A stretch of DNA of 64,000 bases from Thelephora terrestris (lineage: Eukaryota > Basidiomycota > Agaricomycetes > Thelephorales > Thelephoraceae), in the NCBI GenBank assembly GCA_015956445.1, contig WIUZ02000001.1, positions 620,001 to 684,000 on the forward strand, written 5' to 3'. The stretch's first letter is position 1, and each line of letters opens with the position of its first letter. The notes beneath the pieces were generated by a model. That model saw only the letters and a list, made by a program, of their open reading frames with translations, had not been told where the DNA came from and did not search any database. Both the position numbers and the translations under genes were made by a program. This document shows, piece by piece, positions 1-64,000 of this stretch.

Positions 1-375
1 ATGCGGATGCGAGGATGCGAGGATGCGAGTGGTAGGAGAGTGGACCGGGAATGTCCATGGACAAAGATAGCCGGTGTTCAATTAAGAGTCTCCCTTGGAA
101 CCGTCACTCGGAGGTTCTCTGGTGGGAAGTCGAGGTGGCGTTTGTGGAATCCGAAGGGAAGTAGGTTCCATTCGGACGGGTCCAGGAGTCGGGTGCTGGT
201 ATTGTTATTCATGCACTGCAGCGTACGTCCTTCAGCTGAATCGACCGGACGAGTAGGCAGGTTTCATACGCAAATTACCATCGCTAGTTTCATGAATCAG
301 TTCGAGGGACAAACGGGGAGCGTGTAAGAAACGCACGGGAGCAAGGCCGTGACTGTTGTTGTTGGTGATCCGATC
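1..375. other. Left edge of unit 1, no gene recognised
   Basis: The first 375 bases match 11,885-12,247 in unit 2 and, more weakly, 6,890-7,150 and 20,290-20,540. On the minus strand the copies share a short conserved stretch (in unit 2: LLDPSKWNLLPFEIHRRHLDL). It may be the 3' part of a decayed gene downstream of the S8 remnant. No product is recognised. Confidence 0.4.
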
Positions 376-1640
376 GAAATTAGCATGGTAAACGTCCGAT
401 ATTCGCCATCAGGCTCACTCGGACTGCAGCACTGTCAACGGTGTTTGAGATACAACTTCAAAGGCTCAACGGGGCAACTGGAGGGGTTCCAGTCCTTTGG
501 AAATCGATTGCGACGGAGTCGGGACCATAGGCGCTGTGGATCGAAGGAGATGCATAGGAATCAACGCCCTTTTCTTGCACAATGCAATGAAAAGCGTGCA
601 GCCTCACATGTCGAGGTTTTGACCGTTACCGTCGTCGCCGAGAACTTTTACCGCAACGACATTGGGGCCCTTCGCGACACCATCAATCCTGAGCGATGCT
701 GAAGCGCATGTAAGTGGGAGATGAAGAGAAGAACGGAAGGGAGGCGGGGTCTAATTATCCGGAACTAGCAGTCTCGATAACATGAACTCCATGTCCATTC
801 TAATCTTCTATCAGTTCCCCGTCACCTTTGGAAGTGTTTTAAAACAAGATAATTGTGATTTTCCCGAACAACTCACAAGACGGCTCAAAAACCCGGCGGG
901 ACCTTGGCATCCTAGATTTTCGACGAAAACCCCAATATCTGCACCCGCCGATGGTGTATGCTGTGTCGCCAGCTCCAGAAGTCCCGTCGGACGTGTAGGT
1001 GAGTGACCCATCATCCCGACTGGCTTGGTTCGTTTGGGAAGAAATCCAACTTGAACCCCTTAGTGCATTGGTCCTGATTGGGTTTCACAGCCATCAATAT
1101 GTCACCGGGGCCGAGATAACATCGAAGGAGGACGAACTGGGCAACGGAATCATACCATCCTACTCGATAGCCTCAACACGCGGATCAGCCCCAATGTTTC
1201 CGAGCCATCGACCGATACCTCTCCTACACACTTGCTGTGGTGTCCAACCGATGGGTGACAATCGACGCAGGCGGCATGGTGCTCGAGACAGACTCTTTGA
1301 TGGTTTCCGAAGCTTCCTGTCCTTGTTTGCGAGTAAGGGGTATTTCCGGGTATAAGCGCTTGTACTTAGAGTAATCGCAGATAAGGAAAGGCGATGCCGG
1401 CAGGGATGGTGTAAAGGGTGAGGGCGACGAGCTTGCCGAAGAACGTTGTCAAAAAGCTGGCGACTGACGACCACGAGAAAGGGAAAGAACACACCGGGGA
1501 GCTGGATGTCAAAAAAATCCACGTAGAAAATCCGGCTGACACTTCCCTGGAGCTATGCGTGGAACTCCCTGACGGACGTCCCATCGTCATAGTCTACCGA
1601 GGTTTTGCAGTCATTCCAGCACCAGAGCCAGGATGGTAGC
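376..1640 (-). pseudogene. Subtilisin-like serine protease (S8) remnant 1
   Basis: This is a decayed minus-strand copy of a proteinase-K-like subtilase. Around 900-960 it reads TPSAGADIGVFVENLGCQGPAGF, matching the Asp-motif region (GAGVDIYVIDTGI..) of fungal S8 proteases. Around 790-830 it keeps a stop-interrupted version of the His motif, with NGHG still visible. Around 590-660 it keeps a GPNVV/KVLGDDG-like stretch. The oxyanion AAGNE segment seen in the other copies is missing because about 380 bp are absent at the left. Several stops and frame changes mean it is not functional. Intact family members are secreted or vacuolar endopeptidases. It is the counterpart of remnant 3 in unit 2. Confidence 0.6.
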
Positions 1641-2397
1641 ATCCAGGTTCATCTTCGTGAGCGGTACGATAGATTTGACTTTAGGCGTCTTGGATTTCGA
1701 CGTAGGACACGATGGTGAAAGAAAAGGAGAGTGTATGCGGTGCAGTTGGTGGTGATGGCGCGTTGGTAAAACGAGTGAAGAAAGTTCATCCCGTTTCGGC
1801 AATACCCGGCCCCTGCATGCCACTCGTTTCTCTCCTTACGACTCCTGCCAGAAGTTGAGAAGCATTCTATCTCTAGACTGTTTTCGCCCAGGACACGCCC
1901 AAATGCACAATGTTCAGGAGCACTCGTTAGGACGTCTATCAGTAGCTAAAGAGGAACTAGGAAACGACAACACTTTTCGCCGTGTAATACAAAACCATCT
2001 TCGGTGCTCCCAGCACGTCAACTTAAATCGAAGGCTCTATCGATTATTGTGAAGCTTCTACACGACTTGGGCAGGCTTCCGGGAAAATCTAGAAAATTAT
2101 TCTTGCGGTTTCATGTGATTCATGCGATTCCCAAACCGTAATGTGGTTGTACCAACGGTGAATGAATCCGCAAGATAAAAAGTGGATGCCCAGGTCAACG
2201 GCACGCCGGCACCATTTCGAAGGCTCCTCCAAGCGCGTTCACGCAATTTTCAGGAGGGAGGAAATGATAATTACAAAGCAAGCATCAGGTTTACAGGTCG
2301 AATTGCGTCAGCTACAAAGAGTGCCGCTGGGGCGAAGCGAGAACGAGATTGTTAAATAGAGCAGATACATTCGAAATTACCCCAATCCGATCCATCG
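1641..2397. other. Spacer between S8 remnant 1 and kinase-STAND copy A
   Basis: This holds the 5' side of the S8 module (to about 1,930) and then about 450 bp also found beside copy B (1,940-2,397 against 15,305-15,671). It lacks about 1.2 kb that unit 2 has between 14,160 and 15,300. No open frame with recognisable similarity is seen. It is the 3' flank of the minus-strand kinase-STAND gene. Confidence 0.5.
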
Positions 2398-5300
2398 TCA
2401 CCAATCGATATCGTACCCTGCCCAGGGCGGGATCTGATGCCGAGGGACAGCAAGCGGCATGGCTGCTAGATATTCCTGTGTGGCGACAGGTGAAAAATTC
2501 GTGGGATCTTCCCGGATCTCTGGCGAGTCGTCTTGTGTGGCGACGGGTGACGAATTCGTAGTAATATCCTGTCCGACACTGGATGGGATTTCTTGTGAGT
2601 CATCTTGTGTGGCAACAGGCGACGAATTCGTAGGATCTTCCAGTGCAGCGATAGGGGGGATCTCTAAGGGGTCGTCTTGTTCGGCGGTAGCCAGGATATT
2701 CGTAGGATTTTCCCGTAGGCCTGTGCACGGGATATCTGCGGGAGCTTCTTGGATGTCGATCAGGATGGTGGGTCCTATCCGTCGGCCGAAGAGAGCGAGG
2801 AGGCCTATCGGGGAATCAGTGCGATCAGTCAGAGTGGATGAAGATTCCGGGGTATATTCTTTACTTTTCTTCACGATTTGCGGCAGTCTTCTGATCCATT
2901 TCCTCCTTCGGAGAGCTTCGCGGTCTGGAGTCGTGTGGGATGAGCCGCCACCGGTAGGTTCACATGTGGACACAGGAGGGCCTTTGAGAAGGCGTCACAC
3001 CATAGCGATGGAACAAATGGAATGCGAAGGACGTACACGGTTGTCCGGGCGGATTTTCAACCTTCTGGAGGATCGTAAGGCGTAAGGGGGAGGGAACCAA
3101 CAACCAATCATCCGGTGGTCCTCCGGTATAGATAGGGAACACTGCCAAAAAAAAATGTCACGCGACGACCGTGAAGTAAGCCCAACGAGGACATACCCCC
3201 CTGTGCAGCCATACAGACTGGTTTGGTGACTTCCTCCGTTTCCGCATTTACGATCATAGACTCCAGGAAGTAGAACTGGAGTGGCGAAAGCATCTTCAAA
3301 GCCCCACCTCGGCGATGCACAAGGGAAAATCTGCAGAGTACGTCAACTACCTCCCTTACTCCGCCTGTTCCGTGAAAGATCCTTTCTAATTGATCTTCTC
3401 CAATCCCAGACCGAAAGGACGCGATTGCTTCGAGCACGTCCCGAGCCTTGGGACCTAGTTCTTTGACCCTCGGAAAGCAGAACACCGGTTCAATAGTGTC
3501 CTTGAGCGTCTCGTAATAGGTCTTTCTCAACACGCCTTTCGGGTCGTCCCACATCTTCAACAGCGTCTGTTCATCCCAACTATTTTTGCTTATGGTCCTA
3601 GCGAATAGTTCAACGGAAAATAGGTGAAAGTCCAGTTTCGCAATGAGGGTGTCCACGGTAGGTGATCTGGCCAAGTTACAGAGGCTGTAGAAAATGTCTC
3701 GTGCGCCACCCTCGGTCGGAGTTGGTACTTCGACCCGATGGAAACCGTGAATGTCTGGATATATCCTGCTGGTAGTGACCAGGCAGACATTTTCGTAGCT
3801 GCCAAAATCTTCTATCATTGCATATATTTCCTCAACTTCAGGGGCCAGCGGGTCAAGGACAAAATCCACACCGTCAAGCAGCAATATGATTGGAGGGGAT
3901 GACCGGAGGTGTGATTCAAGTTGTGTTGCATCAGTGTGGATTGTGTAAGATAAGCGCTTGATGAAACCCTCCAGCGAGTTCTCCAGGCCATCGCAACACA
4001 TGAAGTAACGGTTTTCACCAAACTTGGCTTTGGTTCGGTTGTTTTCCAGGACGCTATGAGCCACAAAAGTCTTCCCAGCGCCGATCGGCCCGAAAAGGGC
4101 AACTGATGCAACTTGATCTGTCAGGTCCAGTATTTCGTTTGTGATTTGTAAGAACCAGTCAGATGATGCTGGTGGAAGGACTGGGACGAGAACTCGGGCA
4201 TTGTTGCGGCTGATGAGGATTTTCCAATGAGCAGTTGGCTGCTAGGAAGAGGAACACTGACCAGTCACACAAGATCTCTAATACCTCCGACATTTTGGGG
4301 CGATCTAGCCAGTCATCGTCCCAGCATCTCTTTACCAATGCCCACAGCTTGGCAGTGAGATCCACATGCGTTGGCCGCTTCGGCCGTTTCCTCCTTGTCA
4401 GAGCCAACAGTGCCACAGGTTTAGGTTTAGGGAAGAATGGAGCTTGACCAGTAAAAGCCTATGATAGGGTGGGGAGTAGGTTTGCCAACTGTCTGGTTAG
4501 GGCTAGTATGTGCGACCTACCTCAACCATGACCATCGCAAAGGAGAAAACATCACCTTTCCTCCAAGTCTGCCAATTGAGATAGGGATCAGCCCATTGCA
4601 TACAGCGACGGAACCTGGCTCGTGATTCCCGTCCAAACACTTCGCCTAAGCCGTATTCAGCGATGCACGGGCGGCCAGAGTCATTCACAATGATGTTGGG
4701 CTGTCTGGGTATCAGCATGGCAGCAATATCGGGCCTCATGCGATTGCGCACCCCACCGAGATCTTGATGAATCACATTATGGGAATGGAGGTAATTGAGG
4801 CCATCGGCAATGCCAATTAGCTTTTAATGGCGTGAGCATAACCCGAGGCATGAAAAGGGAGACACTCACAAGATCAAGCCGGTTTGAATCTGGGTGATTG
4901 TTAATATATCTACTTAGTTCTACGCCAGGTGCCCGGGCCCAAACAAGATGGATAGGCCTGTTGGTGATGCCAAGGAAAGGAACAATGTTTGGGTGCATCA
5001 AACGTTTCCACTTGACAATCTCACCACATCTGTGCTGTCAATCCAGTCAATGGGGAAAGCGAGAGAGACAAGAACACTGATCAAGTACCTGCTTGACATT
5101 CGACCATTCGAATGAGAGGAAGGGTTTGAGTTTCTTGGCGCAAGCCTTCGAACCATTTATTGACCCTTTGTAGATGATTTCATAAAGCCCAATAGGGGTT
5201 GGTCCGGCAATGGGGACAAAGGAGGAAACATCAAGGATGTACGACCGTGGTAACCTCTTCACGTTGTAGCATATCCTTTGGAGCACATACAGGCATTTTC

Positions 5301-5584
5301 GATATGCAGGATCCACGGGATCGAAAGTATCGAGGGCCTGTGCAGGTTCAGTATAGAGGCGATACAGTGAAACGCACACAAACATTGTCCATATACTCGA
5401 CAAGCCACACTGTGTCCTCGTCCTGAAGGCTTTTGCAAACATCCCGGTCTTGGAAGTCTTCCCTGGAGAGGAGGCTGGCGAGTTGATCAGGGAAGTTGGG
5501 TGAAGACCTTTCGAGGAGGTCTAGCTCTTGTAGAGCTTCGTGGGATGGTTTGTAGACCGGTCGCTGATCTTTGGGGGAGGACAT
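2398..5584 (-). CDS. Kinase-STAND NTPase fusion protein, copy A
   Basis: This is a multi-exon gene with introns near 50 nt. It starts at MSSPKDQRPVYKPSHEALQELD (5,584) and is roughly 890 residues long. The N-terminal part leads into a protein-kinase fold: KACAKKL for the ATP-binding lysine region, KRLMHPNIVPFLGI, a catalytic loop HQDLGG-PNIIV across a 51-nt intron (4,701-4,751), then CIAEYGLG where DFG is expected, DVFSFAM, and a C-lobe ending CWDDDWLDRPKMSEVL. A STAND-type NTPase follows in one long exon, with Walker A GPIGAGKT, Walker B IILLLDGVD and LVTTSR. The C-terminus has 12-residue tandem repeats (about 2,470-2,705). I infer a signalling or NLR-like role. The exons can be joined in frame throughout, so this copy may be functional. 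Confidence 0.7.
2470..2705 (-). repeat. 12-residue (36-bp) coding repeats, copy A
   Basis: In the last exon the protein repeats a 12-residue unit, in alternating forms such as EDPTNSSPVATQ and DDSQEIPSSVGQ. About seven units are present and one is shortened. The two forms alternate, giving a 24-residue higher-order period. Confidence 0.75.
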
Positions 5585-7299
5585 GTAGAACGGGCCTTAC
5601 TGGCAAGGTGGAAGCGGGTGAGCTGTCCCTGGGGACACTGGCGGTTTATGTAGCCATCCCTGAGCAACGTGCAAGCCGCGCGGTTGCGGCACCTCGATCC
5701 GGGATTAAGGGAGGAGCCATGTCTAGATCCAGGAGCCGTTGGCCACGATGTCTAGGGCTGTTGCTAAGGGCTGGTGGCATATTCAAGGACTCCAGGATAA
5801 GGTAGGAGGTGTCCGTGTTGGTTTTGCATAAGTAAGACGGGAGATTTTAGGCACAGTCGAACACTTCACGCGAATTTTCCGATTTTGTTCCCGACCACTC
5901 TGCCACGTTTCCAGAACTTCGCGTCACTTTGAATGCAATTCCGCTCGTCTGTACGAAAATCATCATGCCTTTGCTCCTCCTCCATTGAATTCGCCGTTCG
6001 GTACACCAGTACAAATGTCGAGTGGCTATCGGCTACGTTTGCCTTTTGTCAACGCGCGTGACCTCATCCGGGCCAATCTCTGCCATCGGGCAAGATCAAT
6101 TCTGCAATCTCTCCTCACGCCGGTGCGCTATGCCACTACCCTGTCCTCGTTCGTCATTTGGGTACTCTTTAAGTACCCACGTCTGTGCGTTATTCGCTTA
6201 ACTGTCCTGATATTGAAATACTTTATCTCCTGGGGTGCGTACTGGCTACCTACAGTAACGGAAGTTCAAACGGGCTGCTCCGTCCCAGACTTCTTGGAAC
6301 GGAGAATAGGGACTGTTTGATCGACCAACAAGCCACACCGTCATCGGCGAGACGACGCTCCGCATTCGCGGAGTCCGAACCGACTCCCGTCAGCACAGCA
6401 AACCTCAAAAGTCCTCAAAGATCATTTGCGCGAAGAGTTGACGAATGACGCGACGTTCGAGCGGGTTAGATCTGGGGGTACGATTCGCGGTGAACTCGTT
6501 CGGTGTTTGTGGGCAGTTCAGGAAGCGTCCATGCCATGCAAATGAGGTCGCTTGGTGTCGCAGGGAGGCTGAGCTCTGACGGAGGTATCTTTTCGCCGGA
6601 AAATGGGCGAAGTCGTAAATTTGCCATAATTCGACTCACAACGTCTCCCGCGTGTATCCCTCGATTGTTCGAGCCCAAATCAAATATTATTACCGGAATG
6701 TGTTGGAATATCTTGGTTGGCCATGGGGAGGAAGTAGGAAATGGGCGTGATCGTCAATGTCATTATATAGAGTCGCCGCGTTGGCCCCGCGCGTCGGAGC
6801 TAAACGAACGGAGTAGGGGAATGAGAGGTCACATAGTGCTCGTAATAGGGAAGGACTGCACAACAGAACGAGTGAGATAGCGGTTGGTTTGAATTCTCTG
6901 GTAGGAGGTCGGTGTGGTGTCTGTGGATATCGAAGGGGAGTAGGTCCCAGTTGGACGGGTCCAGGAGTTGACTGTTGGTGTTCGTCTTGCCCTGCGTCGA
7001 ACGCCCTTCAGCTGAATTGACAGGACGAGTGAGCAGGGCTTCTTACGTGAAATAACCATGGCTAATTTCCTAAGTCAGTTCAAGGGACAAACAGCAAGCG
7101 CGTAAGGAAACGCACAGAGCAAGTCCGTAGATGTTATTGTTGGCGATCCGATCTTTGCTGTCCTCTTCCGCGTTCCCTCATCGTTCGTTCTCGTTGGGAT
7201 AAGTCCGCTGCTCATCTGGGTTACCCATTTTACTCTGTCCCACTGCTTTGCCTTCATTTACCGCTCTTCGTTTTTACTGCTTTTGACTTTCTAACTGAT
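5585..7299. other. Upstream flank of copy A and module junction, no gene recognised
   Basis: This is the upstream region of copy A, matched at 18,886-20,690. Part of it (about 5,800-6,450) is also matched in the modules that lack the kinase gene (10,030-10,650 and 23,520-24,110). On the minus strand a short peptide, PPSELxLPAxPSDLICMAWTLPExP, is conserved between 6,500-6,640 and 19,770-19,870, but no family is recognised. From about 6,880 the next module begins. Confidence 0.4.
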
Positions 7300-8540
7300 C
7301 CCGTCTTGTCGATCCGATGAAGCGCTAGTAACATCACTTCGGTTTCGGGCTGAGACGGCGACGACTCTTGAGGCGAGTGTCGATAACGTCCTCGTTTCCA
7401 GCGGCGACAACAACGCCGAAGTTAACGAGCTAAGATAGAAGCAAGAAATCAGTATGGTCAACGACCGATATTTGCCATCGGGTCCACGGCACTGTCAACG
7501 GCGTTTGAGACACCACCTCCAAGGCTTAAGAGGGCAATGGTAGCGGTTCCAGTCCGTTGGAAATGGATTGCGACGAACTCGGGACCATAGACGCTGTGGA
7601 TAGGAGGAGATGCATACAAATCAACGCCCACGTCTTGCACCACGAATACCCTGGGGCCTCATATTTCGGAGGTTTGGCTGCTACCGTCGTCGCCGAGAGC
7701 TTTCACCGCAACGACGTCGGGGCCTTTGAAGGAAGTCTTAGATCGACATTTAGATGATTGAGTTTTCCCTGGAATAACTCACAAGACGGGTCCAAACCCG
7801 GCGAGACCTTGGAATCAATATTTGCACCTACCGATAGTATACACTGCGTAGCCGGCTCCAGAAGCTTTGTCGAACGTGTAGGGGAGTTGCCCGTCGTCCC
7901 GACTGGCTGGCTTCGTTTGGGACGAGATTCGGCTCAAGCCCCTCGGTGCATTCGCGCTGATTGAGTTTCGTGGCTACCAGTATGTCACAAGGGTCGACAC
8001 AATATCGAAGGAGGACGGGCTGGGCAACGGAACCACACCATCCACTCGATAGCCTCAACACGCGGATCAGCCTCGATGTTTTCTTATCATCGACCGGTAA
8101 CTCACCCTCCTGCAAACTTGCCTGTGGTTTCCAACAGGTGGGTAGCAAACGACACAGGCGCCATTGTACTCGAGACAGACTCGATGCTGATGGTGTCCAA
8201 AGTTCCCTTTCCTTGTTTGAAGGTGAGGGTATTTGCCGGGTAGAAGGGCTTGTGCGTCGAATATTCTCATGGAAGGAAAGGCGGTGCCGGCAGAGATGGT
8301 GTAAAGGGTGAGGGCGATGGGCTTGGGACAGAACGTTGTCAAAGAGTTGGCAACTGACGACCACGAGAAAGGGAAAGAACACAGGAGCTCGACGTCAAAA
8401 GGGACCCGCGTGGGGAATGCTTGTACAAATCCACCATAGGTATTTTCCTGGACCTATGCGTGGGACCCCCGACGAACTCCAACGGTCATAGCCAACCGAG
8501 GTTTCGCAGCAGGTCCAGCTTCAGAGCCGGGATGATAGCA
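7300..8540 (-). pseudogene. Subtilisin-like serine protease (S8) remnant 2
   Basis: This is a minus-strand S8 remnant. It keeps VVVAAGNEDV (oxyanion-hole region, near 7,391-7,410) and LSLGGGVSNAVDSAVD (near 7,460-7,520), both typical of proteinase-K-type subtilases. The stretch containing the catalytic His motif, which remnant 3 still has, is missing around 7,740-7,755. The upstream part is out of frame in several places. It is closest to remnant 4 (20,690-21,950), its partner in unit 2. Intact family members are secreted or vacuolar proteases; this copy cannot be one. Confidence 0.65.
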
Positions 8541-11500
8541 TTCAAGTTCATCTTCGTGAGCGGTACGGTAGATGTGATTTCAGGAGTTTTGCGATTCCGA
8601 CAATGGTGAAAGAACAGGAAGATGTATGCGGCGGAGAAGCCAAAGTGATGGTGCAGGTGGTTGTGATGGCCCGTTGGAGCGAGCAGCTCATCCCGTTTTG
8701 GAAATACAAGCGTCGTCCGATTTCTAGACTGCTTTCGCCCACGACACGCCCAAACGCACAACGCCCGGCAGAACTCACGGTTATTGCGCGCCCATCTTAA
8801 AGTTAACCTGCCCCGTTTCACCCACTTACCTCACGACCTGTTCCCTCTCCGTTCTGAGGAATTCGTCCGTATCTGCGGTTGTGCTGGTGGCTCTGTGTTT
8901 CCTGTCTAGCTTGAAACCCGCTTTGAACATTCCTCTCGATCCCTTTCGCTCCCCAACCCATTCGCTGTCCCCCTCCCTCATTTCTAACGCAGCGATCCAC
9001 TCCCTCGTTATCGCGACGTCGATGTCAGGCCCTTTCAACCTCTTAGACACCGACGCCGTCAAACTCCTCGTCGCAGGCCATTAGCCAACCAGCAAAAAAC
9101 TTCACTGGACATGGCCTTCCCGGAATGAAACGAAATCAGGTTCATTCTCGATGTCTGCTAGCGACCAAAAACCACTCTTTTGCATGTCAGAGCAAGATCT
9201 ATCCGGAACGGAGGCTTGTTCGGGACTTAGAGAGGGTGAACTGGTGCATGAATTGACGCTCCTCGTGGAAGGATCCGACTCACTAGGAGAAGCACAACTG
9301 CATCAAGCTTCAAGGGTTACTTCCTTTTCGTCACTACCTAACTCATATTCTCTCTCCCCGAAGGTCTCCCGACGATAGGCGCTCCCAACCACCCACGGTC
9401 CAGGGTTCGCCGCAGACTCTCCGCGTATCTCACAGCGAGAAACAATCCGGGGCCGACATTCTTGGTCGGTACCCGAACGTCAAGGGACTCAGAAAGGCGA
9501 GTTCCTAAGTTTGTTCCAGATTTCACATCGTTGATAAGACCGACCATTCCAGACCTTTCTAAGCCTCTTCACCTGAACGGCGCCCTTGATCAAGTGGAAG
9601 GTCTTTGTTGTTGGTAAAAGGTTTCAACGCTTTGCGCTCTTCGTCCCCCGCTCTCCCTCGCGAGTGTCATCCTAACGTATTTGTGTCTGCGTTCAAATCC
9701 CCCGGACGCACATTCGGCCCCTCCTCTCTGGACAACCAAATTCCTGTCCGACATACCATCCTCAAGAACCAAACAAAAGACCCTCACAATCTCTCTCGTT
9801 CCGTCCCGAGTTTTCTCCAGTCTGACCCTTATCACCACCACATCTGTCGTTGCCTTGGAGTTCATGTGTAGCTAATGATGAAATGATAACGGATTCACCG
9901 CATAACGAGAAATCCTCCCCAGGGCTTCCAGTAAGCCAATCTAAATCGAAAGCTTTATCGGTTGCCGCGGAGGTTCCTCTGGGGACCGGCAACGCTCTGC
10001 CAAATTTTGGCCCCACGCCGAATTCCCACGCACAAGATAGGAGGTGTCTACGTCGGCTTTGCACAAGGCGGGAGATCTCTAGGGACAGTCGAATACTTCC
10101 CGCAGATTCTCTGATTTTGTTCCCGACTACTCTTGCGCGTTTCCAGAACTACGCCTCACCTTGAATACTGTTCCGCTAATTTGTGCGAAAATTTTATGGT
10201 CATTTTTCCTTTGCCCCTCCATTGAATCAACCGTTCAGTCCACCGGTACAAATATCGAGCGGCTACTTGCTACACTCGCCTTTTGTCAACCACCTCATCC
10301 CGGGCCATGCTCCGCAATTAGGGAAAATCGCGTCTGCAATATCTCCTCATCAAGGGGTGCTATGCCACTGCCCTGTCCTCGTTCGTCGACCTGCTGCATT
10401 GTTCGGTTGATTGTCCCGATATTGATACACTCTATCTCGTGGTGTGCTTATTGGGCACCTGCCGGCGTAACAAACGATCAGACGCTCCTCTCAGTGGGAC
10501 AGAGAATAGTGGCTTTTTGATCGACCTACAAGCCACACCGTCATCGGCGAGACCACGTTCCGCATTCGCGGAGTCCGAACCGACTCCCGTCAGCACAGCG
10601 AGCCTCAAAGATCCAGCCGATGAAGTGCTAGCGATAGGTTGGACTTGAACTCGCCGGTCATCGACGACAGCGTCAGATAGACGCTGTGGTGAGCCTCTGC
10701 CATTGAGGATACAGTGAGATTTGCCTCCTGCCGTACGTATTCTGTGTTGAAGTTTGATCGCAAAGAACTTCATCTCACAATAACCCTCCTCCTCCGCTGG
10801 TACGGGTCCTGCTTTCGCGGCCCATCCAATACGTAGTCAGAGCGGGTGACGGGATCGCTAAGTCAAATTTATGACCCGTGTTTGATTCTCGGTGCACCAG
10901 AGCCTAAAAACGAGATGTGTGATTCTGTATCATGAGGGATGACTGGAGATACAACCGCGGTCGGCGTAGAGCCCCGGCGCTTCAAAAGAGACAGGTTCGG
11001 TCCGTCGTGAACGAAAGGCGGGTTTACATCAATCCTCGCACTCTGCTGGCAGCCTAATTCGCACTTTTGGTGGTGGGATTCCCGCGGGGCCATGACCGTC
11101 ATGAACCTAGTGGAACTTCCAACTGGCGGGCGATTGAAGCCTTGGACGGATTGCGCTCGTTGCATGAACAGTCCTGAGCGAGTACGGCGCAGACGCGAGC
11201 AACCAAAATCTTAGTTGGAAGATACACGGAATCGAAAGGTTTCAAGAATCACCGTTAGATTCACCCCCAAGAACCAAGACGCGATTTTATAGGTTCATCG
11301 CAAGTTCGAGTTGTTGAGAAGATTCGTATTCCGAGACATCCGGAACGAAACGGAGAAGCTTTGTAGCACGAACCGATACCACTAGCGACGGGATTGAATT
11401 GTAACCAGGTAGCGATGCGAAAGACTGTTGCCATGAGAAGGGAAGGGGTCGAAGGAAGCATGCAAAGGGGATTATGACGGATCACAAGAGTAACGATGGG

Positions 11501-12479
11501 TGAGTTCGAGTGTCGCGAGGAACACGGATAATGTGAGAAAGCGGGTGGTCCCAGTCCGAGGAGAAGAGTGAGCAATCGCCTGCGCCCCTGGGAGTTCGGC
11601 TGTGCAGGTCTGGGTTGGATGGGGCTCATACCTGACGTGAACGGCTGCTGCGTCGAGGTTGAGGTGCCGGCCGGAGTACTCGTCGTCGTACTCGTTGTCG
11701 TGGTCAGCATATAACGAAAAGTTCGTGTGAAGATGCGTTCTGGATGTGTGACGGGTGTAAAGGAAAGATGGCCAATTCGAGACTGGTGGTTGGGCGGTTG
11801 GGGATGCGATGAATGCGATAAGATAGTACCTGAGATGAATACGAAAGCGTAACGTTGAATAACGAAAGCAACGACAAACAGATTTGAATGCGAGGATGAC
11901 GATATAGGAGAGTGAATCGGGAATGTCCATGAGCAACGATAACCAGTGTTCAATTGAAAGTCTGCCTTGGAACCGTCACTCGACCAGGTTCTCTGGTGGG
12001 AGGTCGAGGTGGCGTCTGTGAATTTCGAAGGGAAGTAGGTTCCATTTGGAGGGGTCCAGGAGTTGGGGGCTGGTATTGTTAGTCATGCCCTGCAGCGTAC
12101 GTCCTTCAGCTGAGTCTACCGGGCGAGTGAGCAAGTTTCGTACAGATCTACCATCGCTAGTTTCACGAATCAGTTCAAGGGACAAACAGGGAGCGTGTGA
12201 GAAACGCACGGGAGCAAGTCCATGACTGTTGTTGTTGGTGATCCGATCTTAGCGTAACGAGAAAGCACGATGGATAAGCGCAGAAGAGAACAGCAAAGTT
12301 CGCTCCTCGTCTAGGTTACTGTCTTGTCGCATCGCCGCTCTTCCAGCCTTGAATTCCCTGATTTCCTTCTGCACAGGTCACAGAATCGTTTATCATCGTT
12401 GCATTGACACTGCCTCATTTTACTCCGTCCTGCTGCTTTGTCTTAGGTCATTGGCCATTCTTCGTTTTACTGCTTTCGA
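8541..12479. other. Module flank and tail, no intact gene
   Basis: About 8,830-9,870 matches 14,200-15,300 and 22,260-23,350. About 9,870-10,720 matches 23,350-24,220 and, in part, the upstream flanks of the kinase-STAND genes. About 10,800-11,597 matches 24,240-25,056. On the minus strand at 11,590-11,720 there is a Ser/Thr-rich stretch (TSTPAGTSTSTQQ, then PIQPRPAQ) that recurs at about 25,980-26,140 with similar residues. This suggests a decayed gene with a linker region. I recognise no domain, and frames are not kept between copies. Confidence 0.4.
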
Positions 12480-13880
12480 CTTTCTAACGGCGGAACGATC
12501 CGATGGAGAGTTAGTGATATCACTTCGTTCCTAGGCTGAGACGGCGATGGCTCTTGAGGCGAGTGTTGACGATGTCCTTGTTTCGAGCAGCGACAACACC
12601 GCGGAAGTTTAAGAGCCCAAATAGGAGCAAGAAATTAGTATGGCAAACGTCCGATATTGGCCATCAGGCTCAACTCGGACTACGGGACTGTCGACGGCGT
12701 TCGAGATACAACTTCCAAGGCTCAACGGGGCAACGGTAGGGGTTCCATTCCGTTGGAAATCGCTTACGACGAAGTCGAGATCATAGACGCTGTGTATAGA
12801 AAGAGATGCGTAGAAATTAACGCCCGTGTCTTGCACAATGAAAAGCATGCGGCCTCACATGTCGATGTTTTGGCCGTTACCGTCGTCGCCAAGCACTTTT
12901 GCCGCAACGACATTGGGGCCCTTCGTGACACCACCAATCCTGAGCGACGCGGAAGCGCGTTTAAGTGAGAGATGAAGAGGAGAACGGGACGGAGCCGAGG
13001 CGTGATCGTCCGGAAACAGCAGTTCCGACAACATGAGTTCCATGTCCATTTCCATCTTCGATCAGATTCCCGTCTCCTTTAAAAAAGTGTTAAAACTAGA
13101 TGATTGAGATTTCCCCAAATGGCTCACAAGACGGCCTCAAAACCTGGCGAGACCTTGGAATCCTAGATGTTCGATGAAAATTCCAATGTCTGCACCCGCA
13201 GATGGTGAACACTGTGTAGCCATCTTCAGAAGTCCCGTCGAACGTGTAGGCGAATATCCCATCATCCCGACTGGCTGGTTCGTTTGAGAAGAGTATCAAT
13301 CTAAGCCCCTCGGTGCATTGATCCTGATTGAATTTCACAACTATCAGTATGTCACCGGGGTCGAGATAACATCGAAGGCGAACGAACTGGGCAACGGAAT
13401 CCCTCAACACGCAGAACAGCCTCGATGTTTTCAGATCATCGACCGACAACTCTCCTGCACGCTTGCCCGTGGTTTCCAACCGATGGGTGACAATCGACGC
13501 AGACGGCATGGTGATAGACATGATGGTGTCCGAAGCTCCCTGTCCTTGTTTGAGGAAGGCGTATTTCCGAGTCGAAGGGCCTGTACTTTGAGTATTCGCG
13601 GATAAGCAAAGGCGATGCCGGCAGGGATGGTGTCAAGGGTGAGGGGGATGGCCTTGGGGAAGAACGTTGTCAAAAAGCTGGCGACTGATGACAACGAGAA
13701 AGAAAAAGAACACACCGGGGAGCTGCATGTCGAAAATCCGCGTAGGAAATGCCTGTAAATAACCGGCTCTGGAGCTATGCGCAGGACTCCCTGACGAACG
13801 CCCCATGGTCATAGTCTACCCAGGTTTTGCAGTAGTTCCAGCTCCAGAGCCGGGATGGTAGCCTCCAGATTCATCTTCGT
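12480..13880 (-). pseudogene. Subtilisin-like serine protease (S8) remnant 3
   Basis: This is the most complete of the four S8 remnants. On the minus strand it has SAGADIGIFIEHLGFQGLARF (Asp-motif region, about 13,150-13,215), EDGNGHGTHVVGTA (catalytic His motif, about 13,018-13,059), GGVTKGPNVVAAKVLGDDGNG (about 12,870-12,940) and a VVAARNKD version of the AAGNED motif (12,577-12,595). Stops and frame changes separate these blocks, and no GTSMA serine motif was found. The family is secreted or vacuolar endopeptidases. It is the unit 2 counterpart of remnant 1. Confidence 0.7.
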
Positions 13881-15671
13881 GAACGGCACGATAGATGCGA
13901 TTTCAGGCGTCTCCAATTTCGGCGATGATGAAAGAACAGGTGAATGTATGCTGTGGAGAAATGGCGCAGATGGTTGCGATGGCGCGTTGGTAAAACGAGC
14001 AGCTCATCCCGATTTGGAATAACATAGCACCCTGCCTGGCACGCATGCTCACTCGGTTCTCTCCTAAGGCTCCCGCCAGAAGTTGACAACCATCCCATCT
14101 CTAGATTGCTTTCGCCCACGACACGCCCAGACTCACAACGTCCAGAAGAACTCCCCGCGCCCCTCTCAAAATTAACCTTCCCCGTTTCACTCACGTACAC
14201 TTCGCGACCTGTTTCCTCTCCGTTCTGATGAGGAACATCTCCACGTCTGCGGTTTGGTTGATGACTCTATGTTTCCTATCTAGCTCGAATCTCGCCTTGA
14301 ATAATCCCACCATCCTCTCGATCCTTTTCGTTCCCCAACCGCAGAGATCCACTCTCTTGTTATTGCGACATCGATGACAAACTTTCTCAACCTCCAAGAC
14401 ACCAACACCGTCAAACTACCCGTTTCAAGTCATTAGCCAAGCAGCAAAAGATTTTACCTGGAATGGGCTTCTCGGAATGACACCAAATCGGGTTCGCTGT
14501 CGATGTTTGCCGACGACCGAAACCCACCTTTTTGAATGCAAGAGCAACATCCATTCAGAAGGGGGTCTTGTTTGGAACGACACAGTACTCAAGGAGGGGT
14601 GCTGGTGCACGAATCGACGCTCCGTGTAGATTGATTGGACTTATTGTGAGAAGCACAACCGTATCAAGAGTCACTTCTGTCTCGTCACCACCCAACCCAC
14701 ATCCTATCGCTTCGAAGGTCTCCTGACAATAGCCACTTCGAACGACCCATGCTTTAGATCTCAGTCCGCCGCAGGCTCTCCAAGCATTCTGCGGCGAGAA
14801 ACAACTCGGAGCATTGGCTCCCTTGGTCGGCGTCTGAACATCAACACAAGGGTCTAAAAAAGGTGCGGCTCCGCGAGTTCTTACGCCCGATGCCGCATCG
14901 TTGACAACACCGACCATTCCAGACACTCCTGAGTCTGTTCACCTGGACGACGCTCTGATCAAGGGTAGGATCCTTGTTACGCGTGGAAGGCTTTCGTGCT
15001 CTGCGCTTCTCCTATCCTCACCCTTCCCCACGACTATCCTCCTGGCCTACTTCGGTCCACGTTTGGACTCCTCAGACACACATCCCCCTTTTGCGAAGCC
15101 TCTCCTCTCTCCGGACAATAGAACTTCCCAGGTCCATTTTCACGAAACGTACACGACAGACCACCCTGAATAGGCGGAAAGAACCTTCACGATCTCCCTC
15201 GTCCCGCCCCTAGCCCATTCTTGTCACCCAGCGCATCTTCTACACCGCCCCCCTCTTGGTTCGTACACGCACCACACCTGTCATTATCTAGCGGTCCTTC
15301 ATTAGCTAAAGAGGAGACGATAGCGGTTTCACTGTGCAATACAAACCCATCCTAGGTGTAGGTGATCCCAGCACCCCCACGTGAAACGAAGGCTCCATCG
15401 ATTATTGTGACTTCTACACGACTTGGGCAGGCTTCCGGGAAAATCTAGAAAATTGTTCTTGCGGATTCGTGCGATTCGTGCGCTTCCCAAACCGTAATTA
15501 ATCGTACTGAACGCTGAACGAACCCGTACAAGCTACAAAGTGGGTGCCCAGGTCAAAGGCACAGCACCACTCGAGGGCTCCTCCAAGTGTGCTCACGCAG
15601 TTGTTCGGGAGGAAGGGAAGAGAGATCAAATAGAGCAGAAACAGTCGAAATTACTCTAATCCGATTTATCG
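13881..15671. other. Module flank between S8 remnant 3 and copy B
   Basis: This holds the module segment 14,200-15,300, seen also at 8,830-9,870 and 22,260-23,350, followed by the kinase-STAND 3' flank (15,305-15,671, matched at 1,940-2,397). The join between the two reads TAGCTAAAGAGGAGACGATA, which resembles TAGCTAATGATGAAATGATA at 9,870 in a module without the kinase gene. No gene is recognised. Confidence 0.4.
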
Positions 15672-18600
15672 TCACCAGTCGATATCGTACCCTGCCCAGG
15701 GCGGGATCTGGTCCCAAGGGATCTTAAGTGGCATAGCCGCTACATCCTCTTGTGCGGCGACGGGCGACAAACTCGTAGGATCTTCCCGTGCGACGCGGGG
15801 CGGGATCTCTGGCAAGCCGTCTTGTGTGGCGACGGGTGACGAATTCGCAGGAACTTCCTGTGCAACGCTGGGCGGGATATCTGGCGAGTAGTCTTGTGTG
15901 GCAACGGGCGACGAATTCGTAGGACCTTCCTGCGTAGCGATAGGCGGGATCTCCGGGGGGTCATCTTGTGTGGCAATAACAGGGACATTCGTGGGATTTT
16001 CCTGTAGGCCTGTGGGTGGGATACCTGCAGGATCTACTTGGATGTCTGTGAGGATGGCGGGTGCCATCCGTCGGCCAAAGAGAGCGAGGAGCCCTATCGA
16101 AGAATCAGTGCGATCAGCCAGAGTGGATGCAGAAGCCGGGGTATAGTGTTTACTTTTCTTCACGATTTGCGGCAGTCTTCTGATCCATTCCCTTTTTCGA
16201 GGAGCTTTGCGGTCTTGAGTCGTGTGGGATGGACCGCTACCTGGGGTTCACAGTAGGCGCAGGAGGATCAAGTTTGGTAAGGGTCACACCGTGATCGTGA
16301 AACAGATGGAACGGGAAGGACATACTCGGTCGTGGAGGCGCACAATCAGTGTCTTGGCAGATTCTTGAGCGTGATGTGGTCAAAGATGGCAGATTATGTG
16401 GTGGCCCGCGAATAGAGTAAGTTAACACTTGAAAAATTTGTCATACGCCAACCACGAAATAGATCTAATAAGAGGGACATACCCCCTGGTGCAGCCATAC
16501 AGTCCGGACCCCATTTAATGACTTCCTCCGTTTCTGCATATACAATCATAGACTCCAGGAAGTAGAACTGGAGTGGCGAAAGCATCTTCAGAACTCCATT
16601 TTGGCGATGGACGAGGGAGAATCTGCAAAGCACATCAACTACCTCCCTTACCCCTCCGGTTCCGCGAAAGATCCCCTCCAATTGATCTTCTCCAATCCCA
16701 GATGGGTAGGCTGCGATCGCTTCAAGCACATCCCGAGCCGCAGCGCCTAGCTGTTTGATCCTCGGAGAGCAGAACACCGGCTCGATAGAGTTCTTGAGCA
16801 TCTCATAATATGTCGTTTTGAGCACACCTTTTGGGTCATCCCACATCTTCAACATCTCCTGTTCATCCCAGCTGTTTTCACGTATGGTCCTAGCAAATAG
16901 TGCAATGGAAAACGGGTGAAAGTCCAATTTTGCGATGAGGGTGTCCACCGTAGGTGACCTGGCCAAGTTGCAGAGGCTGTAGAAAATGTCTCGTGCGCCA
17001 CTCTCGGTCGGAGTTGGTACTTCGACCCGATGGAAACCATGAATTTCCGGATACATCCTGCTGGTAGTGATTAGGCAGACGTGTTCATAGCTACCAAATT
17101 CTTCTATCCTTGCACATATCTCCTCAGCCTCGGGGGAAAGTGGGTCAAGGGTGTAATCCACACCGTCGAGCAACAATATGAGTGGAGGGGATGACCGGAG
17201 GCGTGATTCGAGGTGTGTTTCATCAACGTGGATGGCGCCAGATAGGCGCCAGATGAAACCTTGCAGCGAGTTCTCGAGGCCATCACAGCACATGAAGTAA
17301 CGGTTTTCGCCAAACTTGGCTCTAGTTTGGTCATTGTCCAGGACGCTACGAGCTACAAAAGACTTTCCAACGCCGATCGGCCCGAAAAGGGCAACTGATG
17401 CAACTTGATCTGTCAGATCCAGTATTTCGTTCGTGATTTGTAAGAACCAGTCAGATGATGCTGGTGGAAGGACTGGGACGGGAAGTCGGGCATCATTGCG
17501 GCTGATGAGGATTTTCCAATGAGTGGCTGGCTGCCAGGAAGAGGAGCACTGACCAGTCACGCAAGATCCTTAATACCTCTGCCATTTTGGGGCGATTTTC
17601 CTTATCATCATCCCAGCATCTCTCTACCAATGCCCACAGCTTGGCGGTGAGATCCACGTGTGTTGGCCGCTCTGGCCGTTCCCTCCTTTCCAGAGCCAAA
17701 AATGCCACAGAATCAGGTTTGGGGAAGAACGGAGCTTGACCGGTAAAAGCCTATGATATGGTGGGGAGTGGGTTTATCAACTGTCTGTTTGGGCTGGTAT
17801 GTGTGACCTACCTCAAGCATGATCATCGCAAAGGAGAAAACATCACCTTCCCTCTGAGACCACCATGTGAGATGGGGATCAGCCCATCGCATACAGCGAC
17901 GGAACTCGGCTGATGATTTGTGTCCAAAAACTTTGGCTAAGCTGTATTCAGTGATGCACGGGCGGCCAGAGTCATCCATGATGATGTTGGGCTGTATTGG
18001 TATCAGCACAGCTGGAATATGGGCCTTATGTGATTGCGCACCCCACCGAGATCTCCATGAATCACGTCACAGGAATGGAGGTAATTGAGGCCATCGGCAA
18101 TGTCAATTAACTTTTAATTGTGTGAGCCTGACCCGATACGTGAAAAGTAAGACACTCGCAATATCGAGCCGGTTTGTATCTGGGTGATTGTTGATGTATT
18201 CATTTAGTTCTACGCCAGGTGTCCGTGCCCAAACAAGAATAGGCTCGTTGGTGATGCCAAGGAAAGGGACAATGTATGGGTGCATCAAACGTTTCCACTT
18301 GACAATCTGACCAAATTCGAACTGTCGATCGAGTCGATGGGGAAAGCGGGAGAGATAAGAGTGCTGATAAAGTACCATATCGTCGTCCTGCACCCATTTC
18401 GATGGAAGGTCGCGGTTGACTTCCTTGGCCCAAGCCTTCGGACCATTTATTGACCCTCATAGATGATTTTATAAGGCCCAATAGGGGTTGGTCTGGCAAC
18501 GGGGACAAAGGAGGAAACATCAAGGGTATACGACCGTGGTAACTTCTCCGCGTTGAAGCATGTCCTCTGGAGCACATCTAGGCATTTCTGATATGCAGGA

Positions 18601-18885
18601 TCAGCGGGACTGAGAGTGTCGAGGGCCTGTGCAGGTTCAGTATAGAGGCAATACAGTGAGACGCACACGAACATTGTCCAGATACTCGATAAGCCACACT
18701 GCGTCACGGTCCGAGTCCTTTCTCAGGAGGCTTGTGCCAACGTCCCGACTTTGGAAGTATCCCCTGGAGAGGAGGCTGGTGAGTTGATCAGCGAAGCTTG
18801 GCGAAGACCTTTCGAGGCGGTCTAGCTCTTGTAGAGCTTCGTGGGATGGTTTGTAAACCGGTCGCTGAGCTTTGGGGGAGGACAT
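15672..18885 (-). pseudogene. Kinase-STAND NTPase fusion, copy B (frameshifted kinase part)
   Basis: This is a paralogue of copy A with the same exon layout, starting MSSPKAQRPVYKPSHEALQELD at 18,885. The kinase part has AWAKEV, RLMHPYIVPFLGI, VIHGDLGG and CITEYSLAKVFG in place of a DFG motif. The long NTPase exon (about 16,490-17,510) is intact and has Walker A GPIGVGKS, Walker B LILLLDGVD and LITTSR. Near 18,463, at YKIIYEG, one base is missing relative to copy A, which brings a stop into frame, so the kinase N-lobe is broken unless an unusual splice rescues it. The last exon carries seven 12-residue repeats (15,740-15,995). A shorter product lacking the N-terminus remains possible. Confidence 0.65.
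15740..15995 (-). repeat. 12-residue (36-bp) coding repeats, copy B
   Basis: Seven units of 12 residues follow one another without gaps, alternating between forms like EGPTNSSPVATQ and DYSPDIPPSVAQ. This makes three and a half 24-residue periods, more regular than in copy A. Confidence 0.8.
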
Positions 18886-20689
18886 GTAGAACGGCCTTAC
18901 TAGCAAGGCGGAAGCGGATGAGCTGTCCCTGGGGACACTGGCGGATTATGTGGCCATCCCCGAGCAACGTGCAAGCCACGCGGTTGCGGCGCCTCAATCC
19001 GAGATTGAGAGAGAAGCCATGCAGACGGCCTAGATCCAAGAGCCGTTGGCCACGATGCCCTACTAGGGCTGTTGCTGAGGACTGGTGGCTTATTCCAGGA
19101 TCCCAGGATAAGATAGAAGGCATCGATGTTGGCTTTGCACAAGACGGGGGACAGTCGAACACTTCCCGCAAATTTTCCGATTATTTATGTTCCCGACCAC
19201 TCTTCCACGTTTCCAGACCTTCGCCTCACCTTGAATGCCATTCCACTCATCTGTACGGAGATCATGAATTCGCCGTTTGGCACACCAGTGCAACTTTCAA
19301 GTGGCTACCAGCTACGTTTGCCTTTTTTCAACGCGCACCTCATCCGGGCCATTCTCTGCCATCGGGCAAGATCAATTCCGCAATCTCTCCTCACCCGGGC
19401 GCGCTATGCCTCTACCCTGTCCTCTTTCGTCATTTGGGTACTCCTTAAGTACCCACGTCTGTGCATTATCCGCTTGACTGTCCTGATATTGATATGCTCT
19501 GACTCGTGGGGTGCGTACTTGCTACCTACAGTAACGGATGTTCAGAAGGGCTGCTATGTCCCCGACTTCTTGGAATAGGGACCGTTTGATCGACCCACAA
19601 GCCACACCGTCATCGGCGAGACGACCCTCCGCATTCGCGGAGTCCGAACCGACTCCCTTCAGCACAGCGAGCCTCAAAGGTCCTCAAAGATCATTTGCAC
19701 GAAGAGTTGACGAATGGCGCAACGTTCGAGTGGATGAGATGCGGGGGTACGATTCGCGGTGAATCTGTTCGGTGTTTTTGGGCATTTCAGGAAGCGTCCA
19801 TGCCATGCAAATGAGGTCGCTTGGTATCGCAGGGAGGCCGAGCTCTGACGGAGGCGTCGTTTCGCTGGCAAATGGGCGAATTTGCAAGAGTTGCCACAGT
19901 TCGACTCACAACCTCTCCCGCGTGTATCGCTCGATAGTACGAACCCAAATCAAATATCATTGACTACCGAAATGTGTTGGAATATGTTCTCCATGACGCG
20001 CAAACCTTGGTTGGGCATGGGGAGGAAGTAGGAAATGGGCGCGATCATCGATCTCATCACGTAGAGTCGCCGCGCTGACCCCGCGGGTAGGAGCTGAACG
20101 AGAGGAGTAGGGGATGAGAGGTCACATAGTGTTCGTAATAGGGAAGGACTGCACAACAGAACGAGTGAGATGGCGGTTAGTTTGCGATGAGAAGGGAGGA
20201 ACTGAAAACCGGAATACGGCACGAATATTTCCCCGAATGTCGCGACCGTAACGTGTCGTGGATTGCTTCCTTAGATCTATCGCTCAACCACGTTTACTGA
20301 TAGGAGGTCGATGTGGCGTCTGTGTGTATCTAAGGGAAGTAGGCTCCGGTTAGACGGTTCCAGGAGTTGGCTATTGGTGTTCATCTTGCCCTGCGGCGAA
20401 CGTCCTTCAGTTTTATTGACAGAATGAGTGAGCAGGGCTTCTTACGTGAAGTAAACATGGCTAGTGTCCTAGGCCAGTCCGAGGGACAAACAGCAAGCGC
20501 GTGAGGAAACGCATAGGAGCAAGTCCGTAGGTGTTATTGTCAGTGATCCGATTCTTTGCTGTCCTCTTCCGCCTTTCTTCATCGTTCGTTTTCGCAGGGA
20601 TAAGTTCTCTCCTCATCTGGTTTACCCACTTTACTCTGTCCCGCTGCTATGCCTTCATTCAACGCTCTTCGCCTTTCTGCTTTTGACTT
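18886..20689. other. Upstream flank of copy B, no gene recognised
   Basis: This matches 5,585-7,299. It includes the likely promoter side of copy B and the same conserved minus-strand peptide (PPSELGLPAIPSDLICMAWTLPEMP) near 19,780-19,860. Stops in all frames argue against a working gene. Confidence 0.4.
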
Positions 20690-21950
20690 TCTAACTGATC
20701 CCGTCTTGTCGATCCGGCGAAGCGCTAGTGACATCACTTTGTTTTCGGGCTGAGACGGCGATAGCCCTTGAGGCGAGTGACGATAACGTCCTCGTTTCCA
20801 GCGGCGAAAAAAACGTCGAAGTTAAGGAACTAAGATAGAAGCAAGAAATCAGTATGGTCAATGACCGATATTTGCCATCAGGTCCACGGCACTCTCAACG
20901 GCGTTTGAGACACCACCTCCAAGGGTCGACGGGGCAATGGCAGCGGTTCCAGTCCGTTGGAAATCGATTGCGGCGAAGGAGGGACCATAGACGCCGTGGA
21001 TAGGAGGAGATGCATAGAAATCAACACCCATGTCTTGCACCACGAATAGCCTGCGGCCTCGCATGTCGAAGGTTTGGCCGCTGCCGTCGTCGCCGGGAAC
21101 TTTCACCGCAGCGACGTTGGGGCCTTTGAAGCAACAATCGCAGGAATCTTAGATTGACATCTGGATGATTGAGTTTTCCCTGGAATAACTCACAAGACGG
21201 CTCCAAACCCGGCGAGACCTTGGAATCAATATTTGCACCTGCCAATGGTATAAATTGCGTGGCCGGTTTTGGAAGCCTTGTCGAACGTGTAGGTGAGTCT
21301 CCCGGCGTCCCGACTGGTTGGCTTCGTTTGAGACGAGATTCGGCTCAAGCCCCTCGATGCGTTGACCCTGGCTAAGTTTCGTGGCTAACAGCATATCACA
21401 AGGGTCAACACAATTTCGAACGAGGACGAACTGGGAAACGGAACCACGCCATGTACTCGATAGCCTCAAAACGCGGATCGCCTCGATGTTTCCGGGTCAT
21501 CGACCGACAACTCCCCAGCAAACTTGCCCGTGGTTTCCAACAGAGGGTGACGATCGACGCAGGCGGCATGGTGCTCGAGACAGACTCGATACGGATGTTA
21601 TCCAGAGTTCCCTTTCCTTGTTTGAGGGTGAGGTGTATGTCCCGGGTAGAAGAGCTTGTGCCTTGAACATTGGCATAGAAGGAAAGGCGGTGTCGGCAGA
21701 GATGGTGCAAAGGGTGAGGGCGATGAGCTTTGGACAAAACGTTGTCAGCGAGTTGGCAGCTGACGATCATGAGAAAGGGAAAGAATTATAGAGAGCTTGA
21801 CATCCAAAGGAATCCGCGTGTGGAATGCTTGCACAAATCTGCCCTCGGTATTTTCCTAGGCCTATGCGTGGGACTTCCTGACGAACTCCCAACGGTCATA
21901 GTCTGCCGAGGTTTCGCAGTAGGTCCAGCTTCAGAGCCGGGATGGCAACA
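20690..21950 (-). pseudogene. Subtilisin-like serine protease (S8) remnant 4
   Basis: This is a minus-strand S8 remnant paired with remnant 2. It keeps FFAAGNEDV (near 20,791-20,810), STLGGGVSNAVESAVD (near 20,870-20,925) and KVPGDDGSGQTFDM (near 21,060-21,105). The His-motif segment is missing around 21,145-21,165, as in remnant 2. Upstream blocks are in different frames, so this is a pseudogene. Confidence 0.65.
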
Positions 21951-24900
21951 TCCGAGTTCATCTTCGTGAGCGGTACGGTAGATGTGATTTCAGGAGTTTT
22001 GCGATTCCGACAATGGTGAAAGAACAGGAAGATGTATGCGGCGGAGAAGCCAAAGTGATGGTGCAGGTGGTTGCAATGGGCGTGTTGGAGCGAGCAGCTC
22101 ATCCCGTTTTGGAAATAGTTCTCTCTCTCATGACCCCAAGACTCCCGCCCGAAGCTAACAAGCGTCGTCCGATTTCTAGACTGCCTTCGCCCACGACACG
22201 CCCAAACGCACAACATCCAGCAGAACTCCCCGCGCCCATCTCAAAATTAAACTGCCCCGTTTCACTCGCTTACCTCACGGCCTATTCCCTCTCCGTTTTG
22301 AGGAATTTGTTCGTGTCTGCGGTTGTCCTGGTGACTCTGTGTTTCCTGTCTAGCTTGAAACCCGCTTTTGACATTCGATCCCTTTCGCTCCCCAACCCAT
22401 TCGCCGTCCCCCTCCCTCGTTTACAACGCAGCGATCCACTCCCTCGTTATCGCAACATCGATGTCAAGTCCTTCCAACCTCTTAGACCTGACACCGTCAA
22501 ACTCGCCACGCGTGATTAGGCGTGATTAGCCAACCAGGAAAAAAAACTTCACCGCACATGGCCTTCCCGAAACGAAACGAAATCAGGTTCACTCTCGATG
22601 TCCGCTAACGACCCACAACCACTCTCTTGCGTGTCAGAGCAACATCTATCCGGAACCGGGGTTCGTTCGAGACGACACAGTACTCAGAGAGCCTGGTGGA
22701 CTGGTGCACGAATTGACTCTCCTCGTGGAAGGATCCGACTCACTAGGAGAAGCACAACTGCATCAAGCTTCCGCTTCAAGGGTTTCTTCCTTTTCGTCAC
22801 TACCCAACCCATATTCTCCCTCCCCCAAGGTCTCCGGATGATAGGCACTCCCAACCACCCATGGTCCAGGGCTCGCCACAGACTCTCCGCGCATTCCACA
22901 GCCAGAAACAACACGGGGCATTGACATCCTTGGTTAGCACCCGAACGTCAAGGGACTCAGAAAGGCGAGTTCCTAAGTTCGTCCCAGACTTCGCATCGTT
23001 GATAGGACCGACAATCCCAGGCCGTTCTGAGCTTTTACACCTAGGCGGCGCTCTAGATCGAGTGGAAGGATTTTGCTGTGGATCAAAGGTGTTAACACTT
23101 GCGCTCCTCGTCCCCCGCTCTCCTTCGTGACTGTCATCTGGCGTATTTCTGTCTGCGTCCAAACCCCTCGGACGCGCATTCGGCCCCTCCTCTTTCTGGA
23201 CAACCGAATCTCCCGACTGCCTTGTACGAATCTTGTCCAACATACCATCCTCAAGAACCAAACAAAATGACCTCGCAGTCTCTCTCGTTCCATGCCTAGT
23301 TTTTTCCAGTCTGACCTTTATCACCACCACATTTGTCGTTACCTTGGAGTTCACGTGTAGCTAACGATGAAATGATAACGGATTCGCCGCGTCACGAGAA
23401 AGCCTCTCCAGGGCTTCCAGTAAGCCAACCTGAACTGAAAGCTTTTTCGGTTACCGTGGGGGTTCTTCTGGGGATCGCAACGCTCTGCCAAATTTTGCCT
23501 CCACGCCAAATTCCCGCACACCAGATAGGAGGTGTCTATGTCGGCTTTGCACAAGGCGGGAGATCTCTAGGGACAGTCGGATACTTCCCACAGATTTTCT
23601 GATTTCGTTCCCGACTACTCTTGCGCGTTTCCAGGACTATATACGCCTCACCTTGAGTGCTGTTCCGCTAATTTGTACGAAAATTTCTGGTCATTTTTCC
23701 TTTGCCCCTCCGTTGAATGAACCGTTCGGTCCACCAGTACAAATGTCGAGCGGCTACTTGCTGCACTCGCCTTTTGTCAACCGCCTCATCCCGGACCATT
23801 CTCCGCAATCAGGGAAAATCACGTCTGCAATATCTCCTCATCAAGGGGTGCTATGCCACTGCCCTGTCCTCGTTCGTCAACCTGCTCCGTTATTCGGTTG
23901 ATTGTCCCAATATCGATACACTCTATCTCGTGGTGTGCTTATTGGGCGCCCACAGTAACAAATGATCAGACGCTCCTCTCAGTGGGACAGAGAACAATGG
24001 TTGTTTGATCGACCTACAAGCCACACCGTCATCGGCGAGACCACGTTCCGCATTCGCGGAGTCCGAACCGACTCCCGTCAGCACAGCGAGCCTCAAAGAT
24101 CCAGCCGACGAAGCGCTAGCGATATGACTTCTTTTGTGGGCTGCGACGGCGATAGGTTGGACTTGAGCTCGCCTGTCATCGACGACAGCGCCAGATAGAT
24201 GCTGTGATGAGCCTCTGCCATTGAGGATACTGTGAGATTTGCCTCCTGCCGTACGTGTTCTCTGTTGTCCTGCCTTCGCGGTCCATCCAATACATAGCCA
24301 GAGCGGGTGACGGGATCGCTCAGCCAAATTTATGACCCTTGTTTGATTCTCGGTCGGCCAGAGTCATCGAGACGTATGATTCTTTATCATGAGGGAGGTC
24401 TGGAGACACAACCACGGCCAGCGTAGAGCTCCGGCTCTTTATGGGCAAGCTCGGTCCGTTGTGAACGGGAGGCGGGTATACATCAATCCTCGCACTCTGC
24501 TGGCAACCTAATTCGAATTTTTGGTGGTGGGATTCCCGCGGGGCTATGACCGTCATGAGCCTAGTAGAACTTCCAAATCGCAGGCGATTGAAGCCTTGGT
24601 CGGATTGCGCTCGTGGCAAGAACAGTCCTGAGTGAGTACGGCGCAGACGCCAGTAATGCAAATTGTGGTTAGAAGATACACGGAATCGAAAGGTTTCAAG
24701 AATCACCGCTGGATTTCCGCCCATGAACCAAGGCGCAATGTTATAGGTTCATCGCAAGTTCGAGTTGTCGGAAAGATATCCTATTCCAAGTCATCTGGAA
24801 CGAAACGAAGAAGCTTTGTAACACGAACCGATACCACTAGCAACGGGATTGAATTGTAACCGGGTAACGATGCGAAAGACCGTTGCCGTGAGAAGAGAAG

Positions 24901-25056
24901 GGATCAAAGGCAGTAGGCAAAAGGGATATGACGGATCATAAGAGTAACGGTCGGTGAGTGCGGGCGTCGCGAAAAACGCGGATGATGTGAGAAAGCGAAT
25001 GGTCCCAGTCCGAGGAATGGAATGGGCAATCGCCTGCGCCCCTGGGAGTTCGGCCG
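21951..25056. other. Module flank and tail of unit 2
   Basis: This repeats the 8,541-11,597 region: module segment 22,260-23,350, kinase-less join 23,350-24,220 and tail 24,240-25,056. A short stretch, DAKSGTNLGTRLSESLDVRV, on the minus strand near 22,930-23,010 is kept between copies (compare 9,470-9,540), but its family is unknown. No intact gene is seen. Confidence 0.4.
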
Positions 25057-27059
25057 ACGTCATTCGGTGATATCCGGTCGGGAATTGTGATCGGACTCGG
25101 AAGAGAGTTTCACCCAAATATGGAAATGGGCGGGCTCTTGCAATTGGCGAAGGTCGACCCCAGTTGCAAATTGAGATCTTCACTCACTGCGTTCACGTAC
25201 GTCTATGATACGCTTTGAATTATCATTGATTCCCACACGAACTTTTTCTCCCGTTTGTGTATCTACACAAACCACGCATGAATTCTCCAGCGTAGCTGCA
25301 GAAGGGGCTTACAGGCAGGCGCCGAAAGATTCTCGAATGACCTACCTGTCGAGACGCGATAGAATTTCTCTCTACTAAATTCGTACCCAGGTCACCAGCG
25401 CCGAGCACGTGCATGGTCAACGCCGACCTGTCGGCTGCAATCTGTACGGAAACACTGCCCGTGAGAATGGTTTACAAAGGTTTATTTCGGAAGCGTAAAA
25501 AATCGAAGCGATATCACTAGTGCTACATCGAATAGAGAATACATGGTGGATCAGTCAGAAAGTCGAAAGCAGTGGACGAAAACGATGGTAACCGAAATCA
25601 TTTCAAGCGGCTGAACAGAGCAAATGAAATGTCCGTGTGATAATGAGTGGTGGATGTGAGAGCGTAAAAGCTTAACGGCAAAACGCGAAAACAATGACGA
25701 CAGAAAGCTAGTGCGAGCATAAAAGTAATGCGAATGATGAAGCGAATCTGGATAGTCCACGGACAGGGACAGGCAGGGTTCTAATCAAAAGTCTTCGGGC
25801 CCCTTGTCCTGTTTTCTCGTCTTCTTCGACTTTCCTCTTGAATCGAGGAGACACGTCAGAAAGAATATTGTGGGCAAACAAAAAAACGCTCACTGAACAA
25901 ACTTGGGAGGATCTCCCGCCAGTCTGCGATAGAATTATGCGCATCAGTCGTGATGATTGGAGTACAGAAGAACGAGCAGCACGTACTTGGGCTGCTCTGC
26001 CGGTTTGGGCTGAATGGGTCTTAGCCCTGCCGTGGACGATTGTTGCGTTGAAGTTGATGTGCTCGTCGAAGTAGCCGGCGTGCTGGTTGATGTAGTTGGC
26101 GTAGCGGCCGGTGTGTTCGTTGTCGGGGTCGTGGTAGTGTTGGCTAGGTGAAGAATGGAAACCCGCGGATCAGTTTTGCTCCTCGATCAATCGACTCGCA
26201 CGGCGAGACTAGAATGGGGGAGGGAACGAACATACCTGGAGGACTACCAGAATTCGAAGCGCACCGGGGGGGGGGGGACAAATGTGAGACAAAAGTTGTG
26301 TGGGTGATACGGTGAGTTACGAACTTTTGGATCTGGTTTTTTACGACCTTGTTGTGGAGGTAGTAGTTGTGCTGTTGTTTATCCATGGAGGTGAGACGGA
26401 TGGGAAGATGGGGAGGATTATATGTCAAAAGGATGCTCTGGATTGGGGAGGCTGGGGGTGGAGGAGCTCACCACTCATCGCAAACGGCTTATATCCTCCT
26501 CCTCGCCGGACGTGTGGTTAATATTCAAAGCGAAAACTCAGCAGAGAAAGTCCACGGCGAACGGTCTATCGTCGCGCACGATCTCCTGGAAAGAAGACGT
26601 GTTGTTGTTCGCACAGGTTTCGGTTGGTAGTCCACAATGTCTAACAAAATCACAAATTCCGGGTGCACAGGAAAATCGGGGGACAATGGTAACCGCATGG
26701 GAATCCACGGCCTGAGAAGAGCCAAACAGAGGAAACGATACGCTTTTGCCGTGCACGGGGAGCTCGATATCCTGTGCAGGGTTATGCAATTTAATTGACG
26801 AGGAACACATCCGAGGGACTTTGGAAGCTTACCTAGCCCCGAATATCATAAACCTTTGCCATGGTTCTGACAGAGCGACCCGCACTGGGCCGCCACATCG
26901 GGTTTTCGGCGGCAACAATTATTCTTAGCCGTGATAAATCCCTTGGCATGACTCGCAGAAGATTTGGGAAGCAGGACATTTGGAGAATCTAAGAGACCCG
27001 ACGACTCGGTGCGCCGTGCTACAGAGCTTTCCATGAACGCGGAGGACAGGTGAGATCGA
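25057..27059. other. Unassigned sequence with a Ser/Thr-rich minus-strand remnant
   Basis: The sequence up to about 25,950 has no recognised match in the window. At about 25,980-26,140 the minus strand reads a Thr/Ser/Pro-rich stretch ending STSTQQSSTAGLRPIQPKPAEQP, which resembles 11,590-11,720 in unit 1. This may be the start of a third, strongly decayed unit. A run of twelve or so G residues lies at about 26,267-26,278. Nothing else is recognised. Confidence 0.35.
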
Positions 27060-28075
27060 ATCACCAAGCGCCGTCATGGACTTGCTCCTGGGACCTGCGC
27101 GTTATCCTGCGCGCTCCCTGTCTGTTCCCTAAACCTACTTAGAAAACTGGCCATGGCTACTTTGCGCGCGGTATCTGCTCGCTCGCCTGGCTCCAATTGA
27201 ATATCGGACGTTCACCGCGGAGCATGACGAACAGCACCGGCATCCAAGTCGAACCCTGGACCCCTTCAACTGGAACCTGCTTCCGTTACGACCTGGCGGC
27301 CACACAACTCCGGGGAAAGTTCGTCGCATTCCCGGCATCGGCTGGCTCGACGGCTAGCCCTTCGCCTGCCCTAGATCATGGCAAACCGAAACCACATGCC
27401 ACCGCTTCGTCGTGCGGGTTCTCTTCACTGCGTGACCTCTAATTTCTGCACCTTCTTTGTTTCAGCTCCGACGCACTACACCGACTCGTCGGCTAGAGCA
27501 AGCTTCCTACTTTTTACCCAAGGCCAGCCAAATTTCATACTTCACGACAGACGCGCTCCAACTCGATTTGGCAGGGATGTTTGGCTTGAACCCGAATCAT
27601 CGAGGGGCACGCACGGGAAATGTTGTAAGTCAATTGTGCAGAGTTCACAAACGTCACTCATTTGCGTGTAATTTTTGGCTGTAGCAAAGCTGACTTCCTA
27701 TCGCCGTCATTCAGGACCGATGCACAACACCTAGATGAGCCCAGCCCGAAACCTGGCCCACGCGAAGTAGAGCTCAGCCTTCCTTCTACACCAAGCAACA
27801 ACAGTCGCCTGGCACTTGGAGGCTTCCCGAACTGCCCACAAAGTTCACGAGAGTCACGCCTCAAAATCTAATCCACATCGAAGCACCACCCGTCAACTCT
27901 TTGCGCATGGGCCCTAGAAGTCGTTTCATGCTCGCTGTGCTTTCGGGAGGCGATTCCAGCTCCGCGAACGCGGAACGTGGTCTCGTCGACAACCGTGTGG
28001 TAAATCGGGGTTTTCCGGTGTGGCTTGTGGACCGATCAAACCGTATTCTCCGCTGCAAGTGACAAGGGGACCGGA
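27060..28075. repeat. Inverted fragments of the duplicated module
   Basis: On the plus strand at 27,070-27,330 the sequence resembles the minus strand of 12,010-12,230. Shared landmarks are CATGGACTTGCTCC, then CGCTCCCTG, then a frame reading LDPFNWNLLPL beside LDPSKWNLLPF in unit 2. At 27,950-28,060 a reversed version of the 19,590-19,660 segment appears, with CGCGAACGCGGAACG. These pieces lie in the opposite orientation to the units at the left. Confidence 0.55.
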
Positions 28076-28739
28076 CCGGGACGCAGAACACTGTTTGATT
28101 GCTATTAGCTACCGCAGGTATCTAATAGTCCTTGAGATCCACTTTGTCACCTCACCACTATTGTTAGCGTCGCTGGCCTGGTCAAGCAGTACCGTATGAT
28201 CACGCCAAAGGTTACAAACCCAAAAAGTCAACCGGCCTCAGCATCTCGAGAAAGGGCGGAACGTGCTCATCCATGCCTCGAGTGATTCCCTCCAAGCCGT
28301 ATTTCTCCACGCCAACAACCCGCAAGGTTCACAGCGATCCACTACTTGAGTTCAGCCCTGGCACAGCTTTCTTCGAGGCAAGTTCAGATTCGGTTGCGAA
28401 TTTCGGGATGTCAGAAATGATGTCGACTGATGCTGGTGGGGCGGGAAAGGCCATCCCATTGGTTTCAATGGGTATCGGAGGAACCTTTGGGGTTTGAATG
28501 GCTCGACGACATAGATCAGATGCCGGGTATGCTGCCCAAGCGGGCGTCCAAGGTGCCAATAGAGGCACATGGGCGACGAAATTTCTAACCCCTCACTTGG
28601 ATGTCAGCGGTACGCCCCTCAGTGGTTTGTACCAGTGGCGGCAAACTCAATAGCTTGAGGAGGATGGCAACGACGAAGGCGGAGTATTCACCACCGCAAG
28701 GTCTTGAAAATTCACAAGTCAGAGCTGATAGACGACGTA

Positions 28740-29150
28740 AAGCAGCCGTACCTCAATGCCATGGTTTCGTCGACGGAACTATCGAGATCGTGGAGGCCAG
28801 GGGCATACAAGGCATTTACCGTGGATTGCTCTCCGTGGTATGCATATTTGGCTGATATTGGGTTAATCTGCTCACGGTGTGACCCCATCAGGAATTGTCC
28901 GCGGCGGCTACCTTTGGGATTGGCGGCATCGCTGGCCTAGTCGCCGGTTTCATCACCATGCCGAGTGGGCACGTCATCCACGCGTTTTTTGTCTTTCGGC
29001 CTCCCACTTTCATCGTGTTATCAAGACCCGCATGTGGTCACTAGGAGCGAGATCGCAGTATTGAAATTCGTTCCTTTGTGCCTACAGGATATTTACGGGA
29101 GAAGGGACGTTGACATTTTGGACCATGATGACACAGCTAGGCCCTGCTGG
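28740..29150 (+). pseudogene. Mitochondrial carrier family-like remnant
   Basis: On the plus strand three short blocks in order resemble a mitochondrial solute carrier (SLC25 fold): GTIEIVEARGIQGIYRGLLSV (about 28,766-28,835), ELSAAATFGIGGIAGLVAGFITMP (about 28,893-28,962) and VIKTRM (about 29,017-29,035). Intron-like gaps separate the blocks. The carrier motif Px[DE]xx[KR] is not intact after MP, and no complete gene surrounds the blocks. It is probably a decayed fragment, and the substrate cannot be named. It could also be an exon remnant of a larger gene lost by rearrangement. Confidence 0.4.
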
Positions 29151-29675
29151 TGGTGAGTATGCTGAGAGGTTGCACGCTTCCCATACTCAAATTCAATGTT
29201 TATAGCTCGTGGGTGAGATCGTGTTGGACGATGTACGAGAAAGTCGTCGCCCTGATCGGCGGTCGGTCGTACAATACCACCGCATGTCATCGGACCGTAT
29301 CTTCTTGTCGCTTGGGGGTCACTTCCCAGATGTTTTGCGATCGCTGTAACCATATCACTCCCATCAAACTTTGTGCTGTACCAGTATTCGGCGTTATCAA
29401 CGGACTGCAGGGTGGGTGCCCAAGTTGATGGGTTTCCTCGGGTTTTTGGAGAAGTGCCAGACAGTACAGCATCAGACATGGACTTCCACACTCAAGGGCG
29501 CACGTGCAGGGCAGGAGAGAGGCAGCCAGAGAAATCAATAGTCATCATACAGCGAGCAACGAGTTTACAGCAATCTGCGAGAATCACAATAGTGCTGCTG
29601 GGAGAAAGTGAGACAGGGGTTGTGAGATAGAACAAATTCTAAGGGCCAACACTACTCTTATCCGATGTATCCTCA

Positions 29676-30914
29676 CTAATCCATATCATACGCTATCGGC
29701 ACGGACGAAATCTCTTGCTCGGGAACGGTCAGTGACATATTTGCAGGATCTCCTTGTATGGCAGCGGGGAACATGTTTGCGGGATGTTCTTGCGCGACGG
29801 AGAACGACGTATTTGTAGGATTTCCTTCCACGGAGACAGGCAAAATATCCCCAGCCTGATCTTCTTCTATCTCGATCAAAATGGTAGGTGCTATGCGCCG
29901 GCCAAAGAGAGCAAGGAGCTCTATTGGGGAATCAATTGGTTCAGCTGCAGTGAATCAAAAAATCAAGATGACGACCGTTTACTTCTCTTTATGATCTGCG
30001 GCAATCTCCTGATCCATCCTCTTCTCGAGCGGCGGATGGTAGGGCGTAAGGGGGAGGGATCCAACAACCAACCATCCGGTGGTCCTTGGGTATAGACAGG
30101 GGGCACTGCCAAAAAATGTCACGCGACGACCGTGAAATAAATCCAACAATGACATACCCCCCTGTGCAGCCATACATTCAGGGCCCCATCTGATGACTTC
30201 CTCCGTTTCCGCGTATACAAGCATAGACTCCAGGAAGTAATACCGGAGTGGCGAAAGCATCTTCAGAACTCCGTTTCGTCGATAAACAAGCGAGAATCTG
30301 CAAAGCACATCGACTACCTCCCTTATTCCACCTGTTCCACGAAACATCCCCTCCAATTGGTGTTCTTCAATTCCAGATCGGAAGGATGCAATTGCTTGGA
30401 GCAGGTCCCGAGCCGTGGTACCTAGTTCCTCGATTTTCGGAGAGCGGAATACCGGCTCGATAGTGCTCTTGAGAACCTCGTAATATGTCGTTCTCAGTAC
30501 GCCCTTCGGGTCATCCCACATCTTCAACAGCTCTTGTTCATCCCAAGTATTTTCGCGTATTGTCCTAGCGAACAGTTCAATGGAAAATGGATGAAAGTCC
30601 AGTTTCGCCACGAGGGTATCCAATCCAGGCGATCTACCCAAGCTACAGAGGCTGTAAAAGATGTCTTGTGCACCGTCCTCAGGCGGAGTTGGTATCTCAA
30701 CCCGGTGGAAACCATGGATGTCCGGATATATCCTGCTTGTAGTGACAAGGCAGATGTGTTTGTAGCTACCAAACTCTTCCAGCCTTGCACAAATCTCCTC
30801 AGCCTCAGGAGAAAGTGGGTCAAGGGCAGAGTCTACACCGTCGAGCAACAATATGAGTGGAGGGGATGACTGGAGGTGTGATTCGAGTTGGGCTGCGTCA
30901 GTGTGGATGGTGTC
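29676..30914 (-). pseudogene. Kinase-STAND NTPase fusion, copy C (3' part only)
   Basis: This is the 3' part of a third, more diverged copy. It keeps the NTPase from about the Walker B region (LLLDGVDSALDPLSPEAEEI) through LVTTSR and the helical part to CMAAQGG. After an intron-like gap it continues with RRGWIRRLPQIIKRSK. The last exon carries only three 12-residue repeats. The 5' part, comprising the kinase and the P-loop, is missing because a copia LTR starts at 30,915, and it is not found on the other side. The copy differs from A and B at many sites and is the oldest of the three by eye. It is not functional as it stands. Confidence 0.7.
29712..29825 (-). repeat. 12-residue coding repeats, copy C
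   Basis: Three units (like GNPTNTSFSVAQE, HPANMFPAAIQG, DPANMSLTVPEQ) are seen, against about seven in copies A and B. Confidence 0.6.
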
Positions 30915-31155
30915 TGTTGAAATATTAGACTTTCCGTGTTTCCGAACCTTTCCTTATCTCGTTACGCTTTTAGTAGTTACTTCCCACGACCGCTACCGCG
31001 TACAGGATCAGTCAATTTTCGTTTCGACTCCTCAATCGTCTTTATTCTTGATTGAGGAGTGCGTATATTTTATTCTCTCTTTCTAGAACCCTCGCTTACC
31101 CAGTCAATAGCTTTTCGCTTACAGCGATACGTCTAGGTTTCGCCGTCGTCCAACA
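30915..31155 (+). repeat. 5' LTR of the copia element
   Basis: This 241-bp stretch begins TGTTG and ends CAACA, the inverted ends usual for LTRs. Its left border falls exactly where similarity to the other kinase-STAND copies stops. No partner LTR was found in the window. Confidence 0.7.
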
Positions 31156-31170
31156 GGTTATGAGCCCGGC
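31156..31170 (+). other. Primer-binding-site-like sequence
   Basis: GGTTATGAGCCCG directly follows the LTR. Its complement is CGGGCTCATAACC, matching the anticodon arm (CAT anticodon) of a methionine tRNA. This is the half-tRNA priming known from copia-group elements. Confidence 0.5.
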
Positions 31171-31279
31171 TCGAACGCTCTAAACCTCAGACTACGCTAC
31201 CCACCTCGTTTTATCAAGAACCATCCCCCCTCCTACCTCCTTTGCATCCTACCCTCTTCATCACAAAAAGTCTTACGCG

Positions 31280-34200
31280 ATGTCCGATCTCGCTAAGCAA
31301 ATTTCAAGCGTCCCTGTCCTCGCCGGCCAGGCAAATTACGCCGAGTGGTCCACTGCAGTAGAGAACCTAGCGTTGTTAGGTGACTGCTGGGACCAGATCA
31401 CTGGAGAGGACGTACCTTACGACGATTCCGTCGCTGAGAAGGCCAAGTTTCGCAGTCGCTACAACAAGGCCAAAGGACTCATTGGATCCACTGTCATCAC
31501 TCCAATTCAGCAGGAGTTGACACTGGGGGCAAGGGGTCAAATACCCAGTGGGTACATGCTGAATACATTGTGATCACAGTCAAAAAGTGATCACAATGTG
31601 CTCAGTGGGGAAAATTTGAATACATTCAAAATGTACCTGGCCATGTGAACCCAATGTGCCCAGTGGGCACATTTTGATTGCGATCACAATGTACCCATCA
31701 ATGTGATCTCAATGTGCCCACTGGGGACATTTTGATTGCGATCACAATGTACACATCAATGTGATCTCAATGTGCCTGCTGTGCACATTTTAATTTCTTT
31801 CACAATGTCCCCATCAATGTGTTCACAATGTACCCAGCTCATTACATAATAGTTTCTTTCACAATGTTGTCCACAATGTGTCCAGCATGTGGCTGAGCCA
31901 CTCATTCAAAATTCTTTCACAAAGTATCCAGTGATGTGTCTAGAATGTGTACAGCCATACACATAGTGATTTCTTTGAAAGTTCATGATGAAATTGAACA
32001 ATATTGAGATTACATTGTGATTACTTCAAAAAGAACCCCCTGGGGACATTATGGACACATCACTGGATAATCTTTGAAAGAATTTTGAATGAGTGGCTCA
32101 GCCACATGCTGGACACATTGTGGACAACATTGTGAAAGAAACTATTATGTAATGAGCTGGGTACATTGTGAACACATTGATGGGGACATTGTGAAAGAAA
32201 TTAAAATGTGCACAGCAGGCACATTGAGATCACATTGATGTGTACATTGTGATCGCAATCAAAATGTCCCCAGTGGGCACATTGAGATCACATTGATGGG
32301 TACATTGTGATCGCAATCAAAATGTGCCCACTGGGCACATTGGGTTCACATGGCCAGGTACATTTTGAATGTATTCAAATTTTCCCCACTGGGCACATTG
32401 TGATCACTTTTTGACTGTGATCACAATGTATTCAGCATGTACCCACTGGGTATTTGACCCCTTTCCCCCAGTGTGAAGGATCTCCCGAAAGTCAAAGTTA
32501 CCAACGTCAAAACCGAGGCCACCGAGACCGTTCCCGCCGTCGTCGAAATTTTCGATCGCGAGCCGACTCCCCACGAGAGATGGGAGTTTCTTAAGGTCAA
32601 GTACCAAAAGAAGGACGGTATCTCGGCTATGCTCGACTGGGGTCGCCTGGTCAAGACGAAGTTCGTCGACGACGGTAACGTCGAGCAGCAGCTCAACGAC
32701 ATGGCGGAGCTACGGTCCAAATGTCACCTCCACAAGTTCACGTTTGAAAGTTGGCAATTCGCCGCTCTCATTGTTCTCGCTCTCCCCGACTCCTACGCCC
32801 ACATCAAGGACTATTTCCTCACCTCCACCCCTTCTGCCGAAGACCTCTCGATTGACACCGTTCGCACTCGAATTCTCGAGTATGAGAACCGGAAGAAGGG
32901 CGAGGCGGCCGACTCGGCAGCTAACGTAATCACGGTCAAGCAGCCGAAGAAGAAACAGGGCCCAAAGAAGGAGAAGTCGAAGAAGCAGAAAGAGAAAAAG
33001 TCCCCACCCGATGGCTACAAGTGTTACACTTGCGGGCAGCCGGGGCATTTTAGGCAGGATTGTCCTTCCAAGGCCTCCTCCTCCAGTTCCGGGTCCGGAT
33101 CGCTCAACGTAGTAGATGCCAATGTAACTACTGCGTCCTCCTCCGCCGAGCAATCCGAGATCTTCGTTTCCTGCTATTTTGGGTCTGGAACTGAAAATTG
33201 GCTGCTCAACTCCGGTGCTACCGACCATATGTCCCCTTACGGCACGGGTTTTCAAGATTACTGTCTGTTCTCGGAGGAACGATCAGTTACTCTTGGCGAT
33301 GGCACCACTCGACTCAGGATTCTTGGCAAAGGCAAAGTCACGCGACACGTCGAGATCGCACCCCGCAGATTTGCGACAATCATCCTCACCGACGTCCTTC
33401 ACGTTTCTGGCATCAAACGTCGCTTCCTCAGCGTCAGTAAATTCGACGCAAAAGGTTTTACCATCTCCATCCACTCGGGAAAAGTTTCTATCTCGAACGG
33501 AAGCATTTCTTTCGATGGACGTCGCCATTCATCCCTCTACCTCGTGTACATGTGGGCTGACTACCCACATCGTATTCGCTCTCTCAATTCTCTCGCTGCC
33601 CTACCTATTACCACTTGGCATCAGCGCTTGGGCCACGCGAATTGGAAGGCGATTCAGAAGGCAAGGGTTTCTAACCCTCCAGTCAACGGTATCGTATTGG
33701 ACGAAACCGAGGCCCCGAAGGTGTCATGTACCGGCTGTATTGTCGGGAAGGCCAAGCGCCGTATGTTCAAATCGGCCGCCTCTCGGGAAACACGATCTGC
33801 TTACCCGATCGAACGGATCCATTCGGATCTTATGGGACCAATGGAAGTGCAGTCAATTGGCGGTGCCAATTACTGCTGCGTCTTCACCGATGACAAGACC
33901 TCTTTTACGTGGGTCTACTTCCTCAAGTCCAAGGATCAAACTTTCGAGAAGTTCAAAGAGTTCAAAGCGATGGCTGAGAACTTAACCGGAAGAAAGATCA
34001 AGTTCTTTCACTCTGATCGTGGTGGAGAATTCCTGTCTGAGGAATTTTCGGAGTATCTCTTGGAGCACGGGATTATTCGGGAAACCTCGGCGCCCTACAC
34101 ACCGCAACAAAACGGCGTTGCCGAGCGGATGAACCAGACTCTTCTCGGGTCTGCCCGCGCTATGCGGGAACATTCTGGTATGTCCAAAGGTTTTTGGGCC

Positions 34201-35471
34201 GAAGCGATGGGTTCTGCGGCACATATCCTCAACCGCGTCCCTCGAAGAGGTCTAGACTGGCGGACGCCTTACAAACTTATGTTCGGAAGGACTCCGAATG
34301 TTTCTCATTTCCGCACGTTCGGTTGTCGCGCCTGGGCTTACAACGAAGCAGCGAAGAAGTGGGATCCAAAGGCTCTGCCTATGGTATTCCTCGGTTACGA
34401 AGCAGGATCTAAGGCCTTCCGTTTATGGAATCCGGCATCCCGGAGAATCGTCGTCTCGGCTAACGTCAAGTTCGACGAATCGGAACTTCCGAATCAGCCT
34501 GCGATCCAGCCTCCTGCTCCCACTCCTCCTGTCCCAGCTCCAGCTCCCTCCAAACCCTCTCGTTCTCCTCCTGCCACTAAACCCGTTGCATCGTCGTCTA
34601 AGACAAAATTACCTCCTTCCACCGCCACCGTCCCTTGGAGTTTCTTCGACCCTCAAAGTTCTGATGGGGAAGAAGAGGATTCCGACTACGAATCTTCGGT
34701 TGATGACGATCGTCAAGGTAGAGATCAATCGACTCCACCCGCCGAATCACCGGCACCTCTGGCACGTACGCCACCCGACAACGGGACTCCCCCACGTCAA
34801 CCCTCTCCTCCCGCGGAAGCCTCGTCGGCGACCGCTCAACCTACTCCCCCTCCTCCTTCTCAGTCCAAGTCCAGTTCGGACGACTTCGATCCCGAAGATC
34901 TCGATCCACGGGACAGTGAAGCGTCAGGTTCCTCATCCGAGGACGATGACGATGACAACAAGGACAACTCCGCTACCGATGCGGTCAGATTCCTGACACC
35001 ACCGGATCAGTCTTCTCCCAATCCCTCGCAACCGGAGGTCGCACTGGAAGTTCCAGTCCCAACTGAGGAAGTAATCACTTCCAACGAAGGGCCAAGGCGA
35101 TCTGGGCGCGTTCGCACAACTCGCAACGCGTCTCCTCCAATCCCGACGGAATTAGAGCACGTCGCTTCAGAGGGAGACTTGACTGCGGCCGATATTGCTT
35201 ATCTCAGCATGGTTGAACTTTACACCCAGGCGTCTTCTGTGATGGAGCCAAGGAGTCATACCGAGGCGATGAAGTCCAAACAATCAGATCAGTGGAAGGC
35301 TGCCGAAGCGGAAGAGATCGCCTCACTCGAAGGCAGAGGAACATGGGAAGTGGTCCCTCGTCCCAAGAACACTAATGTTGTTAGTTGCAAGTGGGTTTAC
35401 CGAGCAAAGTATGGTGCTAACGGCGAAGTCACTCGCTATAAGGCCCGCTTGGTTGCTCGCGGTTTTACCCA
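31280..35471 (+). pseudogene. Copia gag-pol coding parts
   Basis: Parts in order are a gag start (MSDLAKQISSVPVLAGQANY, 31,280-31,520), a gap filled by an inserted foldback element, more gag, a CCHC zinc knuckle (CYTCGQPGHFRQDC, about 33,020-33,065), a retropepsin-like region (about 33,190-33,240), a GAG-pre-integrase HQRLGHANW segment (about 33,620), an integrase core (about 33,810-34,290), a long acidic Pro/Ser linker (about 34,490-35,110) and the beginning of reverse transcriptase (about 35,230-35,471). This order, with integrase before reverse transcriptase, defines the copia superfamily. The element is broken. Confidence 0.85.
31521..32473. mobile_element. CACTA-like foldback (MITE-type) element, 953 bp
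   Basis: This is a near-perfect palindrome. The left arm (31,521 to about 31,942) and the right arm (about 32,058-32,473) are reverse complements, with a loop of roughly 110 bp. The ends are CACTGGGGGCAAGGGG and its near complement, flanked by the 3-bp direct repeat TGA (31,518-31,520 and 32,474-32,476). Terminal CACTG and a 3-bp TSD fit the CACTA/EnSpm superfamily. The arms hold several imperfect repeats with CACAATGT and GTGCCCACTGGG motifs, like CACTA subterminal repeats. It has no coding capacity, so it must be mobilised in trans. It sits inside the copia gag part. The similar arms suggest a young insertion. Confidence 0.85.
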
Positions 35472-35489
35472 CATCAGCAAGACCGCAAT

Positions 35490-35847
35490 TTAATTTTTTG
35501 TCACTTTAATCACTCTTATTCTAGGAAAAGTGGAAAATAAGGAAAAACTCGCAACTTCTGTAAGCTATGTCCGTTGTTTATATAATTGGTGACCAGGAAG
35601 TTGCGAAACCGAAATAAAAGTCCAGAATAAGTTGGAATTTGAGTAACGATTGTGATGTGATATGATTATCATATTATTAGTAAGTGACCGAGAACAGTTA
35701 AGCTACGAGAGTTCCGTGATCGTGGTGAATGAGATTGAGTCCGGGATAAATACGAGGGTTCTGTGATTACTGTGAAAACTAATGAGTGGTGAGATGGAGA
35801 ATGGAGATCTGTGAGTGTAAGTTGGGTATATAGGGAAAACAGGGTAA
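35490..35847. other. AT-rich left subterminal region of Plavaka 1
   Basis: About 360 bp between the left terminal repeat and the 3' end of the DUF6532-like gene. It is AT-rich, with short related pieces (GAAAAACTCGCAACTTC and CAGGAAGTTGCGAAACC) in opposite orientation. No coding sequence is seen. Confidence 0.5.
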
Positions 35848-37570
35848 TCAATCATCGTGAGCGGGAGAGGGAGGGTCAGAAGGAGGAAGTGGTACGTGTT
35901 CGTCTGACTCCTCTGAGGCACCATTGCGCGTGGCCTCTTCCTTCAAAACACGTGTGGAGAAGGTGGCGAGCGAGATAAAGATGGAGTTCCACTGCTTTTC
36001 ACCGAGGTCTTTGACAATGTGACCCATGAACGTCACAGTGGATGGATCCCAATCATCAGCATTGAATTGCTGGCCAGAAAGAATGAAATCCCCGGTCTCG
36101 TGCATAAGGTATGCACGTTTAACCTATCAGAGTGAAAGTCATCAGAATGGTGATGTCAGTAAGGAGAGGTAGGACGTACAGCGGTGGTCGCGAGAGCAAG
36201 GACACCGATCGGCCGGCTTCCAACTCCTGGGTCTTCGAGCGGGGATGATTCCATAATCCCAGAGGAGGAGTAGTAAACACGCAAGGTTTCCAGGATAGGA
36301 TCCGACTGGAAAACACCACGCCTCGTCTGTGAAATCTTCAGAAGGGAATGGGGCGTAACGAAGGAGGTGACATACAGTTTTGTACCCTCCAATCTCAGGG
36401 TGGTTCTTGATATTACCTTCGGAGTACTCCCGCCATATGATTGGATGGTCATGCTTCGATTTGAAGAGGTCAGCAATGTATTTGGCCCTAGCCTCAATGG
36501 TATCGAGCTTCTTCTTGCGGAATACAGTGACAAGGTGTCGCTGAACGGCGGTGATAGCGGCAGAAGCAAGGTGGTTTCGGAGGACCCCGAGTGCTGAGAT
36601 GGTCTAGCATGCAAGTTAGCATTGTAAAAGATTCTTGGGCGTAGATCACTCACCGGGTGGAAAGCGGCGTCATTGTGCCTAATCTGTGCAGGGAACGCGG
36701 GGTAGGCGAGATCGTACAGTATCTGGAGAGCGTCTACATCTGGATTAACCCAGGGCGACTTCGAGTTAGCCACCTGTCTGATGACGAAGCGGATGAAGGT
36801 GTTGCGAAAGTCCTGAAAATGCCCAGGGAGGTCTTTGATTCCAGGGTATACTCTCGGTCCCTTCCCGTTGTTCTTCGGGAGAGCGAAGGTTGGGAGCAGA
36901 TTCTCCTCGAACTACACCATAGATGATTAGTTGGTGGTCAGGGTTAGTTCCGAAACAACTTACGTTGAATGAATTTCGAGACAGCACAGAGGCCGGTGAA
37001 GTTGAGGTTGCTGCAGAGAGCGGCGACATGGACTGAAGTGGAGTAGTGCCATGGGGCGACTGCATTCGTAACCTCCAGTCATCGAAAAGGCCGGTGGCAC
37101 GGGGATGAACCACCGACGAGGACTCGAATGGGTTGATTGCGCGTGATCGCTTCAACCTGATGGTAAACAGTCAGAACAAACATGAGACGTGAGCGATTGT
37201 ACAACGTACTTAGCCGTTGAGCCTATCGATCCCTTGGCCTTGCGTTTGGTACCCACAATGACAGCCTCTTCGGTATCGGTTGCAGGCTCAGTATCGCCAC
37301 CGGCTTCCAGTGACTCCTGGTCAGAACGGTTCTGGAAGTAAATCGTGGTCAGCGGAGCACGGTACAACCAAATTGGATAAGTACCAGTGCGACGAGCTCC
37401 TTAATGGAGCGAAGTTCCTCCTTCAGAGCTGCAATCTCTTGAGCTTTGGTGGGCTGCTTCGGTCGACGGGGTGTAGACGAAGCGTGAGAGAGACCGGCTG
37501 CCAGAAGTTGTGCCGGTGACATATCAGGAATCCCAGGGCGCGCAGACTTGTTCTTTCCACGAGTGACCAT
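35848..37570 (-). CDS. DUF6532-like protein, passenger of Plavaka 1
   Basis: This is a gene of seven exons or so with GT..AG introns of 50-60 nt that can be joined in frame. It starts MVTRGKNKSARPGIPDMSPAQ at 37,570. The N-terminal part is basic with a short coiled-coil-like stretch (KAQEIAALKEELRSIKELVAL). The middle is low-complexity Ser/Pro. The C-terminal half (VNPDVDALQILYDLAYPAFPAQIRHNDAAFHP, TISALGVLRNHLASAAI, RPIGVLALATTAVKRAYLMHETGD, then TVTFMGHIVKDLGEKQW) has the pattern of the fungal DUF6532 family, whose function is unknown. It is placed head to head with the Plavaka transposase, about 475 bp apart, inside the same terminal repeats. I infer that it is a passenger or accessory gene of the transposon. 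Confidence 0.6.
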
Positions 37571-38045
37571 TGGATGTATGAAAAGAGTGGCTGAGGGTAA
37601 AGGAGTGACAAATAAGATATGAGACTGGGGCAATTGGAACATGCCTGAGCCATCTTTATATCCTCTGAAGGCGACAGAACGTGGTCCGTGTCGGTGATCA
37701 TGGTCGTGTTTCGAAGTGCACGAAGCGAAGGCCAAGGTATGGTCCGAGGGTGAAGGTTGGGCGCAAGAGCAAAGAAATGCTCGAACGTATCGGCTGTCTG
37801 ACAGCCCCACCAGAGGCGAGAGAAGGATCATAGGAAGAGGTGGATGATTGTTGGATGGAAGTTGCACGAGGAAAGCTGCGGACTCCCATGCGGCTTCGAG
37901 TTCGATTGGTACGCGCCAGCCGCCCAATCGAGCAAAGTCTGAATCCTGACCCACCTCTGTCAAGGGGTTATCGATGGCCCGCAGTCCCTCTATAAAACGG
38001 GTCCCCACCCCCCAATGTCGTCTCAGTCAGCAACATCTATATCCT

Positions 38046-41000
38046 ATGGTCTCATTCCAGTGCCCCCAGTGTGACCGAAGGTGTAAAAGCCTCAGCGGAT
38101 TGACACGTCATCAAGACTCTGTTCATCGAAACGACCCTGGGCTGAACATCCCTGTCACCGAGCTCCGAAAAATCTACCACCCGAACCTGACTGGTACGTA
38201 CAAGTCCCTACTGTGGCATCACATTGTACTGATTTCTTCGAAGGCCTGCGCTGTGATCGACACGGACAATTCCTCCCCCCAAACACCCCTCCGGAACCAC
38301 AAACTGCAAAAGCGAACGACGATTGGTCGCCGTTCGCATCGCGCGCTGGTTTCGAACTCGCGGAGTTCCTGTTTACCGAGGCAGAGCTTTCCCAGAAAAA
38401 AATTGACAAGTTACTCGAACTTTGGGTCGCAACACTTCTTCCTCATGGCAGCTCTCCGCCCATCACCACCCATCAACAACTGCACCAGCAAATCGACGCC
38501 GTAGAGCTTGGCAACCTCCGCTGGGAAAACACTTCCCTCGGGTATGATGGCCCCCTCCCGGAAACCACTCGTGTTCCGGAGTGGATGACCGCAAAGTACG
38601 ATGTTTGGTATCGTGACCCACGTGAGGTGGTCAAGAACATGCTATCAAACACAGACTTCAACGGCCACATGGACTACACAGCATACCAAGAATTCAACAG
38701 CGAGAAACGTCAGTACGGCAACATGATGTCTGGCGATTGGTCGTGGCAGGCAGTCGGTACGTATTTTGAGCTTAGCGTCTCATCTGCTTTTACTGACCCT
38801 CGCCTAATAGGATGATATTGCTCAAGACCCGTCAACGCATGGCTCTATGTTTGTGCCAATCATCCTGGGATCCGACAAAACAACGGTCTCTGTCGCTACC
38901 GGCCAGAACGATTTTCACCCGGTCTACTTTTCGATCGGCAACATTCAAAACCATATCCGACGTGCACACAAGAATGGCTTAGTCCTACTTGGGTTCCTCC
39001 CAATTCCCAAAGGTTTGTTGTCCTCACTGTTACTCCTGGCTGGCAACGTCTCAACTGTCTGTAATAGGCGCCAAAAAAGACACTGACACAGAAGAATTCA
39101 GAAACTTCCGCAGGGACTTGACACATAGGTCAATTGCTACGATGCTCCTCCGACTAAAACCCTTCATGACAAACCCCGACATCATTCAATGTCCCGACCG
39201 ATACTTCCGTCGCGTGATCTATGGTCTTGGACCGCATATTTCCGACTACCCTGAACAGGCAGCTCTGGGTTGGATTCTCTATGGCTGGTGTCCAACGTAA
39301 GTACAATGCGCACACTACACATGCCTCACGCTCAATTTGTTTCAAGTTGTTTGGCCCACCCAGATTCTCTCGACACTCCATGCCCCCACCGGTCTGCGGT
39401 CCACACCGATGTTCTGCTCGGTTTGCACGATGACGAGACCTTGCGAAGGTTGTATGGCATTGTGCCAGGTGCTATGGTATGTTTGTCTGCATTCTCTGTC
39501 GCGCAAAATTAACGTAGAATCCTTGTTAGCCATACACAGGATATTTTCCGAGGGCCGATATATATGAAAACATCACACCTGACCTATTGCATCAACTGAT
39601 CAAGGGGGTCTACAAAGATCACCTCGTTGAATGGGTGGGCAAATTACTTGAGCACGTTCATGGCATTGCGGGTGGTGCACGGGCAATTGATGAAATCGAT
39701 CGCCGGTGAGTGGTTCATGATCTATCACACCATTCCCTCTATCTCATCACACGAAACAGGATTGCACTTGCACCTCCATACCCTGGGCTCCGAAGGTTCA
39801 AGCAAGGCAGAGGTTTCAGTCAATGGACCGGGGATGATTCAAAGGCGCTCATGAAGGTATGCGGTGAATTTATCTTTTTGTCCAACCTCTACTAATGTGT
39901 CCTGTCAAAGGTCTATCTGAATGCAATCCAGGCCTTTGTACCACCCGAGGTCGTCAAGACAGTTTCTGCATTTCTCGAGTTTTGCTACATTGCTCGCCGA
40001 AATATCATCACCGAAGATTCACTCGAACAACTCAACATCGCATTGCACAACTTCCACCAGTCACGTCAAATATTCTCAGGGACAGTTCGAGGAGAGGGCC
40101 TATCTGGATTTTCACTTCCCCGGCAGCACGCTATGGTCCACTACTATGATCACATAAAGAATTTCGGCTCTCCTAACGGCCTCTGTTCTTCGATCACGGA
40201 GTCGAAGCACATCGCTGCAGTGAAACGCCCATGGCGCCGGTCGAACAAGCACGCACCCCTCCAACAAATGCTCAGGACAAATGAACGCCTTGACAAGATT
40301 GCTGCTGCGCGAGTCGACTTTACGGCACGTGGCATGTTGGCGGATTCGTGCCTTGTCCAGGTTATCAGGGATATCCTCGGCAGTAGTGAAGACTCTATGG
40401 ATGAAGATAGCAGCGACTCTGAAACGGACAGCGACAGTTACGAGGAGGATGGCCTGGATGGAGAAAACCCCCCTAGCAACAGCAACAACACTGACCACGA
40501 CACTGATGGTAGCCGTGACAGCGACAACAACGACAACGACAACGACCACAGCGATGACCACCACGACAATGATGACGATGACCACGGGCCCGTTGAATCA
40601 GGACCTCTCATGAATGAGGTGCGCTTCGTGGGTAGGAAAGGTAAGGACCCCTCACCACCATCAATTCACAAACTCAGATATAACCCACAGCGGCCAGGAA
40701 AGATTATCCTCCATCGCTCCGTGCCATCGGTCTCAAGATCGGTCAACACAATCTCCTCGATCTCACTCGCCGGTTCCTCCACTATCAACTCAACCCTACA
40801 TCCACCATTGAACCCAACCACCTGACTCTTGCTGAATGCCCGATGATCCAGGAGTCAAGGGTATCCATCTACCACTCTGCTGCGGCAATGTTTCGTGCGC
40901 CGAGCAATCCATCGGGTCCCGGAGGGATGTATCGAGAGGTTATCCGCTCAACTCCTTTTTGGCCAAGAGGCGACATCCCTGGACCACGCAGAGATTGTGT

Positions 41001-41373
41001 ATTTGTTGACATGGGAGACTCAGGGAGTGTGGGAATGAAGGGGCTTCTTGTTGCGCGTGTCTACCTCTTTTTCAGGTTCTCCCATAGCGGCGTCGACTAC
41101 CCTTGTGCCCTTGTGCATTGGTTCACGACGAGCGATGAACCTGACCCTGACACTAACCTATGGATTGTCCAGCCAGAGACCATTCGCCACGGAGTGCGCC
41201 ACATGGGCGTCATCCACATTGACTCTATTGTTCGCGGTGCACACCTACTTCCAAGGTTTCCGTCGGACGCACCCGTCTACCGTGAAATCAATTACACAAA
41301 TGTCCTGGATCTATTTTCCTCGTTCTACGTCAACAAGTACATCGATCACCACGCGTTCGAAATCGCTTTTTGA
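38046..41373 (+). CDS. Plavaka transposase 1, apparently intact
   Basis: This is a multi-exon gene starting MVSFQCPQCDRRCKSLSGLTRHQDSVH, a C2H2 zinc finger as is usual for Plavaka transposases. It contains family landmarks in order: EWMTAKYDVWYRDPREVVKNML, NMMSGDWSWQAV, MFVPIILGSDKTTVSVATG, HPVYFSIGNIQNHIRRAHKNGLVLLGFLPIPK, NITPDLLHQLIKGVYKDHLVEWV, SSITESKHIAAVKRPWRRS and a C-terminal ALVHW..IHIDSIVRGAHL..NKYIDHHAFEIAF. An acidic stretch (Asp/Asn/His, about 40,390-40,590) precedes the C-terminal domain. All exons found can be joined in frame, giving roughly 950 residues. It acts on the transposon ends in the nucleus. I see no inactivating change. Confidence 0.8.
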
Positions 41374-41571
41374 CATACTTCTATCACATGTCGGAAATAG
41401 CTTCTTGATGTACTTCTATCACACGTTTGAAATAGCCTTGTTTTGAAATCACATTACTCGTGTCATGAATATAAGTTGAAGAAAACCCGGGCCCATCGGT
41501 TACAAATAAAGCACAGGTAAGTCGAGAAAAGTGAATAAGTTGAAATAATCTATTTGCCATCTTGCTGATGT

Positions 41572-43774
41572 AAGACAAAGAAGGGAGGTGCAGTTCTCCT
41601 CGGTCAAATCCCCGAGGTACGTGCAACCATTTTTAGCATGACGATAAGCTAACCATTATTTCTAGGTCCTTGGACAATCAACAGACTCTGACGCAGCTCT
41701 CGCTGACCATCGCGCTAGGGTCTTCCACGCAACATTACTGAAGATCCTTGAGTCAGTGATACATGCCGCCGGGGAAGGTGGATTCACGTTCGACGATGGT
41801 CTACATCGTCGGCTTGCCCAACTGATTATTGCGATACTTTCGGGTGACTATGAGGAATAGTAAGCTCTTTGCAACATGCCATATCTTGTTCCTTAAACAT
41901 CTGTTCAGTACAAGGTTCGCTTTGATCCTCGGAGCACAGTCAGAGTTCAAGTGCCCGATATGTCTCGTACCAGCTAATGCGCTCTCGGACTTATGTGGGG
42001 ATTCATATCCAAAACGCTCACGAAACTCAGCCCTTGCACTGATTGCGAACGCTAATGAGCAGACGTCTGCAAGTGCGGCAAAGAGAGCACTTGGCGCTCA
42101 GTCAATTCGACGGATTTCGGTGGGCGGTTTGATCCTCCCAAAATTCACGATGCTAATATCCGTACATAGAATACATTCCTTGATTACTTCAGCCTTTACA
42201 TGCCTCTGTATGACATGTTTTGTGCCGACCCCCTACATCAGATTGAACAAGGAGTGTGGGGAAAGCATTTCTGGCTTTGGTTCAAGACCTACTACCTTAT
42301 GAAGGGTGAGCTGGATGAAGTTGACAACAGGTCAGCCAGTCTTCACTCGCCAAACATGGATTCATAAATATCATTGTATAGCTTTGTGGCCGTACCGCCC
42401 ATCTCAAGGCTGCATCATTTTCCGAACGGCGTCTGTAGACTCAAGTATATTACGGCTCGGGAGCAGGGCGTCATCCTACGTGTATGTTATTCCCAACGTC
42501 AGCGCTTGATCATCCGGGTTTATCAATCACGAGACCAGTATCTCTCGCCACTTGCACATAGGGTTTGCCAATCAGAGCGAAATCAGGACACACTCATTAT
42601 TCCAGCCATCCGACATCTCGCCTGTCTCCTCCTCCTTTCTCGATTTCATGCCCATACCACCTCGACGTTGTCTCTCTTGCAGGGACATGTCAGCAAGTTC
42701 GGGCAACTCACAAAGGTAATAAGGTCTAACAATAATGACATGTAGCCTTTCTCACGTCTCAAGGTTATCCGTGACTCTCCTGAGCTTTTCGATCACCATG
42801 AGGAGCTCTCGTTCTCGTGGCCGAAAATGCACTCGATCACGCACCTCATTGATTGCATTCGGGCAAAGGGTGTTGTGATGAACTATTCATCAGACTCTGG
42901 TGAGGCGTTGCATCCTCAAAGTCACAAGGACTGGGGCCGAACAAACCAGCAATTATCTGCTGCGGACCAGGCAGGTAGACACGTTCTACCCCTCAACGCT
43001 TCTGACACCCTTTTAGATGCTTCGAATGGCCTTCGAACGAGAGATGATAATGAACATCCGTTATCGGGTCAATGCCTTTGATGAACAATGCTTATTCAAT
43101 GGAAACTTGGACGAGGATACCGACGCCATTGCCCACCGCTCGCACGTTCAACTCGGGTCACTTGACGGCGTCATACACCTTTCTTCATATGCTAAAAAAC
43201 TTGGCAAAGACATTTGTCTGCAGGATTTCCAGAAAATCCTCACAATGTTCCTATACCTCAACCGCATTCTCAATGACAAAGCCAGTGAGATCTCTGGCTC
43301 CAGGGTATGTGCGGTATATATTCAACGATTTGCACGCTCATGTTCACACAGGTGGTCCCCTGTCACGTGTTGCGGGTTACGTATGACTGCCAGGAGACAG
43401 CAACAAAGAAGACAGACCTCCTACACGTCGCAACCTCTTGGCGTGGATCAGGGGCACGTTACGACCACGCTATTCTACAAGGCTCTGGGCGATCGGGACT
43501 GAACTTCTGTCAAGTTTGTGCCGTGTTCATGATATTGGTCGAACGCGAGTGGTACCGCTTGGCGGTCGTCCGGATCTACAAACAAAACCGACGGAACAAG
43601 GTGACAGAGCACATTGAGCTCACAGCTCCAAAAGACGGGTGTTTTGATGTGTGTTTTGTCGATAGCATTGTTCGCGTTGCACACATCCTCGCACCAACTT
43701 GCCACAGCCCATATTCAGTAGTTCAAGACCTATACGACGGTGATACATATTTACGACTCCATAACATCCAATAG
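41572..43774 (+). pseudogene. Plavaka-type transposase 2, C-terminal fragment
   Basis: This fragment belongs to a different branch of the same transposase group. Pieces in order are HRARVFHATLLKILESVIHAAGEGGFTFDDGL, TRFALILGAQSEFKCPICLVP, YDMFCADPLHQIEQGVWGKHFWLWF, ISRLHHFPNGVCRLKYITAREQGVIL, then EALHPQSHKDWGRTN and a C-terminal FVDSIVRVAHILAPTCH. The N-terminal half, including any zinc finger, is missing because the right end of Plavaka 1 lies directly before it. Some exon joins are unclear. It is probably a dead remnant. Confidence 0.6.
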
Positions 43775-43796
43775 CAACCGTGTTTAAAATGTATTC

Positions 43797-45290
43797 CTAC
43801 CCCTCTGAGCCGTTAGCAGATTGGGACGGAGATGTCACCACGTCTGCACGTCCCTTCCCCTTTGTCCGGTGAGCCTTCTTCTCCTCGACATCAGCATAAA
43901 ATTTGTTCATATACTCCTTTTGTGACTGCTCGTTTGGGTCACCCATCTCCTCTTCGTCCTGGCCGAACACGTTGGCATCCATAAATTCCTTCCAAGAATT
44001 GTAGATATCGGGGAGATCAATGTGCAGTCTTTCGAGTTGCAACATTTGGTCCCGATAGAACTTCTTATAACCTTCCTTAGCGCCCTTGTCGTGGAACACA
44101 CTGCCGTCAATGAGGAGGAACCACAGCTGCACTATGGATCAGCTGTGCGCAATAAATGTTGCATTTTTCACTGACCACTGTAGCGATGAAAGCAGCAAGT
44201 GTCTTCCTAACAGTTCTGACATTGAAGAGCACAGCACGGATGCTTCGCGATTTTTGCCGATCGGGACCATCGAGTGCTGCCGGACCGAACAAAATGACAC
44301 GAAGGGCCTGCCAAATGGTTCAAAGTCACCGTGTTCAATAAGCAAGGAACTTTCCTTAACCATGCAATCGCTCCTCATGAATTCTTCAATCGATCCAACA
44401 TTGCCGTGTCCGTAGAGGAATTTGTAGTTCAGGCGGAGTGCGGCAACTTGCGCGCTCTGGTCACGTTCGTCGATTGTAACGATATCGGTGATGGAAAAGA
44501 TGCGGATCGCGTGTGCGTGAAGTGTCGAGACTACCTCATTGCGAAAGCGCCTGAGTCCTAGCCGAAACTTGGAAGTGTGAGAGAAGTCGACTCGAGATAA
44601 ATGAGAACCATACCGGAGAGCAAAACAACGGACTCCGCCACTCCTCTTCCGGGAGGCGAAAGCGTGCAAAGGTAAGCTGGAGCATCAGAAGCGGACTAAC
44701 ATTTGTGTCTCGCTGTGTCTCCATGGGGAGGAGTTCATAAGTCTCCAGCTCCTTCAGCTCAAAATCCTCAACCCATGCTGCATAGTGATGTGCAAACCAC
44801 TTGCCCAACCAGATGGCACGCTCTTCGCACTCCATCTCCTTGATGGCATCCGGGTCAGAACATTCCTGGTCTTCAAGGTGCAGCTCATGACCCCCCGCAT
44901 AGCGCGGATCAGTCAGTTGCCCACTTTCAGGGTCATATTCGGCCTCCGGTGGCTCTCCCAGGACCTCGGGATGAGGGAAAGGTAGGAGCTTCCTGCCGTG
45001 GCGGGAGGGAACGGGCCTGCGGGTCTGCTGGGGTTGTACAGCCGAAGCGGCGGGCGTCGTTTGGGTGTGGGAATTGGGGTGGAGGGAGGGTTTTGTCTGG
45101 CTGAGGGTGTTGGGAGGGCTCTGGTTTTGAAGAGAACGACACGCACCGGTTGTGGCACTTTTTTTCGCTTGATCCCTGCCGCTGCATCCCGAAGACCATC
45201 CCGGAGAAGCTGCGATCGGGTTTGTAAGTAAAAACCCGCGCCGAGTCTGATTTTACGTACTCGTTGCTTTGCCAGCTTTTTCCAGTTAGG
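43797..45290 (-). CDS. Unrecognised protein, convergent with Plavaka fragment 2
   Basis: This is a minus-strand multi-exon gene model beginning MPNWKKLAKQRV at 45,290. A Pro/Gln-rich N-terminal part is followed by EAEYDPESGQLTDPRYAGGHELHLEDQE, then EERAIWLGKWFAHHYAAWVEDFELKELETYELLP, a central part with IRIFSITDIVTIDERDQSAQVAALRLNYKFLYGHG, and a C-terminal FYRDQMLQLERLHIDLPDIYNSWKEFMD. The end is low-complexity and basic. I recognise no domain. It ends 20 bp from the stop of the transposase fragment, tail to tail. Together with its location among transposons this suggests a passenger gene of the element that transposase 2 came from. Confidence 0.5.
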
Positions 45291-46132
45291 CATTTGGCAT
45301 TGCTTCGATGAGACAGCGAGTGGGAGAGGGTTACTTGCCGAAGACTTGAGACAAGGACTCGAGATGTCCAGGTATTTTGTTGTCCATTATTTGTACACGG
45401 GGTTTATAAGTCTCCTCCTCGAGATCGGAGGGCAGGACCCTTCTTTCGTCTCATCCGCCACCATCTCCGGTGAGTCGGTTCTGCCAGCCAATGATAAATC
45501 GCCCTAAACCCCCGGTTTCAGCCGATGTGGAGTGGAGTGCAACGGTGGGTCTTTACCGTTCATTAGATCATCTCATTCGGCTGACTACCTACGTCACAGG
45601 GGTTTGGACCGGTGGATCGGTTCGTGTCTGTTTGCATTCAAACAGTTCGGCACGTCGCGCTAACTTCTCTTCCTGTCTAGGCGAAACTACACGGCCGGTC
45701 ATATTCTATTTTACCTTTGCATGTAGTCTGTATGTTTGGGCCCGAAACCCCGCGGGAGGAAAGTGCTGAGCGCGGGACGAGGACTATTGTGTGAATTTAA
45801 TTATGAGAAATCATTGTGAGCCCCTAGTGGCAAATTAATGGATCGATTTCTTGAGCTGCTCGTGACGGACCAGAAGGCCCGGGAAACCCCCGTTTTTTTT
45901 TTCCTTTTTGGCTCCTCGGCTTAGAGTTATGTGGACGCGCCCCCAAGCGACTTTCAGGGGCTACAAGCGCGTCCAATTTGGATGCACGCGTGCATGAGCA
46001 CACAAGATCGGCCTTCGCTTGTGGCGCTTGTATGCGCATGTATATCGACGCCGGTTTTCCTGATGCTTCCCAATAATTCATCCAGGATCGTGCCTTTTGC
46101 ATTCACGACTTCTATGCGATCGACTGACCCTT
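45291..46132. other. Gap between transposon genes, possible old terminus
   Basis: No gene is recognised. At 46,051-46,065 the sequence CCGGTTTTCCTGATG, followed by CTT, resembles the right end of Plavaka 3 (CGATTTTGCTGATG followed by CTT). Upstream, 45,930-46,040 has repeated GCGCTTGT-type motifs on both strands. This could be the right end of the element that carried transposase 2, but no left partner was found. Confidence 0.35.
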
Positions 46133-46204
46133 CATCAGCAAAATCGCCTCGGCGTCTACTCGGGTACCGTCGGGTACCGTCGGGTGCCAGCTCTGTGAGA
46201 CTGG

Positions 46205-46352
46205 TTTTGAGACGAATGCAGGCGATCGCATACCTTTTGAGACGAATGCAGGCGATCGCGTATTTTTGAGATGGATGCAGGCGATCGCGTACTTTTGAGA
46301 TGAATGCAGGCGGTCGCGTACTTTTGAGACAGATGCAAGCAATTGTGTACTT
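46205..46352 (+). repeat. 29-bp tandem repeats, left subterminal array
   Basis: About five imperfect copies of a 29-bp unit that contains TTTGAGACGAATGCAGG and ends GCGATCGCGTACT. Just outside, at 46,158-46,186, CGGGTACCGT is repeated. Such arrays near transposon ends usually serve as transposase binding sites. Confidence 0.75.
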
Positions 46353-46509
46353 TTAAGAATGCAGTTCAAGAACTCGTAGCGCCTCACATCTCCCGTCTCC
46401 CACGACCACCACCATTCCTTGTGAGCGCGAAAATGTTTTGCAGTTTAATCACACCACCATCTCAAGAAAGCCGGAATCGTGTATTGTTGTGGAGAGTGCA
46501 AAGTCGTGA

Positions 46510-49500
46510 CTAGATAACTAGACTATCTCTAAAATAGAAATAATCCTCCTTGTCAAAATAATGGTTGAGGTAGAAGTCTCGAGAGGCGTCAAAACTTGTT
46601 TGTGAAGTGAGAGTGGGGTCCGCTTTCTCCCCAAACTTAGGGACCAGCTGAACAGGTTGACGAAGATGATATAAAGGGACGACAGCGCCCATTGGAGATC
46701 CATCACTCCTGCATGCTCGGCGTAGGACATACATTCCCCAAATAAGGTCGGGGGCCAACCTTTGGCCTCAAGGGAGATCGGTTTGAGGGATGATGTCAAA
46801 GCGTTTGACATAGGCGAGATAGAGCGGCAGCTTTGTTTGGAGGTCCCAGAGAGGGTGGAAGATCGTGCGGATCTGACCTACAAAGAATCCTAGCTATGAG
46901 ATCAGCACCACTCTGGCTGGTTATACCGGGGATGCTTACCATTTAATCCGGGGGGAGGCTGCGGCGGCCCAGCGGTGGCGTCTTGCGAAAATATCGCTGT
47001 ATCGCACCGTCCGTTTGGCCAATCTTCACCTGGTGGTATGGCGAACAATTTCTGCGGAGGTGCGACACCAGGCGAAAGCTGACTGTAAGTCTGTACGCGA
47101 ACAGAATGCCATACCCGGACTTCTTTGAAGGGTATGGCGATGTCCCAGGCGGTGCCACGCCTTCCAGCGATTGTGCGAGTGTTCTGGTCGTGGAAAAAGT
47201 GGGAGAAGAAGTCATGTGTCGCTTGAAGGAGATCAGGGATGTCGTATTGAATGGAGACCTGATCCAGCGTCGAGCGCGAAAGGTGTGCACGGTTATTCAT
47301 GTGGAACGCGGTTGTAGGGGTGGCAAACGTTCGCGGAAAGGGGGGGAGGTTGTGCTGGGATTGTGTGTCGGCTGCAAATGCGAAGAGATCAGTAATTGTC
47401 CTAGGTGGATCAAAAGCCTCGGCGATATCAGGGAAGTCGGTTTTCCAGTCGCTGTCGTCATCAACCGGGTTGAAAACCGAATCGGGGTCGTCTACTCCAT
47501 TCGCCGTGCCAGGCCCTGCAGAAATTGCCTCTTCGAGCCTAGTCGCGAGGTCGAAGTACCGGCACTTTTCCTGACGATCGAGGTTCCGGCAGATCTGCGG
47601 GGGATAGTCGCGGCCGTTGGTGTTCTCACGGGGCATTTTGATGAAGACAATATGCAGGCGTTCCGTGGTATCGGCTGACCACTGAGGGAGAGTTCCTGAC
47701 CATTGAATGCACGACGCGATGGATTGGAGCAGTTCGAGCTTCGGGATCTGGAAGTGATCCATAGGCCCCCCTTTGCCAACGCGGAGACCGAGGTCGATGA
47801 TGACCTGCTTGTAGGTGTGGAATAGTTGTAATGCGTCAGAGATGGCGTGGAGGTCGCGTTGGGTTACTTGTTGGAGTTGGGAAAGGTAGCGCAGGTCGAG
47901 GAGAGCACGAATGCAGAGGACAAACCTCTCATCGGTATCGGTGGGAATCAGCGCGAGGAGGTACCTTTGGATGTCCCGGTGTTCGCGGCCAGTGACTTGC
48001 TTCAGTGATGAGATTCCGGAGGAGAAGTGCCGGTAGCCGTTGCGCGACTGGACGAGTGAAAAACGGAGGTCCAGTTCGAGGTCCCCAACAGCTCGGATGA
48101 CCCATTTCACATCGTGATCCCAAAATGACTTGTGAAGGTGATGGAGAATTTCGATGGGGAAGATTTGATGCGGGTTGGGGAGGGTTCCGTCGGGGAGGTA
48201 CCAGTCGCGCCAAAATGGGAGATTGACTCCGTTCAAGCGAAACAAGGCCTTCGCGTTGCTGGTGTAAATGTGCACCTGAGATGGGTCGAACTGGGAGGCA
48301 AGGGTTTTGAGTGATGTGAGGATGCTCTCGGCGGTTCGGGGTTGATGTTGAATAGGATCGCCGAATTCCCTAAACGTAGCCATCGTTAGGTGAGACGTCT
48401 TCCCGGCGACACCAGTGAGCGCTGTTGCTTCTGGGGTATCGACGATGTAAGCGACCAATGGTGTGAAACAGTAGCGTATGTTGCCGGCATAGTCAGAGAC
48501 CCAGGCCCCGTGTTGTGATGCGATCTTGAGGGGGTGCGTGATAAAGTCGAGACACGAGTGTGCCAGCCGGTTTTCGAGAACTCCCTGGATATTTTTCTTG
48601 ACGCCGACGAATTTTGGGACAGGAAACAATGCCAGTAACGAAAAGGCGTGTGAGGAGGTTGATGACCGGACGGAAGAATCAATGTTTGCAAGTGTGATAA
48701 GTAGAGGATGAGCGATGCGATCTCCGGTCATGGCGCTGAGCCTGGTCTTGTCCGATGATAAGGTGACACCGAGGAGAGTAGCATGTGATGGAAGGCGGCT
48801 CTGGAACCATCTAAATGAGGCAGGCTTGCGATGAAGTACATAAAGATACGTACCTGATAGTCCCATGCCCCATCACTCGTAATCCAATCCCCATACGTAC
48901 GATTACCGTACGAATCAAAGTCTTGGCGAGGCTGGTATTGAATCTTCCCGGAAAAGAGGGGGTTCTTCATGATGAATTCGATGCAATTCATTGGGTCCCG
49001 GTAATATAGCACGAGGGGGTCCTTGGTGGCGTATCCAGGCAGCGAGACCACTGTAGACTTCCATGGCGGCCCACTTGGGAGGAGTTCGACCTTCCCCCGG
49101 AGGGTTCGCGCACAATGGAAAGAAAGACCAAGGCCGGCAATCTGGAACATTGTTAGCAATGCCATGCAGCTGGAAAAGAGAGAAAAGATGCACCAGACCG
49201 AGTGATAAGAACTCATCAATCAGCTTCATCGATAACCCGCTACGCATGAAAAACCCAGCAATCTCCCATTCACCTTTGGAGAGGAACGGGTAGTATGGAT
49301 GGCTGGATCGACGGTCGGAATCTTCATCGTTGTGAAACCAGCCCAGGAATCCTGGGCCCGAGTCGAACACATGGCCGGCATTGGGGAAGTGGTAGGAGCG
49401 TGGGGAAGGGTGGGTTTCTGGCGGAGATTGAGGGCGAGGGGGAGACTGCTCGGGAACACGGGCAAACCAGAGGTGACAAGAGGAGAAACGGTGGTTCATG

Positions 49501-49565
49501 TGCTTGAGAACGGCAGAGCTGTCCTTGAAGGTAGAGTGGCAGTTGGGGCAGGCGGCAGGTGGCAT
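46510..49565 (-). pseudogene. Plavaka transposase 3, with one in-frame stop
   Basis: It starts MPPAACPNCHSTFKDSSAVLKHMNHRFSSC at 49,565, a C2H2 finger. Landmarks are YYRDPMNCIEFIMKNPLF, TYGDWITSDGAWDYQ, LLGVTLSSDKTRLSAMTGDRIAHPLLITLANI, FVGVKKNIQGVLENRLAHSCLDF, VSDYAGNIRYCFTPLVAYIVDTPEATALTGV, EILHHLHKSFWDHDVKW, and a C-terminal MYVLRRACRSDGSPMGAVVPLYHLRQPVQLVPKFGEKADP. Introns are short. Between QIRTIFHPLWDLQTKLPLYLAYVKRFD and the last block the frame meets a TGA (46,768-46,770), where family members read on. That change, if real, removes about the last 85 residues. Otherwise the frame is long and open, so inactivation looks recent. Confidence 0.7.
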
Positions 49566-49650
49566 GATCGTTAAATTTTGAAACGTCGAAGGCCTGAAGG
49601 CTCAAATGGTGGGTGTTTCCGGCAACTTCCACGACCACTTACGCTCTCCT

Positions 49651-50188
49651 ATGTCACAACCCACTGAACAAGAGCCCCTCACCCGCTTTACTGAGCTCAT
49701 GAATGAGCTATTACCGGTAAGCCGTCGTTCATTTCTATCCATTCATAGTTTATTTATTTTATTTTTGTCAGAAGTACGAGGGTTCTGGGGATCCAGAACC
49801 CCCCACTGAGGCTCGTCAGAAGTTACTGCGCGACATCCGCGCTGCTCGCGACATCTACGCACAAGACAGGACCAGGGCCGAAAACCAACTTCTGGCCGCT
49901 CAACAACTCGTCAATGCCTTAGCAAGACAACTTCGACTTGCCGATGAAAAGTTGATTTCTCTTGAAGACCTGATTGCGGAGGTGAGGGTCAGGATGCGAA
50001 CACGTGGTCTTTCAACACTCCCCCAACGGTCACCCTCCAACCGTTTCGCCGTTGTCGGCAACAAGGGTCAAATCGACTGCTCACCAGCGTGTAAGTCGCA
50101 CGTTTCTGAAACCATTGATGAATGGACCCTGACATATTACCTCACAGTGTTGCAGCCTGTGTCGCAGCCTGGGGAACAGGGTCATTAG
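49651..50188 (+). CDS. Small coiled-coil protein in Plavaka 3
   Basis: Starts MSQPTEQEPLTRFTELMNELLP at 49,651, only 86 bp from the divergent transposase start. After one intron (about 55 nt) it continues KYEGSGDPEPPTEARQKLLRDIRAARDIYAQDRTRAENQLLAAQQLVNALARQLRLADEKLISLEDLIAEV, a helical region with heptad-like spacing typical of a coiled coil, and ends near 50,188. A total of about 130-160 residues is expected, depending on a second intron. No family is recognised. The DUF6532-like gene in Plavaka 1 also has a short coiled-coil stretch near its start, so this may be a split-off counterpart of that N-terminal part. This is inference. Confidence 0.5.
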
Positions 50189-50322
50189 GTGTAATACGGC
50201 GTGCTGCTTCCACCCTTCCAATTACCTACAATGATGTACTTTCGTATATAAGCCCTACCGTATACATCTCTTCCCCCTTTGCCGCTCTCGTCCGTCCTCT
50301 TCGTTTTTTTATTATCTAAGTG

Positions 50323-52414
50323 ATGGCAGGTCCTGGGAAGGCGCGCGGTGGAAGAGCAGCCAGCAACTCTGCTCGTTCCACCAGACCCCAACCCACTCCC
50401 GTCACTTCTGGTCACCCACCTGCTTCCAACCACAATTCCTCGCGCACCACTCGTGCCACCACTGCTCGCAAGAGACAGGGCGCCGACGACGAAGAGCCTC
50501 TCCCTCCAAAACCAGCTAAAAACCCCCGAAAAGTCCGTTATTTTTTTTAATGTGTGCTAGAGGCCTCCCTAATCGCTCGGCCAGAATGCAGAAACTGTTG
50601 ATACCGCTCCTTTGATTTCTAACGCGGCTCCCAGCCATAATACGACCAATTCCCCTGCTACATATCTCTCTTCTGGATTGTCTTCAGGTCACGGCGCTTT
50701 CCCCGCTCACACTAATGTCCATATCGATTCGTCTAGACTTCTTGCTCAACCTGGTTTCCCGGCGTCGCATCATCTTCAAGTTCCTGGCCAATACCCTCAG
50801 CACATGCTTGGTCCATCCCCTGCAACGTCGCACCACCTTTCTGGCCTATCCCCGGTAATGTCGCATCACCATCCTGGTCCGCAGTTGGCAACTTCATATC
50901 ACCTTCCTGGCCAGTCTCACACCCAATATGCCTATCCTCAACACTGGTCTGGCGCACAATCCGGTCCCCACCCCACGGTCCTGTCCCCTCATCCCCCTCA
51001 ACCTCCGCCATACCAATCTCCACCACCCGATGTCGTCGTCATCGATAACGACTTTTCCGACGGCGAAGATTCCGAAGTGGAGTTTGCAGAGCGTTTTTGC
51101 GGCGAAGTGGAAGAGTCCTCCGGTGTCCAGGTAAGTAGAATCCACACATGAGAGCACCCTGCTTACACCCCCTGCAGTTCCTTCCTTCGCAGGATGTCCT
51201 CCACGACCACTGGCAGAGGAACGGTCAGCCAGTCCCTCCTCGATTGGCCCCTCGCAACGTCCACGCACAGTTCAACGAACCGGCCCGCGGTCACCAGCCA
51301 GCCCCTCCAGCCCTGGTACCACCCCCTTCCCAGCCAGCCCCCGTCCGGCAGATGCCTGTGGCGCCAATCATCCCAGCTGTTGTCGAGGAACCCTACCAAG
51401 AACCACGTCCCCTGACCCTCCCAACACCCAACCCTGATGATCCTCCCCTTCCGCGCAGCTGGTACCCGAAGCCTTGGCAACAGCTCATCGACCACGCTCA
51501 AGGTTACACGCTCCATTACATGGCCTTCTTTGATCCCTTCCCCAACGGCACGTCCAGCCATATCCGGGCCCGCGAGGATATCACCATGGCATTCAGCACG
51601 TACAACATGGTCTACGATGATCTTCTCGATGTGACCTCCTGTAAGTCGTACCCCCACAACTGCCAAGATCTCCTCTCACCCCATTCTAGTCAACGAGCAC
51701 CGGCAGAATTTTGCAACCCTGGTACGCCCACCCCCTCCACACTCACCCCCTCACTCACTATCCCTATTAGGCCATGAAGGGCGCACGGAGCCATCGAGGA
51801 AGATACCGAACGGCTGTTCTGAAGGCGCTCTATGATACGAAAGAATTCGGCCTTACCCAAAAGACCCCCGCCGCGAGTATCGTGAATCGAGTCGAATCAC
51901 TATTGCACGACAACTGCTACCTCGATGTCACATTTCCCGTGAGTTTGGGCAACCGTTTTGTTGCCATGTCAATCTAAGACATTCACAGAGCCCCTGTTCG
52001 CGTACACCCGGCTCTTCAATGTACAAGTCCCCCATCTTGAAGAAGGCGATTCTTATCCTCTACACCACCGAACCGTGGCGCACGGCTATTTCTCAACCGT
52101 GGCTCGTGGACGTTGAAGATTACGATGGAGCCTTCAGGGCCTTCCCTCTAGTCGGGTTTGTCGCCTTTGCAGCCTGCGCAGTAAGTGAAACTGCTTTCTT
52201 GTCGTGCACGACTGATCCCCATGATTTCTAGTTCCGCAATATACTCGACTCTCTTGTTTCTGGTATGGAGGAGAACATCCCGTTCAGCGAAGCCGGTTAT
52301 TCACCCACCTACGAATTCCTTGTTGACCTGGTCAAATTTGATTTGGACGAGCCCGACACCGGGTTGCTCGTTGGCTACAACCTGCAGGCTATCATAGCGG
52401 GTGTTACCATCTGA
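50323..52414 (+). CDS. DUF6532-like protein, passenger of Plavaka 3
   Basis: Starts MAGPGKARGGRAASNSARSTRP at 50,323. The N-terminal half is basic and rich in Pro, His, Ser and Gln with an acidic patch (DNDFSDGEDSEVEFAERF). The C-terminal half reads YPKPWQQLIDHAQGYTLHYMAFFDPFP, AMKGARSHRGRYRTAVLKALYDTKEFGL, SSMYKSPILKKAILILYTTEPWRT and AFPLVGFVAFAACAFRNILDSLVSGMEE, and ends GYNLQAIIAGVTI at 52,414. The spacing of these blocks fits the fungal DUF6532 pattern. About seven exons with short introns join in frame. It is on the opposite strand from the Plavaka transposase, as in Plavaka 1, inside the same terminal repeats. The function is unknown; a role in transposition or silencing evasion would be a guess. 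Confidence 0.55.
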
Positions 52415-52986
52415 TCTTCCGTGCCCCGTCCATCCTGTGTTTCGTGCTTGCTTGTCCTCCATCCGTCCCGTGTTCCGTTCTTGCTTGTCCCCCGTCTCGT
52501 TTTCGTTTGCCCTGAGGGCCCTTTTGTCACGAGTATTACTTTGTTTACCAAGTTATACTTGTTTTTGATCAATACACTGGTTTGTTCCCTAAGTACTGGT
52601 AGTGATATGATCTCGTGGGCACCCTCGAAGATCACGCCCAGTGAAAAACCGGTCGAACCCGGGCGAACCCGTTCGAATTTGATCGGGTAGTTGACCGGAT
52701 TGGATAACATTCGTCCTGGCTCGCGCAAACGGCACATTACTTAGATTCGGTCCATTAGTTTCTAATCGTAGCAATGTTTAATGGTCTCATTTGTACGGTT
52801 AGATTTGAATAGATTATAGTAGATCAAAATAGATCTTGCATTCACACCGGGATCTAGCGAGAGCGAACAATATCTATTCGGATCTAAAGACGGTGATGTT
52901 CAATGCGGGTCTACTGATATCTAATTTCCTTCCGTCCCCATACCACACCCTACCCACTTCCTCTCGAGACGGACACAACGACACAT

Positions 52987-55447
52987 CTAAGTCTCTTTCT
53001 CAGCCTGTTCCTTTTCGGCCTGTTCCTTCTCAGCCTCTTCTTTCTCGTATTTCTCCCGGTCGTCATTCTGTTGGAAGGTATCGTTAGATAGACATCACAA
53101 TTAGTTAAAAATATAATTGTGACTTACAAGTTCACGTGCGCGTGCATTGTACATCTGATCGAAGTCGGCGTCAGATAAGATAACATACAAAGGGATTCGT
53201 GACATACCTTGCGGTCAACCGGCCTGCCAGCCTTCCAGGCGTTCTCGAAGTCTTCCTGTTCTTTCTGGGGATTGGCTGCCTTCCAATCGCCATAGAATAA
53301 TTCCCTGGAATAGATGTAAGCGTGGTGAATGAGGAAAATATAAGAATCTAACATACTTTCCGGTGAGTTTCTTAAATTTCTTCTTCGCGGGAGCCTTCTT
53401 TGGGGCCGCCTTTGCCTTCTTCGTGGTCGTCTTCTTCTTCTTCGGAGCCTTTTGAGTAACTTGAGTGTCTTGCTGAACGTCCGAGTTGTCAGCAAGGCCG
53501 GAGCCAGACGCAGAGGGACCAGCAGAGGCTTGTGTGGGGGCGACAAGAAGAGTCGGAGGTTTTCTCGCTGACTTGGAGGCCTTTCCGGGGTCGTCTCGAG
53601 CAGTAGAAGAGCTAGAAGAGTCCGCAAGAGTTGTTGGGACAGGGGCAGCCGTCGCAGTTGCAGTCACAGTCGCGAGAAGAGGTCCAGGGGCAGAAACAGA
53701 GACAGGTGCAGGACTAAGCGCGGGACCAGGAACAGGAGCGGTAGAGGTACTAGCAACGATAGCAGGAGCAAGAGCAATAGATGTTTCAAGTACAACCGGC
53801 GTGGAGTCGACAGAGGCGGGAGAATTGTTGGACACAGGGGAAAGACCGGGAGCAGGTGGGGGAGTTTTTTCTTTGGAGGCTTCCAGGACAACCTAGAAGC
53901 AAGGACGTCCAAGAAGGCACATAGACGACCCCAATAGTACGCACCTGGGTCAGTGGAATCATTTCCACAGCTAGCTTCAGTGGTAAATTTGCGCTGTGCA
54001 GAGGGAGTCAGTGAGCGACTCCAATTGTGCATATACTCATGCACACGTACAACATGTCCTATTGAATGTGTTAAGCAGTACATACAATGTGAATAAAACA
54101 ATTTGCGTACCTTTTTGGGTGGGATAACTTTCCCAGTTTGTGTAGGGTGGGGTCGAGGGGTGGGTCGAGGCTCCTCGATGCGCGGGTGTTTTGGGCGTCC
54201 AGCGGTTTCGTCCTCTTCGTCCCTGGGTCGTTTGGAGGCCCTGTTATCGTCAGTGTCGTCGGCGTCGACGTCTATTACATCTGCCGCAGCCTGTTTCATG
54301 GCTGCAATCTTCCTAGCCTCAGCAGCTGCCTTGCGCCGGATGGCCTTTCCGTACCATTGCGAGTAGCTGTTGGTGGCTACTTTATTGGCCTTCCAATGGC
54401 CTTCGCAGAGCCTGAGCCAGAAGTACTCGCTCTCCAGGATGTGGATGAGCTCGCTCTCAATATCCCGAGCAGCTTCACCCCAGTTGGCGGGAGCGCGGTC
54501 GTTGTCGAGGATCTCCTGGAAAAACTGTTTAGCTGTCTTGCGCACAGCTTTCCTGACCTTCTCTGGGATCTCCCTCCCGCTTTCGTCTTCCATAAAGCTG
54601 GACAAGACGGAGGTCTTCGGCTTTTCCTCAGGGGTGTCCTCTCCACCCCTCTTTCCACCCTTCCGGCTGCCATTGTACCCGTCGTTTTCCCAGTGGTTGA
54701 CGTTTGTGTAGTTTGCCCGATCAAGCTGAGGAAGTGGCTGCCGAGTGTACTTGAGGACAGATCTGGAGGTCATAGGTGGGCCGGAGGGAGCGTCTATTGC
54801 CATCGGGGTGTCGGCGTCGGTTGGCGTGATGGAATCCGGGGTCGTCTGGGACGTCTGGATCCGGGCGGAGATCCTCTTGGAGATATCGACAACATTGTCG
54901 ATAATATTCTCCATAACGGTGGTGTGGGTACTCCTATACATAGTTAGCGCGATATATAATAAAAACAGGCACATATATTCAACTATCAGACGCATACAGT
55001 CTAGGAATGCATGCGTCTGATAGCATATATGCGGAAAATTGACTCACTTTAGTTCGTGGTATCTGGTGCGCCAGAAATCACGCTCGTTGCGCACCCTCGC
55101 AAACTCTTCAAAAGGAACGCTTGGCGTATGAGGTGTGTGGTCGTACGAGGTCGTTTGATTGAATTGAGGACCGTGATAAGATAAGGGATGCTTTTAAAGA
55201 TATAGAAGATCAGCCAGAGGGAAAAAAGAGCACGCACAGAACTAGAGCCCAAGAACATTTGCTGAGAGCGAACGGAATTGCCGTCTGGATGAGGAAAAAA
55301 CCCGCCAAACTCGCGAGGGTTGGTTTGGCTCGATAAGCCCAAGAACGCGGTGTTCCGAGTAGCAGACAGGTGGGATGAGGCCGAGAGAGCATCAGAACTG
55401 ACTCCGGCCTCAAAATCACTAGAAAAAACGGACGGAGACGAGGGCAT
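52987..55447 (-). CDS. Companion gene of the Tnp2 element, unrecognised
   Basis: This is a multi-exon gene starting MPSSPSVFSSDFEAGVSSDALS at 55,447. Parts in order: a Ser-rich N-terminus; VPFEEFARVRNERDFWRTRYHELK; a conserved-looking core, TSVLSSFMEDESGREIPEKVRKAVRKTAKQFFQEIL with WGEAARDIESELIHILESEYFWLRLCEGHWKANKVATNSY; a nuclear-localisation-like KRPRDEEDETAGRPKHPR; a long Ala/Pro/Thr/Ser linker; a Lys-rich tract (KAPKKKKTTTKKAKAAPKK); ELFYGDWKAANPQKEQEDFENAWKAGR; and a Glu/Lys-rich end. It is transcribed toward the left terminus, downstream of and co-oriented with the transposase. In plant CACTA elements a second gene product binds subterminal repeats. A similar role here is inference. 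Confidence 0.6.
54983..55023. repeat. Perfect 13-bp hairpin inside an intron
   Basis: CTATCAGACGCAT (54,983-54,995) and its exact complement ATGCGTCTGATAG (55,011-55,023) are separated by 15 nt and lie within the longest intron of the companion gene. Short AT-rich sequence flanks it. Confidence 0.8.
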
Positions 55448-55651
55448 TCTGGCAGAAGATGGTGGTAGGAAGAGAAGCTGAGAAAAGAGAAAAGAAAAAA
55501 GAAAAAAGAGGGCAAACGGACACAGAAACTCGGAGGTCGATCGGGCTTATCTGATCTAGCCAGGGCGAAGTGTGTCGACTCCGATCAAAATACCGGATTG
55601 TTCCCTAGTACATCGAAATATTTTATTACAGGCTCGCACTCTTTTTCTACT

Positions 55652-58600
55652 CTATATAACACCTGTATCTATTACGCCCAGTGCAAATTTCTCGACTAAA
55701 AAAAACAAGGCAGGACGTCCTCGAACCTGTTTACCGAATGGTACCATTGCGACGACTGATAGGATAGTTGTTGCTCGAATAATGATTAGATTGCCCTCAC
55801 CGCTGTATTCAAAGACATTGAGCGCACCGTGGGTCTCCCGGTTGAGTCGTTCGTCGGCAGGGGAATAGAGGGAACAGAGTACAAGGGTCTCTCTAGTTCC
55901 GGCAACGTCTGCACGGAAATAGTACCTTGCTTCCGCAATGCGGATGGCGCCTTGATAGAAAATCTGTGTGATTGACATCGGTATGAGTAAAGTCACGACA
56001 TAAATAAATTAAGCTCGCGTACCTTAAGATTCCGATCGGTGCGTGCTTTTCTGGAAGAGCGAACTTCTTCTTTCCAGTGAGAACGTGCAACTTGTTCTCC
56101 TGGAATTTGGAGTCTTCCCCATCGATAGATTGATCTTGGAGGGATAGATGCATGGTCTGGGGGAGTTGAATAATATTTTGCGATGGCGTCTTGTTCGACT
56201 TGAGGGACGTTGTAGGGTTTTTCATCTTTGGGACCAAGTAGGAGATATCCGTGGCCGATGTCGATTGACCCGTGGGGGTCCTTTGTCTGGGGCTCGAGTT
56301 CCGGCCAGATGGCAATGAGGGAGTTTATTTCGGCGATCTTCTTAGCCTGTTCCGTAAGGTTCGCGAACGGATTTGATGGTTGCTTGAGGAGCGAGCCGAA
56401 TATTCCGATAACTCGTTCCATGGTCCACTGGGCCGAAAGAGAGGGTGGTCCTAGTCGAGCGGTTTCGGGACCAAGGTGGGTTAATGAGTGGACACATTGT
56501 CGGACAAAATGAAGCCGATCGACCTTCCGCTGATAGTACAGAAGCTCGAACTCGAGGACCCACTCGAGGAGCAACCTGTGGGCAAGCTGGAGCTGGAGGC
56601 GTGTGATCCGGCGTTGGTAGATAACGCGGACTCCTACGACCAACTTGCAGTAATGCAGATAGTATTTCTGTGGTAGTACTCCATGGAAGAGGCCGGGTCC
56701 CAGACCATAGAAATAAAGCAGAAGCTCCCAAGCTTTGTAACCGCTTGAGATCTTTTTGGCCGGATTCCGAGGTGTACGGTCAAAGGAGCGGGGGAAATAC
56801 GGCGCAGCGTCTGCGACCGCCTTTCCGTGGGTCTTCCAGACACTTCCCTTGAGTACGGCCCAATCCCACACACCTCGCCTATCGACTTCATGGCAGTCTT
56901 TCCGCTCGCACCATAAATCGAACATCAGGGCCGTCAGGTTGATAACCGGCTGATGCATGATATCTCCGGGAAAACAGGTCGGAGGTTTGAGGGATCGGGA
57001 AAGACAGTCAAATATACTTGCCTTCCTGATGCCAGTCTGAAGCCGTTGTCTCCGGTACTCGGCGTTGGTCTTCGTGGTAATGACCTTCTTCAGATTCTCT
57101 CGATATTTGTTCGGGTTAACCGAGGGGAGATTTGAAATAGAGACATCTGGACGGTCCCTTTCCGGGTCCGGGTCTGTGTCGAGAGGTCGAAGGAGGGCGG
57201 GGTAATAGTGAGGTCCACCAGGCTTGTTACGCCCGATAAATTCGCAGAGCAGCCGGCAGCCCCTCTTACCATGGTGGCCAACAGAGCCACTGAGCTTTGC
57301 CATAGCGATAGCGTCCGCAAGTGCAAGAAGAAAGAAGACGAAGGAGGTGTATACCGTGCGACGGTACGAGTCGTATACGCGCAGTCCTTCCTTCTGGATG
57401 GCAGAGAGGTGCGCTAAGCCAGGGAAGAGAAAGGAGTCGAGGGATTTAGGGTGCCCAGGCCCAGGTATCACGCCGCCAGGAAGAATGTTCCGGATTTTGT
57501 AGCGCTGATCAGGCGCAAGATCCAGGATTAGCCAGATGTATATCCAGCAATCAGATTTTTTGTTCCGATAGAGTTGCGCGCCGTCTATCGATAGCATGAC
57601 GACTGTATCTTCGTTGGTAATATCGCCCCTTTCAACGGCCTCAAGATAGTCCGAGCCACAGAAAATATCGTCAAAGGTGTAGTCGTCTGCGTCCAGATCA
57701 CGAGCCCTTTCCTTTTGAGTCTTGCTTTGTCGGTAGGACATTTTCTGGGATGTCTGGGAGTTCTTCCTCCGAGCCTGGAGTTGTGGACCAACAGGAAAGG
57801 TCGTAAATTGTTTTCGGGGTATCTTCTTCTGCCCACCAGACCTTCTGAGTTCCTTCTGATCGTAGCGAGGCTCAAGACAGCGGGGACGAGGGCATTTGTC
57901 CATAGTAGCAAAGGGGCCAGTAAAGCCGACGCAGGAGTTGATGCACATGTCGTGTTTCCAAGTAACCACCCCAGAGAGATCAGAAACTCTTCGTTTCACC
58001 TGGTCGTACGAAAGCATTTTTGACCCGGGGAAGTGACTTCGAACAATAGCCCTAGACTTAGAGTACGCCCTCTGAGATTGAATGTGATCCAGCGACGAGA
58101 TGTAGAAGTCAATAGAACACCGAAGGTCTGGGTCGTCAGAGGGGGAGAACTCCTGTTCCTGCGGATTCCGGAGGGTTTCCAGTTCAGCAGAACTGAATTG
58201 GGATTCCAAGGTAGCCTCCTTGGCCATCGCGATAAACTGGTGGTCGATCTTCATCTTATCCAGAGTAATAATTAATTCGTCCTCGGAATCAGAGTCACTG
58301 GCGGGCGGCCCGCCTCCGGGATTGGCGTTAGCAGGAGGTTCTTCGTTATCAGGAGGGTCCTCGTTATCGTTATCGGACGAAGAATTGCTGTCGCCAGAAT
58401 CAGAAGTAGAGTCATTGTCGGCATCAGAAGGAGAGTCATCGTTTTCAGGACCGGAATCCAGAGGAAGGGGATCTTCGTCAGAATTGGAATTGCGAAGGGG
58501 GAGTACACGAGGATCGGTATCGAGAGGAGGGACTTCTTGATCGTTCGGGGGGTCAGTTAGATTGAAATCGTTGGTTATCAAAGTGGGAGGGGGTGAAGCA

Positions 58601-59133
58601 AGGTCTTCTTCCATTCTGTCAGTAACCGGGGAAGGAGGACGAAGGAGCTGTTGGTCGGTATCCCTGTTCTCGTGATTTGAGGCGGCAGGGGGGGAGGTTT
58701 CTTCGGATTGGAATCTATCTGTGGGACGTGTAGACGGGGGCAGTTCTGGGGTCGTCTCACGTCTCCCAGCAATATCTGCATCCCCTGGGACGCACTGAGA
58801 ATATGATTGCATGAATATCGGACGCATATATTGATCTGATATTATACGTACAGAGCTCGATCCCGCCGTAACTCGACTGGATATATGCGCCCGCATGTGC
58901 GCAAGCTCTTCTCCATAACGCTTCTTAACCTTTCTAGTGAGCTTAGGGGCGGGGAGATTTATCATATGGTCGATCTCCTCCAGCGAAAGGTTTGGAAGTT
59001 TCGCTTTTTTTCCTCCCGGGTTGTGGTTATACCATGTCCTTCTGGCAAGGTATTTTCCGCCGTGGAGTGCGCACTTTGCGCATTTACAGTGCAACTTCGA
59101 GGGGTCCCCATCTTCGCCCAACGGGAGGGACAT
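55652..59133 (-). CDS. Tnp2-family transposase
   Basis: There are two exons. The main one (55,993-59,133) starts MSLPLGEDGDPSKLHCKCAKCALHGGKYLARRTWYNHNPGG, with a Cys-rich start usual in basidiomycete Tnp2 proteins. An acidic, Pro-rich region follows. Then come CxxxxCPRPRCLEPRYD, the transposase core with VVMLSIDGAQLYRNKKSDCWIYIWLILDLAPDQRYK, PGGVIPGPGHPKSLDSFLFPGLAHL, KEGLRVYDS, and LADAIAMAKLSGSVGHHGKRGCRLLCEF, and later DIMHQPVINLTALMFDLW. After an intron of about 60 nt the last exon adds IFYQGAIRIAEARYYFRADVAG and SLYSPADERL, ending at 55,652. This C-terminal block is typical of fungal Tnp2 proteins. No stop or frameshift is seen, so it may be functional, acting on the CCCAGTG ends of its own element. 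Confidence 0.85.
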
Positions 59134-59485
59134 TCGAGGAACGGAGTTGGCGATATGCTCCCGGGAGATATGGGAGGCTTGGAGCGAAGGAGGGACTTAG
59201 AAATTTTCGAAAAAAAATCATCTCAATTCACGCCAAATATTCAGATAACACGAAGATATATTCTAAGTCTACAAACTGAATTGAAGAAGCTTGAAGAAGT
59301 TGAACTTCGCGCGATCTAATTAAATCCACGCGACTTCGGATAGACCCGAATTGCATGGCCTAGATCCCGGTTGCCACATTTCGTGCCGGTTTGCCAGCGT
59401 TCAATCCGGCTCGTTCCCATTCGCGCGATTTTTCACTGGGGATCACGAGCGACCGACAATTGTGCTGCCATCATATTTCGCGTAC

Positions 59486-59640
59486 CAGAACTACCATCGC
59501 GTGCCACATCGACCATCGTGTACCGCTTCGACCATCGTGTACCACATCAACCATCGCGTACCACATTGACCATCGCGTACCACATCAACCATCGCGTACC
59601 ACATCAACAATCGCGTACCGCCGTCAACCACTGCGTACCA
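59486..59640 (+). repeat. 19-bp tandem repeats, right subterminal array
   Basis: About eight imperfect copies of GCGTACCACATCAACCATC, followed by CGGGTACC-type repeats (59,650-59,712) near the terminal inverted repeat. The array at the other end has a different unit, but both contain TCGCGTAC. Confidence 0.8.
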
Positions 59641-59747
59641 CCGTCAACCGCCGCATACCACCGGGTACCATGAAGGTACCCGAATCAGCCGGGTACCCCC
59701 GGGTACCCCCGGGTGTCATCGCGTACTGACTGACGATTTTGCTGATG

Positions 59748-59962
59748 CTTTGATCACAATTCACTTTGGCGTTCCGCGGCATAATTTGAGGTGAATCAGG
59801 CACAGTCAATGCCAAGAGCAACCTCCCAGGTTTCCCATCGGCCGTCGATAATCCCATAATCCGCAGCAAGCTCCAAGGATTCTTGGCGACCCGTTGAGCT
59901 TACTCAAGAGCTGCTTGCGTTCTACGACTCAGCCTTTAAAACCGTCGCAACAGGGCGAAACC
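59748..59962. other. Upstream region of the MFS gene
   Basis: Only 215 bp separate the end of the Plavaka element (59,747) from the start codon of the transporter gene. No clear promoter box is recognised. Confidence 0.5.
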
Positions 59963-62012
59963 ATGGCCGGAGGGAAAGAGCTGGAAGACACCCATAGAAA
60001 GCAGCCTTGGGGCTTGCGTTGGAGGTCCTCAGTCGGATTCGTAACGTTCGGTAATCGGGTTTCTCTGCATTTCTTGAACCCGGAGACTGAATCGCTCAAC
60101 AGTTGTGATGTTTGGTACATTTCTTCGCCGAAGGGCTCTCGTGCACTTGAAGCTCACACAGTAGAAACAGGAATCCTCACCGATCAGCTTGCCTACTCTT
60201 TGATCATCCCTGTGATCCCATACCAACTCGGAGCCCTCGGGTACAATGGAATCGCTGCCAAGTTATCGTGGCTTTTAGTGGCTTTCGTACGCCCCTCCAC
60301 GCCTCCGAAATAGCTGTCTCTCACTCGTCTCTACTAGTCTGGGACGTTGGTATTGACAACACCACTGATAGCTCACTACTCCGAAGTCTACCGCAACCGC
60401 AAGATTCCACTCATTGCCGGTCTGGTCTCTCTTACCGTCTCGCAGATCATGTTCATGGAGGCTCCTGCCTATTGGCTCATGGTACTCGCTCGCGTCCTGC
60501 AAGGCTTGAGCGCGACGGTGATCTGGACCGTCGGCTTGGCGCTACTGTGAGTTCGGCCGCCGGCCCAACGTGTCGCGTTAGTTCGGCCCGGAAGTGCGAT
60601 TGACTAGTTGTTGTGTAGGTGTGACACCGTTCCAGAACGATCCCTCGGACGTCAGTTCGGGATCACCTCTGTGGGTCTCACTATTGGCAATTTGGTTGGG
60701 CCGCCCGTCGGGGGAGCCCTTTACCAGCGTTGGGGATTTAGAGCCCCGTTCATCTTCGGCATCATCTTCGCGGGGATCGACCTTGTCGCCCGGTTGCTCC
60801 TCGTTGAACGACATGAAGCGATCAGGTGGGGTGTAGATCCAATGGATATCAGCGCCGGTGACAAGAATATGAGTCCAGAGGCCGCGTCTGAGGTCACTGC
60901 CTCGGAGAGGACAGAGAAACCGCCTATGACTGCTTCACATTCCGCTCCCCATCAGCGCAATGGCGACTCCCCCGTCGGCGGAAGCGAGGCCCAGATTGAA
61001 GTCGGGATCGAAGCGGAGCTGAGGGAGGGCGACCAGACGGAAAAAGAGTCGAAACCCCGTGTTACTTTGCTTCCGCACATCGTGCTTCTCAAGTTGATGA
61101 AATCCCCTCGCGCGACAGTCTGCATCGTCGTGTCTCTTGTATGGGGGTTGGTCTGGATCGCCCAGGAGACTACGGTTGTCCTCCACATGAACAGAGTTTG
61201 GGGCCTGGACCCTGACCAGGCTGGTATCGCATTTATCGCTGCGGTCGTTCCTACAATTTTCTGTCAGTCCTGGTGGCTCTCCTCCCTCGTACGATAGTGA
61301 GTCCTAACCACGTGGGTTGCAGCCACTGCCATTTCTGGTTGGCTGGGCGATAAGTACGGTTCGGCCCCGGTCGGATGCGCTGCCATATTTCTTTCCCTGC
61401 CATGGTACGGGTTGATCACCATCGAGGGCTCTCTCGCCATGTTTCTGACTTTCCTCGCTCTCGAGGGTGAGTACTAGCTTGGCGCTCTGATGCGACCTCA
61501 ACCTGTTGATCGCCATGGATTGCTAGCATTCTTTGCGTCGTGTTTGATCCCGATGGTTATGTTAGAACTTTCATCCGTCGGAAGGACCGTGGAAAGTGTG
61601 GGCTGTACGTTATCTGTGGTATGGTTTAACCATCGAACTGACGACGCTGCAAAGACGCTCACGTCTACGGTGCCTTAAGCCTCGCATATGGCATCGGAAC
61701 GACAGGTCAGTGGGATTCCCTGCGCGATCGACCCGGATCTGAGATGAGCTCACTCGCTACCCCAGTCGGTCCCATTATAGCTGGACAGGTAATGATTATT
61801 CTTCATACAGAGCACCCTTCATTCTGACGAGTCACCGGCCGTAGATGTACGATCACATCGAAAGGGGTTGGTTCGCCATCGGATTCACGGCTATGGGACT
61901 CATGTCTGTGTTGTTTGTTCTTGCGCTCTTCATGCTCGGAGAAAGGCCTCTGGGCGTTCGGCTCTTGCGGAACAAAGAACGAACGCCAGTAGAGCAATCT
62001 TCGGGGCAATAG
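59963..62012 (+). CDS. MFS transporter (DHA1/MFS_1 type), 12 TM
   Basis: This is a multi-exon gene with introns of 45-120 nt. It starts MAGGKELEDTHRKQPWGLRWRSSVGFVTF at 59,963 and stops after TPVEQSSGQ at 62,012. Exons join in frame to about 470 residues with twelve hydrophobic segments, six on each side of a long acidic, hydrophilic central loop (about DISAGDKNMSPEAASEV through EKESKPRV). MFS signatures are LIAHYSEVYRNRK between TM2 and TM3, LARVLQGLSATVIWT in TM4, VGPPVGGALYQRWGFRAPF in TM5-6 and GWLGDKYG between TM8 and TM9. The family exports drugs or small organic molecules by proton exchange at the plasma or vacuolar membrane. The substrate cannot be told from sequence. A transposon ends 215 bp upstream. 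Confidence 0.8.
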
Positions 62013-62807
62013 GTACCTTGAAAGACAACCCTAGTGGAGGGGTTAGCTTGCACCATTAGGGTATAGAACCCTTTCCTGGGCACGAAATTATTGTTTATGA
62101 TGTACGAGCGGCCCTGGCTCCTGGCCTCGGAGTCACGGCGGGTCCTAAATTAGATACATCGTAATGTCTTCGACTTACACACCGCTCAGTTAATGCTTAC
62201 ACTCCCCAGTTTCACACATGGCGAACGCGATGCGAGTGACAGATAGAAGAAAGGTATTCACTGGGGTCCGTACTACATCAACACTTTCGTGATACTCACC
62301 GACAGAGATCTGGGTGACGAGGATTCGTACGCTGGGATCCAGCCTCAACTTTAGAGGAGGGGAGGGGGATTCTTAGAGATGCGTGCGTTATCAACTCCAC
62401 TCCACTCAAGCCTGAGCGACGTATCCAAACGAACGATGTTTCACCGAGCCAATTGACTATCGACCAGCATCAACCGTGATCTTCCCACGATTGCAACTGC
62501 TTTCGGTTCCGAAACCCTCACCTCAGCAAATCCTTGACGACGGCAATCTGTAACAGTCCGGTAAAATTTACAGCTGCGGGGATGACTGAGCGGGGAATAC
62601 GTAGTAATAAAGGACTGCAGTGCGGTCGAAACGGTATCTATGGCAAAATCTTCGTGAATAGATTGGCAATACAACAGAATTGAGAAAGTTTTGTATAGGA
62701 AAGCGGAAGTGAAAATGCATCGCGCTCCGATGGACATCCGCTCCCCATTTTGGGCAGTGGTCGCCATACGTTTGAAGAACCTGGACTGTATCGCCGGGAA
62801 GACTCGG
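62013..62807. other. Intergenic region between convergent genes
   Basis: Nearly 800 bp between the 3' ends of the MFS gene and the YeeE/YedE gene. No coding sequence, repeat or RNA gene is recognised. Confidence 0.5.
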
Positions 62808-64000
62808 TCAAAGCGGAATTATTTCCGCCAGAGCACCACCGAGGACAAAGGAAGCCAACCAGCCGGCCAACGGCCAGAACGTTGAATTACTCTGGATGGC
62901 AGTGATTCCCAGATTCACCAGTACCGGTCCCGCTATACGAAAACATCAAGACGTCATGTCATGCGCGGGGCTACGTGTCAGACTTACGGCAGAGACCCTC
63001 AATGCCCCATCCGATCCCAAAGATCGCAGCTCCAACTAGCAACCGACCGTCGACTTCACCACCCTTAGGAATGGTCCATTTCCCACCGAGTCGCGGCTTC
63101 TCTTCACCCCTCCCATAGAAATAGGAGATGGTAGCAACTGGCAAGGCACCCAGGGCGAGGAAGAGAAGTGTGGGATCGAAGTCACGGTGGAACGGTGTGA
63201 CAAGGAACTGGATAACTCGGCTGGGAACTGTCAGGGAAGAATAGTGAAGGCCAAGTCCGAATTGGACGGCTGTCAAAAACGAAGCAAAACGCCTGTGGGT
63301 CGGTAAATCCACAAGGTCCCCATCGGGATTTTGTTGTGGTGTTTGTGTCTGTGTCCAGACTTGAGCCTCGTACTATCAGACCGTGTATAAAGCACACTCA
63401 CTGCTTTGTGGAGGCACAAGGATGTTAGGAACAACCAGGCCTCAGCAATGGCAAAAGTGCTGGCAAATTCACCCAGTGACCAATCCAATGCACCGAGCGG
63501 AAATTCCGACTGCCCATGGATGATGGTAGCAGTGATGGAACCAGTGAGCATGAATGCCAAGGTCGCGGCTATGGACCTGGGAGGACGGCGCTTAGATCTT
63601 GACATGGGAAATGGTCTGCCATATCTGTAGAACTGTACATACCTCGGAGAGAAGCGCGACAGGCCACAAACCATGTGTCTGACGGCGAGTCATGGGTTTT
63701 AGTTCCCAGTCGCGAGCTAGTCGGCAAAGGGTACTCACCCGGAGGTACAACCGTTGGATAGCTGCGAATCGGTGATTGCGTCAGTAACCGCTGGGCTGGT
63801 GACATCTTGCGTGATTTCGAACAAACCTTCGTTCCCAACCCCACAAGAAACCCAGAGGCTGCGATAATGGGAAGTTTATTGACGATGGGTAGGATTGACG
63901 GTGGCACGGTCGATCTCAATGCGCCTATGGCCACGCCCCCGAGAACAAGACCTCCAACGGAGAAGACAGGCTCTACGGCGCCGTGGTAGCAGCGGTGAAT
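62808..64000 (-). CDS. YeeE/YedE-family membrane protein (sulfur transport), 5' partial
   Basis: This minus-strand gene runs off the right edge; the stop is at 62,808-62,810. Exons separated by introns of about 45-110 nt join in frame: PVFSVGGLVLGGVAIGALRSTVPPSILPIVNKLPIIAASGFLVGLGTK, LSNGCTSG, HMVCGLSRFSPR, SKRRPPRSIAATLAFMLTGSITATIIHG, then RRFASFLTAVQFGLGLHYSSLTVPSRVIQFL, GEVDGRLLVGAAIFGIGWGIEGLC and PGPVLVNLGITAIQSN. The motifs NGCTSGHMVCGLSR and GWGIEGLCPGP are the two conserved Cys-containing repeats of YeeE/YedE (DUF395) proteins. In bacteria, TsuA/YeeE takes up thiosulfate. A sulfur-compound uptake role in this fungus is inferred. The start codon lies beyond the window or in an unseen exon. 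Confidence 0.8.

What the first reader, a model, noticed from the sequence alone, without database searches (positions are those of the whole stretch)
35848..52414. Plavaka transposase and DUF6532-like gene form a divergent cassette, seen twice
In Plavaka 1 the DUF6532-like gene (minus) and the transposase (plus) start about 475 bp apart. In Plavaka 3 the transposase (minus) faces a small coiled-coil gene and a DUF6532-like gene (plus). Both pairs are enclosed by related terminal repeats although the proteins differ greatly. A conserved head-to-head pair suggests that DUF6532 proteins, which are very abundant in basidiomycetes and have no known function, are at least partly transposon proteins that work with the transposase.
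Basis: partly seen in the sequence, partly recalled or inferred. Interest (0 to 1): 0.7.

Follow-up and report, generated by a model that had tools for sequence, protein, structure and literature searches.

The report
DUF6532: second gene of Plavaka transposons
In this fungal genome a protein family of unknown function, DUF6532, turns out to be a built-in partner gene of the Plavaka jumping genes: it sits head to head with the transposase inside the same mobile element, which suggests that it helps the element to move or to stay active.

Summary
Plavaka 1 (window 35472-41570) and Plavaka 3 (46133-52636 plus 59441-59747, split by a nested transposon) are elements with CATCAGCA-type inverted ends, each carrying a transposase and a divergent DUF6532-type gene. 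Gene B of Plavaka 3 is DUF6532 above Pfam's cut-off (48.5 bits); gene A of Plavaka 1 is a sub-threshold relative (16.7 against 24). Of 29 DUF6532 loci 24 have a divergent Plavaka within 20 kb (16 of the 21 over the cut-off), and so do 24 of 29 gene A family loci. Random placement puts about 2.7 and 2.5 within 20 kb in any orientation; Copia control, divergent: 3 of 92. Ten copies at different sites hold both genes; 8 of 11 bounded copies have their own 2-3 bp duplications. Purifying selection is seen in the two families tested. A small coiled-coil gene is a third partner in one clade. Best mechanism: DUF6532 is the Plavaka counterpart of CACTA TnpA, an accessory protein that probably binds the element's own repeats. 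The partnership is shown, DNA binding is inferred. My paper searches found no one linking the two functionally.

The parts
35472..41570 (+). Plavaka 1: 6.1-kb element with both genes
   Evidence: 99% copy C12:3189388-3195485 ends at the same bases; inverted repeat 35471-35499 / 41543-41571; CATCA..TGATG ends
35472..35485 (+). left terminal inverted repeat of Plavaka 1, CATCAGCAAGACCG
41557..41570 (-). right terminal inverted repeat of Plavaka 1, CATCAGCAAGATGG (12 of 14 alike)
35848..37570 (-). gene A, DUF6532-like, 469 aa, exons 37385-37570, 37210-37331, 36964-37156, 36654-36911, 36376-36603, 36180-36326, 35848-36123
   Evidence: hand model, all GT-AG; similar exon lengths in relatives; PF20149 16.7 bits, below the cut-off of 24
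38046..41370 (+). Plavaka transposase of Plavaka 1 (3' limit by eye; several exons, only the core modelled)
   Evidence: ATG; PF18759 at 38468-39297; 97.3 bits for ORF 38087-38812; core exons 38327-38752, 38811-39012, 39080-39297
46133..52636 (+). Plavaka 3, left part, from its left end to the nested insertion
   Evidence: copies L040 (C23) and L041 (C59), 97%
59441..59747 (+). Plavaka 3, right end, beyond the nested insertion
   Evidence: continuation of L040/L041 matches here (80% and 90%) and ends at TGCTGATG 59747; flanking CTT duplication in the window
46133..46146 (+). left terminal inverted repeat of Plavaka 3, CATCAGCAAAATCG
59734..59747 (-). right terminal inverted repeat of Plavaka 3, CATCAGCAAAATCG
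46205..46349 (-). left subterminal 29-bp repeats; GTACGCGAT-like cores at 46225, 46255, 46284, 46313
   Evidence: (D1, D2): 4 cores in the left 350 bp
59477..59726 (-). right subterminal repeats, eight cores spaced 19 bp and one near the end: 9 GTACGCGAT-like cores in the right 350 bp
   Evidence: 2 cores in the 6,111-bp middle
46902..49565 (-). Plavaka 3 transposase: possible N-terminal C2H2 finger, Plavaka domain, C-terminal DUF6830 (two reading frames, join not modelled)
   Evidence: PF18759 192.5 bits, PF20722 106.8 bits; zf-C2H2 15.9 bits, below cut-off
49651..50188 (+). gene C, small coiled-coil protein (coiled coil judged by eye), start codon 85 bp from that of the transposase; 3' end uncertain
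   Evidence: 14 gene loci in the genome, 13 divergent to a Plavaka; aligned first-exon stretch of 66 nt in C3, C10, C15, C16 too
50323..52414 (+). gene B, DUF6532, 597 aa, exons 50323-50532, 50585-51130, 51178-51640, 51690-51721, 51771-51938, 51989-52180, 52232-52414
   Evidence: model; PF20149 48.5 bits, E 1.3e-12, residues 363-570

Best explanation
DUF6532-type genes in this genome are the standard second gene of Plavaka DNA transposons. The element is a cassette with CATCAGCA-type ends: the transposase reads one way, and the DUF6532 protein reads the other way. In one clade a small coiled-coil gene lies between the two. SHOWN: the genes transpose together, occur together across strongly diverged families, and are under purifying selection in the families tested. 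INFERRED: the DUF6532 protein works like TnpA of plant CACTA elements. It would be an accessory protein that recognises the element's own fast-changing subterminal sequences, brings the two ends together or loads the transposase there, and perhaps regulates the region between the genes. The coiled-coil protein would hold the complex together. My estimate is about 0.97 for the 'element-encoded partner' part alone; the confidence below is for the whole statement including the TnpA-like role.
For: Co-location: 24 of 29 PF20149 loci and 24 of 29 gene A family loci have a divergent Plavaka within 20 kb. In 3,000 random placements on the same contigs the mean was 2.7 and 2.5 within 20 kb in any orientation (most 9 and 11; most divergent 5 and 6). 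RVT_2 3 of 92, KDZ 1 of 58; DUF6532 near KDZ 0 of 29. Over the Pfam cut-off 16 of 21, below it 8 of 8. Ten element copies with recognisable ends hold both genes: Plavaka 1 x2, Plavaka 3 x3, C10 and C3, C9/C13/C59 family x3, printed as 100% over 6.9 kb. 2-3 bp duplications flank 8 of the 11 bounded copies read, counting one deletion derivative. An 'orphan' DUF6532 at C12:3407896 lies in a 2.2-kb internally deleted Plavaka. Selection: dN/dS 0.10-0.18 in the gene A family (10 of 15 pairs; dS saturated in 5 and high, 1.6-3.0, in the rest), 0.17 for gene B against C10, 0.07 for the transposase against C10. There, at similar dS, gene B changes amino acids about three times faster (dN 0.225 against 0.069), the pattern described for CACTA transposases against TnpA-like proteins (PMC2613891, passages). 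Plavaka 3 and its relatives carry subterminal repeat arrays of the kind TnpA binds.
Against: No DNA-binding domain was recognised in DUF6532 by Pfam, and no solved relative was found (the one weak hit, E 0.043, has a domain i-Evalue of 10). Subterminal arrays are clear only in the Plavaka 3 family: the C9-type motif is weaker and partly the terminal repeat itself (2 of 500 shuffles reach it), and Plavaka 1 has none (76 of 500). The transposase has its own putative zinc finger and might bind the repeats alone. Matching of partner distances is only suggestive (r 0.69, 49 of 720 permutations; r 0.98 with five elements, 10 of 120). Selection was tested only in the gene A and gene B families; some close pairs are less constrained (gene B 0.40 for window-C59 and for C10-C3), and the C59 copy has a stop. 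Three PF20149 loci and five gene A family loci remain without a known Plavaka context. 22 of 70 Plavaka loci have no detected partner, three of them the Plavaka 3 copies whose gene B exons score too low singly. The C9-family partner matches PF20149 at only 14.3 bits and is linked to DUF6532 through its 69% DNA match to the C23:1610046 gene (29.9 bits).
Confidence: 0.6

Rival explanations
1. Anti-silencing: the DUF6532 protein binds noncoding repeats of its own element and removes silent chromatin, as VANC proteins do for VANDAL elements in Arabidopsis. It would be needed for expression, not for the cut-and-paste chemistry.
For: VANC-target regions form rapidly diverging tandem repeats in noncoding parts of the element (PMC10398659, abstract), like the Plavaka 3 arrays. 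TET dioxygenases on other transposons, some Plavaka among them, are thought to serve this end (PMC12730594, passages). No Tet_JBP match here, but its controls were silent too, so this is uninformative.
Against: No chromatin data. The gene lies with the transposase in 48 of 70 Plavaka loci at least, more like a core than an optional function.
Confidence: 0.22
2. Passenger or host gene captured repeatedly by Plavaka, with no role in transposition.
For: Two gene A relatives with long frames (C23:1932706; C5:737140, with one stop in the match) have no transposase nearby.
Against: One orientation in all 24 PF20149 pairs, purifying selection and divergence parallel to the transposase speak against chance capture.
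Confidence: 0.05
3. Artefact of clustering: transposon-rich regions put unrelated elements side by side.
For: Elements are nested in each other in this window (Copia, Plavaka, tnp2 element).
Against: Copia and KDZ genes from the same genome show no such association, and both genes lie between one pair of ends in ten copies.
Confidence: 0.01
4. Gene A and gene B are not related: two unrelated accessory genes occupy the same slot, and only gene B is DUF6532.
For: Gene A scores 16.7 bits against a cut-off of 24. Profile-profile comparisons are weak: gene A family against DUF6532 family P 0.005, probability 7%; against gene B P 0.024, probability 2%.
Against: 9 of 11 gene A family members match PF20149 at E up to 1 (best 1.5e-4), and four other families match 1 of 11 each. 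The aligned region runs in the same order, RRGxFQS..RPxGALALAAAAVERAY against PYQHP..VALATT.
Confidence: 0.15

Closest known systems
Plavaka transposons, PlavakaB lineage (PMC12730594, 2025)
   Same: Plavaka transposase (PF18759), ends 5'-CATCA..TGATG-3', 2-3 bp target duplications
   Different: In the passages read the paper names a TET/JBP gene as the extra gene of some Plavaka; searches of its main text for DUF, second protein, ORF2, accessory, second gene and the like showed no DUF6532 or divergent partner gene of Plavaka (the whole text was not read, supplements could not be read)
CACTA / En-Spm two-protein system TNPD + TNPA (maize Spm, soybean Tgmt*; PMC2613891, passages)
   Same: A conserved transposase plus a faster-evolving second protein; subterminal repeats; a 3-bp duplication in Tgmt*
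   Different: In Spm both proteins come from alternatively spliced transcripts; here they are separate, divergent genes. Sequence similarity between TNPA and DUF6532 was not tested
Harbinger/Nuwa two-protein transposons (transposase plus Myb/SANT protein; stated in PMC12730594)
   Same: DNA transposon with a separate accessory gene
   Different: Different transposase lineage; DUF6532-type proteins gave no Myb/SANT match in Pfam
VANDAL / VANC anti-silencing (PMC10398659, abstract)
   Same: Element-encoded extra protein and rapidly diverging noncoding repeats
   Different: No evidence here on chromatin; different element
Pfam PF20149 DUF6532
   Same: Gene B, and 22 of the 33 exon matches in the genome (two only together with their neighbours), are over the cut-off
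   Different: Named by Pfam as of unknown function; gene A and its family lie below the cut-off in what was tested

Membership tests
DUF6532 (PF20149), gene B | score over Pfam's gathering cut-off (24 bits) | tested here: met
   48.5 bits, E 1.3e-12, profile 7-190 of 194
DUF6532 (PF20149), gene A | score over Pfam's gathering cut-off (24 bits) | tested here: not met
   16.7 bits, E 0.0068, profile 57-188; 9 of 11 family members match at E up to 1, best 1.5e-4: filed as DUF6532-like relative, not as a member
Plavaka transposon | Plavaka transposase domain PF18759 | tested here: met
   192.5 and 97.3 bits; genome search
Plavaka transposon, lineage B | ends CATCA..TGATG | tested here: met
   not found for the C45, C60, C18 and C8:45-52 kb elements in the pieces held
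Plavaka transposon, lineage B | 2-3 bp target site duplication | tested here: met
   8 of 11 bounded copies; two Plavaka 1 copies show theirs only crosswise, one C9 copy shows none
CACTA TnpD/TnpA-type two-protein system | second element-encoded protein conserved with the transposase | tested here: met
CACTA TnpD/TnpA-type two-protein system | repeated subterminal motifs at both ends | tested here: inconclusive
   clear in Plavaka 3, C10, C3 (0 of 500 shuffles); weak in C9 type; not significant in Plavaka 1
CACTA TnpD/TnpA-type two-protein system | second protein binds those motifs and is needed for transposition | not testable with these tools
   needs binding and excision assays
VANC-type anti-silencing | loss of silent marks on own-family repeats | not testable with these tools
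   no methylation or expression data

The most novel reading that the evidence does not exclude
The whole DUF6532 family is a transposon protein family. Plavaka elements are two- or three-part machines (transposase, DUF6532 end-binder, in one clade a coiled-coil linker) with a DNA-recognition fold not yet described, and many mushroom genes annotated as host 'DUF6532' genes are mobile-element genes or their domesticated remains.
Probability: 0.4. Interest if true: 0.75.

Novelty: new variant of a known kind. Interest (0 to 1): 0.64.

Why it matters
It gives a first functional context to a protein family named only as of unknown function. It adds an accessory-protein system to a little-studied fungal transposon group. 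It also suggests that annotators should check DUF6532 genes for transposon origin. It makes a concrete question testable: does a Plavaka transposase need DUF6532 to find its ends? A Ganoderma survey lists PF18759 and PF20149 together among the additional domains of G. boninense and G. leucocontextum (PMC8955403, passage), which fits but does not prove a wider link.

Tried and rejected
Raw, unspliced ORFs gave no DUF6532 match; splicing was needed. Solved structures: no convincing relative of either family. Viral contigs: no relative of either family by tblastn, after 94 and 61 pattern matches. TIRs for the C45, C60, C18 and C8 (45-52 kb) DUF6532 elements were not found in the pieces held, so their limits are unknown. 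Tet_JBP search silent, controls too. DNA binding was not tested. Copies with identical scores on different contigs (for instance C12/C48, C3/C36, C12/C45) may be haplotype duplicates, so locus counts overstate independent cases. In the random placements the lengths of contigs C7 and C9 were lower bounds.
Full report
WHAT IS IN THE WINDOW. The window is C1:620001-684000 of a 40.6-Mb genome in 60 contigs. Plavaka 1 spans 35472-41570. Gene A lies on the minus strand; I modelled it by reading splice sites (seven exons, all GT-AG, 469 aa). A splice-aware alignment script, seeded with that protein, gave the same protein for the part tested and found exons of the same or nearly the same lengths in close relatives. 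The transposase reads the other way from 38046. Plavaka 3 starts at 46133. It carries a transposase on the minus strand, a small coiled-coil gene C from 49651, and gene B (seven exons, 597 aa). Its right end is at 59747, because a 6.8-kb element with a tnp2 transposase (PF02992, 4.4e-9) has jumped into it at 52636/52637.

THEY ARE ELEMENTS WITH BOTH GENES INSIDE. Plavaka 1 has a 99% copy at C12:3189388-3195485 with the same limits. Plavaka 3 has 97% copies at C23 and C59 and two older relatives at C10:464356-479437 and C3:3821-16325, all with CATCAGCAAAATCG ends. A third family (C9, ends CATCAGCAAAACCGATCG) has three copies, printed as 100% identical over about 6.9 kb, at C9, C59 and C13, so the whole cassette moved recently. 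Its partner gene matches PF20149 at only 14.3 bits, but its DNA matches the C23:1610046 gene (29.9 bits) at 69%. Target duplications in their own flanks: CTT, TC, TA (Plavaka 3 in the window, C59, C23), TT and TG (C10, C3), GAG and AC (C9 family at C59 and C13), TA (deletion derivative at C12). That is 8 of the 11 bounded copies read. The C9 copy shows none. The two Plavaka 1 copies show theirs only crosswise. A 2-bp match by chance is expected once in 16. These ends and duplications match the PlavakaB lineage (PMC12730594, passages).

GENOME-WIDE PAIRING. PF20149 gave 33 exon matches at E up to 10, which I clustered into 29 loci. A protein search with gene A gave 106 exon matches, 29 loci, at other places than the first set. 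PF18759 gave 132 exon matches, 70 loci, from 123 of 261 candidates scored, so a lower bound. Of the PF20149 loci 24 of 29 have a Plavaka within 20 kb and all 24 are divergent; over Pfam's cut-off it is 16 of 21, below it 8 of 8. Of the gene A family 24 of 29 have a divergent one; for one of these the nearest Plavaka is a tandem neighbour. Random placement on the same contigs gave means of 2.7 and 2.5 within 20 kb in any orientation (most 9 and 11; most divergent 5 and 6; 3,000 rounds). Controls with any divergent Plavaka within 20 kb: Copia RVT_2 3 of 92 and KDZ 1 of 58 (any orientation, 8 of 92 and 3 of 58; for KDZ I entered 58 of the 125 rows, leaving out weaker exon rows). Seen from the transposase, 48 of 70 Plavaka loci have a detected partner. 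Among the 22 without are the three Plavaka 3 copies, which do hold gene B, so detection by single exons undercounts; I did not check the other 19.

ORPHANS. Of the five PF20149 loci without a Plavaka nearby, C12:3407896 is a 2.2-kb internally deleted Plavaka with both ends, a TA duplication and the transposase tail. C4:926272 has the same left end as the element at C12:987059, in a different flank. C1:1345647, C58:738120 and C60:1133884 stay unexplained; the first two have stops in the match. Of the gene A family C12:961454, C23:1932706, C5:737140, C56:1941113 and C59:1531836 have no divergent transposase near them. The reading frames at C23 and C5 are long (385 and 392 aa; the C5 match holds one stop); they could be deleted elements or domesticated genes.

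IS GENE A DUF6532? Gene B is, by Pfam's own cut-off. Gene A is not, by that rule (16.7 of 24 bits). Yet 9 of 11 spliced family members match PF20149 at E up to 1, best 1.5e-4, while four other families match one member each. Direct profile comparisons are weak (P 0.005, probability 7%; against gene B alone P 0.024, probability 2%); both alignments are small. I call gene A a distant DUF6532-like relative, likely but not proven.

SELECTION AND CO-DIVERGENCE. Nei-Gojobori dN/dS is 0.10-0.18 in 10 of 15 gene A family pairs; dS is saturated in 5 and high (1.6-3.0) in the rest, so the ratios are rough. For gene B it is 0.17 against C10; among the three 97% copies 0.13, 0.40 and 0.25, one copy (C59) having a stop; and 0.40 between C10 and C3. 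For the transposase it is 0.07 against C10 and 0.07-0.16 among the three copies. dS is similar for the two genes against C10 (1.34 and 0.98), but dN is three times higher in gene B. Other families were not tested. Distances of partner and transposase rise together (r 0.69 over six gene A elements, 49 of 720 permutations as good; r 0.98 over five DUF6532 elements, 10 of 120). Samples are small, so this is suggestive only.

A THIRD GENE. The coiled-coil gene C has 14 loci by my count (19 exon matches at E up to 0.1). In 13, read against the list, it lies divergent to a Plavaka (at C5 14 kb away), and in the eight where a DUF6532 gene was also found gene C lies between the two. The exception is C56:2465452. 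The aligned first-exon stretch is 66 nt in C3, C10, C15 and C16 as in Plavaka 3, and a C-terminal DLI..[VI]R.R[ML]R stretch is conserved; the C9-family version is much weaker. This clade is thus a three-gene cassette.

HOW IT MAY WORK. In maize Spm the transposase TNPD and the DNA-binding protein TNPA are both required, and TNPA recognises subterminal repeats (PMC2613891, passages). That paper also concludes that CACTA transposases are conserved while the binding proteins and their motifs share little similarity. Plavaka 3 fits. The core GTACGCGAT, allowing one mismatch, occurs 4 times in the left 350 bp, 9 times in the right 350 bp (eight of them every 19 bp) and twice in the 6,111 bp between. 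Its relatives C10 and C3 keep 2+4. C9-type ends have a different and weaker motif that is partly the terminal repeat itself, and Plavaka 1 has no significant one, which counts against a uniform rule. The Plavaka 3 transposase has a possible C2H2 finger (15.9 bits, below cut-off), so it might bind the repeats itself. I therefore give the TnpA-like role about 0.6 and an anti-silencing role like VANC (PMC10398659, abstract) about 0.2.

NOVELTY. Searches for DUF6532, PF20149, Plavaka, PF18759 and combinations found no paper that links the two functionally; one lists both domains among those additional in two Ganoderma species (PMC8955403, passage). I looked inside only some of the listed papers, by passages. 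The library holds only open-licence papers, and Iyer et al. 2014, the source of the Plavaka group (cited in PMC8290104, passage), was not read. So 'not in print' holds for these searches only.

Noticed in passing
window 35430-35472 and 41570-41640; C12:3187888-3196985 (L050): The flanks of the two Plavaka 1 copies are crossed: a Copia reading frame stops at the left end in the window and resumes at the right end of the C12 copy with a CCA duplication; the other two flanks pair by TA. Either exchange between two copies (a translocation) or an assembly switch.
   Followed up: partly
window 52637-59440: Nested element with tnp2 transposase (PF02992), ends CCCAGTGAAAAA, and a 7-bp flanking duplication GATCACG, long for a CACTA-type element (recalled: 3 bp is usual). 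It has a second reading frame of 459 aa at 53664-55043 with no Pfam match over a cut-off.
   Followed up: partly
window 46902-48872: The Plavaka 3 transposase frame carries DUF6830 (PF20722, 1e-30) at its C-terminus, so DUF6830 too looks like a transposon domain here.
   Followed up: no
window 41571-46132: Between the two elements lie remains that look like a degraded Plavaka: a C-terminal-like stretch at 43289-43774 by eye (no Pfam match) and a sub-threshold PF18759 match at 41826-42299 (0.027).
   Followed up: no
C3:336459, C60:1158155, C59:928185 and others: Short matches of about 100 bp to the left end alone of the C9-type element; possible short non-autonomous derivatives or ends of unlisted elements.
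   Followed up: no
C23:1932706 and C5:737140: Gene A family members with long reading frames and no transposase nearby; candidates for domestication or deleted elements.
   Followed up: partly
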